From: Psococerastis gibbosa
Taxonomy: Eukaryota > Arthropoda > Insecta > Psocodea > Psocidae
Assembly: GCA_963971405.1 (NCBI GenBank)
Contig: OZ020492.1
Coordinates: forward strand, 18,134,204-18,198,203
Direction: 5' to 3'
Length of the DNA stretch: 64,000 bases
Shown here one piece after another: positions 1 to 64,000 of this stretch. Both the position numbers and the translations under genes were made by a program. Position 1 is the stretch's first letter; each line of letters starts with the position of its first letter. Under the pieces are notes generated by a model, which saw only the letters and a program-made list of their open reading frames with translations, was not told the origin of the DNA and did no database searches.

Positions 1-1206
1 ATGGATAAATGTCACGATGTAAGAATTTGATAAAAAATAGGCATCAGAATTTCCATTGTAAGGATTTAATAATGGAAAAAAAGGAGAAACAAAAAGGGGG
101 AGTTTGAATTGTCGGAATATTTTTACTAATAGGAGCCGGGGTCGAGCCGCATATTAAATTGTAGCTCTTTGAAAAGTTATTAACTGTCGTATTAACTTTC
201 TCCCCTGCCGATACATAAAGGCGTATATTTATTATATCAATCGCAATATATTTACGTATATTTGCAAATTTCATTCATGCGCCATTATAGGTTTGAAATT
301 TAAGAGAGAATTCAATTAAAAAATTTTATTCCATATTTCTTACTCTGGTTTCGGAAAACAATAATTTGACCTCCGGTCACTACTGGGTCACGCCAAATTC
401 AATCAGATTTCAGTTTTTATTTAATTTACAAACAATAATTCAAAAAGATTTGGTCTATCAAAGTTGTAAAAGGCTTCCTTTTTAATTTTCGTTGTTGTAT
501 TTATGACTTTTATGAATGAGTCTTCGTCAATAAAATATGAAGTATTGATGTCAAAATGCTTAAGGCTCATCTATTTTGTACCTGGTTTTTTAAATATTTT
601 CCCACGGGGAAAAAGGTTGAGAACTGCTGCATTAGAGGGCCCAATGGAGCGAATGCACGGCCTTAAATGGGTTAATATTATAGTTGTTGTTTTTTCAAAC
701 GTATATGTTATCTTGAAATAAGTTTCCGCGTTCATCTATAAAGACAAAATGAAGTGTGTATTCTTCCAGCCAAGAAGTGAGGCAGATCCATTAGAAATAT
801 AATGCCGGTAATTAAGTGCATAGATTTTCATGAATATGACGTAACATCACCTTTCACCCTTTTCCAGGAATTTTCAGCAGATTTTTTTTGAAATTTTCAA
901 CTGAATACCGTTTAGAAATATATTTTTCAAGTTCTTCTTTAACTTTTAGCCTCACCTTATATTATAGCCTACATGTTAGCATTTTAACGCGATGCATTTG
1001 CTTTACAAACTGTAACCTCAATGATTTAGCTAAATTTTCTATTGATCGTCCTTTTGAAATTTTCCAATTTACTTCAATCCATTTTAGTCTCACTTAACTC
1101 ATGATATTATTTTTATATAAAGAAAAATTACAAAGGAAACTTAAACTTTTAAAATCACCTCTATATTGCAGTCCTTGCTACTGAATACAAATTTCAATGG
1201 GTATTT
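1..1206. other. AT-rich DNA, nothing recognised
   Basis: No convincing exon, RNA gene or repeat was found on either strand. The short open frames here have low-complexity, AT-driven composition and no family motifs. Confidence 0.6.
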
Positions 1207-1257
1207 TTCTGGTGAAAGTCGCAGTCTGTACCACTACTCTATATGTCCTACAAAAGT
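1207..1257 (-). mobile_element. SINE-A fragment (tRNA-like head only)
   Basis: On the minus strand this reads as the first ~45 bases of the tRNA-derived SINE that is complete at 7062-7285, including the A-box-like stretch. The B box and body are missing. Confidence 0.5.
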
Positions 1258-1370
1258 TCTAAAAGCTAATGTCTACGGTCTTACCTCTTAAACCCCGGAT
1301 TATTTCCATGATTTTGGAATTTTCCTGAAACAAGCAGTGTCACATTAAAAAAAAAATTGAAATAGAAATC

Positions 1371-1534
1371 GGGGGGGGGGGGGAGTGTCCACCTGACGTC
1401 AATGGAGGTGAGGCAAATTCTAGATAGGTCAGACCAACACATTAACACACAGAAATACTGGCAGGGCACGCAATGAAAATCGAAAATTTCGACCGTCACA
1501 AAGCTTTCCTTATACTACGTATAAATTGGAAAGC
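1371..1534 (-). mobile_element. Repeat E, internally deleted copy
   Basis: The copy joins the poly-G/CRE end of repeat E (G-run, then TGACGTCA at 1394-1401 and the conserved GCAGGGCACGCAATG block) directly to its other terminus (ATAAATTGGAAAGC). About 700 bp of the interior seen in full copies such as 8770-9627 is missing. Upstream of the G-run the sequence no longer matches clearly. Confidence 0.75.
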
Positions 1535-1673
1535 AACAAGTACAGAAGACCTTAATCCGACACTGCTTTATCACAGTTTGGCTGACAAAAGTCGTTATTG
1601 GGGTCGTGGTGAAGTGGGGGATGAATCAGCGCTAAGCTCTTTTTACTGGGGTGTTTTCCCAGCATTTCACTAA

Positions 1674-3275
1674 TTTAACCATTCTACATTTCATAAAACA
1701 TTTCTGAAACCTTTACAAATAATTTTTAGTCTTTCACTTAGAACTGGGAAATACCCTACATCCTGGAAAACAGCGGTTGTTACGCCGTTACCTAAAAAGC
1801 CTCAAACGAAACTAATAATAGAACACAGGCCTATCTCCATGTTTTGTTCCTTCAGTAAGTTATTTAAAAACATTCTATATAAAAAGTTCTTTCAACATAT
1901 AAAACCAATTATAAGTGACGCTCAATTTGGTTTTCTACCCAAAAGGTCCACAACATCAAACCTGATAAATTTTTCGGATAAAGTTACCCAAGCTTCTGAA
2001 AATAACCAGCAAATTGACGTCATCTATACTGATTTCAGGAAAGCATTCGACCTGGTTGAGTTCACAGTCTTATTGAGAAAGCTAAGAATGTATGGTTTCT
2101 CTGATAATCTGGTAAAATTTTGCCCTACGTACTTGCTGGATCGACAACAGTTTGTTACGTACAAAGGCTTTGATTCAATGGACTTCTCTGTCAATTCATC
2201 TGTGCCTCAAGGTTCCAATCTAGGACCACTGTTCTTTTTAATAGTTATAACTGACCTACCTGAAATTATCAACCACAGTACCGTTTATCTTTTTGCGGAC
2301 GACCTAAAACTGGGGAAAATTATTGCAAACGAACAAGACTGTAGACTATTACAGACTGATTTAAATGCGCTAGTTCAATGGAGTAATTTAAACAAACTGG
2401 AGTTCAATATTGGAAAATGTAAATGTATGACTTACTCGTTAAAATGATTGGAGACTGTGTTTGACTATTCAATGTCAGGTATCAAATTAAAAAGAGTTGA
2501 GGAATGTGATGACCTTGGTGTTACTTTCGACAAAAAATTATCTTTTGATAGGCACATCCAAAATATTAAAAAGAAAGCTTCTCGTCTATTTGGCTTTATT
2601 AAACGAACCTCGCTACATTTTAGAATGCCAGAAACAATTATAAACCTATTTAATGCTTTCGTAAGAAGTCGTTTAGAATACTGCTGCATCACTTGGAATC
2701 CTTACCATTCGACTAAAATTGCATTACTAGAAAAAGCTCAAATCAAATTAGCAAAATTCTTGGAAAAAAGATTTTTGAATAATGCTACTGTAAATTTTTC
2801 GAATCTTAATCCAGATTTTTATATATCCTTATTGAAAAAATTTAATTTACTATCACTCGAGAAGAGAAGGAAATATTGCTATATTTCATACCTTTGGAAA
2901 GTTTTAAATTTCAAAGAAGATAATAATTACTTTTTGGAGAAAAATAGTTTTAATACTAGAATTAGAGTAAACCGCTCAACTGCCACTTTTGTTATTTCAG
3001 GTGGTAGAGTAAATATTTCGACTATTAACAGGGTGTGCAGAGAAGCCAATAGCTGCCCAAGCATTGACTTCTTTGCACACTCTGAAATACATGTAAGGAA
3101 AGAATTTTTTGATTAATGTTTTTCTCTGTACCTACAATTCTGATCAAGTAATCACTGTATCTACGAGATAATCAATTCACACTTTTATTTTGCACTTTGT
3201 AATTGGGGGCAACCCTGTCTTTGTACAATATATATATTTCTATTTCTATTTCTATTTCTATCTCTCTTTCCCGTG
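1674..3275 (+). pseudogene. Non-LTR retrotransposon (LINE), 5'-truncated reverse transcriptase
   Basis: The frame is open from 1674 to 3116 except for one in-frame TGA at 2445-2447. Reverse transcriptase motifs appear in order: TPLPKKP and EHRPISM (fingers), FGFLPKRST, the motif A region IYTDFRKAFD, SSVPQGSNLGPLFFL (motif B) and LFADDLKLG (catalytic FADD). After the TGA come the thumb and C-terminal region typical of Jockey/CR1-type LINEs (LGVTFDKKLSFDRHI; SRLEYCCITWNPY). The endonuclease and ORF1 are absent, which is usual 5' truncation. A short 3' UTR ends in a (TTTCTA)n tail at about 3236-3265. The clade assignment is uncertain; the LINE identity is not. With a single stop in ~480 codons this is a fairly young dead copy. 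It begins shortly after the E fragment that ends at 1534. Confidence 0.88.
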
Positions 3276-4023
3276 GTTTCTTCCTCCCGACACTGTATCA
3301 GATGTTTGTTCTATTTTGACCCACAACTACCCCCCCTCCAAATTTAAAGTAAAATAATAAATAATAATAATAATAATAATAATAAATCAACAGAAGATGG
3401 ATCCGTTGGAGTTATTGAAAGAAGTCCAGTGAAATAAAAGAAGTGAAATGATCATTAGAATAAATAAATGAATGAATGAAAAACGTCTCTAGACTACTCT
3501 GCCAGCTAACCAGTCACACTGCACCCACTTTATAATTTCCATTGTTAGCCCCCCCTCCCCTCCAGCCCACCTCAACCAAAAGAAAATCGTAGATTTGCTT
3601 ACTCGGCATCTCGTATGATTTCATCTCTACAACATTGGAGAATGCATGTCTCTTATAAGTAAACCCAGTACGAGTGGAAACTTTGTCACTTCATAGAGAA
3701 GGTCAATGGATATTTTTCAAAATCAATAAAATGCTTTGAAGTGACAATGAAATTAGAGGACGACAGGGAGGGTTCCAATATGCGTTGATTTGCTTATAGT
3801 AAGATGGTTACAATTCTTTTTATCCGTCAGCAAGCCTTTTCAGCAGGATACTAAAAGCTTTTACTACAAAATAGATTTTTTTTTTGTATTCCGGATGGAT
3901 TACTTTAAAGCGCTATAGGCAGATAGAAATCCTTAGGCCTACTGCTGCGAACAAAGTACCCTATAATGTAATCTATATTCAGTAATATCACATCAATATC
4001 TCTTTAGCATTTACCGTACTATG
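3276..4023. other. Unannotated AT-rich DNA with an AAT microsatellite
   Basis: An (AAT)n run lies near 3352-3385 and (TGAA)n-like sequence near 3462-3480. Nothing else was recognised. Confidence 0.5.
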
Positions 4024-4031
4024 ATTATAGG

Positions 4032-4668
4032 CAATGGCGTAAATTCCCAAAATTTCTGGGGGGGGGGGGAACCTTAGGACCCCAAGACTTTAAATCATTA
4101 CTCATTCACTTCTGAAGTCTGCCTAGCAAATTATATGACTTATTTATTATTTAATTTTTTTTTAATGTGTATGAAATATTATTATACAGTATATAATATT
4201 ATTATACAGTAACTTTTGTTTTCAGAATTTCAAGAATTTAAAAAAAAAACGTTTTTTTTTATCACCGGCAATGCTGACACGCTCAGCGACCTAGTGGTCT
4301 CATTCTCTATATGCTTGACGGCCAAATTGCTGAACTTGTCCTGACTGGTGGTACCAGGCGCGGAGAAAGGGGGGCCCAAATTAGTGAGGTTTTACGCATA
4401 TCATACCCCGGGGAGGGGGGGGGGGTTCTCCCCCGGCGAAAAAAATTGATGAATGATGATTTGAGTAATATATTTTTTGTGAATGTACTTGGTCAATATG
4501 CTGATTTTTCTTTCATGATGTCTTTTATGTAAAATAAGCATACCAAGAATTAATTTCCCTTTCGTTATTTTGGATACTATGGCTTTCACCTCCATAACGT
4601 CTTTGTCATTAGCAATCCCGGGGGGCTAGCCCCCCCCCCCCCCCAGGACCCCACTATTTACGCCAATG
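4032..4668. mobile_element. hAT-type non-autonomous element, family H1
   Basis: The termini are inverted: CAATGGCGTAAA at the left and TTTACGCCAATG at the right. They are flanked by 8-bp direct repeats ATTATAGG (4024-4031) and ATTCTAGG (4669-4676), one mismatch, the target duplication size of hAT transposons. The interior is AT-rich with several G- or C-runs and shares long stretches, in opposite orientation, with the element at 40208-41158. No transposase is visible. Confidence 0.82.
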
Positions 4669-4676
4669 ATTCTAGG

Positions 4677-5356
4677 TTTATTATTTTTATTATTTATTTA
4701 TTTGTAGCTCGTTTCTAGGTTACTGGCGCTGGTGATTTCGTTTGGTTGCTCCTTGGAAACCCTTGGCTCAGGTCCCTCTTCCTAAAATTTTTGACCTAGC
4801 ACTACACAGAAAGATATTTTTTGACATAAAAGAAAGATGCATCTAGATTTATGAGGTAACTTCACACTTGCCCCCCCCCCCCAAAAAAAAAATCGTAGAA
4901 CCGCTAATGGATATTACACGCAACAGTTACGGCTCATCGACTATTTTTATCATGAAAAATCCCTTAGGCACATCTTGCACTTCTTCATGGAAGGTAAACA
5001 TGTGAACTGTGCAACAATTCGCAGCCAACTATTAATTAATATTAGTATGAGTGGTCAATCGTTTGATTATTATTATATTCTACACAACTTACTGAAGGCT
5101 ATAAGACTCAGGAAATGACTGGCGGATTTTTCGTAAAATGTAAAGTTGGGAAAGAAAAAATTTAATCAATTGAAGATCTGGAACGAAATCATATAGATGG
5201 GTAGAAAATCCGTGTATTTATCAAAAAATATGGAAAACATAAAAATACAAAGCTGAAGACGAAGTGGGAGGGAGTGGCACATCAATTAACCTATTCAAAC
5301 TACTTTAAAAAAATTCACAATGTATACAGGCATATGTAAAAATAAGCAGACTACAA
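4677..5356. other. Unannotated AT-rich DNA
   Basis: No coding or repeat signature was recognised beyond homopolymer C and A runs near 4871-4892. Confidence 0.5.
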
Positions 5357-5558
5357 ATAATAAATAAATAAATATTGACATTTTTGTTCTATTACTCAGC
5401 CAACCTAGCGGAGCTAGGGCTCTAAAGCCCTATCTTACACTCAACTAGGAAAGTCCGGGACCACCTGCTTTACGTACCCTCCGAAGCATGGCCAGAAAAT
5501 GTGGCAAGTGTGGGACTTTCGGGTGAAAGTTGGAGTCTGTACCACTACTCTACACGTC
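5357..5558 (-). mobile_element. SINE-A copy, tRNA-derived, B box damaged
   Basis: On the minus strand it carries the tRNA-like head, the GGCCATGCTTCGGAGGG body and the 3' part ending in a TTTATTTATTTA-like tail (5357-5374 on the plus strand). A short deletion removed most of the B box that is intact in the 7062-7285 copy. Confidence 0.8.
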
Positions 5559-6408
5559 AATGTGGAACTGTGGTCTGGTACAAGTTACAGGTTTCTTTTG
5601 TCGTAAAAAAGAAAAATATACATAATATAATAATAAATCAATAGAAAATTGATCCGATTGAAAGAAGTCCAGGAGTGAAATGATCGTTGCTCAGACATCA
5701 TCGTGTTTCAAGTTTCAATCTTCAAAAGTGAAAGAACTTATTATTTATTACATTATTAGATTATCTCATGACAAAACCAAGATCTTAGATATTTCATTTC
5801 TGGCATTGTTTGTTTGATTGAAGAGGATTTGGAATTCTTAAGTAGGCTTGGTAAACCTCTCAAGGTGGAAGGTACATTTACTTTTGCCTTTGTGAGTTCC
5901 GTTACAATTTCTTAATTATCGTGGCTGTAAAATAGTTAACCAATTATTCATGTCGAGGCTCAGCTTAGCGCTAATTTAATTATAATTTTATCCCTTTAAC
6001 CTTGTATAATTGACAATTATTGTTTATGCTACTATATTGTTCTATTTACATTTTCTAATACATTCTAATTCTAATACATGTTTATTTTAAAATTCAGGTA
6101 TTTTAATATTCCGGCATCGAGTATATTACTATAGAAATCGTCTGGTGCTTATCTCAATATTATTAAAACTAATACTTACATTGTCATACCGATTACTAAT
6201 TTATTCCTAAAATAAGCCCGCAAGAACAGAAAGACTTCCAAAATCTTGTTAACCCGGCTACTACGAAGTTTGTAGTTCAAGTAGCAATGCACGCTCTCAA
6301 TCGATGCTGGGGGGGGGGGGAGGGGGGGGGGGGTACAGTCATGAGAAAATATTAATAAGTTCCAAAAGATACCCTTTACTTTTTACATTCCTCATAGACT
6401 GTCTTCTT
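5559..6408. other. Unannotated AT-rich DNA
   Basis: No gene or repeat could be supported. A long interrupted G-run lies at about 6309-6332. Confidence 0.5.
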
Positions 6409-6675
6409 CTAGTTTTCTGCCCTTTTTTGATCTTTAAATTTTTTTGGGGGAGGGGCTTTGCAATTAGTCCATAGTTTATTCAACAGCAGCGAGCGTGGTT
6501 TCTTAAAATTTGGACAGAACATAAAAAGATGGTCGAAGCTGCATTCTTCCCTGTTAAGTGCAAGCAGAGCTATTGCATCTTTTCTACTAAGGCTGTGGCT
6601 GGGAGATGGCTCGCTCTTATTCGACATAGCAGCACCACCCTTTTCCTGTGAACGTTTTCTATTTGTTTGAACCAT
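6409..6675 (-). pseudogene. Possible LINE C-terminal fragment
   Basis: The minus-strand translation contains CSFDHLFMFCPNF followed by LLNKLWTNCKAPP. This resembles the histidine/cysteine-rich stretch that follows RNase H in I/Jockey-type LINE proteins. The opposite strand is also open over the same stretch, so the call rests on this one motif. Confidence 0.35.
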
Positions 6676-6895
6676 GGTACGCGGGGAGGGGAAGTTCTAT
6701 AGAATTTGCCTGTCTCTGATACTCTGTTAACTAGTGCCCATTTTTTTCTACAGAATCAGTTGATTAGAAGATAAAACTCATCTTTGGGCAGTTTGACATT
6801 GTCAAATAAACCCTTAACTCAGTGCCGGATTAAACCAGCGCGGGGCCTGCAGCCTATTCAGTTTTTCTGTAAGTTCCCGAGTTTAGGGTATTAAT

Positions 6896-7060
6896 GAATT
6901 ACTGAATATCATGGCCCCCTACCAAAAAATCCATTTCCATTGGGTCCCGTCTCATGCTGGTATACCAGGAAATGGGGAAGCCGACAAAGCGGCAAAGGCA
7001 GCTACCACACTAGTGTCTGCCCCATGGCCCACACTGCTCCTAAGTGACGTAAACAGTTAC
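6896..7060 (+). pseudogene. LINE RNase H fragment, split by a SINE
   Basis: The translation gives [20 protein letters not shown], the hallmark C-terminal RNase H stretch of RNase H-bearing LINEs (I, R1, LOA or Jockey-like). The frame runs to DVNSY at 7060, is interrupted by the SINE, and resumes as SYLRKSILEKWQ at 7289-7326. The reading frame continues exactly across the duplicated ACAGTTAC, so the SINE inserted into this LINE. Confidence 0.8.
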
Positions 7061-7061
7061 A

Positions 7062-7285
7062 AATAAAATAAATAAATAAATAAGGACTTTTTATTGTTTC
7101 TATTACTATGCCAATCTCGCGGAGTTAGGGCTATAAAGCCCTCTCTTACACTCAACTAGGATGACCCGGGACCGCCTGCTTTGCATGCCCTCCGAAGCAT
7201 GGCCAGAAAATGTAGCCAGTGTGGGATTCGAACCAACAACCTTTCGGGTGAAAGGCAAAGTCCGTACCACTACGCTACATGTCCT
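7062..7285 (-). mobile_element. SINE-A, complete tRNA-derived SINE
   Basis: Read on the minus strand, it starts GGACATGTAGCGTAGTGG, which contains an A-box-like TAGCGTAGTGG, followed ~40 bp later by a near-perfect B box GGTTCGAATCC (7224-7234 on the plus strand). A body follows (TGGCCATGCTTCGGAGGG, then AGTTGAGTGTAAGAGAGGGC) and a TTATTTATTTATTT tail. These are RNA polymerase III internal promoter elements from a tRNA ancestor. Direct repeats ACAGTTAC at 7053-7060 and 7287-7294 are its target duplication. Confidence 0.9.
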
Positions 7286-7340
7286 GACAGTTACCTACGC
7301 AAATCTATCTTGGAAAAATGGCAATAGAAAATCATTACTA

Positions 7341-7563
7341 AACATTACTAATGACTACAATATATGTGAATTTAAAAGAAATCGTTGAAGCCGTTTTTGA
7401 GAAATAATTTTTTTAGACGTTTTTTTGGAGTTTTTTGAGAATAAAACCCCCCAAATTGAGTTAGCCCAAAATAAAAATAAAATCAACTCGAGGTATGATT
7501 TTTATAAACCTACATGCCGAATTTCATCAAAATCGACAAAGTAGTTTGCCCGGAAATCGATGC

Positions 7564-7618
<55 letters not shown>

Positions 7619-7740
7619 TTTCGTAAAAACCACTTATTTGGGTTCCTGGGACCTCCAAACGTGTAAATCCGTTGATATCTCGGAATCGAAAATTTCGACC
7701 ATCACAAAGTTTTCCTTATACTACGTATAAATTGGAAAGC
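7341..7740 (-). mobile_element. Repeat E, partial copy
   Basis: It matches the left half of repeat E: the (GACA)n tract at 7564-7617, the block GGTTCCTGGGACCTC and the terminus ATAAATTGGAAAGC at 7740. The G-run/CRE half is absent. Confidence 0.8.
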
Positions 7741-7744
7741 AAAA

Positions 7745-8168
7745 ACAAAACTGTTACAAATAAACTTTCCTGGATTTAGTATGGGCAATTTAGAGTTAAT
7801 ACTTCCAATAGCAAATTCTTTACGCAAATCATGCAATGAATACAGTACTATACACTATTTGTAACTGGAACCGCCTACCATTGGAGGATACGGCAGCTAA
7901 TTCACTCAGTAACTTTAAGAATACCATTAAACAATATTAACTTAGATGACGCCCGAGACTCTCCCCCGTCTTGTAGTGGTGATGACAATGGATCCCCCCC
8001 CCTTGCATATTCTTTATCCTCCTTTTTTTTACTATTCCTCTCTTTAATTTTAATCATTTATAAATAATACAATATTTTTTTTTAGGGTTAGCATGAAAAC
8101 AAGACTTTATAGTCTTATTGTTCGCCTTTTGGTTTTTCAATAAAGTCCTTTTTCAATTTCAATTTCAA
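7745..8168 (+). pseudogene. LINE 3' end with (TTTCAA)n tail
   Basis: Around 7850-7940 the plus strand reads YTICNWNRLPLEDTAAN followed by SLSNFKNTIKQY and a stop. This is the common C-terminal end of Jockey/CR1-type LINE proteins (WNRLP...S..FK). A 3' UTR follows with AATAAA near 8140 and a short TTTCAA repeat tail at 8150-8168. Confidence 0.65.
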
Positions 8169-8175
8169 TTCAAAG

Positions 8176-8290
8176 TCAGATTATTCAAACGCTCTTGGAC
8201 TGTCGTGTTCCTTAATTCATTTTTAATACGTTTTAATGTTGAAAAAGAATGTCCGCCACTGTAGTTAGTGATAATGAGAGACTTTCTAAG
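8176..8290 (-). pseudogene. hAT transposase C-terminal fragment
   Basis: The minus-strand translation reads SGGHSFSTLKRIKNELR then NTTVQERLNNL. It matches the conserved dimerisation (hATC) region of hAT transposases, whose usual form is ..ERSFSxLKxIKxxLRxTxxxERLxxL. Only this ~38-codon piece survives; the RNase H-like catalytic core is missing. It lies just inside the right end of the 6820-8458 element, as expected for its own transposase. Confidence 0.75.
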
Positions 8291-8499
8291 TTTGGGAAAC
8301 ACGATCCTAAAGAATAATTTAATAAAAATTGATAAAATGCTCCTATCTGAATTAATATTTTATTATTATTATGGCGAGACAGTTGAAGCGCGGGGCCCCC
8401 AAATTCGCGGGGCCCGTAGCAATTGCTGTACTCTTGCTACGTGGCTAATCCGGAACTGCCCTTACGGCCCCAAATTATTCCAAGGACTCAAATTGTCGT

Positions 8500-8690
8500 T
8501 GTATTTAATACCAGCATGGCCGAAATTAGAGGATATGGAAAAAACTGGGCTTGGCGGGATTTGAACCCACGATCTACGCCTAACCGGGGCGTCGTCTTTT
8601 TCCATATCCTCTAATTTCGGTTATAACCGAGAAGGTTACCTCTTCAACCAAAGTTAATTTAATGTCAGTGTTATATATACCATATAATAC
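8500..8690. mobile_element. SINE-B copy with terminal hairpin arms
   Basis: A tRNA-like segment (minus strand GGGTTCAAATCC, a B-box variant) sits between perfect 24-bp inverted arms at 8520-8543 and 8597-8620 (CCGAAATTAGAGGATATGG...). The downstream AGGTTACCTC...AACCAAAGTTAATTTAATG block recurs at 45155-45235 and, more weakly, near 36060. Confidence 0.6.
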
Positions 8691-8769
8691 TACAATGTAA
8701 ACCAGCATGGCCCCTGATCCATACAAAATTTAGTCGGATTTTTGTTTTAACGAGTATACTATAATTATT

Positions 8770-9627
8770 GCTTTCCAATTTATACGTAGTATAAGGAAAG
8801 CTTTGTGATGGTCAAAATTTTCGATTCCGAGATTTCAACGGATTTACACGTTTTGAGGTCCCAGGAACCCAAAAAAGTGGTTTTTACAAAATGTCTGTCT
8901 GTCGGTCGGTCTGTCGGTCGGTCTGTCTGTTCGTCGATTTCCGGGCAAACTACTCAGTGGATTTGAGTGAAATTTGGCATGTAGGTTCACAAAAATCATA
9001 CCTCGGGAACATTTTTTTATTTTGGGCTAACTCAATTTGGGGGGGTTTTATTTTCAAAAAACTCCAAAAAAACGTCTAAAAAAATTATTTCTCAAAAACG
9101 GCTCCAACGATTTCTTTTAAATTCTCGTAGATTGTAGTCGTTATTAATGTTGACAAAATGCGGGGGGTCGCTTGCCCCTTGATAGTTTGCTTCTGGGGGT
9201 AAAAAAATAAAAATAACTAAATTTTAATGAAAAAATGACTAAAAAATGCGAAACCTCTCTATCGATGATTTCTACCTTCAAGCATGTTTTAGGTGTTAAA
9301 TTGAATAACGAAACCGGATAGGTTGCTTTCCCAAAAAAATATTTGGTTTTGCACAAAAAATTATTTTTTGAAAAAAATGATAGAAAATTCGCGCTCAAAT
9401 TCATTGCATGCCCTGCCATTATTGCTGTGTGGTAATTAATGTGTTTGTTTGACCTATCGAGAATTTACCTCACTTCCAGTGACGTCAGGTGGACAACCGC
9501 CCCCCCCCCCCCCCGAGATATCGGAAATTTAAGCATAGGAAAAATATTTGCCATAAAATTACTAATTTTCTCTATCTAATAATTTTGATAAATTGGAAAG
9601 CATGTTCGAGTGAACTCGGACCGGTTC
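8770..9627 (+). mobile_element. Repeat E, full-length copy
   Basis: The 858-bp copy is bounded by GCTTTCCAATTTATACG (left) and ...ACTCGGACCGGTTC (right). In order it has: a terminal hairpin (TTATACGTAGTATAA core), a conserved block with GAGGTCCCAGGAACCC, a GTCT/GTCG tetranucleotide tract, a conserved middle, the CRE palindrome TGACGTCA at 9480-9487, a C-run, and ATAAATTGGAAAGC near the right end, which mirrors the left terminus. A plus-strand reading frame spans the left half, but its peptide is largely built from the tetranucleotide repeat. No transposase, RT or polymerase III box was seen. The family is unknown; a non-autonomous DNA element is the best guess. Confidence 0.85.
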
Positions 9628-9735
9628 TTGTAATATTGAGACAATAATGGGGTGGTTAGCTGTGTTTGGATGCCCACTTGCAAGTAATTACTACTACCTA
9701 CTTAAAGAGTTGGAAAATATGACAACACCTGTTCC

Positions 9736-9910
9736 CAAGGCCGTAGCCAAGGGGGGGTTCATGGGGGTTGAAACCACCCCCCCCCCCGACTTGAAATGGC
9801 TTGATACTACATAGAATCGGATTTTGAGAGGAAAAATAAAAACCACTATGTAATATCCAATAAAATTTCTAAACCCCCCCCCCCGAAAAAAAATCCTGGC
9901 TACGGCCTTG
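9736..9910. mobile_element. hAT-type MITE, family H2
   Basis: The ends CAAGGCCGTAGCC and GGCTACGGCCTTG are perfect 13-bp inverted repeats. The flanks are perfect 8-bp duplications CCTGTTCC (9728-9735 and 9911-9918). Two C-runs lie inside. Other copies are at 35731-35908 and 44962-45148. Confidence 0.92.
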
Positions 9911-10245
9911 CCTGTTCCCATAGATGGCGTTTGTTCTGCTAGTTGTAGGCTATGTAGTTTGCAGATCTTCCATACCTCAAACACTACTCGTTTAATCGTT
10001 TTCAGCTCTTTTTCTGATCCTTAGATCTTTTTTTTAAATATTCAATTAAATAATAATTACTACAATCTCTTTTACATACAATGATATAATAAAAGAAACA
10101 CTTACCAACTAGAAGGCCCATATTTAACATAGAATATTAATTAAATGTTATTACATGAAATTCAATCGCCTTCTGGTGCAATTTATTACCCTAGTCCTAT
10201 TTTGAATAGTGAAAATATGAGTAAGTTGGAACTGGCACTTGGAGA

Positions 10246-10517
10246 CAGTGGCGGACACACACCTCCCCCCTCTCCAATTTAAAAAAAGCGGAAAATGACG
10301 GCTTAGTTATTTCAAAATCATGAAATGTGGAAAGTGTTATTGCAATACTTAATTCTATAAATGTTTTCGTTTCGTTCTGCATGTACCAACCAGAATTGTT
10401 CTGAAAAACTAAATCAGTTAAATAAAACAAATACCGTATTGTTTTTATTTTCAGTTTATACCTGAGGCGGCATTTTGAGGGTGACCCTCCCCAAAATTTA
10501 AACTGGGTCCACCACTG
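10246..10517. mobile_element. hAT-type MITE, family H3
   Basis: The ends are CAGTGGCGGAC and GTCCACCACTG, flanked by CTTGGAGA (10238-10245) and CTTGGGGA (10518-10525), an 8-bp duplication with one mismatch. The subterminal GTGACCCTCC...AAATTT block recurs in the 42683-42817 and 50576-50772 copies. Confidence 0.85.
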
Positions 10518-10525
10518 CTTGGGGA

Positions 10526-11089
10526 GCCGTCGTAGAATCCGTATCAAAAGAGGGTGTCTCTTCAGTTTGACTTGTACCATAGCTTGATCTAAACTTTAAG
10601 TATGCCCGCTCATGTCTTCAAAGCTTTATGTTCCTAAGTTTTGAGGACATTTGGCGGGTTGGAGGGTAGGAGTTGGGTAGAGAATCGAGGGAGGGCAAAA
10701 GCTATCAATTATGAGATTTCTCTTTGAACCGGTCAGGGGTAGGAGGGCTTTTGGCTTGCACTTGCAAGCGAGTATCTGCCAATTCAGCAATTGTTTTCAA
10801 ATTGTTTCTTTTATACTTGTAAATGTTAGTGAAAATTACTGAAAACATTAAATATGATCACAAATGAAATAAAATGTAACACAACAGCAATACAAAAAAT
10901 ATAAAAATATAATTAGAACAGTTCAAAACCGGGAGGTTTGTCTGAGCACATATTCATCGCTCATGAAAATTAAAATTAATAATATATTATATTATATATA
11001 TATAATATATTATATTATATATATATATATATATATTTCAGTATTATTAATATAACTAATAATATAACCATTCAAGGAAACGACATGAT
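10526..11089. other. Unannotated DNA with a long TA microsatellite
   Basis: An AT/TA dinucleotide tract lies at about 10981-11036. No gene was recognised. Confidence 0.5.
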
Positions 11090-11221
11090 GGGGGGGGGGG
11101 GGGTGTCCACCTGACGTCACTGGAGGTGAGGTAAAATATAGATAGGTCAGACCAACAAATTACCACACAGCAATAATGGCAGGGCGTGCAATGCATTTGA
11201 GCGCGAATTTTCACAAAAACA
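11090..11221 (-). mobile_element. Repeat E, fragment (G-run/CRE end)
   Basis: G-run, TGACGTCA at 11112-11119, then the conserved GGTGAGGTAAA...GGCAGGGCGTGCAATGCATTTGAGCG order seen in full copies. The rest of the element is missing. Confidence 0.8.
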
Positions 11222-11564
11222 AACACAACAAAACCGATTAAAAAATAAAATTGATTAAATTACAAGGCGCTGACTACGAGAAACTAATAATGTAAAGATT
11301 GACCGAATTGCACTGACCAACCGCAGACCCTCTCCGTGTTTATAAAGGCCCGTAGAAAGATTTGGAAAGTGCTGGAAACTTCATTTCTTTACTAGAACAG
11401 GCTGGAGACTTCCATGTCCATAAGCTAAGCACAGGGGACTGTTCTAGAGGGGTCACGCGTGGTGGAGTGTCACTGTGCAGATACCTGTGTTGCCCCTTAT
11501 GAATGGGGGTTGTGTGTCCTTGCTTGACCCGTGCATTGTGTGCATACGGCACATACCTATTAGG

Positions 11565-11835
11565 TGACTGGTGACTTAGTGAGGCGATTGAAGAGTTTAA
11601 TCGGATACATTCATTAAATTGTTTATATGCGATTTAACCTTTTTTATACATTCGTTTGTTCAGTTCACATATTCAAAATTACTATAATAAACAGAAAATA
11701 ACAAAAACTTTTTAGAGTTTTAGAGTTTTTAGAGTTTTAGAAAACTTGCTATAACAACCCGAATTAGTAAAACACAAATAATCGTTAAGAAATTAACTTT
11801 GTCTAAGAAACCGTGTAAGAAAAACAGTATAAGTT
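11565..11835 (-). mobile_element. Penelope-like element end fragment
   Basis: The stretch 11745-11830 is the near-identical reverse complement of 32617-32700, just downstream of the Penelope-like reading frame at 30.9-32.5 kb. The neighbouring motif GGATACATTCATTAAATTG (from about 11600) also occurs upstream of that element at 30725, and again near 44806 and 52386. It is inferred to be UTR or terminal-repeat sequence of the same family. Confidence 0.6.
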
Positions 11836-11839
11836 AAAA

Positions 11840-12680
11840 TAAAACATTAGTTAATTAAAAAATAAATTCATAAAAAAAATTCTTCTTGAAAATACTCTTC
11901 TGTTGCAAAAAAAAAAGACTGACGACGCATTGGCAGCCCGCGCCTACACCCGCCTGCCTCCCCCGTAAAGCCAATTGCCCGGCTGGATTACAGCGGTCAC
12001 CGAACAAACCGGAATCCGGATTACGGGGACCCCACTAGAGCTTAAAAGTCCTGACAAAGTAGTCAGCAAACATGGAGTTATTTTGTTCCAACTGATTAAG
12101 GAGAAAGGCATCCGGAATGAAACTCATTACACCGCAGTAATGGGGGAAATCTGATTCCATGCTGTTTTTTCTGACCTCCTCTTTCAAGTTCACTTTTTTC
12201 ACAATTTTGTCTGTATTCATCTATATTTAACCATTATTTATAACCAGGTAAACCGCACACGGGCGTCGCCTGCGGCAGATGACCACGTTATGTTTTATTT
12301 TAATCAGGAAAATATACTGAAATATATAGTCATTATGAGTATAACAGCTCATGTGTGTATCGACGCTATAATAAGAGCAATAAAAATAAAAAATTGTACT
12401 ATTCTACTTTATTGTCTAATCCCAAAATACCGGGATTCACTGTCTGAAATCCCGGGATTTCCGGGGTCAAAAAACGGTCCTTCTTCTTACTTTCTTTTCC
12501 TTGTCCAGTATTCCCTGGACAAGGAGCATATATTACAAAACTTACAAAAATACAATAACATACAGAATAATACATCCCGCATCCCCAAGCTAGCGCTTAT
12601 TTGGGACAAAAGGCTCAGAATACAGTGCTGCTAAACAAGGCTTAATCATTTATTTTTGTTATTTATTTATAATGTTTATT
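11840..12680. other. Unannotated AT-rich DNA
   Basis: Several open frames of 60-115 codons exist, but none shows a family motif or splice logic. A 10-bp inverted CTTGTCCAG/CTGGACAAG pair near 12500-12522 is the only structure noted. Confidence 0.45.
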
Positions 12681-13546
12681 GCTTTCCAATTTATACATAG
12701 TATAAGGAAAGCTTTGTGATGGTCCAATTTTTCGATTCCGAGATTTCAACGGATTTACACGTATTCAGGTCCCAGGAACCCAAGAAAGTGATTTTTACGA
12801 AATATCTGTCTGTCTGTCTGTCTGTCAGTCTGTCTGTCTGTGCATCGATTTCCGGGCAAATTACTCGGTCGATTTTGATGAAATTTAACATGTTGGTTTA
12901 CAACAATCATACCTCGGGACAATTTTTTTAATTTTTGGCCAATTCAATTTGGGGGGGGGGGGTTTATTCTCAAAAAAACTCCAAAACAAACTTCTAAAAA
13001 AATAATTTCTCAAAAATCCAACTATTTCTTTTAAATTCTCATATATTGTAGTCGTTATTAATGTTGACGAAATGCTGGAGGCCGCTTGCCCCTTGATAGT
13101 TTGCTTCTGGGGGTAAAAAAATAAAAATAACTAAATTTTAATGAAAAATGACTAAAAAATAATTTTTCTGCGAAACCTTTCTATCGATGATTTCTACCTT
13201 CAGGCATGTTTTAGGTGTTAAATTGAGTAACGAAACCGGATAGGTTGCTTTCTCAACAAATATTTGGTTTTGCACAAAAAATTATTTTTTTGAAAAAATG
13301 ATAGAAAATTCGCGCTCAAATGCATTGCGTGCTCGGCCATTATTGCTGTGTGGTAATTAATGTGTTTGTCTAATCTATCTAGAATTTATCTCACTTCCAG
13401 TGACGTCAGGTGGACAACCCCCCCCCCCCCCCCGAGATATTGGAAATTTAACCACTGGAAAATTATTTGGTATGAAATTACTCATTTTCTCTATCTACTA
13501 ATGTTAATAAATTGGAAAGCAAATTCGAGTAAACTCGGACCGGTTC
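12681..13546 (+). mobile_element. Repeat E, full-length copy
   Basis: The 866-bp copy starts GCTTTCCAATTTATACATAG and ends GGACCGGTTC. It has the GTCT/GTCA tract near 12807-12841, the CRE TGACGTCA at 13401-13408 and a C-run at 13419-13433. It is almost collinear with the 8770-9627 copy. Confidence 0.85.
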
Positions 13547-13733
13547 TTTTATTTTATTTTTATTTTTTATTTATTTCTACTTGTTATTTTAATGTTAATA
13601 GTCAGTTTTTATTATTATTACCTCCCATTGACCAACCATCTTTTTATACACGCTTTTTACTCACCCATTTGTTTAAATTTTTTCATTTGCGGAGGAAGTT
13701 AATTTAATATCTTTGGTACAAGTACTTTGTTAA

Positions 13734-14086
13734 GGGCCGACCGAATTTCTCATGAAATATGGAACGCAGAACAATGAAAAAATGCTGAGTCGCAAGAAGA
13801 ATTTTTTCTCCTAATTTTGATGTATAGTATGTGGCCTTAACTAACCCCAATTCGCCACAGTTGATGAACTCCTTCAGCTTGAACTCCTGAGTGACCGTTA
13901 TTTTTTGCGTATCAAGTTCACTAACTATAGCCGATCGGTATTAATGATTGCAACATACTATATATCAAAATTAGGAGAAAAAATTCTTCTTGCGACTCAG
14001 CATTTTTTCATTGTTCTACGCTCGATAATTCATGAGAAATTGAAGTTTGCTCAGAAATGGAATATTGGCGACTCCGCGGTTTGCCC
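13734..14086. mobile_element. Foldback element between TTAA sites (piggyBac-type candidate)
   Basis: Long inverted arms at about 13745-13835 and 13953-14040 share ATTTCTCATGAA...GAACAATGAAAAAATGCTG with few mismatches. The outermost bases GGGC/GCCC abut TTAA on both sides (13730-13733 and 14087-14090). TTAA duplication is the mark of piggyBac elements, so this may be a piggyBac-mobilised MITE. TTAA is common in AT-rich DNA, so the superfamily is uncertain. Confidence 0.6.
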
Positions 14087-14094
14087 TTAATCTC

Positions 14095-14783
14095 TCTCCA
14101 TATTTGTTATATGTTATCTAAAACTTAAGCTTTTTTGGGTTTCTTGTATTATACTTCCCTTTATCATCTATTTGGTATTATTTTTTAAAATAGTTATCTC
14201 TTATTAATTTATACTTGAATAGTTTCGTTATTGGCAGAATGTTAGCATTGAATTTTTCTTCGTATTGTTTGTATTTCTTGTTGATTTTATTTGATAACAT
14301 GTTTTTTATTATACGCTTTTGTGTCATTTCTAGTTTGTAGGTGTATGTATTTCTATCTTTGAAGTATACTGTTATACCGTAGCTTATTATGGAATTATGG
14401 ATTCAACCAGGGCTTGGTACGCTAATTTAATTGTTTTAAGAGGTACTCCATAATTTAATCGTGCCAAAGCCGCACTCCCTGAGTGTAGTCGTTTGCATAG
14501 TCTTTCTATGGGGTTTTCCCACGTCACTCTACTGTCAATTTGCAGACCAAGGTACTTATGCTCTTCTACTACTTCAATTTTGTCTTCGAATTTACAATTT
14601 TCTGTTTTTATTCTGTGCAGGCAATCGTGTGTATGGAATAAATATTTGTTTTTTATTTGTGAAGGTCCCCTGTTTCGTATGTGCATGATTTTTTTTTTTT
14701 GCTATTTATAGTTAGTCCCAGATCGTGTGAAAGTGTCTGTAATTTTCTTATGGCGAGATTCATGTGTATACTCGCCTCATTGA
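14095..14783 (-). pseudogene. LINE fragment, thumb and C-terminal region
   Basis: The minus-strand translation reads AIRKLQTLSHDLGLTIN, then KYLGLQIDSRVTWENPIERL and YGVPLKTIKLAYQALVESII. After a frameshift it continues YGITVYFKDRNTYTYKLEM. This is the post-palm region of Jockey/R1-type LINE reverse transcriptases. The palm with FADD is absent. At least one frameshift separates the parts. A SINE-A copy abuts it at 14784. Confidence 0.75.
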
Positions 14784-15002
14784 ATAAATAAATAAATAAA
14801 TAAGGATTTTTTTTGTTCTGTTACTTAGCCAACCCAGCAGAGTTAGGGCTATAAAGCCCTCTCTTACACTCAACTAGGAAAGCCCGGGACCGCCTGCTTT
14901 ACATGCCCTCCGAAGCATGGCAAGAAAATGTAGGAAGTGTAGGACTCGAACCAACAACCTTTCGGTGAAAGTCAGAGTCCGTACCACTACTCTACATGTC
15001 CT
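14784..15002 (-). mobile_element. SINE-A copy, nearly complete
   Basis: Minus-strand B box GGTTCGAGTCC (14942-14952 on the plus strand), A-box-like TAGAGTAGTGG, the conserved body and a (AAAT)n-type tail next to the LINE fragment. Confidence 0.88.
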
Positions 15003-15950
15003 GGTTGACATCTTTGTTTGCTATTACTAGCGCCATATCATAATAATCATAGTAATAATAACAATAATAATCGTCTTTAATGAAAAAAAAACCACAACAA
15101 TGTTCGCAGCGAATATTATAGGGCAAAGACCCTCTCTTACAACTGACTGCTTAAAATAGAATGACTATAAACTGTAAAAAAATAATCTCATTCACACCGC
15201 ATTCCAGTTCACTCACTCACTCACACTCACAGTTTCACGACTCTCCCTCACTCACTCACTAGGTATTGATCGATGCCTGAAGGTCAAAAAGGTATTTTGA
15301 GTAGTTTTTCTTGAAAACGTATATAGAAGCGGAGTGACGTAATTCAGTGGGCATTGAGTTTCATAATGAGGAGGATGAAATAAGAAAAGAGGAATGAAAA
15401 ATATGAGAACGGGAGAGATGAATTAAAAGAAGGCGATCACCACGGGTCAGGTATGGATGGGAAGGTAAGGCAGTGCAAACGGAGAATAGGTAGGGGGGGG
15501 GGGAATAGGTAAGAAGTATTTTGAAGGTTAAAGAAGCTTTGTGGTGTCTACCTGTACACCTTCCCTCAAGCTTAAGCCAAGATACAGAGTTGTTGAAGCT
15601 TCTGAAACCCTGATTCCCGGTCAGATTGCAACCCTGAGTTAAGAACGAGCCTAATACAATGTCATCTCCCCTACTCTGTAGGTCTTGGACAATGTTTCAC
15701 TAATAACGGTTTCATCCCCTTCCGTTACAAAAATAAGACACTTTAAAAAATATATATTGATAAGAAAATATATTTACAAGGTTTAATCGTCGATCATGTA
15801 CTCTAAGATTACTTGATTGCTATCTCCCCCCATTAGAATGTCTAAATGCTTTAATTTTTTTCCCAACGAGTACTTCCTAAGCTGCATCATAGAATGAACC
15901 CTAGAAGGCGTCTATCGACCTGGGCGCCCGAGAAAAAATATCTGAAGCAA
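15003..15950. other. Unannotated DNA with CTCA/CACT repeats
   Basis: A (CTCA)n-like microsatellite lies at 15210-15262. No coding region could be supported. Confidence 0.45.
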
Positions 15951-15951
15951 G

Positions 15952-16215
15952 TGATGGAGGATGTACATTGTATTGTATTGTAATTTTTTAAAGGACTTTT
16001 TATATACCCAGGCCTACTTATACGTGGCCAATAGTTCCCTTGTCCAATTCCAACGACCCGATGGATTTCGGACATTATTTGTATTGTTTCCGAATGAATT
16101 GGCAAACTGGTATACGTTCTCGATGCCAACCTACACCGGCTACAAGCGATAGTGGGCTAGCTGAGACAAGCTTAACATTAACGCATTGAAACAGGCGAAA
16201 GCATGACTTAGTAGA
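15952..16215 (+). mobile_element. Repeat X, longest uninterrupted copy
   Basis: It shares AAGGACTTTTTAT...CCAGGCCTACTTATA, then CAACGACCC.ATGGATTTCGG and ACATTATTTG with 41950-42120, and in reverse with 47632-49032. The right part (GATGCCAACCTACACCGG...CGAAAGCATGACTTAG) also matches 47636-47725. No polymerase III box or protein is evident. It is useful as the empty-site reference for the 47726-48910 insertion. Confidence 0.7.
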
Positions 16216-16826
16216 TAATATATATAAAAATATATATAATACATACATGGAGCTGAAAAGGGCGTGACAGAATCGAGGGCAGTGGAGGCATCGATGCTAC
16301 GTGTTACTGCCAACCAGCCAGACGGCTGTAACTTGAAGAGGGCGAAGGTTTATTTGATCGAAAAACATCGAGTGAGGCTGAAACATTTTCATTGCGTGCT
16401 CGGATTCGGGATGCGTAAGGGAAAGGGAAAACGCCGAAAATCAGCATTCAGTGCCCATGATTACCTTGCATTATATAAGCTAAATATAGTAGCGGGTTGC
16501 TGCCTCGGGCACCCTACCTTAGTATAAGGGCCCCAGTCAGTTCATATTTGACTCCTCCAGATTCACAAGCTTGTGATTCCCAGTGTTTTATTTCGCATTG
16601 ATTGCATACGTCGTGTTGATTAAGTTTAGTGTTTTTGTTATTATTGTATGTAGATTTTGTTGTTCTGTGTGCACCTTTTGGTGGGTGATTGTGTTGTTAT
16701 AGTGCGCTGCGCTGGATCCCTAGGGTAATTGCAAGACCTGAATTTCCAGCTAAGTCCCCTACCTATTCGAGTGTACGCATTTATCACGACAACTTACAAT
16801 ACCACATAAGAGTGGTAAAAAAAGGT
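16216..16826. other. Unannotated DNA
   Basis: A basic 87-codon plus-strand frame at 16264-16527 has no family motif and was not called. Confidence 0.4.
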
Positions 16827-17177
16827 GGGAAATTGGCAGCCCTAAATTTAATACTTTTTATTTTTTAATTAATTAACTGAGCAAGCTATTAAAAATTTGG
16901 CTCATCTAAGTTGTAGAAGACTACTTCATGCATGCATCATATAATAAGGTATTTTTAATTTTAGAAATTGTAGATGTTTCATAAACACGATAATAATTTA
17001 TAAACAATCACTTTTAAATCGCGTTTATGAAAAAAACTACAATTTCAAAAATTAAAAATACCTTATTATATGATGCATGAAGTAGTTTCCTATACAACTT
17101 AGAGCCAAATTTTTAATAACTTGCTCAGTTAATTAAATAAAAAATAAAAAGTAATAAATTTCGGGCTGCCAATTTCC
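16827..17177. mobile_element. Long-arm foldback element
   Basis: Inverted arms of about 150 bp (16827 onward and up to 17177) begin GGGAAATTGGCAGCCC and include ACTACTTCATGCATG...ATCATATAATAAGG, closed by a ~40-bp AT-rich centre. No clear target duplication was found, so the superfamily is unknown. Confidence 0.7.
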
Positions 17178-17262
17178 TACGGGCTGTACACTCATAATAC
17201 CGTGCATTCGATAACAGGTTTACCTTATGTTATGCACCCCTGAAGAGTAAGAAGAGCACGGT

Positions 17263-17450
17263 ATGTGTATGTTGCAGCATTATACTGGCATTAAACTAAC
17301 TTATAGGTTGAAGGGGCAACCTCCTCGTTTTAAAAGAAATTATATAGGATCTAGAAAAATGGACGGGATTCAAACCCATGATCTATTGCGTAAAGTCCTG
17401 ATTTTTCTAGATTCTCTAATTTCGGTTAAGATTAAGTTGAGGTATGCTAT
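17263..17450. mobile_element. SINE-B copy with hairpin arms
   Basis: GGATCTAGAAAAAT and ATTTTTCTAGATTCTC flank a tRNA-like piece GGGATTCAAACCCATGATC. The same block AACCTCCTCGTT recurs upstream of the copy at 36.1 kb. Confidence 0.55.
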
Positions 17451-17744
17451 TGACTCGTTCCCGTATTATACAGTTTAGCTAATACGTGTGTTAAGTCTCA
17501 GCTTGCCCATTGACACTTGTAGTCGGTGTGGGCTCACAAGTCATATCGAGGAGTGAGCCAGTTGGCCTCGAGCTCGAGATAGAAATTCATTGGGAAGTAA
17601 TACCCATATTGTCCGAACCCCGAAAAGGTCGTTAAAAGAAAATATAAGAGTCGTAGAAAACGCTACAGTAAATGCGCAAAACACAAGTGTACTCCAAGTT
17701 CATGAGTAGTATAGAAAGGGGGTTTCTGGCACAAATCCCAGCTA

Positions 17745-18034
17745 TCCCATCTATCCCACCCCGTCGTGCTACCCCCCGCGGGTGGTCTATCTATTTTTGT
17801 GTGTTATCCCTCGTGGGTGGTCTGAGGTTCTGGCACAAATCCCACCCCCCCCCCCCCGTCGAGCTACCCCATCTACCCCACCCCCCCCCGTCATGCTACC
17901 CCTCGTGGGTGGTCTGAGGTTCTGGCGCTTATCCCCCCCCGTCGAGACCCGTGGGTGGTCTTTCTATGGCACCATGATCGTTTGATCGTTTTTTTTTTTT
18001 TTTTATAATTACTAATTTGTGAGATAGAGTTATA

Positions 18035-18068
<34 letters not shown>

Positions 18069-18285
18069 TTTTTATGGTGTTAATTGAATTAAAACGGGAC
18101 TTACCCCACCCCCCGTCGAGCTATCCCATCTACCCATCATGCTACCCCTCGTGGGTGGTCTGAGGTGCTGGGACTTATCCCACCCCCCCCGTCGAGCTAT
18201 CCCATCTACCCCTCGTGGGTGGTCTGAGGTGCTGGGACTTACCCCACCCCCGTCGAGACCCGTGGGTGGTCTTTCTATGGCACTA
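17745..18285. repeat. GC-rich minisatellite, left arm
   Basis: Repeats of ~60-90 bp built on GTGGGTGGTCTGAGGT, a tggcacaaatccca or gggacttatccca variant, C-runs and GTCGAGCTA. They fall in two blocks separated by a poly-T/TA stretch (17988-18075). Mirrored at about 29920-30450. Confidence 0.8.
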
Positions 18286-18310
18286 TGATTGTTTTTTTTT
18301 ATAACCCAGG

Positions 18311-19034
18311 TAAACATAAGCTAAATATAGACACCCATAGTATTTAAAGACCGTAAAATAAATTAATATAAGTTTTTTTCTTAATTATTTATTATCAGAT
18401 AAATTTACATCGGTGAACACGATTGTGCTAATTAATAATGTTAAGTACACTACATTAAGTAAACATAAGCTAAATATAGACACCCATAGTATTTGAAGAC
18501 CGTTAAATAAATTAATATAAGTTTTTTTCTTATTAATTTTTATCAGCAATATTTACATCGATGAACACGCTTGAGCTAATGCATAATGTTTAGTACACTA
18601 CATTGAGTAAACATAAGCTAAATATAGACACCAATAGTATTTAAAGACCGTAAAATAAATTAATATAAGTTTTTTCTTAATTATTTATTATCAGCTAAAT
18701 TTACATCGATGACCACGCTTGAGCTAATGCATAATGTTAAGTACACTACATTGAGTAAAGATAAGCTAAATATAGACACCCATAGTATTTAAAAACCTTA
18801 AAATAAGTTAATATAAGTTTTTTTCTTATTATTTTTTTTTTTTTTTATCAGCTACATTTACATCGATGAACACGCTTGAGCTAATGCATAATGTTTAGTA
18901 CACTACATTGAGTAAAGATAAGCTAAATATAGAAACCCATAGTATTTAAAAACCTTAAAATAAATTAATATAAGTTTTTTCTTATTAATTTTTTATCAGC
19001 TACATTTACATCGACGAACACGCTTGAGCTAATG
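18311..19034 (+). repeat. Five ~149-bp tandem units, left arm
   Basis: Units start near 18311, 18460, 18608, 18757 and 18913 with TAAACATAAGCTAAATATAG (or TAAAGATAAGC). Each contains AGTATTTAAA..CC, a TTTTTTCTTA stretch and TTTACATCGATGAACACG. Spacing is 148-156 bp. Their position just inside the outer minisatellite fits subterminal repeats of the element. Confidence 0.88.
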
Positions 19035-19154
19035 GGAGACAGGGATAGATAGACCAGTGAGGGTGAGCGCCATTGAATAATGCACATATTAATTACCTAA
19101 TTTGAAACAGTGGACTACCCACGAATGATAGACGGTAAGGGTGGGACTCGGTGT

Positions 19155-19620
19155 TGCACTCAGTATCTTAAAAGAAATGTATTAATCCCACAATAGGTGC
19201 TCAATATACCCACCAGCCATGTTTATAAAAATGAATTTTCAATAATCCCAACTAAGTCTCAGTTTCTCACAATGGGTGTGCAATATACCAGGCAGTCGTG
19301 TTTTCTATGTTAGATTTAGTTACATTGGGCTAGGACAGGTTAAGTTATAATATTAGGCTAGGTTAAATTTTTATATCAAGTTAGGGTAGGTTACATTGGA
19401 TTAGGATAGGCCAGATTAGGTTACATTGGGTTAGGTTAGCTGTTTACCTAGATTAAATTCATCATTTTTTTTAACAAAAATATTTTTATATCAAATAAAT
19501 ATGATGTTAAGTTAGGTTACATTGAATTAGGATAGGTTAGATTAGGTTACATTGGGTAAGGATAGGTTGAGTTAGCCACAAACAAGCTATTAATAAATCT
19601 ACCCCTCGCTGACAGTCCAT
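19155..19620 (+). repeat. TTAGG-like block, outer copy, left arm
   Basis: A unique lead-in (AAAGAAATGTATTAATCCCA..., GGCAGTCGTGTTTTC) is followed by imperfect repeats of TTAGGTTACATTGGATTAGG and AGGATAGGTTAG. The motif resembles the insect telomeric repeat TTAGG but is degenerate and interstitial. The same block recurs in direct orientation at 23577-23875 and inverted at 24076-24625 and 28600-29050. Confidence 0.8.
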
Positions 19621-20539
19621 TGTAAGCTAAAGTGATTTTTGTTTTCGTAAATCTATCCAACACTTAGGTTGAAGCATGGTCATTATCGCATTATAGATAT
19701 GTCTTAGGTTTAAAAGTTTGTTTTAAGTGATTGTATGTAAAGACATTGTTTATGAGGGAAGATTTTACTGATCATAATAATAATTGCACAATTATGAGCG
19801 GAGGAGCACTATCTAACGAGGGGAACTTTGTATGCAAACATCTATAGCTCTAGATGGTGTTGTAAAATAATACAATTATAAAAACATAACCATACGTCAT
19901 GATCCCGTTGTATATTTACATAATATGGAAGGTGAGGTTGATTCAATTACAACTGAAAACATAAAACTTTTTAAAGTGATTAAATGGTATAAAGGACAAG
20001 TCCCGTGCTGGGCAATTAATAAATCTATCCAACGCACAGGTTTAAGGGAAGTATTGATTTAGTAAACAGATAACCGTGTGCAGATTCAAACCTGTTGAGA
20101 ATCACCAGGTGCACTCAGTACACCCATCACACCAGGGGGTCCATTGTAAGCTAAGTGAATTTTGTTTTTACATCAGTTGCACCCGGCAATGATAAAAACT
20201 ATACTGAAGCATGGTTTCTTGCTAAAAACGAACAACTTCTCCTCACTGATGACTCCACAATAAAATATCAACAAATAAACAAACAACATTTACAATATTA
20301 AAAATGGTAGGGGGGGGGGCCTTTAAAAGCAAAAGTGAACATTACAATTGCAAATACAAGTAAAGAAAAAATGTACGAATTAAGTAAAAAAATTTTTTTT
20401 TAAACGTTAATAGAAAAACAATTGTGCAGGCAGATAACTGAAGTAATGTAGGCTAATAATAAAATATTGGTTGACAATCGACACTGAGAGAACATCCACT
20501 TTACAGTATGTATCCCAATTTTCATTAAGTCTAGTTGCT

Positions 20540-21750
20540 AAGTAGGGACGTGATGTTATTGGGGTTGGAAGAAATTAGGTATTTTATGTGTCTTGAAACT
20601 TGTTATGCTGACGGAGTCCTTTATGTTGTCCGGTAGGGAATTGTACAATGGAATAGACTTATACATAATATGCGAATGCATAAAGTGTTCCGTATTCGGT
20701 TTCAAAGTTTTTAGGTTGCGTCCGGTACCAAGTCTGGTATTAATGTTATGATGGACGAAATCACCTTGCCCAAGAATGGTTTTTGCCCTTTTTAAATCGA
20801 AAAAGTAGAAGTTGTTTTGCACATAGCAATGGCAATGGGAGGGCATTGAATTCCTGAAAAAGAAGATTTGAAGGGTAGCGGCGAGGCTTCCCTATAGCTA
20901 CCCTGATGGCTATTCTTACATCAGTTTCTAGGGAGCATATATGGGAAGAGTGAGCACCACCCCAGGCTAATATACTATATTGGAAAATTGATTGGACTAA
21001 AGCATGATAAACTTACCTTACAGAGTGTCAACGTTAAGTGTACACCTTAGCATCCTTAATTTGTTATAGGTTCTTCTAATTCGTTTTGATGTTAGGAGGA
21101 TTTGTTCATACCACTTGAGATGATTATCAATGGTAACGCCTAAATATTTAATAGTATTTGCTTTTGCGATTATCTGACATGTGCATGGATTAAGGTTGCA
21201 ATTATTATGGAGTATTAAACTGAGATAGAATAGAATAGAAGAATAGAATAATGTATTTCGTTCCTTCAATAATACATATACATGCACACCAATATAATGA
21301 GGTAGGGGTGGCCCAAAGGATTTCTCCCGTGCTGGGGACCCCTTAATACTATAATAACTAAGCTAAAACTTTATCGATAATAATTAATTTTATATAGACT
21401 CTAAGTAACATCACTAAGTAAGGAAATAAGTAAGATCATATACTAAGATGGTTTATCACTCTGTTGAATCCGGGGTTGTTATGCTAACGCACTATTGCTG
21501 GAAGATTTCTTAGTTGATTTTGGGACAGATGAAAGCTAATTTTACTAATGAATTTTTTTTTTTTTGATGTAGATTTTTTTTTTATGAACTCAGGAAGGCT
21601 GTTATATAATGGAACTGATAGGTAAATGTGAGAATGTGTGAAAAGGGTAGTGTTATGATTGGGGATCTGAAGATTGCGACCAACACCAAGTCCAGTATAG
21701 CTAAAACTATGGAAGAATATATAGCCTTCAGTATTGGAGAGTTATGCTTT
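20540..21750 (-). pseudogene. LINE fragments inserted in the left arm
   Basis: The minus strand reads IKYLGVTIDNHLKWYEQIL and NKLRMLR (thumb region), then near 20556-20846 SIPLYNSLPDNIKDSVSITS before the stop, the C-terminal end of a Jockey/CR1-type LINE. A second, related 3' fragment (VPLYNSLPEFIK) lies at about 21560-21740, so two LINE pieces are stacked. Identical copies occur inverted in the right arm, so these insertions predate the inverted duplication. Confidence 0.75.
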
Positions 21751-21768
21751 TAAGACACTTACCAATTT

Positions 21769-23160
21769 ATGGCCTCCTCATTAGATTCAGTAGTTAAAAA
21801 TCTTGTTGATGCGGATAAAAATAAATTTAAAATTATGAAAACATGTTTTGTGGATGAAAAATTAGACTTGATGTTGAGGAAGGGTGTCTTCCCCTATGAA
21901 TATATAACGCACGAGTCACAATTTAATGAGGAACACTTACCTACAATCATTGCATTTTTAGTCAATTAACTCAAGAGTGGATTTCACAAGAAAAATATGA
22001 ACATGCTCAAAAGGTGTGGAATGCTTTTGATATAAAGAATTTAGAAGAATACCAAGACTTGAATGTATTAAACAACACCCTTCTCTTTTGCGATGTTTTT
22101 GAAGCCTTTAGAGCCTAATGTTTTGAAAACGATAACCTCGAAATTTGTCACATGTACACTGCACCAGGGCTAGCTCTTCAGAGCTGTCTGAAAATATTAG
22201 TGGGTTTCGCTGGATGGAGGAGGAAGAAATCAAAAAATTTTAATGTAATGCTCGCACCTAATGAGGACGATGGTGGGTTCATATTACATGTGGACTTGGA
22301 ATATCCACAAAAATTACATGATTTACATAATGAATACCCACTAGCAGCTGAACATTGTGTTGTAACTTCAGACATGATTTCTCCATATTGCAAGGAATTT
22401 CTCGCTGAAAATAATATATCTTTAACATCCACCATCTCAATGCTTATTCCCAACTTAAACGATAAACACAACTATATAATACATTATCGAAATTTGAAGC
22501 AATGTTTAGAATTGGCATTAAAATTAAAAATGTATACATAAAATTTTAGCTTTTAAGCAAAGCGCTTGGATGCGACCCTTTATCGATTTTAATTAGCTTG
22601 TAATGATTTCGAGAACAAAAGTATGGTGATAAATGATGAAATTCGCATACCAATCCATCAACAAGATATACTTATTACTCTACCATGTGAAAGCCGACTG
22701 CATATTGAAGGTGTGTTGGAAAAAGGTGTGACAACAATTGCTTATCAAGGTGAAGACTGGCTTAGCGCTAATGCTATGGCACACTTATTCTCCGAAATAT
22801 GCTATGAACTCAATGGAGTAACTGTTGATCATGTGCGAAACCCTGTGCGAATGATTTCTTCAAGTGAAAAACCACGGTTTGCTATTATTGGCTTCCAAGC
22901 AGCACGAGCAGATGATATTTGAAAGACGCTACTGCCTTCGATCAATGTGCTGTACGACAAATGCAACTATTCCTCGGCTCAGAATGCTATCCATACCATC
23001 CGCTACAGGCGAACTTCAACAAAAAGGTTGTTGCTGTATTGTATGAACATTTTCTCAATTTCCGGAAACAATACTACATGCAGGATGAAGCATCCCCGAA
23101 CGTTTCCCGGGTCATTATCGCATTATAGATATGTCTTAGGTTTAAAAGTTTGTTTTAAGT
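21769..23160 (+). pseudogene. Polinton gene remnants, left arm (polymerase B, capsid)
   Basis: Fossil coding remnants. The part at about 21.77-22.54 kb resembles protein-primed DNA polymerase B of Polintons and relatives (HDLHNEYPLA, ISPYCKEFL, IIHYRNL). The part at about 22.62-23.13 kb resembles the double-jelly-roll major capsid protein (CYELNGVTVDHVRN). They are heavily decayed, with several breaks, and are separated by far less DNA than in an intact element, so a large deletion is likely. The family call is from remembered motifs. Confidence 0.7.
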
Positions 23161-23576
23161 GATTGTATGTAAAGACATTGATTTCTTTTAAAATATGTGT
23201 ATTATAAAATTTGTATATCATAAAATGGTTTACATTCGTTTAGCTCATGGTCATTATTGTATTATAGATAAGTCTTAGGCTTAAAAGCTTGTTTTAAGTG
23301 ATTGTATGAAAAGACATTGATTTCTTTTAAAATATGTGTATTATAAAATTTGTATATCATAAAATGGTTTACATTCATTTACAATAGTTGATGTACAATA
23401 CCAGTTAAAGGTACATATTCATATAAGCAGTCGCTGATGAGTAGACAGTCCCTTTATTTGCCATGCAGACAACCCTTTATATATTGGAGTGCATAAGGTC
23501 GGTGGCCATTTCAGTCCCCTCGCATTAAGATTATGACACATCGCTATTAATTCAGGTACGCCGATATAATAAGTGC

Positions 23577-23875
23577 ACTCAGCATCTTAAAAGAAATGTA
23601 TTAATCCCACAATAGGTGTTCAATATACCCACCAGCCGTGTTTATAAAAATGAATTTTCAATAATCCCAACTAAGTCTCAGTTTCTCACAATAGGTGTGC
23701 AATATACCAGGCAGTCGTGTTTTCTATGTTAGATTTAGTTACATTGGGCTAGGACAGGTTAAGTTATAATATTAGGCTAGGTTAAATTTTTATATCAAGT
23801 TAGGGTAGGTTACATTGGATTAGGATAGGCCAGATTAGGTTACATTGGGTTAGGTTAGCTGTTTACCTAGATTAA
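23577..23875 (+). repeat. TTAGG-like block, inner copy, left arm
   Basis: A direct repeat of 19155-19455, nearly identical over ~290 bp, running into the N gap. It makes each arm a module bracketed by the same sequence. Confidence 0.85.
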
Positions 23876-24075
23876 NNNNNNNNNNNNNNNNNNNNNNNNN
23901 NNNNNNNNNNNNNNNNNNNNNNNNNNNNNNNNNNNNNNNNNNNNNNNNNNNNNNNNNNNNNNNNNNNNNNNNNNNNNNNNNNNNNNNNNNNNNNNNNNNN
24001 NNNNNNNNNNNNNNNNNNNNNNNNNNNNNNNNNNNNNNNNNNNNNNNNNNNNNNNNNNNNNNNNNNNNNNNNNNN
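23876..24075. other. Assembly gap of exactly 200 N
   Basis: The round size suggests an arbitrary placeholder. It lies close to the palindrome axis (about 24103) and inside TTAGG-like repeats, so the true centre length is unknown. Confidence 0.95.
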
Positions 24076-24625
24076 AAGTTAGCGGCTAACTTAACCTATC
24101 CTAATTCAATGTAACCTAACTTAACATCATATTTATTTGATATAAAAATATTTTTGTTAAAAAAAATGATGAATTTAATCTAGGTAAACAGCTAACCTAA
24201 CCCAATGTAACGTAATCTGGCCTATCCTAATCCAATGTAACCTAATCTAACCTATCCTAATTCAATGTAACCTAACTTAACATCATATTTATTTGATATA
24301 AAAATATTTTTGTTAAAAAAATGATGAATTTAATCTAGGTAAACAGCTAACCTAACCCAATGTAACCTAATCTGGCCTATCCTAATCCAATGTAACCTAC
24401 CCTAACTTGATATAAAAATTTAACCTAGCCTAATATTATAACTTAACCTGTCCTAGCCCAATGTAACTAAATCTAACATAGAAAACACGACTGCCTGGTA
24501 TATTGCACACCTATTGTGAGAAACTGAGACTTAGTTGGGATTATTGAAAATTCATTTTTATAAACACGGCTGGTGGGTATATTGAACACCTATTGTGGGA
24601 TTAATACATTTCTTTTAAGATGCTG
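24076..24625 (-). repeat. TTAGG-like block, central and right-arm inner copy
   Basis: It contains two tandem ~200-bp units of CCTAACTTAACATCATATTT...ATGATGAATTTAATCTAGG followed by the mirror of 23577-23875. The first 255 bp have no partner in the visible left arm because the gap begins there. Confidence 0.8.
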
Positions 24626-25043
24626 AGTGCACTTATTATATCGGCGTACCTGAATTAATAGCGATGTGTCATAATCTTAATGCGAGGGGGACTGAAATGG
24701 CCACCGACCTTATGCACTCCAATATATAAAGGGTTGTCTGCATGGCAAATAAAGGGACTGTCTACTCATCAGCGACTGCTTATATGAATATGTACCTTTA
24801 ACTGGTATTGTACATCAACTATTGTAAATGAATGTAAACCATTTTATGATATACAAATTTTATAATACACATATTTTAAAAGAAATCAATGTCTTTTCAT
24901 ACAATCACTTAAAACAAGCTTTTAAGCCTAAGACTTATCTATAATACAATAATGACCATGAGCTAAACGAATGTAAACCATTTTATGATATACAAATTTT
25001 ATAATACACATATTTTAAAAGAAATCAATGTCTTTACATACAA

Positions 25044-26437
25044 TCACTTAAAACAAACTTTTAAACCTAAGACATATCTATAATGCGATAATGACCCGGG
25101 AAACGTTCGGGGATGCTTCATCCTGCATGTAGTATTGTTTCCGGAAATTGAGAAAATGTTCATACAATACAGCAACAACCTTTTTGTTGAAGTTCGCCTG
25201 TAGCGGATGGTATGGATAGCATTCTGAGCCGAGGAATAGTTGCATTTGTCGTACAGCACATTGATCGAAGGCAGTAGCGTCTTTCAAATATCATCTGCTC
25301 GTGCTGCTTGGAAGCCAATAATAGCAAACCGTGGTTTTTCACTTGAAGAAATCATTCGCACAGGGTTTCGCACATGATCAACAGTTACTCCATTGAGTTC
25401 ATAGCATATTTCGGAGAATAAGTGTGCCATAGCATTAGCGCTAAGCCAGTCTTCACCTTGATAAGCAATTGTTGTCACACCTTTTTCCAACACACCTTCA
25501 ATATGCAGTCGGCTTTCACATGGTAGAGTAATAAGTATATCTTGTTGATGGATTGGTATGCGAATTTCATCATTTATCACCATACTTTTGTTCTCGAAAT
25601 CATTACAAGCTAATTAAAATCGATAAAGGGTCGCATCCAAGCGCTTTGCTTAAAAGCTAAAATTTTATGTATACATTTTTAATTTTAATGCCAATTCTAA
25701 ACATTGCTTCAAATTTCGATAATGTATTATATAGTTGTGTTTATCGTTTAAGTTGGGAATAAGCATTGAGATGGTGGATGTTAAAGATATATTATTTTCA
25801 GCGAGAAATTCCTTGCAATATGGAGAAATCATGTCTGAAGTTACAACACAATGTTCAGCTGCTAGTGGGTATTCATTATGTAAATCATGTAATTTTTGTG
25901 GATATTCCAAGTCCACATGTAATATGAACCCACCATCGTCCTCATTAGGTGCGAGCATTACATTAAAATTTTTTGATTTCTTCCTCCTCCATCCAGCGAA
26001 ACCCACTAATATTTTCAGACAGCTCTGAAGAGCTAGCCCTGGTGCAGTGTACATGTGACAAATTTCGAGGTTATCGTTTTCAAAACATTAGGCTCTAAAG
26101 GCTTCAAAAACATCGCAAAAGAGAAGGGTGTTGTTTAATACATTCAAGTCTTGGTATTCTTCTAAATTCTTTATATCAAAAGCATTCCACACCTTTTGAG
26201 CATGTTCATATTTTTCTTGTGAAATCCACTCTTGAGTTAATTGACTTAAAATGCAATGATTGTAGGTAAGTGTTCCTCATTAAATTGTGACTCGTGCGTT
26301 ATATATTCATAGGGGAAGACACCCTTCCTCAACATCAAGTCTAATTTTTCATCCACAAAACATGTTTTCATAATTTTAAATTTATTTTTATCCGCATCAA
26401 CAAGATTTTTAACTACTGAATCTAATGAGGAGGCCAT
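25044..26437 (-). pseudogene. Polinton gene remnants, right arm
   Basis: The mirror image of 21769-23160, virtually identical and carrying the same decayed polymerase B and capsid pieces. Shared decay shows that the duplication happened after the genes had died. Confidence 0.7.
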
Positions 26438-26459
26438 AAATTGGTAAGTGTCTTAAAAG

Positions 26460-27670
26460 CATAACTCTCCAATACTGAAGGCTATATATTCTTCCATAGT
26501 TTTAGCTATACTGGACTTGGTGTTGGTCGCAATCTTCAGATCCCCAATCATAACACTACCCTTTTCACACATTCTCACATTTACCTATCAGTTCCATTAT
26601 ATAACAGCCTTCCTGAGTTCATAAAAAAAAAATCTACATCAAAAAAAAAAAATTCATTAGTAAAATTAGCTTTCATCTGTCCCAAAATCAACTAAGAAAT
26701 CTTCCAGCAATAGTGCGTTAGCATAACAACCCCGGATTCAACAGAGTGATAAACCATCTTAGTATATGATCTTACTTATTTCCTTACTTAGTGATGTTAC
26801 TTAGAGTCTATATAAAATTAATTATTATCGATAAAGTTTTAGCTTAGTTATTATAGTATTAAGGGGTCCCCAGCACGGGAGAAATCCTTTGGGCCACCCC
26901 TACCTCATTATATTGGTGTGCATGTATATGTATTATTGAAGGAACGAAATACATTATTCTATTCTTCTATTCTATTCTATCTCAGTTTAATACTCCATAA
27001 TAATTGCAACCTTAATCCATGCACATGTCAGATAATCGCAAAAGCAAATACTATTAAATATTTAGGCGTTACCATTGATAATCATCTCAAGTGGTATGAA
27101 CAAATCCTCCTAACATCAAAACGAATTAGAAGAACCTATAACAAATTAAGGATGCTAAGGTGTACACTTAACGTTGACACTCTGTAAGGTAAGTTTATCA
27201 TGCTTTAGTCCAATCAATTTTCCAATATAGTATATTAGCCTGGGGTGGTGCTCACTCTTCCCATATATGCTCCCTAGAAACTGATGTAAGAATAGCCATC
27301 AGGGTAGCTATAGGGAAGCCTCGCCGCTACCTTTCAAATCTTCTTTTTCAGGAATTCAATGCCCTCCCATTGCCATTGCTATGTGCAAAACAACTTCTAC
27401 TTTTTCGATTTAAAAAGGGCAAAAACCATTCTTGGGCAAGGTGATTTCGTCCATCATAACATTAATACCAGACTTGGTACCGGACGCAACCTAAAAACTT
27501 TGAAACCGAATACGGAACACTTTATGCATTCGCATATTATGTATAAGTCTATTCCATTGTACAATTCCCTACCGGACAACATAAAGGACTCCGTCAGCAT
27601 AACAAGTTTCAAGACACATAAAATACCTAATTTCTTCCAACCCCAATAACATCACGTCCCTACTTAGCAA
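26460..27670 (+). pseudogene. LINE fragments, right arm
   Basis: The mirror of 20540-21750, with the same LINE thumb and C-terminal motifs now on the plus strand. At least two single-base differences from the left arm are visible in this arm (for example near 27331 versus 20873). Confidence 0.75.
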
Positions 27671-28599
27671 CTAGACTTAATGAAAATTGGGATACATACT
27701 GTAAAGTGGATGTTCTCTCAGTGTCGATTGTCAACCAATATTTTATTATTAGCCTACATTACTTCAGTTATCTGCCTGCACAATTGTTTTTCTATTAACG
27801 TTTAAAAAAAAAATTTTTTACTTAATTCGTACATTTTTTCTTTACTTGTATTTGCAATTGTAATGTTCACTTTTGCTTTTAAAGGCCCCCCCCCCTACCA
27901 TTTTTAATATTGTAAATGTTGTTTGTTTATTTGTTGATATTTTATTGTGGAGTCATCAGTGAGGAGAAGTTGTTCGTTTTTAGCAAGAAACCATGCTTCA
28001 GTATAGTTTTTATCATTGCCGGGTGCAACTGATGTAAAAACAAAATTCACTTAGCTTACAATGGACCCCCTGGTGTGATGGGTGTACTGAGTGCACCTGG
28101 TGATTCTCAACAGGTTTGAATCTGCACACGGTTATCTGTTTACTAAATCAATACTTCCCTTAAACCTGTGCGTTGGATAGATTTATTAATTGCCCAGCAC
28201 GGGACTTGTCCTTTATACCATTTAATCACTTTTAAAAGTTTTATGTTTTCAGTTGTAATTGAATCAACCTCACCTTCCATATTATGTAAATATACAACGG
28301 GATCATGACGTATGGTTATGTTTTTATAATTGTATTATTTTACAACACCATCTAGAGCTATAGATGTTTGCATACAAAGTTCCCCTCGTTAGATAGTGCT
28401 CCTCCGCTCATAATTGTGCAATTATTATTATGATCAGTAAAATCTTCCCTCATAAACAATGTCTTTACATACAATCACTTAAAACAAACTTTTAAACCTA
28501 AGACATATCTATAATGCGATAATGACCATGCTTCAACCTAAGTGTTGGATAGATTTACGAAAACAAAAATCACTTTAGCTTACAATGGACTGTCAGCGA

Positions 28600-29050
28600 G
28601 GGGTAGATTTATTAATAGCTTGTTTGTGGCTAACTCAACCTATCCTTACCCAATGTAACCTAATCTAACCTATCCTAATTCAATGTAACCTAACTTAACA
28701 TCATATTTATTTGATATAAAAATATTTTTGTTAAAAAAAATGATGAATTTAATCTAGGTAAACAGCTAACCTAACCCAATGTAACCTAATCTGGCCTATC
28801 CTAATCCAATGTAACCTACCCTAACTTGATATAAAAATTTAACCTAGCCTAATATTATAACTTAACCTGTCCTAGCCCAATGTAACTAAATCTAACATAG
28901 AAAACACGACTGCCTGGTATATTGCACACCCATTGTGAGAAACTGAGACTTAGTTGGGATTATTGAAAATTCATTTTTATAAACATGGCTGGTGGGTATA
29001 TTGAGCACCTATTGTGGGATTAATACATTTCTTTTAAGATACTGAGTGCA
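28600..29050 (-). repeat. TTAGG-like block, right-arm outer copy
   Basis: The mirror of 19155-19620: AACCTAATCTAACC-type repeats, then the CTGCCTGGTATATTGCACACC lead-in read in reverse. Confidence 0.8.
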
Positions 29051-29170
29051 ACACCGAGTCCCACCCTTACCGTCTATCATTCGTGGGTAGTCCACTGTTT
29101 CAAATTAGGTAATTAATATGTGCATTATTCAATGGCGCTCACCCTCACTGGTCTATCTATCCCTGTCTCC

Positions 29171-29896
29171 CATTAGCTCAAGCGTGTTCGTCGATGTAAA
29201 TGTAGCTGATAAAAAATTAATAAGAAAAAACTTATATTAATTTATTTTAAGGTTTTTAAATACTATGGGTTTCTATATTTAGCTTATCTTTACTCAATGT
29301 AGTGTACTAAACATTATGCATTAGCTCAAGCGTGTTCATCGATGTAAATGTAGCTGATAAAAAAAAAAAAATAATAATAAGAAAAAAACTTATATTAACT
29401 TATTTTAAGGTTTTTAAATACTATGGGTGTCTATATTTAGCTTATCTTTACTCAATGTAGTGTACTTAACATTATGCATTAGCTCAAGCGTGGTCATCGA
29501 TGTAAATTTAGCTGATAATAAATAATTAAGAAAAAACTTATATTAATTTATTTTACGGTCTTTAAATACTATTGGTGTCTATATTTAGCTTATGTTTACT
29601 CAATGTAGTGTACTAAACATTATGCATTAGCTCAAGCGTGTTCATCGATGTAAATATTGCTGATAAAAATTAATAAGAAAAAAACTTATATTAATTTATT
29701 TAACGGTCTTCAAATACTATGGGTGTCTATATTTAGCTTATGTTTACTTAATGTAGTGTACTTAACATTATTAATTAGCACAATCGTGTTCACCGATGTA
29801 AATTTATCTGATAATAAATAATTAAGAAAAAAACTTATATTAATTTATTTTACGGTCTTTAAATACTATGGGTGTCTATATTTAGCTTATGTTTAC
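29171..29896 (-). repeat. Five ~149-bp tandem units, right arm
   Basis: Mirror of 18311-19034 with the same unit order. Confidence 0.88.
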
Positions 29897-29919
29897 CTGG
29901 GTTATAAAAAAAAACAATC

Positions 29920-30131
29920 ATAGTGCCATAGAAAGACCACCCACGGGTCTCGACGGGGGTGGGGTAAGTCCCAGCACCTCAGACCACCCACGAGGGGTAG
30001 ATGGGATAGCTCGACGGGGGGGGTGGGATAAGTCCCAGCACCTCAGACCACCCACGAGGGGTAGCATGATGGGTAGATGGGATAGCTCGACGGGGGGTGG
30101 GGTAAGTCCCGTTTTAATTCAATTAACACCA

Positions 30132-30173
<42 letters not shown>

Positions 30174-30470
30174 CTCTATCTCACAAATTAGTAATTATAA
30201 AAAAAAAAAAACGATCAAACGATCATGGTGCCATAGAAAGACCACCCACGGGTCTCGACGGGGGGGGATAAGCGCCAGAACCTCAGACCACCCACGAGGG
30301 GTAGCATGACGGGGGGGGTGGGGTAGATGGGGTAGCTCGACGGGGGGGGGGTGGGATTTGTGCCAGAACCTCAGACCACCCACGAGGGATAACACACAAA
30401 AATAGATAGACCACCCGCGGGGGGTAGCACGACGGGGTGGGATAGATGGGATAGCTGGGATTTGTGCCAG
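29920..30470. repeat. GC-rich minisatellite, right arm
   Basis: Mirror of 17745-18285: CCTCAGACCACCCACGAG units with G-runs and a TA/A-rich separator. Confidence 0.8.
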
Positions 30471-30699
30471 AAACCCCCTTTCTATACTACTTTCATGCTA
30501 TCAATTTTTTTTTTTATTATCATTATTTTTTTTAATTTTATCAATAAAACTCTCATTTAGTCTATAGCTGTTTCATGACACTTAAAAAACTATTACTTTT
30601 TAAAATTTATGTGCGAAACAGGCTTAGCTCTGAAGTAATACGAGTCTCTAAATATCATGCGATCGGTGACCTGTCGTAACTCAACACAGGTATTACCTA

Positions 30700-30770
30700 C
30701 AAAGGTGACTGAAGAGGTTATTCGGATACATTCATTGAATTTTTGTATGCGAATAATCTTTTTTTTTAAT
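30700..30770 (+). repeat. Penelope-associated short repeat
   Basis: GACTGAAGAGGTTATTCGGATACATTCATTGAA lies ~150 bp before the Penelope-like frame and is shared with 11580-11640 (+), 44790-44870 (-) and about 52370-52420 (-). It probably marks an element terminus. Confidence 0.5.
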
Positions 30771-30883
30771 TACAAATTAAAATGATATTGTATTGCGGAC
30801 ACCCAAGCCCAGAACAGTCGATGAAATTTAAACTGGGAAACAATAATTAGAAATAACTATAAATAATTAGATTAAATAATTAG

Positions 30884-32467
30884 ATTAAACAAAGCTCTAA
30901 TACGATACCCCAAGATATAGACTATAAATTTACCAACATGAACCCCGTAGCTCCTTCATTTTTTGGTCTGGTTAAACTTCATAAACCCAATCAACCTATC
31001 CGCCCAGTAGTTTCGTATAACAGTGCCCCAGCCAGCAAAGTAGCTAGTTTTTTCAACAAACACATTCGCGAGCTATCAAACTTCACACCCCGCCACAGCG
31101 TCAAAAACTCATTCGAGTTGGTTTCCCGCCTTAAGCACCTTTCCTTATCCAGCAATGCCAAACTCGTCTCTTTCGATGTCAAAAATCTGTTTACTAATAT
31201 TCCCGTACCCGAAGTACGTAAATTAGTTGCCCAGTCACTCTATCACAATAACACCTCGAACAGCCTTATTTCTGAGACCCTCCTTCTGTTAGACACATGC
31301 ACTCATCAAAACTATTTCCGTTTCGTATCCGACTACTACCAACAAAAAATAGGCCTACCTATGGGTTCTTCCCTTTCTCCCCTTCTTGCTGAAATTTTTA
31401 TGGATAACTTCGAACACAAACTTCTGCTCAATAAAAATCCCCTAGTTAAATGTATATCTTTCTGGACAAGGTATGTGGATGATATCTTCTGCATTTGGAC
31501 AGGAAGTAACAGACAACTAGACAATTTCTTAAGTTTTATCAACACAATTCACCCAAAAATCCAATTTACCATGGAAGTAGAAGAAAACAACTCCCTGAAC
31601 TTCTTAGACCTCACCATCACCAAAAATAATAGTACCCTAGACTTCAAGATATTTCGTAAAGAAACCCATAGCGATAATATAATCCCTGTTGATTCTTCTC
31701 ACCCATTCCAGCACAAACACGCAGCATTCCATAGTATGATTTTTCGACTCCTTAACATCCCTATGAATCAAACCAACTATAATAATGAATTAAATACAAT
31801 AAAACAAATTGCCCAAAATAACAATTTCAATCTCAACCTAATAGACAGAATCCTACGACATCACAAAATCAAACACAACCTCAAACTAATTTACCCCCCA
31901 GGGAGCTTAAACCCGGTAACCAATAAATCATATTTCAGGATACAATACATAGAAAAAATCACAGAAAAAATTAGTAACCTCATTTCTTCTACAACAGACA
32001 AAACACCAGCCCCGTACAATCGCAACAATTTGGCCAATAAACTCATGAACTGCAAAACCAAACCAGAAAAAGAAAAAGGCAATGGAGTTTATCGTCTAAA
32101 TTGTAACGATTGTAACGCAATTTACATAGGCCAAACAGGCAGAAGCTTTAAAACTAGGGTCCGAGAACATATAACAGGTATAGGAGACACCAACACCAAC
32201 AGCACATTCGCGAAACACCTTAACTCGGAAAATCACACATTCGATCCTCACAATTGGACAGCCCTACACAAAATAAAGAAAAGTTACACTATACATTTTT
32301 TTCAAAATGTTGAAATCAAAAGAGCTTTACACAATAGGGAAAAATTAACAAACGACATAACATTCACACAATCATCCCCTCTAATAGATCTAGCTAGTAG
32401 GTTAGGAATAGGTAACCAGCCACGCCCCCTCCCACCCCCTCCTCCCCCCGCTCCCAATCCTATATAA
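30884..32467 (+). CDS. Penelope-like element protein: reverse transcriptase + GIY-YIG endonuclease
   Basis: The frame is open from 30884; the first ATG at 30938 gives 509 residues. It is the replication protein of a Penelope-like retroelement, which copies element RNA and nicks the target. Reverse transcriptase core: FFGLVKLHKP at residues 8-17, motif A SFDVKNLFTNIP with Asp80, motif B GLPMGSSLSP at 139-148, and catalytic YVDD at 179-182. The C-terminal GIY-YIG endonuclease has GVY (383-385), YIG (396-398) and the RVREH stretch (408-411), with a Cys pair C389/C392 and His427/His433 as in family members with a zinc-finger-like insertion. The tail is proline-rich (497-505). Family proteins are usually 700-850 residues, so the N-terminal part is missing; the frame upstream is closed by a TAG at 30881. 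No stop or frameshift lies in the remaining frame, which suggests a young copy. It sits ~400 bp outside the palindrome. Confidence 0.93.
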   Translation: MKQSSNTIPQDIDYKFTNMNPVAPSFFGLVKLHKPNQPIRPVVSYNSAPASKVASFFNKHIRELSNFTPRHSVKNSFELVSRLKHLSLSSNAKLVSFDVKNLFTNIPVPEVRKLVAQSLYHNNTSNSLISETLLLLDTCTHQNYFRFVSDYYQQKIGLPMGSSLSPLLAEIFMDNFEHKLLLNKNPLVKCISFWTRYVDDIFCIWTGSNRQLDNFLSFINTIHPKIQFTMEVEENNSLNFLDLTITKNNSTLDFKIFRKETHSDNIIPVDSSHPFQHKHAAFHSMIFRLLNIPMNQTNYNNELNTIKQIAQNNNFNLNLIDRILRHHKIKHNLKLIYPPGSLNPVTNKSYFRIQYIEKITEKISNLISSTTDKTPAPYNRNNLANKLMNCKTKPEKEKGNGVYRLNCNDCNAIYIGQTGRSFKTRVREHITGIGDTNTNSTFAKHLNSENHTFDPHNWTALHKIKKSYTIHFFQNVEIKRALHNREKLTNDITFTQSSPLIDLASRLGIGNQPRPLPPPPPPAPNPI

Positions 32468-32720
32468 ACCAAGGTTTCCTCTCCCTAGTCACATTTGCAT
32501 CTTCTCCTCGAGTTGAGCAAGTCTCAAATCGCCGATAAGGTGTAACTGTGCTAGTGGGTTTCCCTCTGTAGATGGCAGTTCTTGCCGAAAGCGCTCAGGG
32601 TTTTATACTAACACAAGTGGGTTTCTTAGACAAAGTTAATTTCTTAACGATTATTTGGGTTTTACTAATTCGGGTTGTTATAACAAGTTTTTCTAAAACT
32701 CTAAGTTTTTTTTATTTTTT
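32468..32720 (+). mobile_element. 3' UTR of the Penelope-like element
   Basis: Downstream of the stop, 32617-32700 (GGTTTCTTAGACAAAGTTAA...) is shared with the inverted fragment at 11745-11830, so it belongs to the mobile unit. The exact 3' end is not clear. Confidence 0.65.
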
Positions 32721-33370
32721 GTTTAATAGAAATAACTATTTTACTAATGTACCAAATATACATTTAAAAGTTTTCCCTGGGGGAGTACCCAGCCCCCCCC
32801 CCCCCAGTGGTTATCCAACTCATTTCTGTCCCTATGTTACTAACCATATTCAAGTTCAACAGCTTTATATTGATGTGGTGTATGTTTAATTTTAGGTACC
32901 ATATGTATGACCATACGAATGAAGTGCCTACTTTAGATGTACTAAAGATGTCTTTATCTCACCTCCATTTTCTAATTTCCCCCCCCCTCCCCTCCCGGCC
33001 CCCCTCTTCGGGATGTCCTAAAACTATAATTTAAATTGACTTAATCAATTAATTGGGGGAGAGGGACCGTTTACTCTATTGCCCGGCCCACTATAGAGTA
33101 GAAATTCTGGATCGGGTTGTCTTTTTACTTACATGTAAATTACTATGGATTCCTCATTTCCCCTGTGAGAATAAAATATTCAATCTTGCCCCCTCCCCCA
33201 ATGAAAAATCCTGGGTTCATGTTTAAGTCTCAATGAGCCCCAAAACGTTAATAAAGAAAGACCTGCAATGCATCTTTTTATTGACAATTATTGGCAAGCC
33301 CAGCAGCTCCTCACTTCATTGGTTTTTGAGCTGCAGAAGCCAAAGCGTCTCCTCGTGGTTCTGGCCTATG
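32721..33370. other. Unannotated DNA
   Basis: Several C- and G-runs occur (for example 32793-32806 and 32980-33005). No gene or repeat could be supported. Confidence 0.45.
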
Positions 33371-33607
33371 CAGTGGCGAAGCTAGAAATTTTAAGGCGGG
33401 GGGGGGGGCCGTGGAGGGGCATGACTTCTATCTGGGGGGGCCAATGAAAAAACAAAACATTTTTCATTGGGAGTAGGTATACCGTTCACTTATTCTGCAA
33501 TTTAACAACATGTAAAATATCTCAAAAGTGGGGGGGCCCCGGAGGGGCCGGAAAAACTGTTGGGGGGGGGCCAGGCCCCCTCAGGCACCCCCGTAGCTTC
33601 TCCGTGG
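33371..33607 (-). mobile_element. hAT-type MITE, family H4, uninterrupted copy
   Basis: It begins CAGTGGCGAAGCTAG and ends near ACCCCCGTAGCTTCTCCG. Its interior (TTAAGGCGGGG, GGGGCATGACTTCTATCTGG, CATTTTTCATTGGGAGTAG) matches in reverse the two halves of 40030-41256. It lacks the inner insertion seen there. The right terminus is degraded and no target duplication could be read. Confidence 0.7.
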
Positions 33608-33689
33608 GGGGTGTAGATTTGTTTCGTCTCACCAACACAATGGATTTTCCCCCCACTTTTTTCGGCGCTTGGCTGTTGGCAAAAACCAA

Positions 33690-33850
33690 CATTAAAATTA
33701 GGTGCAACTTATATGTTTTGAGCGTTTCTTCTTTCTTTGTAAATCTTATAGCTGTTTACTACAATAGCGTCAATGAAATAGAAATCCTTCATCCCTTTCA
33801 TATGCCTCCTGTACAGAAATCTCTCCTTCTTCATGCTCCCTGGACTCTCA
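33690..33850 (-). pseudogene. Possible transposase remnant
   Basis: The minus strand reads MKGMKDFYFIDAIVVNSYKIY then KERRNAQ. This is reminiscent of the conserved ..FFHLLDxAxVNSYIIYKE.. block of piggyBac-type transposases. It is short, and the flanking frame is not convincing. Confidence 0.3.
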
Positions 33851-34375
33851 TCCATTGTTGCTAATCATGTCATCAGATGGTATTGCTTCCCGTATTTCCT
33901 CATTTTCCAAGTGTAGCAGTCGGTTCTTTAACTTCCACATGATGTCAGCAAAAGTCTGAAACTTACATACAAACGTAAAGTGGAGATACCATGAAACAGC
34001 TAATTCTTTGGCATCAATAATAACTTTACGCTGTAGTGGTTGTCACAGTCCGTAATGACCAACTGGAATGGTGGGGTCTCTGCTAACCCACCACATAAAT
34101 TGCTGATAAGTAAGAAAACGAATTAAATAAATTATAAACAACAAAATTACTTATCTCTGTAATGTTTAATCAATTAGTTTTGAAAAAATTGAAACAAAAG
34201 AAATGTTTCTCAACATTTAAAAAATTCAACACTTTGCTGTCGTAAAAAAGGGTGGTTGAAGAAAAGGAAATCTCAATGGAAGACAGAAATGGTCACCAAC
34301 TTCGCGCTGAAATTTAAAATCAGTAAATGGTGTTTACGCGCAACATTGGTAAGGTGGGACTGCCTCAGTCCCACT

Positions 34376-34794
34376 CAGGCGCGGATCTAGAATGAGGCTA
34401 AGGAGGGGGCTAAGATTAAATACGAATCAAAAAGATCCATTTTCATAAAAGTGTATAAAATGGTGAAAGCCGTCCTCATGGACGTACGCAGCTTTTAAAT
34501 TAATGACCTTCGTGTCTTATGCGCATAAGTCAGAGGGTTCGGAAATATGGAAGGGGGCCCGGGGGTCCCCCCCCCCCGGGTGAAAATTTGTGAAAAATAG
34601 GGCTGAAATATTGGGGTTTTACGCATTTTCAGAGCAATAAGGATTCTATATTATAGGTAATGAATAGAATTAGACACAAGGGGGGCCCGGGGGTCCCCCC
34701 CCCCGGGAGAAAATTTGTGAAAAATTGGGCTGAAATAGTGGGGTTTTACGCAATTTGAGGAACCTAACGGGGGGGGGGGGGCTATCCGCGCCTG
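34376..34794. mobile_element. hAT-type MITE, family H5
   Basis: The ends are perfect inverted repeats CAGGCGCGGAT and ATCCGCGCCTG. The flanks are perfect 8-bp duplications GTCCCACT (34368-34375 and 34795-34802). The interior has two diverged tandem copies of a GGGCCCGGGGGTCCCCC...GAAAATTTGTGAAAAAT unit. Confidence 0.92.
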
Positions 34795-34802
34795 GTCCCA
34801 CT

Positions 34803-35290
34803 GTACTTGAGCTAGAAAAAAAATAATTTGTTGGTGGGTTACTGGTATGCCCACCATACCGGAAAGGGTTAATGAATCAGTCCACCCTCTTTTCTAACCA
34901 CACCGAAGCGTCATTTGCTGTCCCCTTTATTATATAGGGTTCACCCCTGACAACTCGTTAATTAGTTTTTGAGCTATCTCAGATCACCACTTACGTCTTA
35001 TAAAGGATATGTGAGGAGCATGTTTGCAAAAGACGATTTGTCACTTGGCACTGAAAATGCAGGAGAGAAAGAATAAAGAAAGAAAATTGTCTTTATTTTC
35101 AATGTGGGCGATAAGACAAAAAACTTCTAAAATCTAAATGCTTCAACAGGTACATTATGGAATGTAATATTTTAATTAATATTCTTTGATAACATAGGAA
35201 TTGCCATAGACTTTTTATTATTATTATTATTATTAATATTATTATTATTATTTTTTTTTGTAACTGTCAATGCAACGATTCCAGTGATAC
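34803..35290. other. Unannotated AT-rich DNA
   Basis: A (TTA)n microsatellite is near 35211-35252. The GAAAGAAAATTGTCTTTATTTTC block at about 35079-35102 recurs at 58890-58913, so part may be an uncharacterised repeat. Confidence 0.4.
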
Positions 35291-35367
35291 TACCAACTCA
35301 AAAATTATTTTTTTGTGACAAATCGCTTTTTGCGTACATGCTCCTCATGTATGAAGGGGTGGCGACA

Positions 35368-35580
35368 CGATTGCGCTGGTAGCCTCTGCCCCTTTTGCAA
35401 TAAGTTTCAATCATACTTATAGAAGACCCGTCGGCGAGTTGCTGATTGGACGTCTGGTCTAATGCCGGAAAGTGCCAGCACTTTTGGGCAGTAGACCAGA
35501 CGTCCATTCAGCAACTCGCCAACGGGTCTTCCATAAGTATGACTAGAACTTATTGCCGAAGAGGCAGAGGCTACCAGCGT
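35368..35580. repeat. Inverted repeat with ~95-bp arms
   Basis: The arm GCCTCTGCCCCTTTTGCAA...GACCCGTCGGCGAGTTGCTG is repeated in reverse as CAGCAACTCGCCAACGGGTC...GGCAGAGGC, with a ~25-bp centre near 35465-35487. The arms differ by a few bases. Confidence 0.8.
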
Positions 35581-35597
35581 CTGAAAACAAGCGCCAG

Positions 35598-35705
35598 GAA
35601 TCCTTCTCTTCACAGACGACATCGTTCTGGTTCGCGACTCATGAGATAAAACTGAAAGTACTCTCAGGTTGTGGGTAGAAACGATGGAGCGGCATAACGA
35701 CCACG
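35598..35705 (+). pseudogene. RTE-like LINE reverse transcriptase fragment
   Basis: The translation reads ILLFTDDIVLVRDS, a stop, then DKTESTLRLWVETMERHN. This matches the [FY]xDDIVL palm motif and the following helix of RTE-type LINEs. It is short and interrupted. Confidence 0.6.
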
Positions 35706-35730
35706 GACAGGAGTAAAAAGCAGCAACAAT

Positions 35731-35908
35731 CAAGGCCGTAGCCAGGATTTTTTTCCCGGGGGGGGGGGGGGGTTCAGAAATTTCATTGGATATTACAAAG
35801 TGGTTCTTATTCTTCCTTTCAAATTCCGATTTTATCTAGTACCAAGCCATTTCATTTCGGGGGGGGGGGGGGTTGAACCCCCATGAACCCCCCTTTGCTA
35901 TGGCCTTG
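35731..35908. mobile_element. hAT-type MITE, family H2, inverted copy
   Basis: The ends CAAGGCCGTAGCCAGG and CTATGGCCTTG and the interior match the 9736 and 44962 copies in reverse. The flanking octamers GCAACAAT and GCATTGAT agree at only five of eight positions, so it is older or rearranged. Confidence 0.8.
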
Positions 35909-36069
35909 GCATTGATCACCGTAAAAGTCATGGAACGGAGTTTGATATGATGGTAATATATTGCAGTATTATATGGTATGTAACACTGGGAGTCCGAAGT
36001 GCGGTATCTGCGTGTTTACGACTCATTTCATGATTAATATGGTAACACTAAATTAACCTTGATTGAAGG

Positions 36070-36245
36070 AGTAACCTCCTCGTTCTAACCGAATATAGGG
36101 GATGAAGAAAATACTTGACTTGGCGGTATTCAAACCCACGATCCACGCCTATCCGAGGCGTCGTATTAACGCTGTTAAAGCAGTAGGCGTAGATCAGCGG
36201 TTCGAATCCAGTCAAGTCCAGTTTTTTCTTAATCCTTTAAATTTG
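36070..36245. mobile_element. SINE-B double copy, head-to-head tRNA-like arms
   Basis: A minus-strand tRNA-like piece (GTGGGTTTGAATACCGCC) is followed by a plus-strand one with the B box GGTTCGAATCC (36198-36208). The outer arms pair (CTTGACTTGG with CAGTCAAGTCCAG). Confidence 0.6.
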
Positions 36246-36349
36246 GTTATACTGGCATGATGGGGCCACACGAAGAGGAGAGAAGATGACAACCTGCTAG
36301 CACGTGTGAGGGGCTATTCGGTGGAGACAACGATGACGTCCGAGGATAA

Positions 36350-37972
36350 AATAAAATAAATAAATAAATAATCGTTTATTTGCCAACAGACAATGTCCAA
36401 TAATATGCAAATTAACTTAACTTACTTAACTATGCTTATCATAATTTACATGTGTGATACATAACTATTGTACAATTATAATTATAAGCAGTATATCGTA
36501 CATCTATTTGATAATATGAAGATTAAATAAATAAGTTGTATACAAGTTATCTAGTTGGTAAGTAATGATAAAAATAAAAAGTAATGCTATAAAGTAATAC
36601 TATCTGCCAATACATATCATTCTTATACATCTTAATTCAGTCTTTATTATTTAAAAATGGTAATCTTATAAAACGTAGTCTATTGGATTCATTATAGCTA
36701 ATGTTTTAATAAATTTACGTTTGCCATCGGTGATGTCTAAATGTGTAGCATTAAGATTAAATATTTTAGTTAGCCTGTAAATGGGAGTATTCGCACATAT
36801 ATTCATTCGGGGAGTTTGTAGATAAAAAAGGTCATTGTTTCGGGATCGTCTATTTGGGGTATTAATTAAAAGTTTTTCTAAGAGCTCTGATGAATCGAGT
36901 AGTGAGTGGAATATGTTATATAAGACTTTTATTGCAATTTTTGTTCTTCTTGTCTTAAGCGTGGGCATCAGAAAGTTATTTAGTAATGTTTCGTAAGGCA
37001 TTAGTTGTGGGTAAACACCCGTTTGTCTATAGTACATACATTTTAAAAATCTCTTTTGTACTTTTTCTAAACTTTTTATGTTGCCCTTTGTATAGGGGTC
37101 CCAAACTTCACAACCATATTCGAGTATACTCCTGCATAGGGAGTTAAATAAACTAAAAATTATTTTTTGGTTACTTATTATACCTCGAGTATTTCTAATG
37201 ATAAACCCCAGTATTTTGTTGGCTCTGTTTATTATTTTATCAATATGATTATTATAGGTTAATTTTGAGTCCAATAGTATACCTAAATCTTTAACTACGG
37301 TTACTCTATTAAGATTTACAGAATCAATTGAATATGTAAAATTAATTTGATACGTTTTGAGAGAAAAAGCTATGTATTGGCATTTGGCAATATTGAGGTG
37401 TAATATATTTTTCTTGCTCCAATCGTAAAGGAGTTTAGATCTTCTTGAAGTAATAAACAATCATCTACATTGGTTATTTCTTTTAACAGTTTGACATCAT
37501 CAGCAAATTTTAGTATTTTACTATGCTTGATTATCTGGGGTAAGTCGTTTACCAGAAGAATAAAAAATAGAGGAGCTAGAGTGCTACCTTGGATTACAGA
37601 GGAAAGGATGATAAATGGTGCGGAGCAAATTCCTTCGTAGAAAATAAATTGTTTCCTGTCCGAAAAATATGAGATAAGTAATTTTATTAAGTTTTTTTCG
37701 AAAGACCATATTTCCTTAATTTGCTAATAAGTATTTCATGATCCACTTTGTCAAAAGCCTTTGCATAGTCAGTATAAATAACATCCGTTTGACTATTTTT
37801 CTGGAAATTTTCTGATAGAATTTCGGTAAGTGTTAGTAAGTAAGAGGCAGTTGACCTTCTAGGTACAAATCCATGCTGAGATGGACTAATGACAGATTTA
37901 ATATGCTCATAGATTCTTTGTTTGAGAATTTTGTCAAAAACCTTACTTATCGCACACATAATGATCTTAGAA
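36350..37972 (-). pseudogene. LINE, 5'-truncated, minus strand
   Basis: From 37972 down, the minus strand reads IIMCAISKVFDKILKQRIYE, HGFVPRRSTASYLLTL, motif A DVIYTDYAKAFDKVDHEIL, then after a frameshift ILKFADDVKLLKEI (catalytic FADD), and an intact 264-codon C-terminal part at 37460-36666 (VVKDLGILLDSKLTYNNHI; SILEYGCEVWDPY). It is a Jockey/CR1-type LINE related to the one at 1.7-3.1 kb but clearly a different copy lineage. The 3' UTR runs to a TTATTTATTTATTT-like tail near 36350-36372. The 5' part is missing. Confidence 0.87.
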
Positions 37973-37979
37973 ACAAAAG

Positions 37980-38085
37980 TGAGGGGGGCGTAAGGACACC
38001 TGGTCTGTCACCAAAAGATGTTCTAGACAGGAGCGCCTGGAAAGTGAAAATCCGCGCTGCTGACCCCGTGAGGGGGATAAGTAAA
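37980..38085 (+). pseudogene. RTE-like LINE C-terminal fragment
   Basis: The translation GLSPKDVLDRSAWKVKIRAADPVRG resembles the terminal residues of RTE-type LINE proteins (...DxxxWxxxxxxADPxxxG). It abuts the truncated end of the minus-strand LINE. Confidence 0.5.
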
Positions 38086-38289
38086 TTAAGTCAGCAAAAT
38101 GCTTTCATGGGCTTTATAAACTAATTAATTACAAAGGGGATCAAGACAAGCCCGTGTTAAAATTAAATTCAATCGGCGACAAAGGAATCTAAAGTAAAAA
38201 CATCAGTTCCTTATTAATGAAGAAAATGCACTCTAATGCGAGTGCCAGCATTTCGAATCTGCTTATAGCTTATTATGGCCTGTTTCCTT

Positions 38290-39010
38290 TAACACCATCT
38301 CTATAAATTTTGCAGTTGAATTCTGAACTACATGTTTAGATGTATTTTACTTATCTTAAAGCCTGACTTGTGGGGGAAATTTAAACAAAACGGGGATACC
38401 CACAGCTACAACACGAGGCAACGGGGAGACCTGTGTAAGGCCCGCACCACGCACAGCCAAGTGTGAGCGACTGGATCCTATACTACAAGGTTTCGTCTAC
38501 TTTAGAAAACTCCCGATTGAACTGAGAGCGGCGAGAAATGCTACCAACTTCCCTAAATAATTGCTTAGAGACCATCTCTTAAAGAACGCTTTCTATACAC
38601 TGTCACTAAGGAACTAGCACAATAACAATGACAGACCTACCTGATTTTGACGATTTTACTTTATACTTTCTTGTCAATTACTTGTTGATTGCTTGATTGT
38701 ATACTTACTTCAACATACAGCCGGAAGATGGCTGGTTGGCAGCAGCATATTGCAGCGATTTCTCCAATCTCCGCGATTTTGGCATGTCCTCTTCAGCTCC
38801 ACATAGGACGTTATATCCCCAAATCATTTTTAACTTGTTGGAGATATTCGTTTCGTGGCCATCCCCGTCGATTTATGCCTTCTATGGCCCCTTCAATGAT
38901 GCAGCCGACTAAGTTATCATGCCGAAGTAGGTGTCCGATCCAGCGTGCCCTCCTAGTGGATATGGATGCAACAATTGTTCATTGTATAATTTAACAGAAA
39001 TATATATTTA
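38290..39010 (+). pseudogene. LINE 3' end, interrupted by another LINE piece
   Basis: The plus strand reads HSYNTRQRGDL, then near 38502 KLPIELRAARNATNFPK, a stop, and LLRDHLLKNAFYTLSLRN before the final stop. This is a LINE C-terminus, also present at 55.6-56.5 kb. The 3' UTR is split at 38703 by a 285-bp insertion and resumes at 38989 (ATTTAACAGAAATATATAT). Confidence 0.75.
38704..38988 (-). pseudogene. RTE-like LINE C-terminal insertion with target duplication
   Basis: The minus-strand translation contains RHDNLVGCIIEGAIEGI and RRGWPRNEYLQQVKN, a typical RTE-type C-terminal pattern (GH.LR...L...IIEG...G.RGRPR..Y). Direct repeats ATTGTATA flank it (38696-38703 and 38981-38988), and the undisturbed site is visible in the related LINE end at 56.5 kb. 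Confidence 0.75.
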
Positions 39011-39162
39011 TTTATTTATTATTTAATAGCAACAAGATTAAAAAAAGAAATGGAACTGATTTTATTGTTCAATTCCCTTTCATAAAGATTTTCAATTGCA
39101 TTCATTCATTTCCTTTTAATTTCATTAAATGCATGCATCCAAATAACCTCCTCAGTCGCCTC

Positions 39163-39480
39163 CATTGGCTTAACTAAAGAGGGAGGTCGGGGGCTAAGCC
39201 ACCCCCAGGTACCTGTCAAGCCCCCCCCCCCCAGTGTTTTTGAGGAAATAAAACAAATTGATTAAGTAAATGAATAATAGCCTATGTTATTTCGGACTTT
39301 AATTTTTTTAATATTTATGCTTGAATCTGCACTGTAATCCTTGATAATTAATATCTTAAGTTTTTGGGATTCTAAGTCTCCACCCCACCCGGCCACCCCC
39401 GGTATTTTGACAATTAAGGGTTCGGAACACATGGAGTCCTAACACCCCCCTCCCAGGTATTACGGCTTTTTATACCAATG
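39163..39480. mobile_element. hAT-type MITE, family H6
   Basis: The ends CATTGGCTTAA and TATACCAATG are short imperfect inverted repeats. Perfect 8-bp duplications GTCGCCTC are at 39155-39162 and 39481-39488. Several C-runs lie inside. Confidence 0.85.
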
Positions 39481-39488
39481 GTCGCCTC

Positions 39489-40021
39489 ACTATGTCACTT
39501 GATACTTGTGTTGATTTACGACAGGTTTCCAATAGCATTGTGTGACGGTGTGTATTAGGTAAGTAAGTAAGTAATCATTCAAGTAATCATTAGCATGACT
39601 GAATATGAGAGATTGGGGAAAACAAATTAATATTTTTTATATATAAAGTTTTTTATATATAAAGTTATTAAAAGAAATTAAGCTATTATGATACAGCAAG
39701 CCCGGATTATTTCAGGGGAGGTGGGAGCGCAGTTGAATATGGGATGATAGGCCATGGTCGTTCTGAAAGAGTACTTCCAAACGTTTTGTCAACATCTGCG
39801 GTCGACATCTTCAGTGGAACTGCATAGACATCTAAGATTGTATCTCGGAGGCTCAGCATCAACTGCTTTGTCACGTAACTCCGGCCGCGAAAGCCTTTGT
39901 AATTATATTAGGGCCTACACCAGAAAATGTTTTGATTTAATCAGCTATGCATACGGTTTTATTGTTGTCAAGTTATTAAAAAGATTTTATGGTAAAAAAA
40001 ATTATAATGACTTTTTGGTCT
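39489..40021. other. Unannotated DNA
   Basis: A 91-codon plus-strand frame at 39754-40029 has no motif. A short AGTTTTTTATATATAA duplication is near 39635-39668. Confidence 0.4.
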
Positions 40022-40029
40022 ATTACTGA

Positions 40030-41256
40030 CAGTGGCGGCGCTACGGGGGTGCCTGCCCCCCCAACAGTTTCTCCGGCCCCTCCTGCCCCCCCCCCACTAT
40101 TGACATACTTGGCATTTTGTTAAATTGAAAAATTATTGTACCGTAATTCAAAAAATTCCGACACAACTGGTAACAAGTTACTTACTTTCATTACGGTACC
40201 TACTCCCCATTGGCGTGGACAGGGGGGTCCTGGGATCCAGGGGCTCCCGTAGCACCCCCCAGGATTATTTGTGACAAATACGTTATGGGGGGAAAGACAT
40301 AGTAACCACAATAACGAAAGGGAAATTAACTCAATTATAGTATGCTTATTTCACATGAAAGACATCATTAAAAAAAAATCAATAATCAACAATATTGACT
40401 AATTGCTTTCACAAAAATATAAAAATTACTCAAAATGCTTAAAACCCCAATATTTCTGACCTATTTTTTCAAACTTTTTCTCCGGGGTTGACCCCCGGGC
40501 CGGGCCTCCCTGAGTGGTAGGTTTATTCGTCGGTAAAATCTCAACTGTACTGCTTGCAAAATCCGTAAAACTTCACTAATTTATCTATTTTTTTTTCGCT
40601 GGGGGAAACCCCCGGGCTACTCTTACTCCAGAATATAATATGCGTAAAACCTCACTAATATGGGCCTATTTATCAATTTTTTTTTCTCCGGGGGAGACCC
40701 TGGGGCCCACCCTTCCTCCAGAATATAACATGCGCTAACCCTCACTAATTTGGGCCCATTTATCAATTTTTTTTCTCCGGGGAAAACTCCGGGCCCACCT
40801 TTCTCTGCGCCTGGTACCACCATTCAGAACAAGTTCAGCAATTTCGCCGTCATGCATTATAGAGAATGAGACGACTAGGTCGCTGAGCGTGTCAGAACTT
40901 GTAAAAAATTTCAGGTGATTAAAAACAATTTTTTTTATTTTTAAAATTTCGAAAAAGTTTACATTTTAATTTTTTTGTTTTGCTTAACTTGAATAGTTTA
41001 GTGTATAATGTATTTCATACACATTAAAAAATAGAATTTAAATAATAATAAAGCCATATAATTTGTTGGGCCGACTTCAGCAGGGAATGAGTAATGAATC
41101 AAAGTCTTGGGGTCCTAAAGCCCCCCCCCCCCAGAAATTTTGGGAATTTACGCCAATGCTACTCCCAATGAAAAATGTTTTATTTTTTCATTGGCCCCCC
41201 AGATAGAAGTCATGCCCCCCATGGCCCCCGCCTTAAAATTTCTAGCGCCGCCACTG
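40030..41256. mobile_element. hAT-type MITE, family H4, split by a second hAT element
   Basis: The ends CAGTGGCGGCGCTA and TAGCGCCGCCACTG are perfect 14-bp inverted repeats. The flanks ATTACTGA (40022-40029) and ATTATTGA (41257-41264) are an 8-bp duplication with one mismatch. Removing the inner 40208-41158 element restores the layout of the uninterrupted H4 copy at 33371-33607. Confidence 0.92.
40208..41158. mobile_element. hAT-type element H1 nested in H4
   Basis: The ends CATTGGCGT and ACGCCAATG are flanked by perfect 8-bp duplications CTACTCCC (40200-40207 and 41159-41166). The interior matches the 4032-4668 element in reverse but is ~310 bp longer, owing to 3-4 tandem ~90-bp units (CTCCGGGG...ACCTCACTAATTTGGGCC) at about 40480-40805. 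Confidence 0.92.
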
Positions 41257-41261
41257 ATTAT

Positions 41262-41438
41262 TGAGCCAACCTAGTGGTAAAGCCCCCTCTTACACTCAAC
41301 TAGGAAAGTCCGGGACACTACGGCCACTACGGGCTCTACATGCCCTCCGAAGCATGGTCAGAAAATGTAACTAGTGTAGGGCTCGAACAAACAACCTTTC
41401 GGGTGAAATTTGGAGCCCGTTCCACTACTCTATTTGTC
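41262..41438 (-). mobile_element. SINE-A copy, tail-less
   Basis: Minus-strand tRNA-like head with B-box variant TTGTTCGAGCCC, plus the body with a short internal rearrangement around 41320. It directly abuts the H4 target duplication. Confidence 0.75.
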
Positions 41439-41949
41439 TACCTACACTGTACATGATTTTTATAGTGGGTATATTACAATGTCTTTAAAGGATTGTCATG
41501 GTTTAGCCTGCTGTAGTGTTGGAGGGAATTATTTATAAATGAAAACAGAGTATGCGTCAACATTAAATAATATTCACCAACAATATCTTCCATGTACCCT
41601 TCTTATACAGTTATACCCTTGAACGCAGAGATCGACAGAGCATGCTAAAGGCTTAACGAATATGGCAACTAAATTAACGGTTGGCTAAATACTGAGATTG
41701 TAAAATAAGTGATTACCCGGTATAGTATGTAATAACTAACAACGACAGCAAGATCCTGCGGCTCACTATTTCAGGTTTAACGGTAATTTTGAGAATGTCA
41801 TGTCATTACTGTGTTAATTTGTTGCTCATGCAGGAATCATTGTGCATAATTCTATGTTGACATGTTGCTCTCAGTTATGTACGCAGCTGAGGGAAAACTA
41901 TATTCTCAGTACTAGTCTGTGCTTTCCTATATTTCTGAATTTAAAATGA
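41439..41949. other. Unannotated AT-rich DNA
   Basis: Nothing recognised. Confidence 0.45.
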
Positions 41950-42120
41950 CTAGGGTAATTGTAATTGTAATTTTTTTAAGGACTTTTTATGGACCCAGGC
42001 CTACTTATAATGTCCCATAGGTCTCTTGTCCAATGCCAACGACCCCATGGATTTCGGACATTATTTGTAATGTTTCCGTAAGAATTCTTGGCCATTGGCA
42101 AACTGGCGCTAAAGCCCTTG
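41950..42120 (+). mobile_element. Repeat X, partial copy
   Basis: It matches 15955-16120 (AAGGACTTTTTAT, CCAGGCCTACTTATA, ATGGATTTCGGACATTATTT, TTGGCAAACTGG), then diverges. Confidence 0.75.
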
Positions 42121-42124
42121 ATGG

Positions 42125-42278
42125 GCTTACGCCTGGTCGACAACACTCCTCCAGTCATCTCGGTTCTGTACAACGCTCCACCATCTGCGGACTCCCAACT
42201 CGCGAAGGTCAGTTTCCAACTCATCCTTCCAGCGTTTTCGAGGACGTGCCTTTGCCAACGGTCACCATACCAAGTTGA
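42125..42278 (-). pseudogene. RTE-like LINE C-terminal fragment
   Basis: The minus strand reads LAKARPRKRWKDELETDL, RELGVRRWWSVVQNRDDWRS and VVDQA, the well-known C-terminal end of RTE-type LINE proteins (P+KRWxDxxxxDLxxxGV...A.DR..WR). It is joined to the X copy without a visible boundary signal. Confidence 0.75.
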
Positions 42279-42396
42279 ATCCAAGAGAGCAGAGTACGTT
42301 TCAAACTACGGCAAACTTATTAGTGGTTTGCACAGCGTTGGCAGGGGAACATGGTGGTACATAACCCCTGAGACTATCTTTTTGGCAATTAAATAA

Positions 42397-42483
42397 TTGT
42401 CAGAAAATGCAGCAAGTGTGGGACTCGAACCAACAACCTTTCGCGTGATAGTCGGAGTCTGTACCACTACTCTACAGGCCCTG
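42397..42483 (-). mobile_element. SINE-A fragment, tRNA-like head
   Basis: Minus-strand A-box-like TAGAGTAGTGG and B box GGTTCGAGTCC are both present; the body is truncated. Confidence 0.75.
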
Positions 42484-42682
42484 ACTTGTAGCATATCGAC
42501 AGTGTCATGCGTCTATTTCCGTACGCTTGTTTTATGTTTTCGAAAAATTTTGACTTTACACATTAAGCCTCGTGTTTCAATTTGTCAATATATTAGTTTA
42601 CGTTTGGATGGTTGTTGTTTTGTAAAGTACTATACTCAATACAGTATGCGAAATTTCCAGTATAGTTACTTTTTAATGGTAC

Positions 42683-42817
42683 CAGTGGCGGATTCACAGG
42701 GGGTGGGTCACGGGGGGTCATGACCCCCCCCCCCATAAATGAGTAAATTCATAATTACCTTTTAAACGTACAAAAAACTTGTGACCCTCCCTAAATTTTC
42801 CGCTGGATCCGCCCTTG
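42683..42817. mobile_element. hAT-type MITE, family H3, short copy
   Basis: The ends CAGTGGCGGATTCA and TGGATCCGCCCTTG are imperfect inverted repeats. Perfect 8-bp duplications AATGGTAC are at 42675-42682 and 42818-42825. Confidence 0.92.
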
Positions 42818-43010
42818 AATGGTACTCGCGTGATGCATAAAATTAAAAAACCTCGTGAGCACTTTGTGCCCTAGCCGCACCGTACGTTAACAACTCGTAT
42901 GCTATTGAGACTCTGTCAGTTTAGCAGTCAGGGCAAGGAAAGGTTTTAAAACATAAATGTATGGGAGCTGCTCATTTATTTAGTGATCGGGAGAGGTAAA
43001 GTCAGACAAG

Positions 43011-43699
43011 ATCACATCAAAAATGGTGTGGCACTGCACCAACCTCCTAATAAAGGTGTGTCGGGAAAACTCAGTCTCGCTGATTTGGGTCCCGGCGCAC
43101 TCGAACTTTGATGGGAATGAAAGAGCCGACGAGCTGGCTCGAAAAGGTGCAGAAACGCCATTCATTGGTGCAGAACCTAAGTACGGGATGGCTTATTGCC
43201 AGGCCCGTACTTCTGTACAAAAATGGGTGCAGAGAAAAACTGCAGAGGAATGGAAGAAAGTCCCGGAAAGCAGATTTGCTAAGAAGGTTATTCCGGGTCC
43301 TAGTAAGAAGCTCACCGATCAGCTTCTCTCTTTAAGTAGAGAGCAAGCTAGAAGGGTGGTTGGCACGCTTACGGGCCACGGCCACTTCAACAAACACATG
43401 CATAGAGTTGGCGTGAAAAACGACAGTAGATGCAGACTGTGTGAAGTTGAAGAAGAAACAGCTGAACACATTCTCTTTGAATGTGAAGCGCTGGGACAAA
43501 CTCGATACCAAACTCTTGGCCACCCTAGGTCTGAAGAGGAAACCATCCGATCTAATCCCATCACAAAAACACTAGAATTTATCAAAAAGACTGGTGTTAT
43601 AAGATGGGCGTAGACGGCAAACGTGGAAGCAAAAGACCTTCTAGGTCGACGCTTATAGGAACTCAAACGAGTAGGCCCCACGAAGGAAAAAAAAAAAAA
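43011..43699 (+). pseudogene. Young 5'-truncated LINE: RNase H + zinc-knuckle region, poly(A)
   Basis: A 196-codon open frame (43023-43613) contains VSLIWVPAHSNFDGNERADE, the end of a LINE RNase H domain including the final catalytic-site region. After ~75 residues comes a Cys-Cys-His-Cys cluster (RCRLCEVEEETAEHILFEC). The 3' UTR ends in a run of about 15-16 A at 43687-43702. Direct repeats AAAGTCAGACAAG at 42998-43010 and about 43700-43712 bracket the insertion, so only the last ~690 bp were ever inserted here. There are no stops in the remaining frame. The clade is probably RNase H-bearing (I, R1 or LOA-like). Confidence 0.9.
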
Positions 43700-43712
43700 A
43701 AAGTCAGACAAG

Positions 43713-44055
43713 GACAAAGGTGCATTATTATGGAATGTTTCGCCCCAGCAATTTAACCCTCTCTTACATTCTTCAACACTGTAGGTAGCATAGTGTTATG
43801 CTGTTTTTGCATTTATTTGTTTGACTTTTACTGCTTCATTAAGGAAATTCTTTCGATTTTTTAAATAGAAATTTAACATGGCGCGAGTACTAATTAATTA
43901 ATTTTCCGTTCCGCGGTACCCATAGCCGTTGGCAAAATTGTTTTTGGAAGACCTCCTGTGATAAACATTGATAATACAAAATCCATTTAGGCCTACTTAA
44001 ATGATTTAACCAATCAAATAAAATATAAAAATATAAAAATCTATTTCTTATTTTT
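43713..44055. other. Unannotated AT-rich DNA
   Basis: Nothing recognised. Confidence 0.45.
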
Positions 44056-44059
44056 TTTA

Positions 44060-44290
44060 ATTAATCATTGACCATTAACTAAATATTTAGCAAAAACCAT
44101 ATTGTAAAAAGTTTGAAGCGCTACAAATAAAGAACTATACATTTTACATAAAAACGTTTTAAATAAAAAAGATGGCAAATATTATTTTATATAAAAATAT
44201 ATCAACTGTTTTTATCGTACGATGCGCGGTTTGTGAGATATTAAATAAAACGTGTTTTTCAATATGGCGGCTGAAGCAAACAAGTCCAGT
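44060..44290 (+). repeat. Repeat Z, copy 1
   Basis: It shares CATTGACCATTAACTAAAT, TTTGAAGCGCTACAAATAAA, TTTTATCGTACGATGCGCGG and TATGGCGGCTGAAGCAAAC with 45325-45550. The relation is a direct repeat about 1.27 kb apart. Confidence 0.8.
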
Positions 44291-44789
44291 TTTTATATAT
44301 GAGTGGTATAATAGCAACCACAAAAGACATGAAGACATATTCATGTTATGTAAAACCAGACAAAGTCCACTGCTGTTAAATTTTCAGGAGAGCCAAAAAA
44401 AAACTGTAGCTAATTGCGATGTGGTTGCTTCTAAACGCAATCTTTGAACTAGTGTTACAATAGAGGATGCCAGAATCAGTTTCAGATGATACATTAAATC
44501 GCTAGATTTCTTCTTCTTCTTTCACTTCCCCCTTAGTGCCACATGTGCGGCTTGGGGGAGGATGTCCTGAAGTCGCCTCGGTGTGACGCTAACGCCTTAA
44601 TCTCGACCATTGTTTTCCCTCTTGCTCCGGCGAGTTGTTCCATCCTTTCCTCGAGGGTTGTCCTCGGTCTGCCAATAGATCTTCTTCCTTGTGGCTAGAT
44701 TTCAATCAGACGAATTCATCGGTAACAAGAACTCAATTTCAGTTCTTTGTGACTTCACTCGGGGGTTTTTTTTTAATGTTAAATCCCAT

Positions 44790-44870
44790 ACAAACAATTT
44801 AATGATTGTATCCGATTAACCTCTTTAATCGCCTCACTAAGTCACCAAATCGTTGCTTGTGTCGAGGTTC
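44790..44870 (-). repeat. Penelope-associated short repeat, inverted copy
   Basis: Reverse complement of the GGCGATTGAAGAGTTTAATC...GGATACATTCATTAAATTG motif seen at 11580-11640, including the preceding GGTGACTTAGTGA. Confidence 0.55.
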
Positions 44871-44961
44871 GACACGTCTCCGACCGCAAGGTGTGTAGAG
44901 ACTCGCACAAGTGCAAGCACGCTACCACCTTGCCATCAAAGTCGCATCTATACCACGCATA

Positions 44962-45148
44962 CAAGGCCGTAGGCAAGGGGGGGGGGGGGGGGGGGGTTCA
45001 TGGGGGTTCAAACCCCCCCCCCCCCGAAATGAAATGGCTTGATACTATATAGAATCGGATTTTGAAAGGAAAAATAAATAACACTATGTAATATCCAATG
45101 AAAATTCTGACCCCCCCCCCCCGGGAAAAAATCCTGGCTACGGCCTTG
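44962..45148. mobile_element. hAT-type MITE, family H2
   Basis: The ends CAAGGCCGTAGGC and GGCTACGGCCTTG are flanked by perfect 8-bp duplications CACGCATA (44954-44961 and 45149-45156). It is collinear with 9736-9910 apart from homopolymer length. Confidence 0.93.
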
Positions 45149-45154
45149 CACGCA

Positions 45155-45235
45155 TATATCCTCCAATTTCGGTTATAACAAAGAGGTTACCTCCTACACC
45201 AAAGTTAATATAATGACAGTGTTACATGCCAAGCT
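45155..45235 (+). mobile_element. SINE-B partial copy
   Basis: ATATCCTCCAATTTCGGTTA, then AGGTTACCTC and ACCAAAGTTAATATAATG match 8602-8680. The H2 element inserted at its left edge. Confidence 0.55.
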
Positions 45236-45324
45236 GCATGCAGGTACTAAACTGTAAGTGCTACGGGAAAAAGTTTTTAATGAAATTTATAGGAAATTTC
45301 ATGCTCTACAAATGAGTTACCACC

Positions 45325-45550
45325 ATTTTTAATTCATCATTGACCATTAACTAAATATTTAAACAAAAACCATATTGTAAAAAATTTGAAGCGCTACAAA
45401 TAAAAAACAGCAGAAAAAAGATTCAAAAAAAACAAAATTAGGCAAATATTCTTATCTATAAAAATGATTTTTACTGCTTTTATCGTACGATGCGCGGTTC
45501 GCAAGATATTCAATAAAACCTGTTTTTCAAGATGGCGGCTGCTGAAGCAA
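45325..45550 (+). repeat. Repeat Z, copy 2, with YY1-like site
   Basis: Collinear with 44060-44290. It includes CAAGATGGCGGC at about 45529-45540, which equals the YY1 core consensus; copy 1 has CAATATGGCGGC. A C-run follows at once. Confidence 0.8.
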
Positions 45551-46334
45551 ACCCCCCCCCCCCCCCGTGACGCCCACTTGGATGGAGTTAAAAAAAAAAA
45601 AAAAAAAAAAAAAAAACGGCGCTTGGCCTATATACCAGTCAATCTATACGTGCGTGTCGAGCCCTGGTCACCTCCGATTTAATCGTGTGACTTTACTATG
45701 TTCCCCGAGTGGTTCGGAGTCCACTATAATCAGGAGGCCCACCCTGTCAGTCAACTCCCCTTCCCCCGAAGTGAAGGAGTCTGCCCTTAGGGTGCCTCAA
45801 GTTAACAAACAGACTCACTCCCCCCGCCAGGCTGACAGGGTCGCTTAAAGCAGAAATTCTGAAAGCAGGTGTTGGAAACAAACTAACAAACTAACTTTGG
45901 TTGAAGAGGTAAAAGCGTTAATACCCTTCGAGCTACTGGCAGAGAACATTGGCGAGAAGTGCCTCTTTTTTGAATTTTTGGCAATATTCTGCCTCGAATT
46001 TTGGGTGGGAAATAACAGAATCAATACCCCAAAAACATAAAAACGAAAAAAAAACCAACGGAACAATGGCCTGTTTTATAAAAACATATTTACTAAGCTA
46101 GGCGTCTACAGCACAGACAACAACTTTACAATAGTGAAGATGAAAAATGACATAGGGAACATCACCGTTAAAACCGACACCACAAATTACAACCAGAAAA
46201 TTTATTCCCCGTTAAAATCTTCACCGCAAAGAGAGTTTCCCTTCACCTTTCTATATCTCATTCTTGGAATTGAATGCAAAAGCTGAGGTTTTCTGCTCCT
46301 GCATGTAAACTTTTCATTTTAGAAATATAAACAT
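45551..46334. other. Unannotated DNA
   Basis: A poly-A tract is at 45590-45616. No gene could be supported. Confidence 0.4.
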
Positions 46335-46555
46335 GCTTCAGGTTGTAGGTAATAGACTCCGACTTTCACCCGAAAGGTTGCTGGTTCGAGTCCCACACTG
46401 GCTACATTTTCTGGCCATGCTTCGGAGGGCATGTAAAGCAGGCGGTCCCGGGTCATCCTAGTTGAGTGTAAGAGAGGGCTTTATAGCCCTAACTCCGCTA
46501 GGTACGCTTAGTAATTGAACAACAAGAAGTCATGATTTAGTTATTTATTTATTTA
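46335..46555 (+). mobile_element. SINE-A, near full-length, plus strand
   Basis: B box GGTTCGAGTCC at 46383-46393, body TGGCCATGCTTCGGAGGG, 3' part AGTTGAGTGTAAGAGAGGGC and a TTATTTATTTATTT tail. The A-box end is diverged (GTTGTAGGTAATAGAC). Confidence 0.87.
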
Positions 46556-46868
46556 AATGAGTACCGTTAGGCTACATTGGACATACGGACTGCTGTTTAC
46601 CTATAATTTAATATACTTAGCAAACAAAGAAGATACAAGTGCAAGGTGTTCCATATGTGGGTTACGTAACATGTATATTAGGTAACCAGTGATGAGGGAT
46701 CCACCCATAGGACAGTATACACTGGCCTGTCTAACATCTCACACATTCAAGTTTCGTCCCCAGCCCGTGTGAATTACTCGGACGTAAGTAAATTAAAATA
46801 TATATATCGCTATAGATGTACATATAATAATCTTCCAGAGGCCTGAAATCCATAACTGGCATTTAGTC

Positions 46869-47007
46869 AGGATATGTAGATTACTGGTACGGACTCTGAT
46901 TTTCACCCGAAAGGTTCGAGTCCCACACTGCCTACAATTTCTGGCCATGCTTCGGAGATCATGTAAAGCAGGCGGTCCCGGGTCATCCTAGTTGAGTGTA
47001 AGAGATT
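46869..47007 (+). mobile_element. SINE-A, 3'-truncated
   Basis: Head, B box GGTTCGAGTCC and body are present up to GTTGAGTGTAAGAGA, then the match ends. Confidence 0.8.
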
Positions 47008-47029
47008 ATTCGCATTGTGTGACTTGTTC

Positions 47030-47110
47030 TTTTTATTGCTTTTCTAATTATATGTTAATATAATGGTCTAAATTTTCCATTTTGAGATTTCAGTGGATTT
47101 ACACGTTTAT
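47030..47110 (+). mobile_element. Repeat E, decayed left end
   Basis: ATTGCTTTTCTAATTATATG, then GTCTAAATTTTCCATTTTGAG and GTGGATTTACACG resemble the first ~80 bp of repeat E with many substitutions. Confidence 0.4.
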
Positions 47111-47486
47111 AATATCGCAACTGTTCTAACTGCAAAATGCTGAGGGAGGTAGGCCTCACGGAAGTGATGTAGATACTTAGTTGTAGGGGGCACTATAGGC
47201 CCAATAGGCTTAAGTGCACACAGGTGACACCTGTACCCCAATTAAAAACAAAAAAAAAATGCTGATTTTTCAGGGGAGCGTTCCAAAGTTTTTTTTTTCG
47301 GGAGTTTTAATCTATGTATCGACTACACTTCAGCCAAGAAATTTTCAATTTTTTTACAGGCTTGCAGATACGTAAAAAAAGGGGGGGAATGAAATTGTTT
47401 GATGTGATAAGAAATATGTAATTTTGCAGTTAAAACAGTTGGCTAATCAAGGAGCGATAAATGACTTTATATAGTTATATTACGTC

Positions 47487-47620
47487 TAAAAAGCTATCTC
47501 TTACACTCAACTAAGAAGACCTTCGTGTTTTTGCATACCCTCCAAAGTATAGCCAAAAAATGCCACAAGAGTGGGGCACCAACTAAGAACCTTTTGTGTG
47601 AATGTAAGAGTCGCATCTGT
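47487..47620 (-). mobile_element. SINE-A, old diverged copy
   Basis: CTCTTACACTCAACTAAGAAG, CCCTCCAAAGTATAGCC and CCTTTTGTGTGAA are recognisable but mutated. The B box is lost. Confidence 0.6.
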
Positions 47621-47635
47621 ACTTGGTTAAGTCAT

Positions 47636-49032
47636 GCTTTCGCCTGTTTCATTGCGTTGATGGTAAGCTTGTATCAGCCGTTCCATTATCGCTTGTAGCC
47701 GATGTAGATTGACATCGAGAACGTACCATAAAATGGGGCGAAGTGAATCAGTTTTGACGGTTTTCTAAACTTTTAAGGTTTTTAAAATACGAACTATACT
47801 CGCTGACTCACAGAGAGCTAAGCTTAATCATTCATTAACTTAGTCCTGTTATTAATTAGACGTTATCAGTAATAACAAATAGTTTATGACCCAGTGAATC
47901 ACACCTTAAAATCGCTGTCTGATTCTCTTCACCCTGCCCTGGGGTGTAGGGAATCGAATTATTTTTGCACGGAATTGCCAACCTAACAAAATGTAAACGT
48001 TTCCGCAACACAGACGTAGCTACCTGCGCAGCAAATAATACTCTGCTGACTTAATTATGTAATTCTATCTTGCGCTTTGGCTATTTCTTCACTTCTACTC
48101 CAGTTTGTCACCGCTATTAATGCTAATGAAATGTTATGACATTAAAATAAATAATTAAAACCATTAACTTCGAGCTAAAAAAAATATTTTTGGGCTGCTC
48201 AATAATGAACGATTTTTTTTCAGTTCGAAACAGCCATGCCGCATATCATTGACCTTTACCTTTTTTACCATATAGCAGGTGCTAACCTCCTGATCATCCG
48301 TTATGTGACTTATGTCTGGAAAAACGTACATTTTGCTATCTTCCTTCCTTCCTTCCTTAAAAATTTACCATAAGAGCATCGTCACGAACATCAGTAACAA
48401 TCCCCAAATAATATCGGCCATCATCATTAGTTTTTAATTAAACTATAAAATAGTACTGAAAATGAATTATGATAATTATTAAGATAATTATGGGTGTCGA
48501 AAGCCTGATTCACTTGGCCCCATGGGGTGACGAAAAATTATTAAAAAATTCATCAGCGAAACAATACAAATGTTTCCGCTTAATTTATTTTTCGCTTACC
48601 TACCTATACGTTTCGGTAACCAAAATAAAAATATTTCAGTTACAGCCTAATTTAATGCTCCACACAGGTTTAAAGTTTTAAATTTCTTATATCAGAAATT
48701 CATAAGTTGAAAAATAATATTAATTACTCGCCAACTAATATGACAATGCATACCAAAATATAAGAATTGGTAGCCGTAAAAACCAAACAATTACAAAATG
48801 CGAACAAAACGACATGAAATATTGTCACAACTACGCAAACGCGACAAATTTAAAAAAATGCACGCGTGATTCACTTCGCCCCATCTGATTCACTTCGCCC
48901 CATTTTACGGTATACCAGTTTGCCAATGGCCAAAATATTTTACAGAAACAATACAAATAATTTCCGAAATCCATGGGGTCGTTGGCATTGGACGAGGGAC
49001 CTACGGGCCACTATATAAGTATAAACAGTCAT
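47636..49032 (-). mobile_element. Repeat X, split by a TA-flanked element
   Basis: The halves 47636-47725 and 48911-49032 together match 15960-16205 in reverse. At the junction the uninterrupted copy has AACGTATACCAG, while here the two sides read AACGTA and TATACCAG, showing a duplicated TA. Confidence 0.88.
47726..48910. mobile_element. 1185-bp TA-inserting inverted-repeat element (Tc1/mariner-type)
   Basis: The ends are 26-bp inverted repeats with one mismatch: CCATAAAATGGGGCGAAG... at 47726-47751 and its complement at 48885-48910. TA flanks both sides, and the empty site is seen in repeat X at 15.9-16.2 kb. A second TIR-like copy (TGATTCACTTCGCCCCAT) lies just inside the right end at 48867-48884, and a diverged one at about 48506-48523. 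The longest internal frame (70 codons) shows no transposase motif, so it is non-autonomous. TA duplication points to the Tc1/mariner superfamily; the precise family is not recognised. Confidence 0.88.
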
Positions 49033-49045
49033 TCTAAAAAAAAAT

Positions 49046-49900
49046 AACCGGTCCGAGTTTACTCGAGCATGCTTTCCAATTGATCAAAATTAGTAGATAG
49101 GGAAAGTGAATAATTTCATGGTAAATAATTTTCCTATGGTTAAATTTCCGATATTTCGGGGGGGGGGGGCTGTCCAGCTGACGTCACTGGAGGTGAGGTT
49201 AATTCTAGATAGGTCAGACCAACACAATACCACACAGCAATAATGGCAGGGCACGCAATGCATTTGAGAATAAATTTTCTATAATTTTTCAAAAAAAAAA
49301 AAATTTGCAAAAAACCAAGTAGTTTTTTGGGAAAGCAACCTGTCCGGTTTCGTTACTCAATTTAACACCTAAAATATCCCTGAAGGTAGAAATCATCGAT
49401 AGAAAGGTTTTTTTTAATCATTTTTCATGAAAATTGAGTTATTTTAATTTTTTTAACCCCAGAAGTAAACTATAAAGGGCAAGTGACCCCCCGCATTTTG
49501 TTAACATTAATGGCGACTACAATATATGTGAATTGAAAAGAAATCGTTGGAACCGTTTTTGAGAAATACATTTTTTAGACGTTTTTTTGGAGTTTTTTGA
49601 GAATAAAACCCCCCAAATTGAGTTAGCCTAAAATAAAATAAAATGTCTCGAGGTATGATTTTTGTGAACCTACATGCAAAATTTCATCAAAATCGACAGA
49701 GTGGTTTTCCCGGAAATCGATGAACAGACAGACAGACAGACAGACAGAGCGACAGACAGACAGAGATACAGACAGACATTTCGTAAAAACCACTTTTTTA
49801 GGTTCCTGGGACCTCAAAACGTGTAAATCCGTTGAAATCTCGGAATCGAAAATTTCGACCATCACAAAGCTTTCCTTATACTACGTATAAATTGGAAATG
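49046..49900 (-). mobile_element. Repeat E, full-length copy
   Basis: From AACCGGTCCGAGTTTACTCG to TATAAATTGGAAA, with CRE TGACGTCA at 49179-49186, a G-run and a GACA tract at 49724-49780. Confidence 0.85.
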
Positions 49901-50524
49901 AAAAACTCTAAGAGTCCATACCACTACTCCTCGTCCTCATATCCTGACTAAGTGTAATAATATGACTTCCGACCTCAAATTCCCTGTATAGCTTTAAACA
50001 AATCAATACATCGTTCGTAAAAATCTTTGTTATTCTTAACATCCTTTCACATTTCTAAACCTTCTGAAATGGTTTCAAGGCTTTTAAAATTGATAAAATG
50101 TTAGAAATGTGTTACCATACAATGGCCGAATAACTGCCTATCATAACATAGAATAGATTATTTAGATCCAACTTAGATGGCCGTGTTTAAATCATAATAA
50201 AATACCCATCAGTGAGGGCAAAAGGGGTGGTAGCCGCTTGTCGGGAAAAATATTTTATCAGCAAAGGTTTTACCGACCTTTGTAGAGGCGACCCTCCACG
50301 GATCAGAGCGGGAGCCTTTCATTATATATTTTTAGATTTATTTGAAGCTGTAGGTTTGAGTTTTTTTAATATAAGAACAAAAGGGAGAAGATTCCGAGGT
50401 ATTAGGTTGGCTTAGAAACACAACAAAACGTCATTATTTATTTATTTATATAATAAATGGTAATATATTTAATGATGACGTTTAGCTTATCTATTAAGTA
50501 CTCGAACATGGTTAAGTTAAGTCA
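49901..50524. other. Unannotated AT-rich DNA
   Basis: Nothing recognised. Confidence 0.45.
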
Positions 50525-50820
50525 CATGATGTCAGCCTACCATAGCTTGTCCATTGCCACTTGTAGCCAGTGTTACAAAGGCGGATCCACGGGGGGGGGG
50601 GGGAGGTGGTCGGGGGCTCATGACCCCCCTCCCTAATTGAGTAAATTCATAGCAAATTCATAAGATACCTAGTTAAAAAAATTAATAAAACTCAACTTTT
50701 CAACAACAACAAAATTACCTTTTAAACTTACAAAAAACTTGTGACCCCCCCCCCCTAAATTTTTGCCCCTTGCCAGTGTAGGCTGACATCGAGTACGTAT
50801 ACCAGTTTGCTAGTTTCCGT
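50525..50820 (-). mobile_element. Repeat X fragment split by an H3 element
   Basis: ATTGCCACTTGTAGCCAGTGT and GGCTGACATCGAGTACGTAT flank the 50576-50772 MITE. Together they match the reverse of 16105-16150. Confidence 0.65.
50576..50772. mobile_element. hAT-type MITE, family H3, nested in repeat X
   Basis: The ends CAAAGGCGGATCCACG and GCCCCTTG are flanked by CCAGTGTTA and CCAGTGTA, an 8-bp duplication with a one-base slip. It shares the GTGACCCCCC...TAAATTT and AAATTCATA blocks with 42683-42817. Confidence 0.82.
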
Positions 50821-50907
50821 TATCTACTAACTACTACTACTAACCTAAGAACTGCTTACAACTATACCTACACAATAAATAAATACAATAAAAATAACCA
50901 GTCACAT

Positions 50908-51277
50908 CAGAGCATATTTTAAGGAATATTCACTAGGCAGCACTAAGCAAAATCCGATTCTATCTTCTTCTTGAGTTGCAATCTAAGGATTGATTTGCAG
51001 CGAATTCTATATAGTGTATAAAATATATATAATTCCTAAGTGAACACATAAGTGACATAACCTCGTAGCGCGTAAATTCAAACTGCACCAAGAGTTCAAG
51101 TGACGATACTGTTTTAGTTTTACAAATATTGTTTATTTGTTTTAGAATGTTATCGTGTTGTTATTGTACAAATTTGGAATTCGGCCTTCCTGTGGGAGTC
51201 TTATTGCCGCCGGCATAAACGTGTACCACTAGGCGGCAGAAAACCTCGACTAGACGGCACTGTTAAAATACGCTCTG
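50908..51277. mobile_element. hAT-type MITE, family H7
   Basis: The ends CAGAGCATATTTTAA and TTAAAATACGCTCTG are inverted repeats. The flanks AGTCACAT and TCTCACAT agree at six of eight positions. A second copy is at 55974-56398. Confidence 0.78.
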
Positions 51278-51297
51278 TCTCACATAATGAAAATATA

Positions 51298-52178
51298 GAA
51301 CCGGTCCGAGTTTACTCGAACATGCTTTCCAATTTATCAACATTAGTAGATAGAGAAAATGAGTAGTTTCATGGTAAATAATATTCCTATGGTTAAATTT
51401 CGGATATCTCAGGGGGGGGGGGTTGTCCACCTAACGTCACTGGAGGGGAGATAAATTCTAGACAGGTCAGTCCAACATATTACCACACAGCAATAATGGC
51501 AGGACACGCAATGCATTTGAGCGCGAATTATCTATCATTTTTCAAAAAAATATTTTTTTGCACAAAACCAATTAGTTTTTTGGGAAAGCAACCTGTCCGA
51601 TTTCGTTAATCAATTTAACACCTAAAGCATGCCAGAAGGTAGAAATCATCGATAGAAAGGTTTCGCTGAAAAATTATTTTTTAGCCATTTTTCATTAAAA
51701 TTTAGTTCTTTTTATTTTTTTACCCCCAGAAGTAAACTATCATGGGGCAAGCAACCCCCGCATTTTGTTAACATTTATAACGACTACAATATATGTGAAT
51801 TTAAAAGAAATCGTTGTAGCCGTTTTTGAGAAATAATTTTTTTAGACGTTTTTTTGGAGTTTTTTGAAAATAAGCCCCCCTCCCCCCCAAATTGAGTTCG
51901 CTCAAAATAAAACAAATCGTCTCGAGGAATGATTTTTGTGAACCTACATGCAAAATTTCATCAAAATCGGCCGGGGAGTTTGCCTGGAAATGGACGAACA
52001 GACAGACAGAGCGACCGAGCGACAGAGCGACAGAGCGACAGAGCGACAGACATACATTTCGTAAAAACCACTTTTTTGGGTTCTTGGGACCTCGAAACGT
52101 GTAAATCCGTTGAAATCTCGGAATCGAAAATTTCGACCATCGCCAAGCTTTCCTTATACTATGTATAAATTGGAAAGC
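51298..52178 (-). mobile_element. Repeat E, full-length copy, CRE mutated
   Basis: From GAACCGGTCCGAGTTTAC to TATAAATTGGAAAGC. The CRE position reads TAACGTCA. The tetranucleotide tract has drifted to GACAGAGC units (52001-52051). Confidence 0.85.
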
Positions 52179-52216
52179 CAAAAATTTATGTACAATTTTA
52201 TAACCGTCACTACGGC

Positions 52217-52288
52217 GGCTATTCCGCTTGTCAATTTTTCTTCAATTTTGATAATGTCGTTGAAGAAAAATTGACAAGTGGAATAGCC
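52217..52288. repeat. 29-bp-arm hairpin
   Basis: The arms GGCTATTCCGCTTGTCAATT... (52217-52245) and the near-perfect complement (52260-52288) enclose a 14-base loop. A tiny foldback or MITE relic is possible; no function is assigned. Confidence 0.75.
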
Positions 52289-53500
52289 AGCTAACACCGA
52301 TCGAATTACAAATTATTGCACTTGATTTTTAAAAAGGTTGGGGGTGCTCATGCAACTATATTTAGGCTAATCGCATGCAAAGAATTCAATGAATGTATCC
52401 GATTGACCTTTTTGGCTTAAGGGTCCGCCCACTGCTGAAGAGTACAAATGTTTATCCTAACTTTATCATCAATTGTTTTCGGATCCTATTGCGTTGCGGA
52501 AATATAGAAGCACCTGAAGACTATCGTGGTAGGAAAATGATTGAATTTAGTCCTCTCCTCTTGAGTGTTGGCAGCGTCACTCAAGTTTTAATAGGTATGC
52601 AAGGAAACTAGCCAATTAGCTCTGTAGGAAACACAAGTGGAACATCAACCACCTTATTATAAAGCTCAATCTCTGTGTTATCCCTGCCCCCCCCCCCTCT
52701 CTCTCCCTATCGGTACTTCCTTTGATCAAATATGGGGTTATCATTACCTTGTCAAGCACTTCAGTAGATTTGGTGAATATATTCCATGCAGCGGGATAAT
52801 AAGGGTGAATAGATGAGAGGGTTGTGGTAAGAGCTGTTATGTTAATATCGAAAATAAAAATAAAAATTCAAAAAATCTGGGGCCATCCAATTACACCACA
52901 TTTCGAAATAGAGTACAAAACAGGATGGCTCGATAATTTGAAATTTCTGGAGAACTACAATAAAGAGCGTTACATTTTCACAATGTACTTTTGAAGCCCC
53001 CGGGCAAAGCTCTCAATGACGCACAACCTATTTTCTATATTACTGCATCCAGGCCCTAGGGCAATATGACCAACAGCTAAAACCACAATGTAACGTGTCA
53101 CAGAGCAGAATTCTACGAATTCTTCCCCCTCATAGACAAAGGCGCACAGACAATAATCATGTTTTCCTGGTGATCTAGGAAAAGGCATTAAAGTCTCTCA
53201 AATCCTGCCAAAGTCAAATAATTCCATCCGTAACTTGAACAGTACAAATCCTTACTGCAGCCTGCTTTTGTAATTTTCCTCTCACCTCCACATTTATTTC
53301 TTTTTCCTATGTTGGAATAACCGCTTTCACAAGAAAAAGGAGCGAACTTCGTGAGCTTACTTCAATATTACAAATGGCATTATTATCAAAATAAACTACC
53401 TTACTTGCAAACCATAATGCTGTATAAGATTTGCATTATATTGGACTTTTAGGTCTATTTGCAAATAACTGATTATTTATTTATTTAACCAAAGTTATAA
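52289..53500. other. Unannotated DNA, no supported gene
   Basis: The plus strand at about 52880-52975 (WGHPITPHFEIEYKTGWLDN) and the minus strand at 53188-52970 both give protein-like short frames, but neither has a recognisable motif. Confidence 0.4.
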
Positions 53501-53530
53501 AATGGATCAACTTGAAAGTAGAAAGTTAAC

Positions 53531-53773
53531 TTAAGAGAGTACAGGCCACAGAAAAGAGTTTCTGTGTATCACGCCAATAAGGGTCTCGCCAAGGTATACA
53601 ATGCGCTTTCCTTCAGACCTGGCGTTTCGGATTCCTTGTAAATACCTATAACGCCAAGAAAGCGTGCGTGGCGACTCCACCAAGACGTTGTATTTTGTCA
53701 AACATCTTAAATCTGCACAGCATTGAAATTTTGACTTCTTTGTTTCTGCTGCACTTCTGATGCGTGTATACAT
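53531..53773 (-). pseudogene. Possible IS630/Tc1-type transposase remnant
   Basis: The minus strand reads SPRTLSWRYRYLQGIRNARS then EGKRIVYLGETLIGV. This is reminiscent of the ..RR.YL..IR..R..G..IVYLDETW.. block around the second catalytic Asp in IS630/Tc1/mariner transposases. Here the Asp position is Gly, so the copy would be inactive. No inverted repeats were found around it. Confidence 0.38.
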
Positions 53774-54099
53774 AATAGTCTCCTCAACCGACTGGTTGTG
53801 TTTTTTATTTTATTACTTCAAACTTAACCAAGAAAAATATTTTCACAATGAGTTCTGATGCGAGTAATAATTGATTACATTGATTTCTTTATATTATGGA
53901 GAAGTCTTTAGAAATACTGTATCTATCAGACCAAAATACTAATACTAGCAAATTGAAATTCATTTCTCTCGGAACTACTTTTCATATAGCCTATAGTAAC
54001 TACAGAGCACAGATTGCTAATTTACCTGAAGTGAAGACGCCTAGTGATAAATACGCGGAGGCTCTCCTTGGGCATTTGGTAGCGACCATCAAGCTCTAA

Positions 54100-54837
54100 T
54101 ATTTCTTGTCGCATGGTGTCCAAGCTTAACAGTCAGCAATCATTCTAGGATGAATATACATAATTATGGGATTCCTTATGATACTTTCATCACATTCGTC
54201 GAGATCGCTTAGTATTATTGACGTCTTTTTTCCTTATTATATTTTTGTTGATTTTATACCCTGACGGACTCCTAGACTCTGTTATATCAGAATTGACGCA
54301 TATCTGACAAAAAATCACTGATATAACTTTCAACTTCCTTAAATAGTTCGCAATGGTTTATGATCATCATTCATGCCTGCTAGTGAATTTGCTTGCCTTA
54401 CCAAACGGTTTATGCGGAAATGTTGCTTCAGTTTCACTGCTTTGGCCTTCCATCTTCCTCTTACTAGGCCTACTTCCTTTGGTAAGGCTTACCACTCTTT
54501 TCTGTGGGCTGAATGCCCTTAACTTCTAAATTAACTGTCTACTTTCAAATTGGTCCATTTTATAATATATTATAGTAAGAAGAAAATTTTATAAATTTCT
54601 CAAATTCAAGAAACGCACTAATAATATTTATAACAATACATATTGCTTTGATTTTCTTCTATGACGACCCTAAGACCGTTCCACTAACGGTGCTACAGTA
54701 GTTGAAGACAATTAACTAACATTCAGAAAATTTTAATTTTAATTTTGACATTGGAGTCGTGAATTCGTAAAAAGTGCAACAGATCGACAATTTTAGCTAA
54801 AAAAATAAGCAATGTTCACTTGTAACCTTAATGCATT
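54100..54837. other. Unannotated AT-rich DNA
   Basis: Nothing recognised. Confidence 0.45.
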
Positions 54838-54839
54838 AA

Positions 54840-55087
54840 ATTTGGAATGGGACCCCCATAAGTTTTGTACTCCCCCCCCCCCCCCCCGGGGATTGTTTCT
54901 TAAAAGATAGGCCTGAAATAGTTTGTCGGCAAAAAAATTTGATTTTGCAGACGATAACTTTATTAAGAAAACTGGAAAAAGGGGGAATTTTTTTTTAGAT
55001 AAATATCTAAAAAATTTGCTATTTTGCTCAATTTGGGGGGGGGTCCGGACCCCGCTGACCCCCCCCCCCCCCTTGCCTGCGCCACTA
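54840..55087. mobile_element. Possible hAT-type MITE remnant
   Basis: The right end CTTGCCTGCGCCACTA and the internal G- and C-runs resemble the H families. No matching left terminus or target duplication could be read. Confidence 0.3.
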
Positions 55088-55334
55088 CCGTCAACAGCTC
55101 TTGGTTACAATAGTAATGTTTTTCAGATAGGGTATTATATTTAAAAACCGCAATACACTGCATTCAGGGGTGGATACATGATTTCCTCTAGGTGGATACA
55201 CAAACACAGTCCCGAATTAAAACGAAAATTAGTTTCGCTCCCCCAAGCTGTTGATGCGTAGTTGACTGTAAATTAATAAACGAGCCATCTCTTGTGGAGA
55301 GGGTCCCTCCCCGGGGAATTGGATGGGACAGCAC

Positions 55335-55510
55335 AGGTGTTAAGTATAGCGGAACTCTGACTTTCACCGGAAAGGTTGTTGGTTTGAGTCCCTTACTTGT
55401 TACATTTTCTGGCTATTTTAGCCAAGTAAGGTAGACGGTCTCAGGCCTTTCTAGTTTAGTGTAAGATAGGACTTCATAGCCCTAACCACTTGGTTGGCTT
55501 AGGATAGAAC
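55335..55510 (+). mobile_element. SINE-A, diverged copy
   Basis: CTCTGACTTTCACC, the B-box variant GGTTTGAGTCCC, then a rearranged body and CCCTAACCACTTGGTTGGCTTA. Confidence 0.65.
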
Positions 55511-55639
55511 TTAAAGAGGGGAAGAGGGGAATCCTCTACTTGCTAAAATTGGGACCTCGTGACAGTTGTCGCTCTCACTTCATAACATTAAAAACTATGA
55601 CAGCCCCATGTTTTTACACATCTTAAAGCCTGAGGTGTG

Positions 55640-56530
55640 ATGGAAATTTAAGCAAAATAGATAGATATAGATAGAAAACCGTGTATTTCTCAACAAAAAT
55701 GAACATGTGAACATGGAATAACAACCTGTGCTCCCTCCAGCCGAAGCGTGGGAGGGTGGCACATTAAGGGGGATACCCACACCCATAACACGATGCAAAG
55801 AGTAGACCTGGTAAGGCCAGCACCACATACAGCCAATTTGAGCAACTGGATCTTATACTACAATAAGGATTTGACGACCTTAGAAAACTCCCGAATGAAT
55901 TGAGAGCGGCGAGAAATGCTACTAACTTCCCTAACTTACTTGAAGACCATCTCCTAGAGAAAGCTTTTTACACCAGAGCATATTTTAAGAAATTTTCACT
56001 GGGTGGCACAAATTGAAATCCTATTCTATATAGTGTAAATTTCGCTTGTATCCACCACCACCCCCCCCCCCTCCTCCATAAATAAGATCAGATTAGGTCT
56101 ATTACTTTTAATAATGGGTAGTATACCTAGTTCTAAATAATCACATTTTTTTATTATTACCAAAACCATTTATACCTGTATTTCAAAAAGCAAAACGTTA
56201 AAAACAACATTGGCGCAATAAATACGACGGACAACGAAACTTTTGACTATTTTTTTCTAATTTCTAGTTTTCTTAGTCTTCGAATTTGAAATTTGGGCCC
56301 AATTTCTATGGGGGCAATATGCCCAAAAGTAGGGGGCAAAATCACCTCACTGGGGGGCACGCTTGCCCCAATGGGGGGCTTCCTTAAAATATGCTCTGTT
56401 CTACACTGTCACTTAAGTACTAGCACATCCAATGACAATGACAGAACTACCTGATTTTAGCGATATTTTGACGATCTTACTTTCTGTCCATTACTTGATT
56501 GTATAATATATTTAACAGAAATATATATCT
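55640..56530 (+). pseudogene. LINE 3' end interrupted by an H7 element
   Basis: The translation DTHTHNTMQRVDLVRPAPHT, NWILYYNKDLTTL then KLPNELRAARNATNFP parallels 38400-38640. The protein end is cut at 55973 by the H7 insertion, and the 3' UTR continues from 56399 to the TATATCTATTTATAT tail near 56535. Confidence 0.75.
55974..56398. mobile_element. hAT-type MITE, family H7, nested in LINE
   Basis: The ends CAGAGCATATTTTAAG and CTTAAAATATGCTCTG are perfect apart from one position in the last shared bases. The flanks TTTTACAC and TTCTACAC are an 8-bp duplication with one mismatch. The empty site is visible in the LINE end at about 38593-38603. Confidence 0.88.
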
Positions 56531-56689
56531 ATTTATATAAAAAACATTATTTATTTATTTATTTGTTTAAATATATTGTGTAGGGTAGTAACCCTACAGG
56601 ATGCATTATCAATACAATAATATGTACTTACTCAAAATAAAAAAATATTATTTTATTTATTAGTAGCCTAAGTGCCTCCACAACAGTAG

Positions 56690-57537
56690 GAACTGGTCCG
56701 AGTTTACTCGAACATGCTTTCCAATTTATCAAAATTAGTAGATAGAGAAAATGAGTAAATTCATGGTAAACAATTTTCCTATGGTTAAATTTCCGATATC
56801 TCGGGGGGCGGGGGAGGGGGGGGGGGGTTGTCCACCTGACGTCACTGGAGGTGAGGTAAATTCTAGATAGGTCAGACACATTACCACACAGCAATACTGG
56901 CAGGGCACGCAATGCATTTGAGCGTGAATTTTCAATCATTTTTTCAAAAAAACATTTTTTTTTTACAAAACCAAATGCTTTTCTGGGAAAGCAACCTGTC
57001 CGGTTTCGTTACTCAATTTAACACCTAAAACATGCCTGAAGGTAGAAATCATCGATAGAAAGGTTTCGCAGAAAAATTATTTTTAGTCATTTTTCATTAT
57101 AATTTAGTTATTTTTATTTTTTTACCCCAAGAAGCAACCTATCAAGGGGCAAGCGACCCCCCCCCCCCCGCATTTCGTTAACATTAATTACAACTACAAT
57201 ATATGTGAATTTAAAAGAAATCGTTGCAGCCGTTTTTGAGAAATAATTTTTTTAGACGTTTTTTTGGAGTTTTTTGAGAATAAAACCCTCCCTAATTAAG
57301 TTAGCCCCAAATAAAAAAATGGTCCCGAGGTATGATTTTTGTGAACCTACATGCAAAATTTCATCAAAATCGACTGAGTAGTTTGCCCGGAAATCGACGC
57401 ACAGACAGGCAGACATTTCGTAAAAACCACTTTTTTGGGTTCCTGGGACCTTAAAACGTGTAAATCCGTTGAAATCTCGGAATCGAAAATTTCGACCGTC
57501 ACAAAGCTTTTCTTATACTACGTATAAATTGGAAAGC
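56690..57537 (-). mobile_element. Repeat E, full-length copy
   Basis: From GAACTGGTCCGAGTTTACTC to TATAAATTGGAAAGC, with CRE TGACGTCA at 56837-56844. The GACA tract is nearly lost (GACAGGCAGAC at 57403-57414). Confidence 0.85.
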
Positions 57538-58264
57538 AATAAACATGTTAGGTTCAGATTTCAAAATTAATGTGATTTTTGATGTGCTGGTTTCAGATGA
57601 TTTCTAAATGTTTAAATAGAAGAAACATTAATGTATAAGGAAAAGAGGGAGCTCTCGGTCAAGTCGACTGATCGTTCGAATTATTCAATAACACCGACTA
57701 GACCTTCAAGTGGTATGTACTTACCTTGCATGTCGTATTTTATATGCTGACTGTAAATTCGTATTGTTTATTTTTTTAAAAAATAGTTATGATAATTTAT
57801 GAGTACCTAAATTGATGCAAAGTTCCTGTTCATTTGAACGTGGCTACCCCACATACTGATTGACCACTGTAATAAAACATTAATTTTCTTAAGCGACAAC
57901 CCTATGATGTCTAGGCTTGAGGACTGGTAGAGGATACACCCTCTTGACCACTGTTCCATTTGTGATTTTGTGGTCAGTAACATGCCCACCAGCAGTGTTG
58001 GTTGATGCCGCTGGTGGTAAGGGTTGGACACGAAGCCAGGCGAAATATTTTTACATTTATGTCGATTTCGAACCTCAACCTTCTGTTTCACAGTCTACTT
58101 CTCTAGCCGGTAGCACTCAGGGTCTTTAACTAACATTGGTGCTCCTCTTCGACAAAGTTGAAATTTTATCGCTAATTTGAGTTTTAATAACTTCAATTTA
58201 CTTAACTTTAATAAAACACGTATTTATTTTATTGTTTCTTGATTAAAATTGAATAACACGAAGA
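57538..58264. other. Unannotated DNA
   Basis: A GC-richer patch at 57905-58100 is open on both strands (minus strand NTAGGHVTDHKITNGTVVK before a stop), but no family or splice pattern could be established. Confidence 0.4.
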
Positions 58265-58430
58265 TTACGAGTAACATAACATGCAGATTAATGATACGGA
58301 GTTGCACACTTGCTTCATTCTCTGATCATGCTTCGGAGAGCATGTAAAGCAGGCAATCCCAGTCTTCCTAGTTATGTGTATATATAGCCCTAACTCCGCT
58401 AGATTGGCTTAGTAATAGAAGAAAAAGTCA
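58265..58430 (+). mobile_element. SINE-A, 5'-damaged copy
   Basis: CATGCTTCGGAGAGCATGTA, CCTAGTTATGTGTA and CCCTAACTCCGCTAGATTGG are recognisable. The tRNA-like head is mostly gone. Confidence 0.7.
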
Positions 58431-58636
58431 TTAATTATCTATTAGTAATAGCACACTTTCTGCTATAAAACTGAGATTGCGGGGAGGAGGAGGGGGGTTG
58501 TCCGGTTGTCTCTTATGGCCCCGTTGGAGTCGGAGTGCAGTCCGTCTATTCAACAAAATCAAATTTTAATTTCAATCTATCCACACCACACCTTTCCCTC
58601 TCCTAATCTGGTTCCGGTTCTGGTGATATGTTGGTA

Positions 58637-58802
58637 GCATCTGCTGAGAGCAGTGATACCCTTTGGGAAGACACACACAGTCGGCCGCCTAGTAGCCCAG
58701 AAGAAGACGACGACGACCACCTTACCATGAGGCTGGATAAAACACCACCAGAAGAAGATAGTGAACCCGAGAGCGATGGACGATTTTACTCTTTTTTCAG
58801 AA
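58637..58802 (+). CDS. Candidate internal exon of an unknown host gene
   Basis: The stretch is GC-richer than its surroundings. It translates to an acidic, Ser/Pro-rich segment (ESSDTLWEDTHSRPPSSPEE, EDDDDHLTMRLD, EEDSEPESDGRFYSFFR) ending at a consensus splice donor, AGAA|GTAAGT at 58802/58803. An ATG in frame lies at 58628, and possible acceptors (TTGGTAG) are near 58636, after a pyrimidine-rich stretch at 58585-58615. I do not recognise the protein. The codon pattern and the donor favour a real exon, but the 5' boundary is a guess. It is on the same strand as the Rab exon, 5 kb upstream; no link between them is implied. Confidence 0.45.
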
Positions 58803-59338
58803 GTAAGTTTATTATTAAGAGACAACCGGGACGGAGGGGGGATCAAATTTGACAGATAATATCGATCTTAGAGTCATAAATGAGAAAGAAAGAAAGAAAA
58901 TTGTCTTTATTTTCCATACGGGCCGAAAGGCCCACTCTTACAATAATTATTAACCAATGAAGTATGAAGTCATGAAGAAGTAGAAATAATTAGCTACGTT
59001 TGATATGGACCCTGTCTGACTGTAAAAATATGGATTTCTATCCATATTTCCTGCACTTTTATCATTATACAATCTTGTATAGTACTTGTGTGTATATTGT
59101 TAATTACGTATTATTAAACATATAATTATGTATATTCGTGTATTTACTACGTATCGGTCTACAAAATATGCATATCAGCCCATGCTACCCAAGTGGTATT
59201 TCCCATGGGGGGGGGGGGGAGGTTAGGAGCGATGTAAAAAGATTTCGCCATACCCTAAGGCCTACCGCCTTCTAGAAATTAAACTGCGGACGCCCTTCGG
59301 TCCTTGCATGCAACATAACGCATAAAAACGGAGACTTA

Positions 59339-59716
59339 GGCGCCCATTCCACCGACCGGCTAGGGCTATTTACAAAAACAGTGACGTGGTAGCAGACATT
59401 CAAGACTTAGGCGGGGTTTCCATCGACCTCGCATTGCAGAATTGACGGAAATGTTTATTTTCCTCTATGCCATAGTTAAAATTGATCAATGATCATACAG
59501 TACATACAAACAAACTTAAATTAAAAAATAGCGTCATGGGATATGTTAAGTACAAACATTTTAATAGATTTCTATAAAAAGAAAAATTCTAATTTCCGTC
59601 AATGTCATTTGCATTCTGCAATGCGAGGTCGGTGGATACGCCACCTAAGTCTTGAATGTCTGCTACCATGTCACCGTTTTTGTAAATAGCCCTAGCCGGT
59701 CTGTGGAATGGGCCCC
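59339..59716. mobile_element. Foldback MITE with TTA duplication (PIF/Harbinger-type)
   Basis: The ends GGCGCCCATTCCAC and GTGGAATGGGCCCC are near-perfect inverted repeats, and the arms extend to ~110 bp. TTA flanks both sides (59336-59338 and 59717-59719), the 3-bp duplication typical of PIF/Harbinger. The second copy of the surrounding duplication (near 60175) has the same site without the insertion. Confidence 0.85.
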
Positions 59717-60242
59717 TTAATGGGGATTTCAATACATTAAAATCTATGGCAACATAAAAAAATTGAGCTGTGTAATATAATATATAAATGATATAATTAT
59801 AAGTTAAGGAAGACATACTGTAACAGTAAATACATACTAATTATATTAGAATTAACTACTTGATCCCGGAAGGGACCGTAAAAATATGGATTTCTATCCT
59901 TATTTCCTGCACTTTTATCATTATGCAATCTTGTACTTGTGTGTACCTATATCGTTAATTACGTATTATTAAACATGTAACTATGTATATGCGTGTATTT
60001 ACTACGGATCGGTCTAAAAAATAATATGCATACCAGCCCATGCTACCCGAGTGGTATTTCTCATGGGGGGGGATGTATAAAGATTTCGCCTCACCCTAAT
60101 GTCTGCCGCCCTCTAGAAAATAAACTGCGGACAGCCTTCAGTCCTTGCATGTAATAAAATGCATAAAAACGGAGGCTTAATAAAACTGGATGGGGTTTCA
60201 ATACACTAAACTCGGCAGAGATACATCTATGGCAACATAAAA

Positions 60243-61112
60243 GAACCGGTCTGAGTTTACTCGAACATTATTTCCAATTTATAAATTAGCAGATATAGAC
60301 ATGTGTAATTTCATAGGAAATAATTTCCCGATGGTTAATTTTCAGATCCCTCGGGGGGGGGGGGGGGGGGGCACCTCAATATATTAAAAACCCCTTAAAA
60401 CTTAATGGCATATTCTGGAACGAACAGACCAATACATTGTAACAGCAGTAACAATGACACATGGCACGTAATGTATTGAAGCGTGAATTTTCCAAAATTT
60501 CTCAAAAAATATTTTTTGCACAGAAGAAAATATCTTTTTGGGAATGCAACCTGTCCGTTTTTGTTACCCTATTGAACACCTAAAACATGCCTGAAGGTAG
60601 AAATCATCGAGAGAAAGGTTCCACAGAAAAATTATTTTTTAGGCATTTTTCATTACATTTGAGTTATTTTTATTTTTTTACCCCCAGAAGCAAACTATGA
60701 AGGAGCAAGCGACCCCCCGCATTTTGTTAACATTAATAACGACTATAATATATGTGAATTTAAAAGAAATCGTTGTAGCCGTTTTTGAGAAATAATTTTT
60801 TTAGACGTTTTTTTGGAGTTTTTTGAAAATAAACCCCCCCCCCCCCCCAAATTGAGTTCGCCCAAAATAAAAAAATATTATCGAGGTATGATTTTTGTGA
60901 ACCTTCATGCAAAATTTCATCAAAATCGGCCGGTAGTTTGCCTGGAAATGGACGAACAGACAGACAGAGCGACAGAGCGACAGACAGACCTTTCGTAAAA
61001 ATCACTTTTTTGGGGTCCTGGGACCTCAAAACGTGTAAATTCGTTGAAATCTCGGAATCGAAAAATTCGACCATCACAAAGCTTTCCTTATACTACGTAT
61101 AAATTGGAAAGC
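60243..61112 (-). mobile_element. Repeat E, full-length copy in duplication unit 2
   Basis: From GAACCGGTCTGAGTTTACTC to TATAAATTGGAAAGC. The CRE region is replaced by other sequence (GCACCTCAATATATTAAAAA). Unit 1 (near 59751-59770) shows the unoccupied site CAACATAAAAAAATTGAGC, which fixes the outer ends of repeat E. Confidence 0.88.
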
Positions 61113-61620
61113 AAAAATTGAACTGTGTAATATGATATATAAATGATACATAATTTAGTTAGTTTGGTTTAGAGACTGCTGTTGTCTGTCAAGGGATGGG
61201 GGTTTTGTAATCACCCCAATCTAATAAAGGAACATATACAATAACAGTACATACATACAAATTATATTAGAATTACCTACTTGATCCCGGAAGCGACTGT
61301 AAAAACATCTATTTCTATCCTTATTTCCTGCAATTTTATCATTATGCAATCTTGTACTCGTGTGTGTATCGTTAATTACGCATTTTAATATAATAATATA
61401 TAAGTATTTAACTTAAACATGCGTATGTATATGAAAATACTTGCTCCACGTATTTGTCTACAAAATATACATATTAGCCCATATCCTGCTGGTATTTCTC
61501 ATGGGGGCGGGGGAATTTAAAAAGATATCGTCTCACTCTGATGTCTGCCTCCCTCTAAGTAAACTGCGGACGCCCTTCGGTCCTTGCATGTAATAAATGC
61601 ATAAATAACGGTTCTAAATA

Positions 61621-62330
61621 TTTATGCACATAACTTAAACGCTTCAAACTTCAATCCAAAATCTCGGCTATATATTTCATAAATAAAAGTTTTCAAGTAA
61701 TATTGGCGCAATTACTAAGAGCTTTACTAATATTCCGCTAGATAGCAACCATGCTCTTTCATAATGTTGTCGTCTGCTTGATTGTGAACATGAACAATGA
61801 ATATGGCGTCAAATAAATGTAAATACAGTGCCAAGTTCTACTAATTAGCTTTTGCCAACCTACTATCTGTGATTTATTGCCTTAATTGCTAACAAAGAGA
61901 CTGAAATGTATTACGGTAACTTCTACCAGTATTGTAAGTAATGAAATATGACATACCATTCAAAAAAAGCTATTGTTTACATTACATCTGTCCGGCTTTT
62001 GTCAAGATTGAAAGTAAACGCTTCCATTAGGCCTACAATAACCAAAGTTAAGAAGTAAAAAATCTCAAATTCTTCGACCGGGGGGGGTTACGAACTTACA
62101 ACTCCTCTTTATGGGTTGCAGCACGTAGGGTGTAACATAAGCCTGTAACCTAACCAGCAGGCGTTGTTAGCCTAGTTTGCATTGACTTATCAAAGTGTAC
62201 ACAACGGTTTAATCACAGAAACAAAATAATAGTGACCTGACATGACTAGACATAGCCTTAAGTGTACAGACTCTAAGCTAGCCTCAACTGCGATAAACAA
62301 CACGACGTGTAAGTTTCTTAGGTAGGTAGC
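61621..62330. other. Low-repeat AT-rich DNA
   Basis: No dispersed repeat was recognised, consistent with approaching a host gene region. Confidence 0.4.
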
Positions 62331-62335
62331 CTTAC

Positions 62336-62518
62336 CTGCCTAACCTGTTTTGGCATTGTGCGCGAGTCTGTAGCTCCGAAAGTGCATTCAAGATTCATTG
62401 TGATATCCTGCGTCGTCAATTTAAGAGCTATGCTGACTTCAACGAGTTGTGGAAAGGCCTTACTTTTAAATCGGAAATTTCCGCTGCGGTTCTTTTTGGA
62501 CGAACTTGAATTTCTCAT
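62336..62518 (-). CDS. Candidate first coding exon of an unknown host gene
   Basis: The minus-strand ATG at 62518 opens a 61-codon frame (MRNSSSSKKNRSGNFRFKSK, AFPQLVEVSIALKLTTQDIT, MNLECTFGATDSRTMP) ending in a perfect donor GGCAG|GTAAGG at 62336/62335. The GC content is higher than in the flanks. The product is not recognised. If real, it is transcribed away from the Rab gene with ~1.2 kb between the two start regions. It could instead be chance. Confidence 0.4.
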
Positions 62519-63044
62519 GTAATATCGATAATAAAGCCATACATGAGAGTAGAATACATATAATAAATGCTCATCTGTATTTTGATTCATCATACAGAGT
62601 ACCTAGTAAGCAAATCAAATGTGTATTTAATGTCATTTTACCTGCATAGTGTACATGCAGTCCATGGATGCAGCTCGAAAGCATGCACAAAAAAGGCAGT
62701 ACGAGTGAACCCGTACAAGTTTAAAACATTTACCTATAGGCATAGACGAATAATATAATATATGTGTATATTGTGCAGAGGTTGCCCCTTCAACCTATGT
62801 CAATTTAACCATACTTTTATACCCCGTGAAGAGCAGAGCCAATAGTCAATATATTATTATTATTAACACTTTAAAAGTCATTTATACACAAAAACCCATG
62901 CTTTTCATCACCCGCATAAACAAAAAAAACTAAAATAGCATTCTAGAACTAGTTCTCACACTCCTTGAACTTGTTCACAACGTAACACCCTTGGAGCAAT
63001 CAATGCCTTCACCCTATTTCTGAAATTCGATCTAGTGATATCAG

Positions 63045-63310
63045 TCTGGGTAGGGGAGAGTCGGGTAAGTTGACGACCTTAAGGTTTGGGAATTTTTTAT
63101 AGCCCAGGATTAAGTCTTAGACTTAATTTTTTTTTCAAAATGTCATTAATAGACCTTAAGCATCATGCTTCATAATGACCACACCCTTTAATAAGTAAGG
63201 GTTTGTCATACATTGACCAAATTTGAGCCTATGTCGAATTCGTCATCTTAGGCGACAGTGCGGGTAAGATGACTTTTACTGCCGGGTAAGATGACGCTCT
63301 ATGCCAACCA
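63045..63310. repeat. Short motif repeated three times (GGGTAAGATGAC)
   Basis: TCGGGTAAGTTGACGACC (about 63060), GCGGGTAAGATGACTT (about 63261) and CCGGGTAAGATGACGC (about 63282), plus ATTCGTCATCTTAGGCG (63238), which holds the inverse. The arrangement resembles termini of a small inverted-repeat element, but the ends could not be defined. Confidence 0.4.
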
Positions 63311-63699
63311 TGGCAACTATTAGCAGTGTTTAGGCCTTCATAAGTTAGGTAGTCCTAAGCTGCCACAGACTTAGAATGAATTTGAATTACAATAAAATAG
63401 TCAGCTATTACAGTAGCATTAGGCATTTATTGTAGCCTTAATTGGCCTACATGCAAAAATCGCAAATGAATAGTTTAGTTTTGGCTTCGGAAGCCGAGAG
63501 TATTTCACCGCATTACTCAAAACAGTCGCACACTCACTCGCACCAGCCAAGACTTCTGCGTTGGCAAGAATCATTGCCGCTCTCCTTGCCCCCACTTCTC
63601 TTCCTGATTTTGTTCTGTAGCATAACATAACAGCTAAGCTGTAAACTGCCCTTTTCTTATGAAGTTATACATTATAATATATCATTTTCTCTATTTTAG

Positions 63700-63900
63700 G
63701 TGACGTCAGTATGCCCGAAAAACTATTTAAAGTTATAATAATCGGGGATCCTACAGTGGGCAAGACTTCTTTTGTTCAGCGATATGTTCAGAATTCATAC
63801 AAGAGAGACTATAAAGGGACCGTCGGCGTTGACTTTGCTTTGAAGATTCTCAAGTGGTCTGACACGCAAACTGTTAAACTTCAGCTCTGGGATATTGCAG
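63700..63900 (+). CDS. Rab GTPase (Rab29/Rab32/Rab38 group), first coding exon
   Basis: Exon 63700-63900, coding from ATG 63711. The 5' side is a splice acceptor (ATCATTTTCTCTATTTTAG at 63681-63699), so an upstream non-coding exon is expected. The 3' side is a donor, GCAG|GTAAAG, splitting the Gly64 codon (phase 1); the reading would hit a stop soon after the donor if unspliced. The 63 complete codons hold the P-loop GDPTVGKT (residues 12-19), switch I with Thr37 in YKGTVGVDFALK, and WDIAG (60-64), which starts the switch II region. VGVDFALK and the KWSD stretch are the mark of the Rab32 subfamily and are closest, from memory, to Rab29/Rab7L1. These small GTPases direct traffic to lysosomes and lysosome-related organelles. 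The rest of the gene lies beyond the window. Confidence 0.92.
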
Positions 63901-64000
63901 GTAAAGTAGGTTGATGACATGATAATTCGCGCTAATGACTAGGCCATTAGGAAACCATATAATTACAAAGGTCGGAGTCAGATGATAAAGCAATAGAATT

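Follow-up and report, generated by a model that had tools for sequence, protein, structure and literature searches.

Palindromic half-Polintons in the Psococerastis gibbosa genome suggest an origin and spread through folded-back replication products

A mirrored Polinton derivative and its dyad centre

The window analysed here, a 64,000-nucleotide stretch of contig OZ020492.1 of Psococerastis gibbosa, contains a palindromic element of 12,787 bp (17705-30491) with the ends AGTAGT...ACTACT. Inverted-repeat alignment defines a left arm on the plus strand, from the terminus AGTAGTATAG as far as a gap (17705-23875), and a right arm on the minus strand with the terminus CTATACTACT (24076-30491). The arms (17706-23875 versus 24076-30491) are 99.7% identical over 6172 columns, differing by 5 mismatches and 7 indel runs that lie mostly in homopolymers. 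Since an exact inverted repeat spans several kb of the window, chance is ruled out as the source of the palindrome. Identical 6-bp copies of TTCATG flank the element on the left (17699-17704) and right (30492-30497). AG...CT termini with a 6-bp target duplication, as in Polintons, are thus present, in agreement with the original prediction of a ~12.8-kb palindrome with such termini between TTCATG copies. Its further claims of a Polinton origin, a single integration event and a palindrome that exceeds ordinary long TIRs are supported.

Comparison with an intact-looking Polinton of the same genome (the parent, described below) located two plus-strand PolB gene remnants in the left arm, a 5' part (19723-20305) and a piece with a broken frame (21695-22615). 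These fragments are all that is left of PolB, and the capsid is likewise represented only by a double-jelly-roll gene remnant (22652-23109, plus strand), which is flipped relative to the intact Polinton. Remnants of both genes had been anticipated within the arms. The element had also been described as a "whole" Polinton derivative, which needs correction: its arms are mainly the Polinton left half plus the flipped capsid piece, and the DNA-level match to the parent's right half lies in the TIR only. In the same DNA-level comparison, integrase (rve), FtsK/A32-type ATPase and protease were absent from the window arms. The left arm further carries 148-bp tandem repeats (18310-19034, plus strand; mirror 29171-29896) and an in-arm copy of a TTAGG-like repeat, block A (19155-19566, plus strand; mirror 28639-29050). 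By eye, minus-strand frames at 20407-21741 look RT-like; a Pfam scan of three minus-strand pieces gave no match at E 1.

A scaffold-type gap of exactly 200 N beside the centre (23876-24075) had gone unmentioned in the original prediction. The right contig starts with the dyad AAGTTAGC-G-GCTAACTT (24076-24092); its first base lies 8 bp before the centre of the dyad (24084), which the contig thus crosses. By mirror position, the left contig ends ~245 bp before the dyad centre. Because the right contig passes the centre by 8 bp, the gap would hide ~240 bp of repeats, if the structure is symmetric. Sequence comparison shows copies of block A head to head at the centre, with the gap inside (23574-24631). 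A palindrome-specific junction, from parent position 6301 to a linker into block A, lies at 23449-23450 (plus strand; mirror ~24756).

A palindromic family with an intact-looking parent

The original prediction had called for a genome search for similar AG...CT elements with 6-bp duplications and the same arms, and this search uncovered a large palindromic family. With at most 3 mismatches allowed, the 409-Mb genome holds a 35-bp version of the dyad centre at 77 places, and an exact-match search of the genome found the palindrome-specific arm junction at 239 places (123 + 116); the control gave 0 in each case. Among 311 exact ends, 91 plus/minus pairs no more than 60 kb apart share the same 6-bp flank, compared with 0.37 on average over 200 shuffles. 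Equal 6-bp flanks were present in 12 of the 19 palindromic end pairs that were read, these 12 having been read partly or wholly. On the four contigs for which the exact junction matches are complete, there are 42 equal-flank pairs: 24 show a capsid match and in no case the junction, 17 carry the junction but lack a scored capsid match, and one has neither. In the PF21738 search, 126 matches were scored from 486 candidates, and almost every match has an open frame of 409 aa; the PF03175 search yielded 6 matches (91 scored among 205 candidates).

The parent is a 14.6-kb, intact-looking Polinton with the same ends, flanked on both sides by GATAGG and encoding frames for rve, Pox_A32, capsid and PolB. 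Its Pfam matches to rve and Pox_A32 are above the cut-off and that to protease is below. Although its 1329-aa PolB frame has no PF03175 match at E 0.01, two loci that are positive for PF03175 align with it at 37%. Ends and sequence in common with this intact Polinton of the same genome mark the palindromes as non-autonomous Polinton derivatives. A young arm at C1:0.156M matches parent positions 54-6301 at 98.5%, and one at C2:26.39M matches positions 1930-6301 at 99.9%; the PolB frame of 1329 codons is open in all four young arms read. Judged from their sequences, the young palindromes appear to be the parent left half (TIR and open PolB) in mirror image. All young arms were taken from gap-free objects read as chimeric, and the arms of one object may therefore stem from different insertions. 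The window-type copies are an older variant in which PolB is broken. Both types have the inner arm and centre in common (99.7%), and the centre has therefore acquired new arms to its left and right.

Each family member consists of two Polinton left halves (TIR and PolB region) joined head to head via a short dyad in TTAGG-like repeats. The element in the window belongs to this family of non-autonomous palindromic Polintons and is not a one-off. The ends fit the (AGT)2//(ACT)2 motif that the accessible text of PMC8097293 gives for vertebrate Mavericks, together with 6-bp duplications; PolB and capsid genes are present in the parent. Unlike the TIRs of 46-1,447 bp that this text gives for intact vertebrate Mavericks, the palindrome arms extend over 6.2-6.4 kb as far as the centre; they lack integrase, ATPase and protease. 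Among the papers listed on Polintons with palindromes, non-autonomous forms, inverted repeats or satellites, on giant palindromes and on adenovirus precedents, none concerns a palindromic Polinton, as judged by titles and abstract openings.

Assembly of the palindromic copies

A 200-N gap is present in all 12 equal-flank insertions, and unequal flanks occur in each of the seven palindromic objects read that are free of gaps, and at the ends of two others; no single contig therefore spans flank, arm, centre, arm and flank with an equal duplication. These features, and one gap-free object that unites a window-type arm with a young-type arm, are what might be seen if the copies were ordinary Polintons given mirrored arms by wrong extension through the TIRs or the self-complementary block A. 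We regard such an assembly artefact as improbable. Equal flanks bracket the mirrored arms, and in the seven equal-flank insertions compared, the nearest relative is the own partner for 14 of 14 arms, with a divergence of 0.02-0.29% within insertions and a median of 0.71% (minimum 0.085%) between copies; five between-copy comparisons (0.085-0.163%) fall inside the within-insertion range. Substitutions separate the partner arms in the pairs counted, and the parent, which is similar in length to the palindromes, was assembled without a gap (the one capsid-bearing pair whose sequence was inspected). For two gap-free objects, moreover, the true partner end was predicted past the next gap and then found there, and misjoins would themselves seem to require self-complementary centres. 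Arm likeness could be overstated through contig collapse. The absence of mirroring in the flanks led us to reject a foldback or missed-adapter read artefact.

Four of the equal-flank insertions (C3:20.78M, C14:43.04M, C12:29.96M and C1:46.2M) have contigs that run across the dyad. At C3:20.78M and C1:46.2M the contigs overlap in arm coordinates, and the gap there therefore hides nothing. A hidden unique middle is unlikely, although at C14:43.04M and C12:29.96M the gap past the dyad could still conceal sequence. The window palindrome is very probably a real structure.

Origin of the palindromes

The half-element arms, the common centre, the equal 6-bp flanks (12 insertions) and the near-identical arms (7 tested) suggest that half-Polinton palindromes of ~13 kb arise and spread via folded-back replication products. 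We propose that the family probably represents inverted-dimer products of protein-primed replication, the PolB being presumed to be of the protein-primed subtype. In the course of replication, the linear Polinton genome would fold back on itself at block A, an inverted sequence. Copying round the resulting hairpin would yield inverted dimers, each bearing a start of replication at both ends, which could then replicate, possibly as a snap-back single strand, with the arms correcting each other. Integrase from intact Polintons would insert them into the chromosome; it would have to come from that source because the palindrome arms carry none.

The original prediction had offered this inverted-dimer insertion, which we favour, alongside arm-to-arm conversion, which does not hold as the origin. 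Gene conversion between arms, a process known from chromosomal palindromes, or TIR extension once the element was in the chromosome would fit arms that are closer to each other than to those of other insertions. Against this, a common centre and half-element breakpoint recur at many loci, and the palindrome must therefore have formed before spreading; independent conversion locus by locus is rejected by a centre common to 77 places. We hold such an origin to be highly improbable, while conversion may add to arm identity after insertion. A single chromosomal origin of the palindrome, through end-to-end fusion or repair by fold-back, followed by its carriage as long-TIR cargo of the Polinton integrase with no role in protein-primed replication, is rather unlikely. 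It would account for the single centre common to the family, and the accessible text of PMC10164571 describes yeast inverted dimers that arise when single-stranded DNA folds back at inverted repeats. Those are likewise head-to-head duplications centred on inverted repeats but, in that text, involve chromosome arms and no mobile element. The joining of the centre to new arms on both sides would come about more easily via a half-length hairpin replicon, which is not decisive.

A more specific form of the inverted-dimer reading, which we put forward only tentatively, is that the palindromes are satellites of a live Polinton resembling defective-interfering genomes: a half-genome hairpin replicon with its own PolB would yield an inverted dimer by copying itself round the hairpin; each cycle would rewrite both arms from one, and borrowed integrase would bring it into the chromosome. 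SYREC-type symmetric defective adenovirus genomes are linear and protein-primed, have one end duplicated in inverted form and need a helper. The palindromes would resemble them in these respects, as far as sequence can tell, and differ in forming a family of chromosomal copies flanked by target duplications. Foldback/Galileo long-TIR transposons are also mostly inverted repeat around a short unique centre, yet have their own transposase, ends and duplication length; the Polinton ends and 6-bp duplications found here set the palindromes apart from them.

To our knowledge, Polinton replication has been inferred and hardly ever seen directly. A palindromic family and an intact-looking parent in one genome would provide a record of inserted replication products, which would allow protein-primed replication of Polintons, as well as their fold-back and helper-dependent mobilisation, to be tested by sequencing. 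The family also supplies giant palindromes in large number, which break assemblies and might do the same to chromosomes.

The palindromic insertion in the window

The element (17705–30491) has Polinton ends and two mirrored arms, and TTCATG stands on either side of it (17699–17704 and 30492–30497), identical as claimed for the 6-bp target duplication. The arms of the proposed 12.8-kb palindrome are indeed 99.7% identical over 6172 aligned columns (5 mismatches and 7 indel runs in an arm–arm alignment), but the original prediction had overlooked a run of exactly 200 N near the centre (23876–24075). The contig to the right of this run opens with AAGTTAGC-G-GCTAACTT at 24076, 8 bp before the dyad centre at 24084, while the left contig ends within a repeat block, by mirror position ~245 bp before the centre. 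If the palindrome is symmetric, the gap hides ~240 bp of repeats. Block A, a repeat that we liken to degenerate insect TTAGG telomere repeats, is present both in the arm (19155–19566) and at the dyad.

Within the mirrored arms, minus-strand frames at 20407–21741 resemble a non-LTR reverse transcriptase by eye; three pieces of them scanned against Pfam gave no match. Retroelement remnants lie at 1839–2447 (a reverse-transcriptase frame) and 43023–43613 (a frame matching RNase H and zf-RVT). Directly right of the palindrome, an open 509-aa frame (30938–32467) carries reverse transcriptase and GIY-YIG domains, and is presumably Penelope-like given their order.

An intact-looking parent and two types of palindrome

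A gap-free, intact-looking Polinton, the parent, occupies positions 15635981–15650563 of contig C2 (14,583 bp, GATAGG on either side), with terminal inverted repeats (TIRs) of ~1.55 kb at 97.3% identity. Its open frames comprise PolB (1329 aa; 37% identity to two PF03175-positive loci, and motifs recognized by eye), capsid (PF21738, 305 bits), integrase (rve, 41.7 bits, above cut-off), a Pox_A32-type ATPase, a candidate Peptidase_C5-like protease (under cut-off) and a PLA2-like protein. A 104-aa frame in its TIR therefore occurs twice (655–966 of L030 and 6375–6686 of L031, the stretches holding the parent). According to PMC8097293, vertebrate Mavericks have TIRs of 46–1,447 bp and (AGT)2//(ACT)2 ends, the same ends as in the present elements.

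The genome holds at least 126 PF21738 matches (126 scored of 486 candidates). In almost all of them the reading frame is open over 409 aa, but an internal stop interrupts two, and one sits in a frame of 367 aa. Score ties at 311 and 305.4 bits suggest a recent spread. Among the matches scored, ~40 open capsid frames are tied at the higher value, separate from the lower class.

Young-type palindromes, whose arms are the left half of the parent, were read in two gap-free objects. At C1:156488–170857 the arms match parent positions 54–6301 at 98.5%, with 99.67% identity between halves (5393 columns); at C2:26388616–26402681 they match 1930–6301 at 99.9%, with the TIR part at 92.6% and the halves at 99.89% (5376 columns). 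PolB is open across 1329 codons in all four arms, and the inner arm continues through a linker of ~120 bp and TTAGG-like block A to the dyad. The window-type arm is a mosaic of parent PolB-region pieces (88.8–94.8%) and a flipped capsid piece (92.8–94.1%), and its inner part agrees with the young type at 99.7% as far as the centre. We infer that one centre has been joined to differing arms, on both sides.

Sequences of the palindrome recur across the genome: the 35-bp dyad at 77 sites (allowing 3 mismatches), the palindrome-specific linker junction at 123 + 116 (up to 2 mismatches) and a window-type marker at 98 + 90, each with a control of 0. Because these counts take in chimeric contigs, they set the number of palindromes only to an order of magnitude (~100) and are no census.

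Polinton ends and equal-flank insertions across the genome

In the 409-Mb genome (68 contigs, containing the window), the terminus AGTAGTATAGAAAGGGGG, when 2 mismatches are allowed, has 261 matches on one strand and 257 on the other (control, 11 and 10). An exact pattern with S as the penultimate base found 311 ends (83, 81, 57 and 90 in four parts), for which 6-base flanks were recorded. The search for other AG...CT elements with 6-bp duplications yielded 91 +/− end pairs within 60 kb with equal flanks (mean 0.37 and maximum 3 in 200 shuffles). Adjacent +/− pairs 3–25 kb apart have equal 6-mers in 87 of 109 cases; the 22 unequal pairs include 5 with a capsid match (one also with the window-type marker), 13 that lack capsid and contain a palindrome marker, and 4 with neither. 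TACAAT/ATTGTA is common to four equal-flank pairs (C2:35218626, C3:18938864, C3:23731496 and C3:49280064), hinting at a target preference.

Among the 91 pairs, at least 59 contain a capsid match by the 126 candidates scored (58 single, one double) and at least 19 a palindrome centre or window-type arm marker by the matches listed; 13, including the window and C20:20.67M, lack a listed match of any of these kinds. Exact matches to the linker junction are completely listed on C1, C2, C3 and C12, and are lower bounds elsewhere. These four contigs hold 42 equal-flank pairs: 24 have a capsid match, none of them with the junction, 17 have the junction without a scored capsid match, and one has neither. 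The junction lies 5.8–6.4 kb from both ends in 8 of the 17.

Twelve palindromic insertions with equal 6-mers were partly or wholly read: the window, C1:18.56M (left arm assembled just up to arm position 1329), C1:46.2M, C13:7.2M, C20:2.3M, C3:20.78M, C20:20.67–20.69M, C20:9.06–9.11M, C1:0.156–0.179M and C2:47.19–47.23M (right arms of both covered by pieces only), C14:43.04M and C12:29.96M. Partner arms in seven insertions differ at 4/4200, 1/4216, 1/2122, 9/3060, 3/4216, 1/2080 and 1/3080 positions. Between copies the median difference is 0.71% and the minimum 0.085% (159 comparisons), five values (0.085–0.163%; arms of C20:9M, C1:26.2M and C1:18.56M) falling in the within-insertion range. The nearest relative was the arm's own partner in 14 of 14 cases, with 19 arms in the comparison. 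Arms at C12:29.96M show 0 mismatches and 3 gaps over 6021 columns, and those at C14:43.04M are 98.6% identical (6436 columns, 6 mismatches, 8 gaps). That partner arms are the most alike implies that they were similar at insertion or were held similar afterwards.

Gap-free objects and a possible origin by fold-back

A 200-N gap is present in all 12 equal-flank palindromic insertions, and flanks are unequal in all seven gap-free palindromic objects: C1:26.2M, C20:9064214–9078205, C2:26.39M, C1:156488–170857, C2:47187702–47201275, C20:9100664–9111948 (arms differing in length) and C13:44.3M (shortened). End flanks are also unequal at C2:39.3M and C13:1.81M, whose interiors were partly read. We read the gap-free objects as contigs misjoined at the common self-complementary centre. 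The arms at C1:26.2M are not each other's nearest partner (19/4214), one arm at C2:47.19M is of the window type and the other of the young type, and four of the seven sit within an outer end pair with equal 6-mers. For two of these four, the outer partner end was forecast past the next gap and then found, at C1:178799 (ATTCCG) and C2:47227342 (TGTATC); among exact ends within 60 kb, C1:26.2M, C13:44.3M and C2:26.39M had no such partner. Ectopic exchange in the animal may alternatively have produced the unequal-flank objects. At C20:20679676 (stretch L022) and C1:41022532 (stretch L047), a contig starts or stops exactly at an AG or CT terminus beside a 200-N gap; the right end at C1:41.0M adjoins a gap directly. 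Such contig ends would be explained either by branching of the graph where arms have been collapsed or by linear molecules with free ends.

The palindromes combine half-element arms, a single common centre, equal outer duplications and partner arms that are most alike. Titles and abstract openings, with thin coverage of subscription papers and preprints, contained no palindromic Polinton, which is weak evidence of absence. The nearest known precedent is the palindromic genomes of adenoviruses. Polintons are described as self-replicating, with a protein-primed PolB, in a review (PMC6431247). In yeast, inverted dimers arise when single-stranded DNA folds back on itself at inverted repeats (PMC10164571). 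We propose that Polinton PolB would start at both ends of a linear genome and that a displaced or broken strand could fold back at block A; copying round the fold-back would then yield an inverted dimer, each end of which carries a start site. Because the arms contain no integrase, this enzyme would have to be supplied by intact copies.
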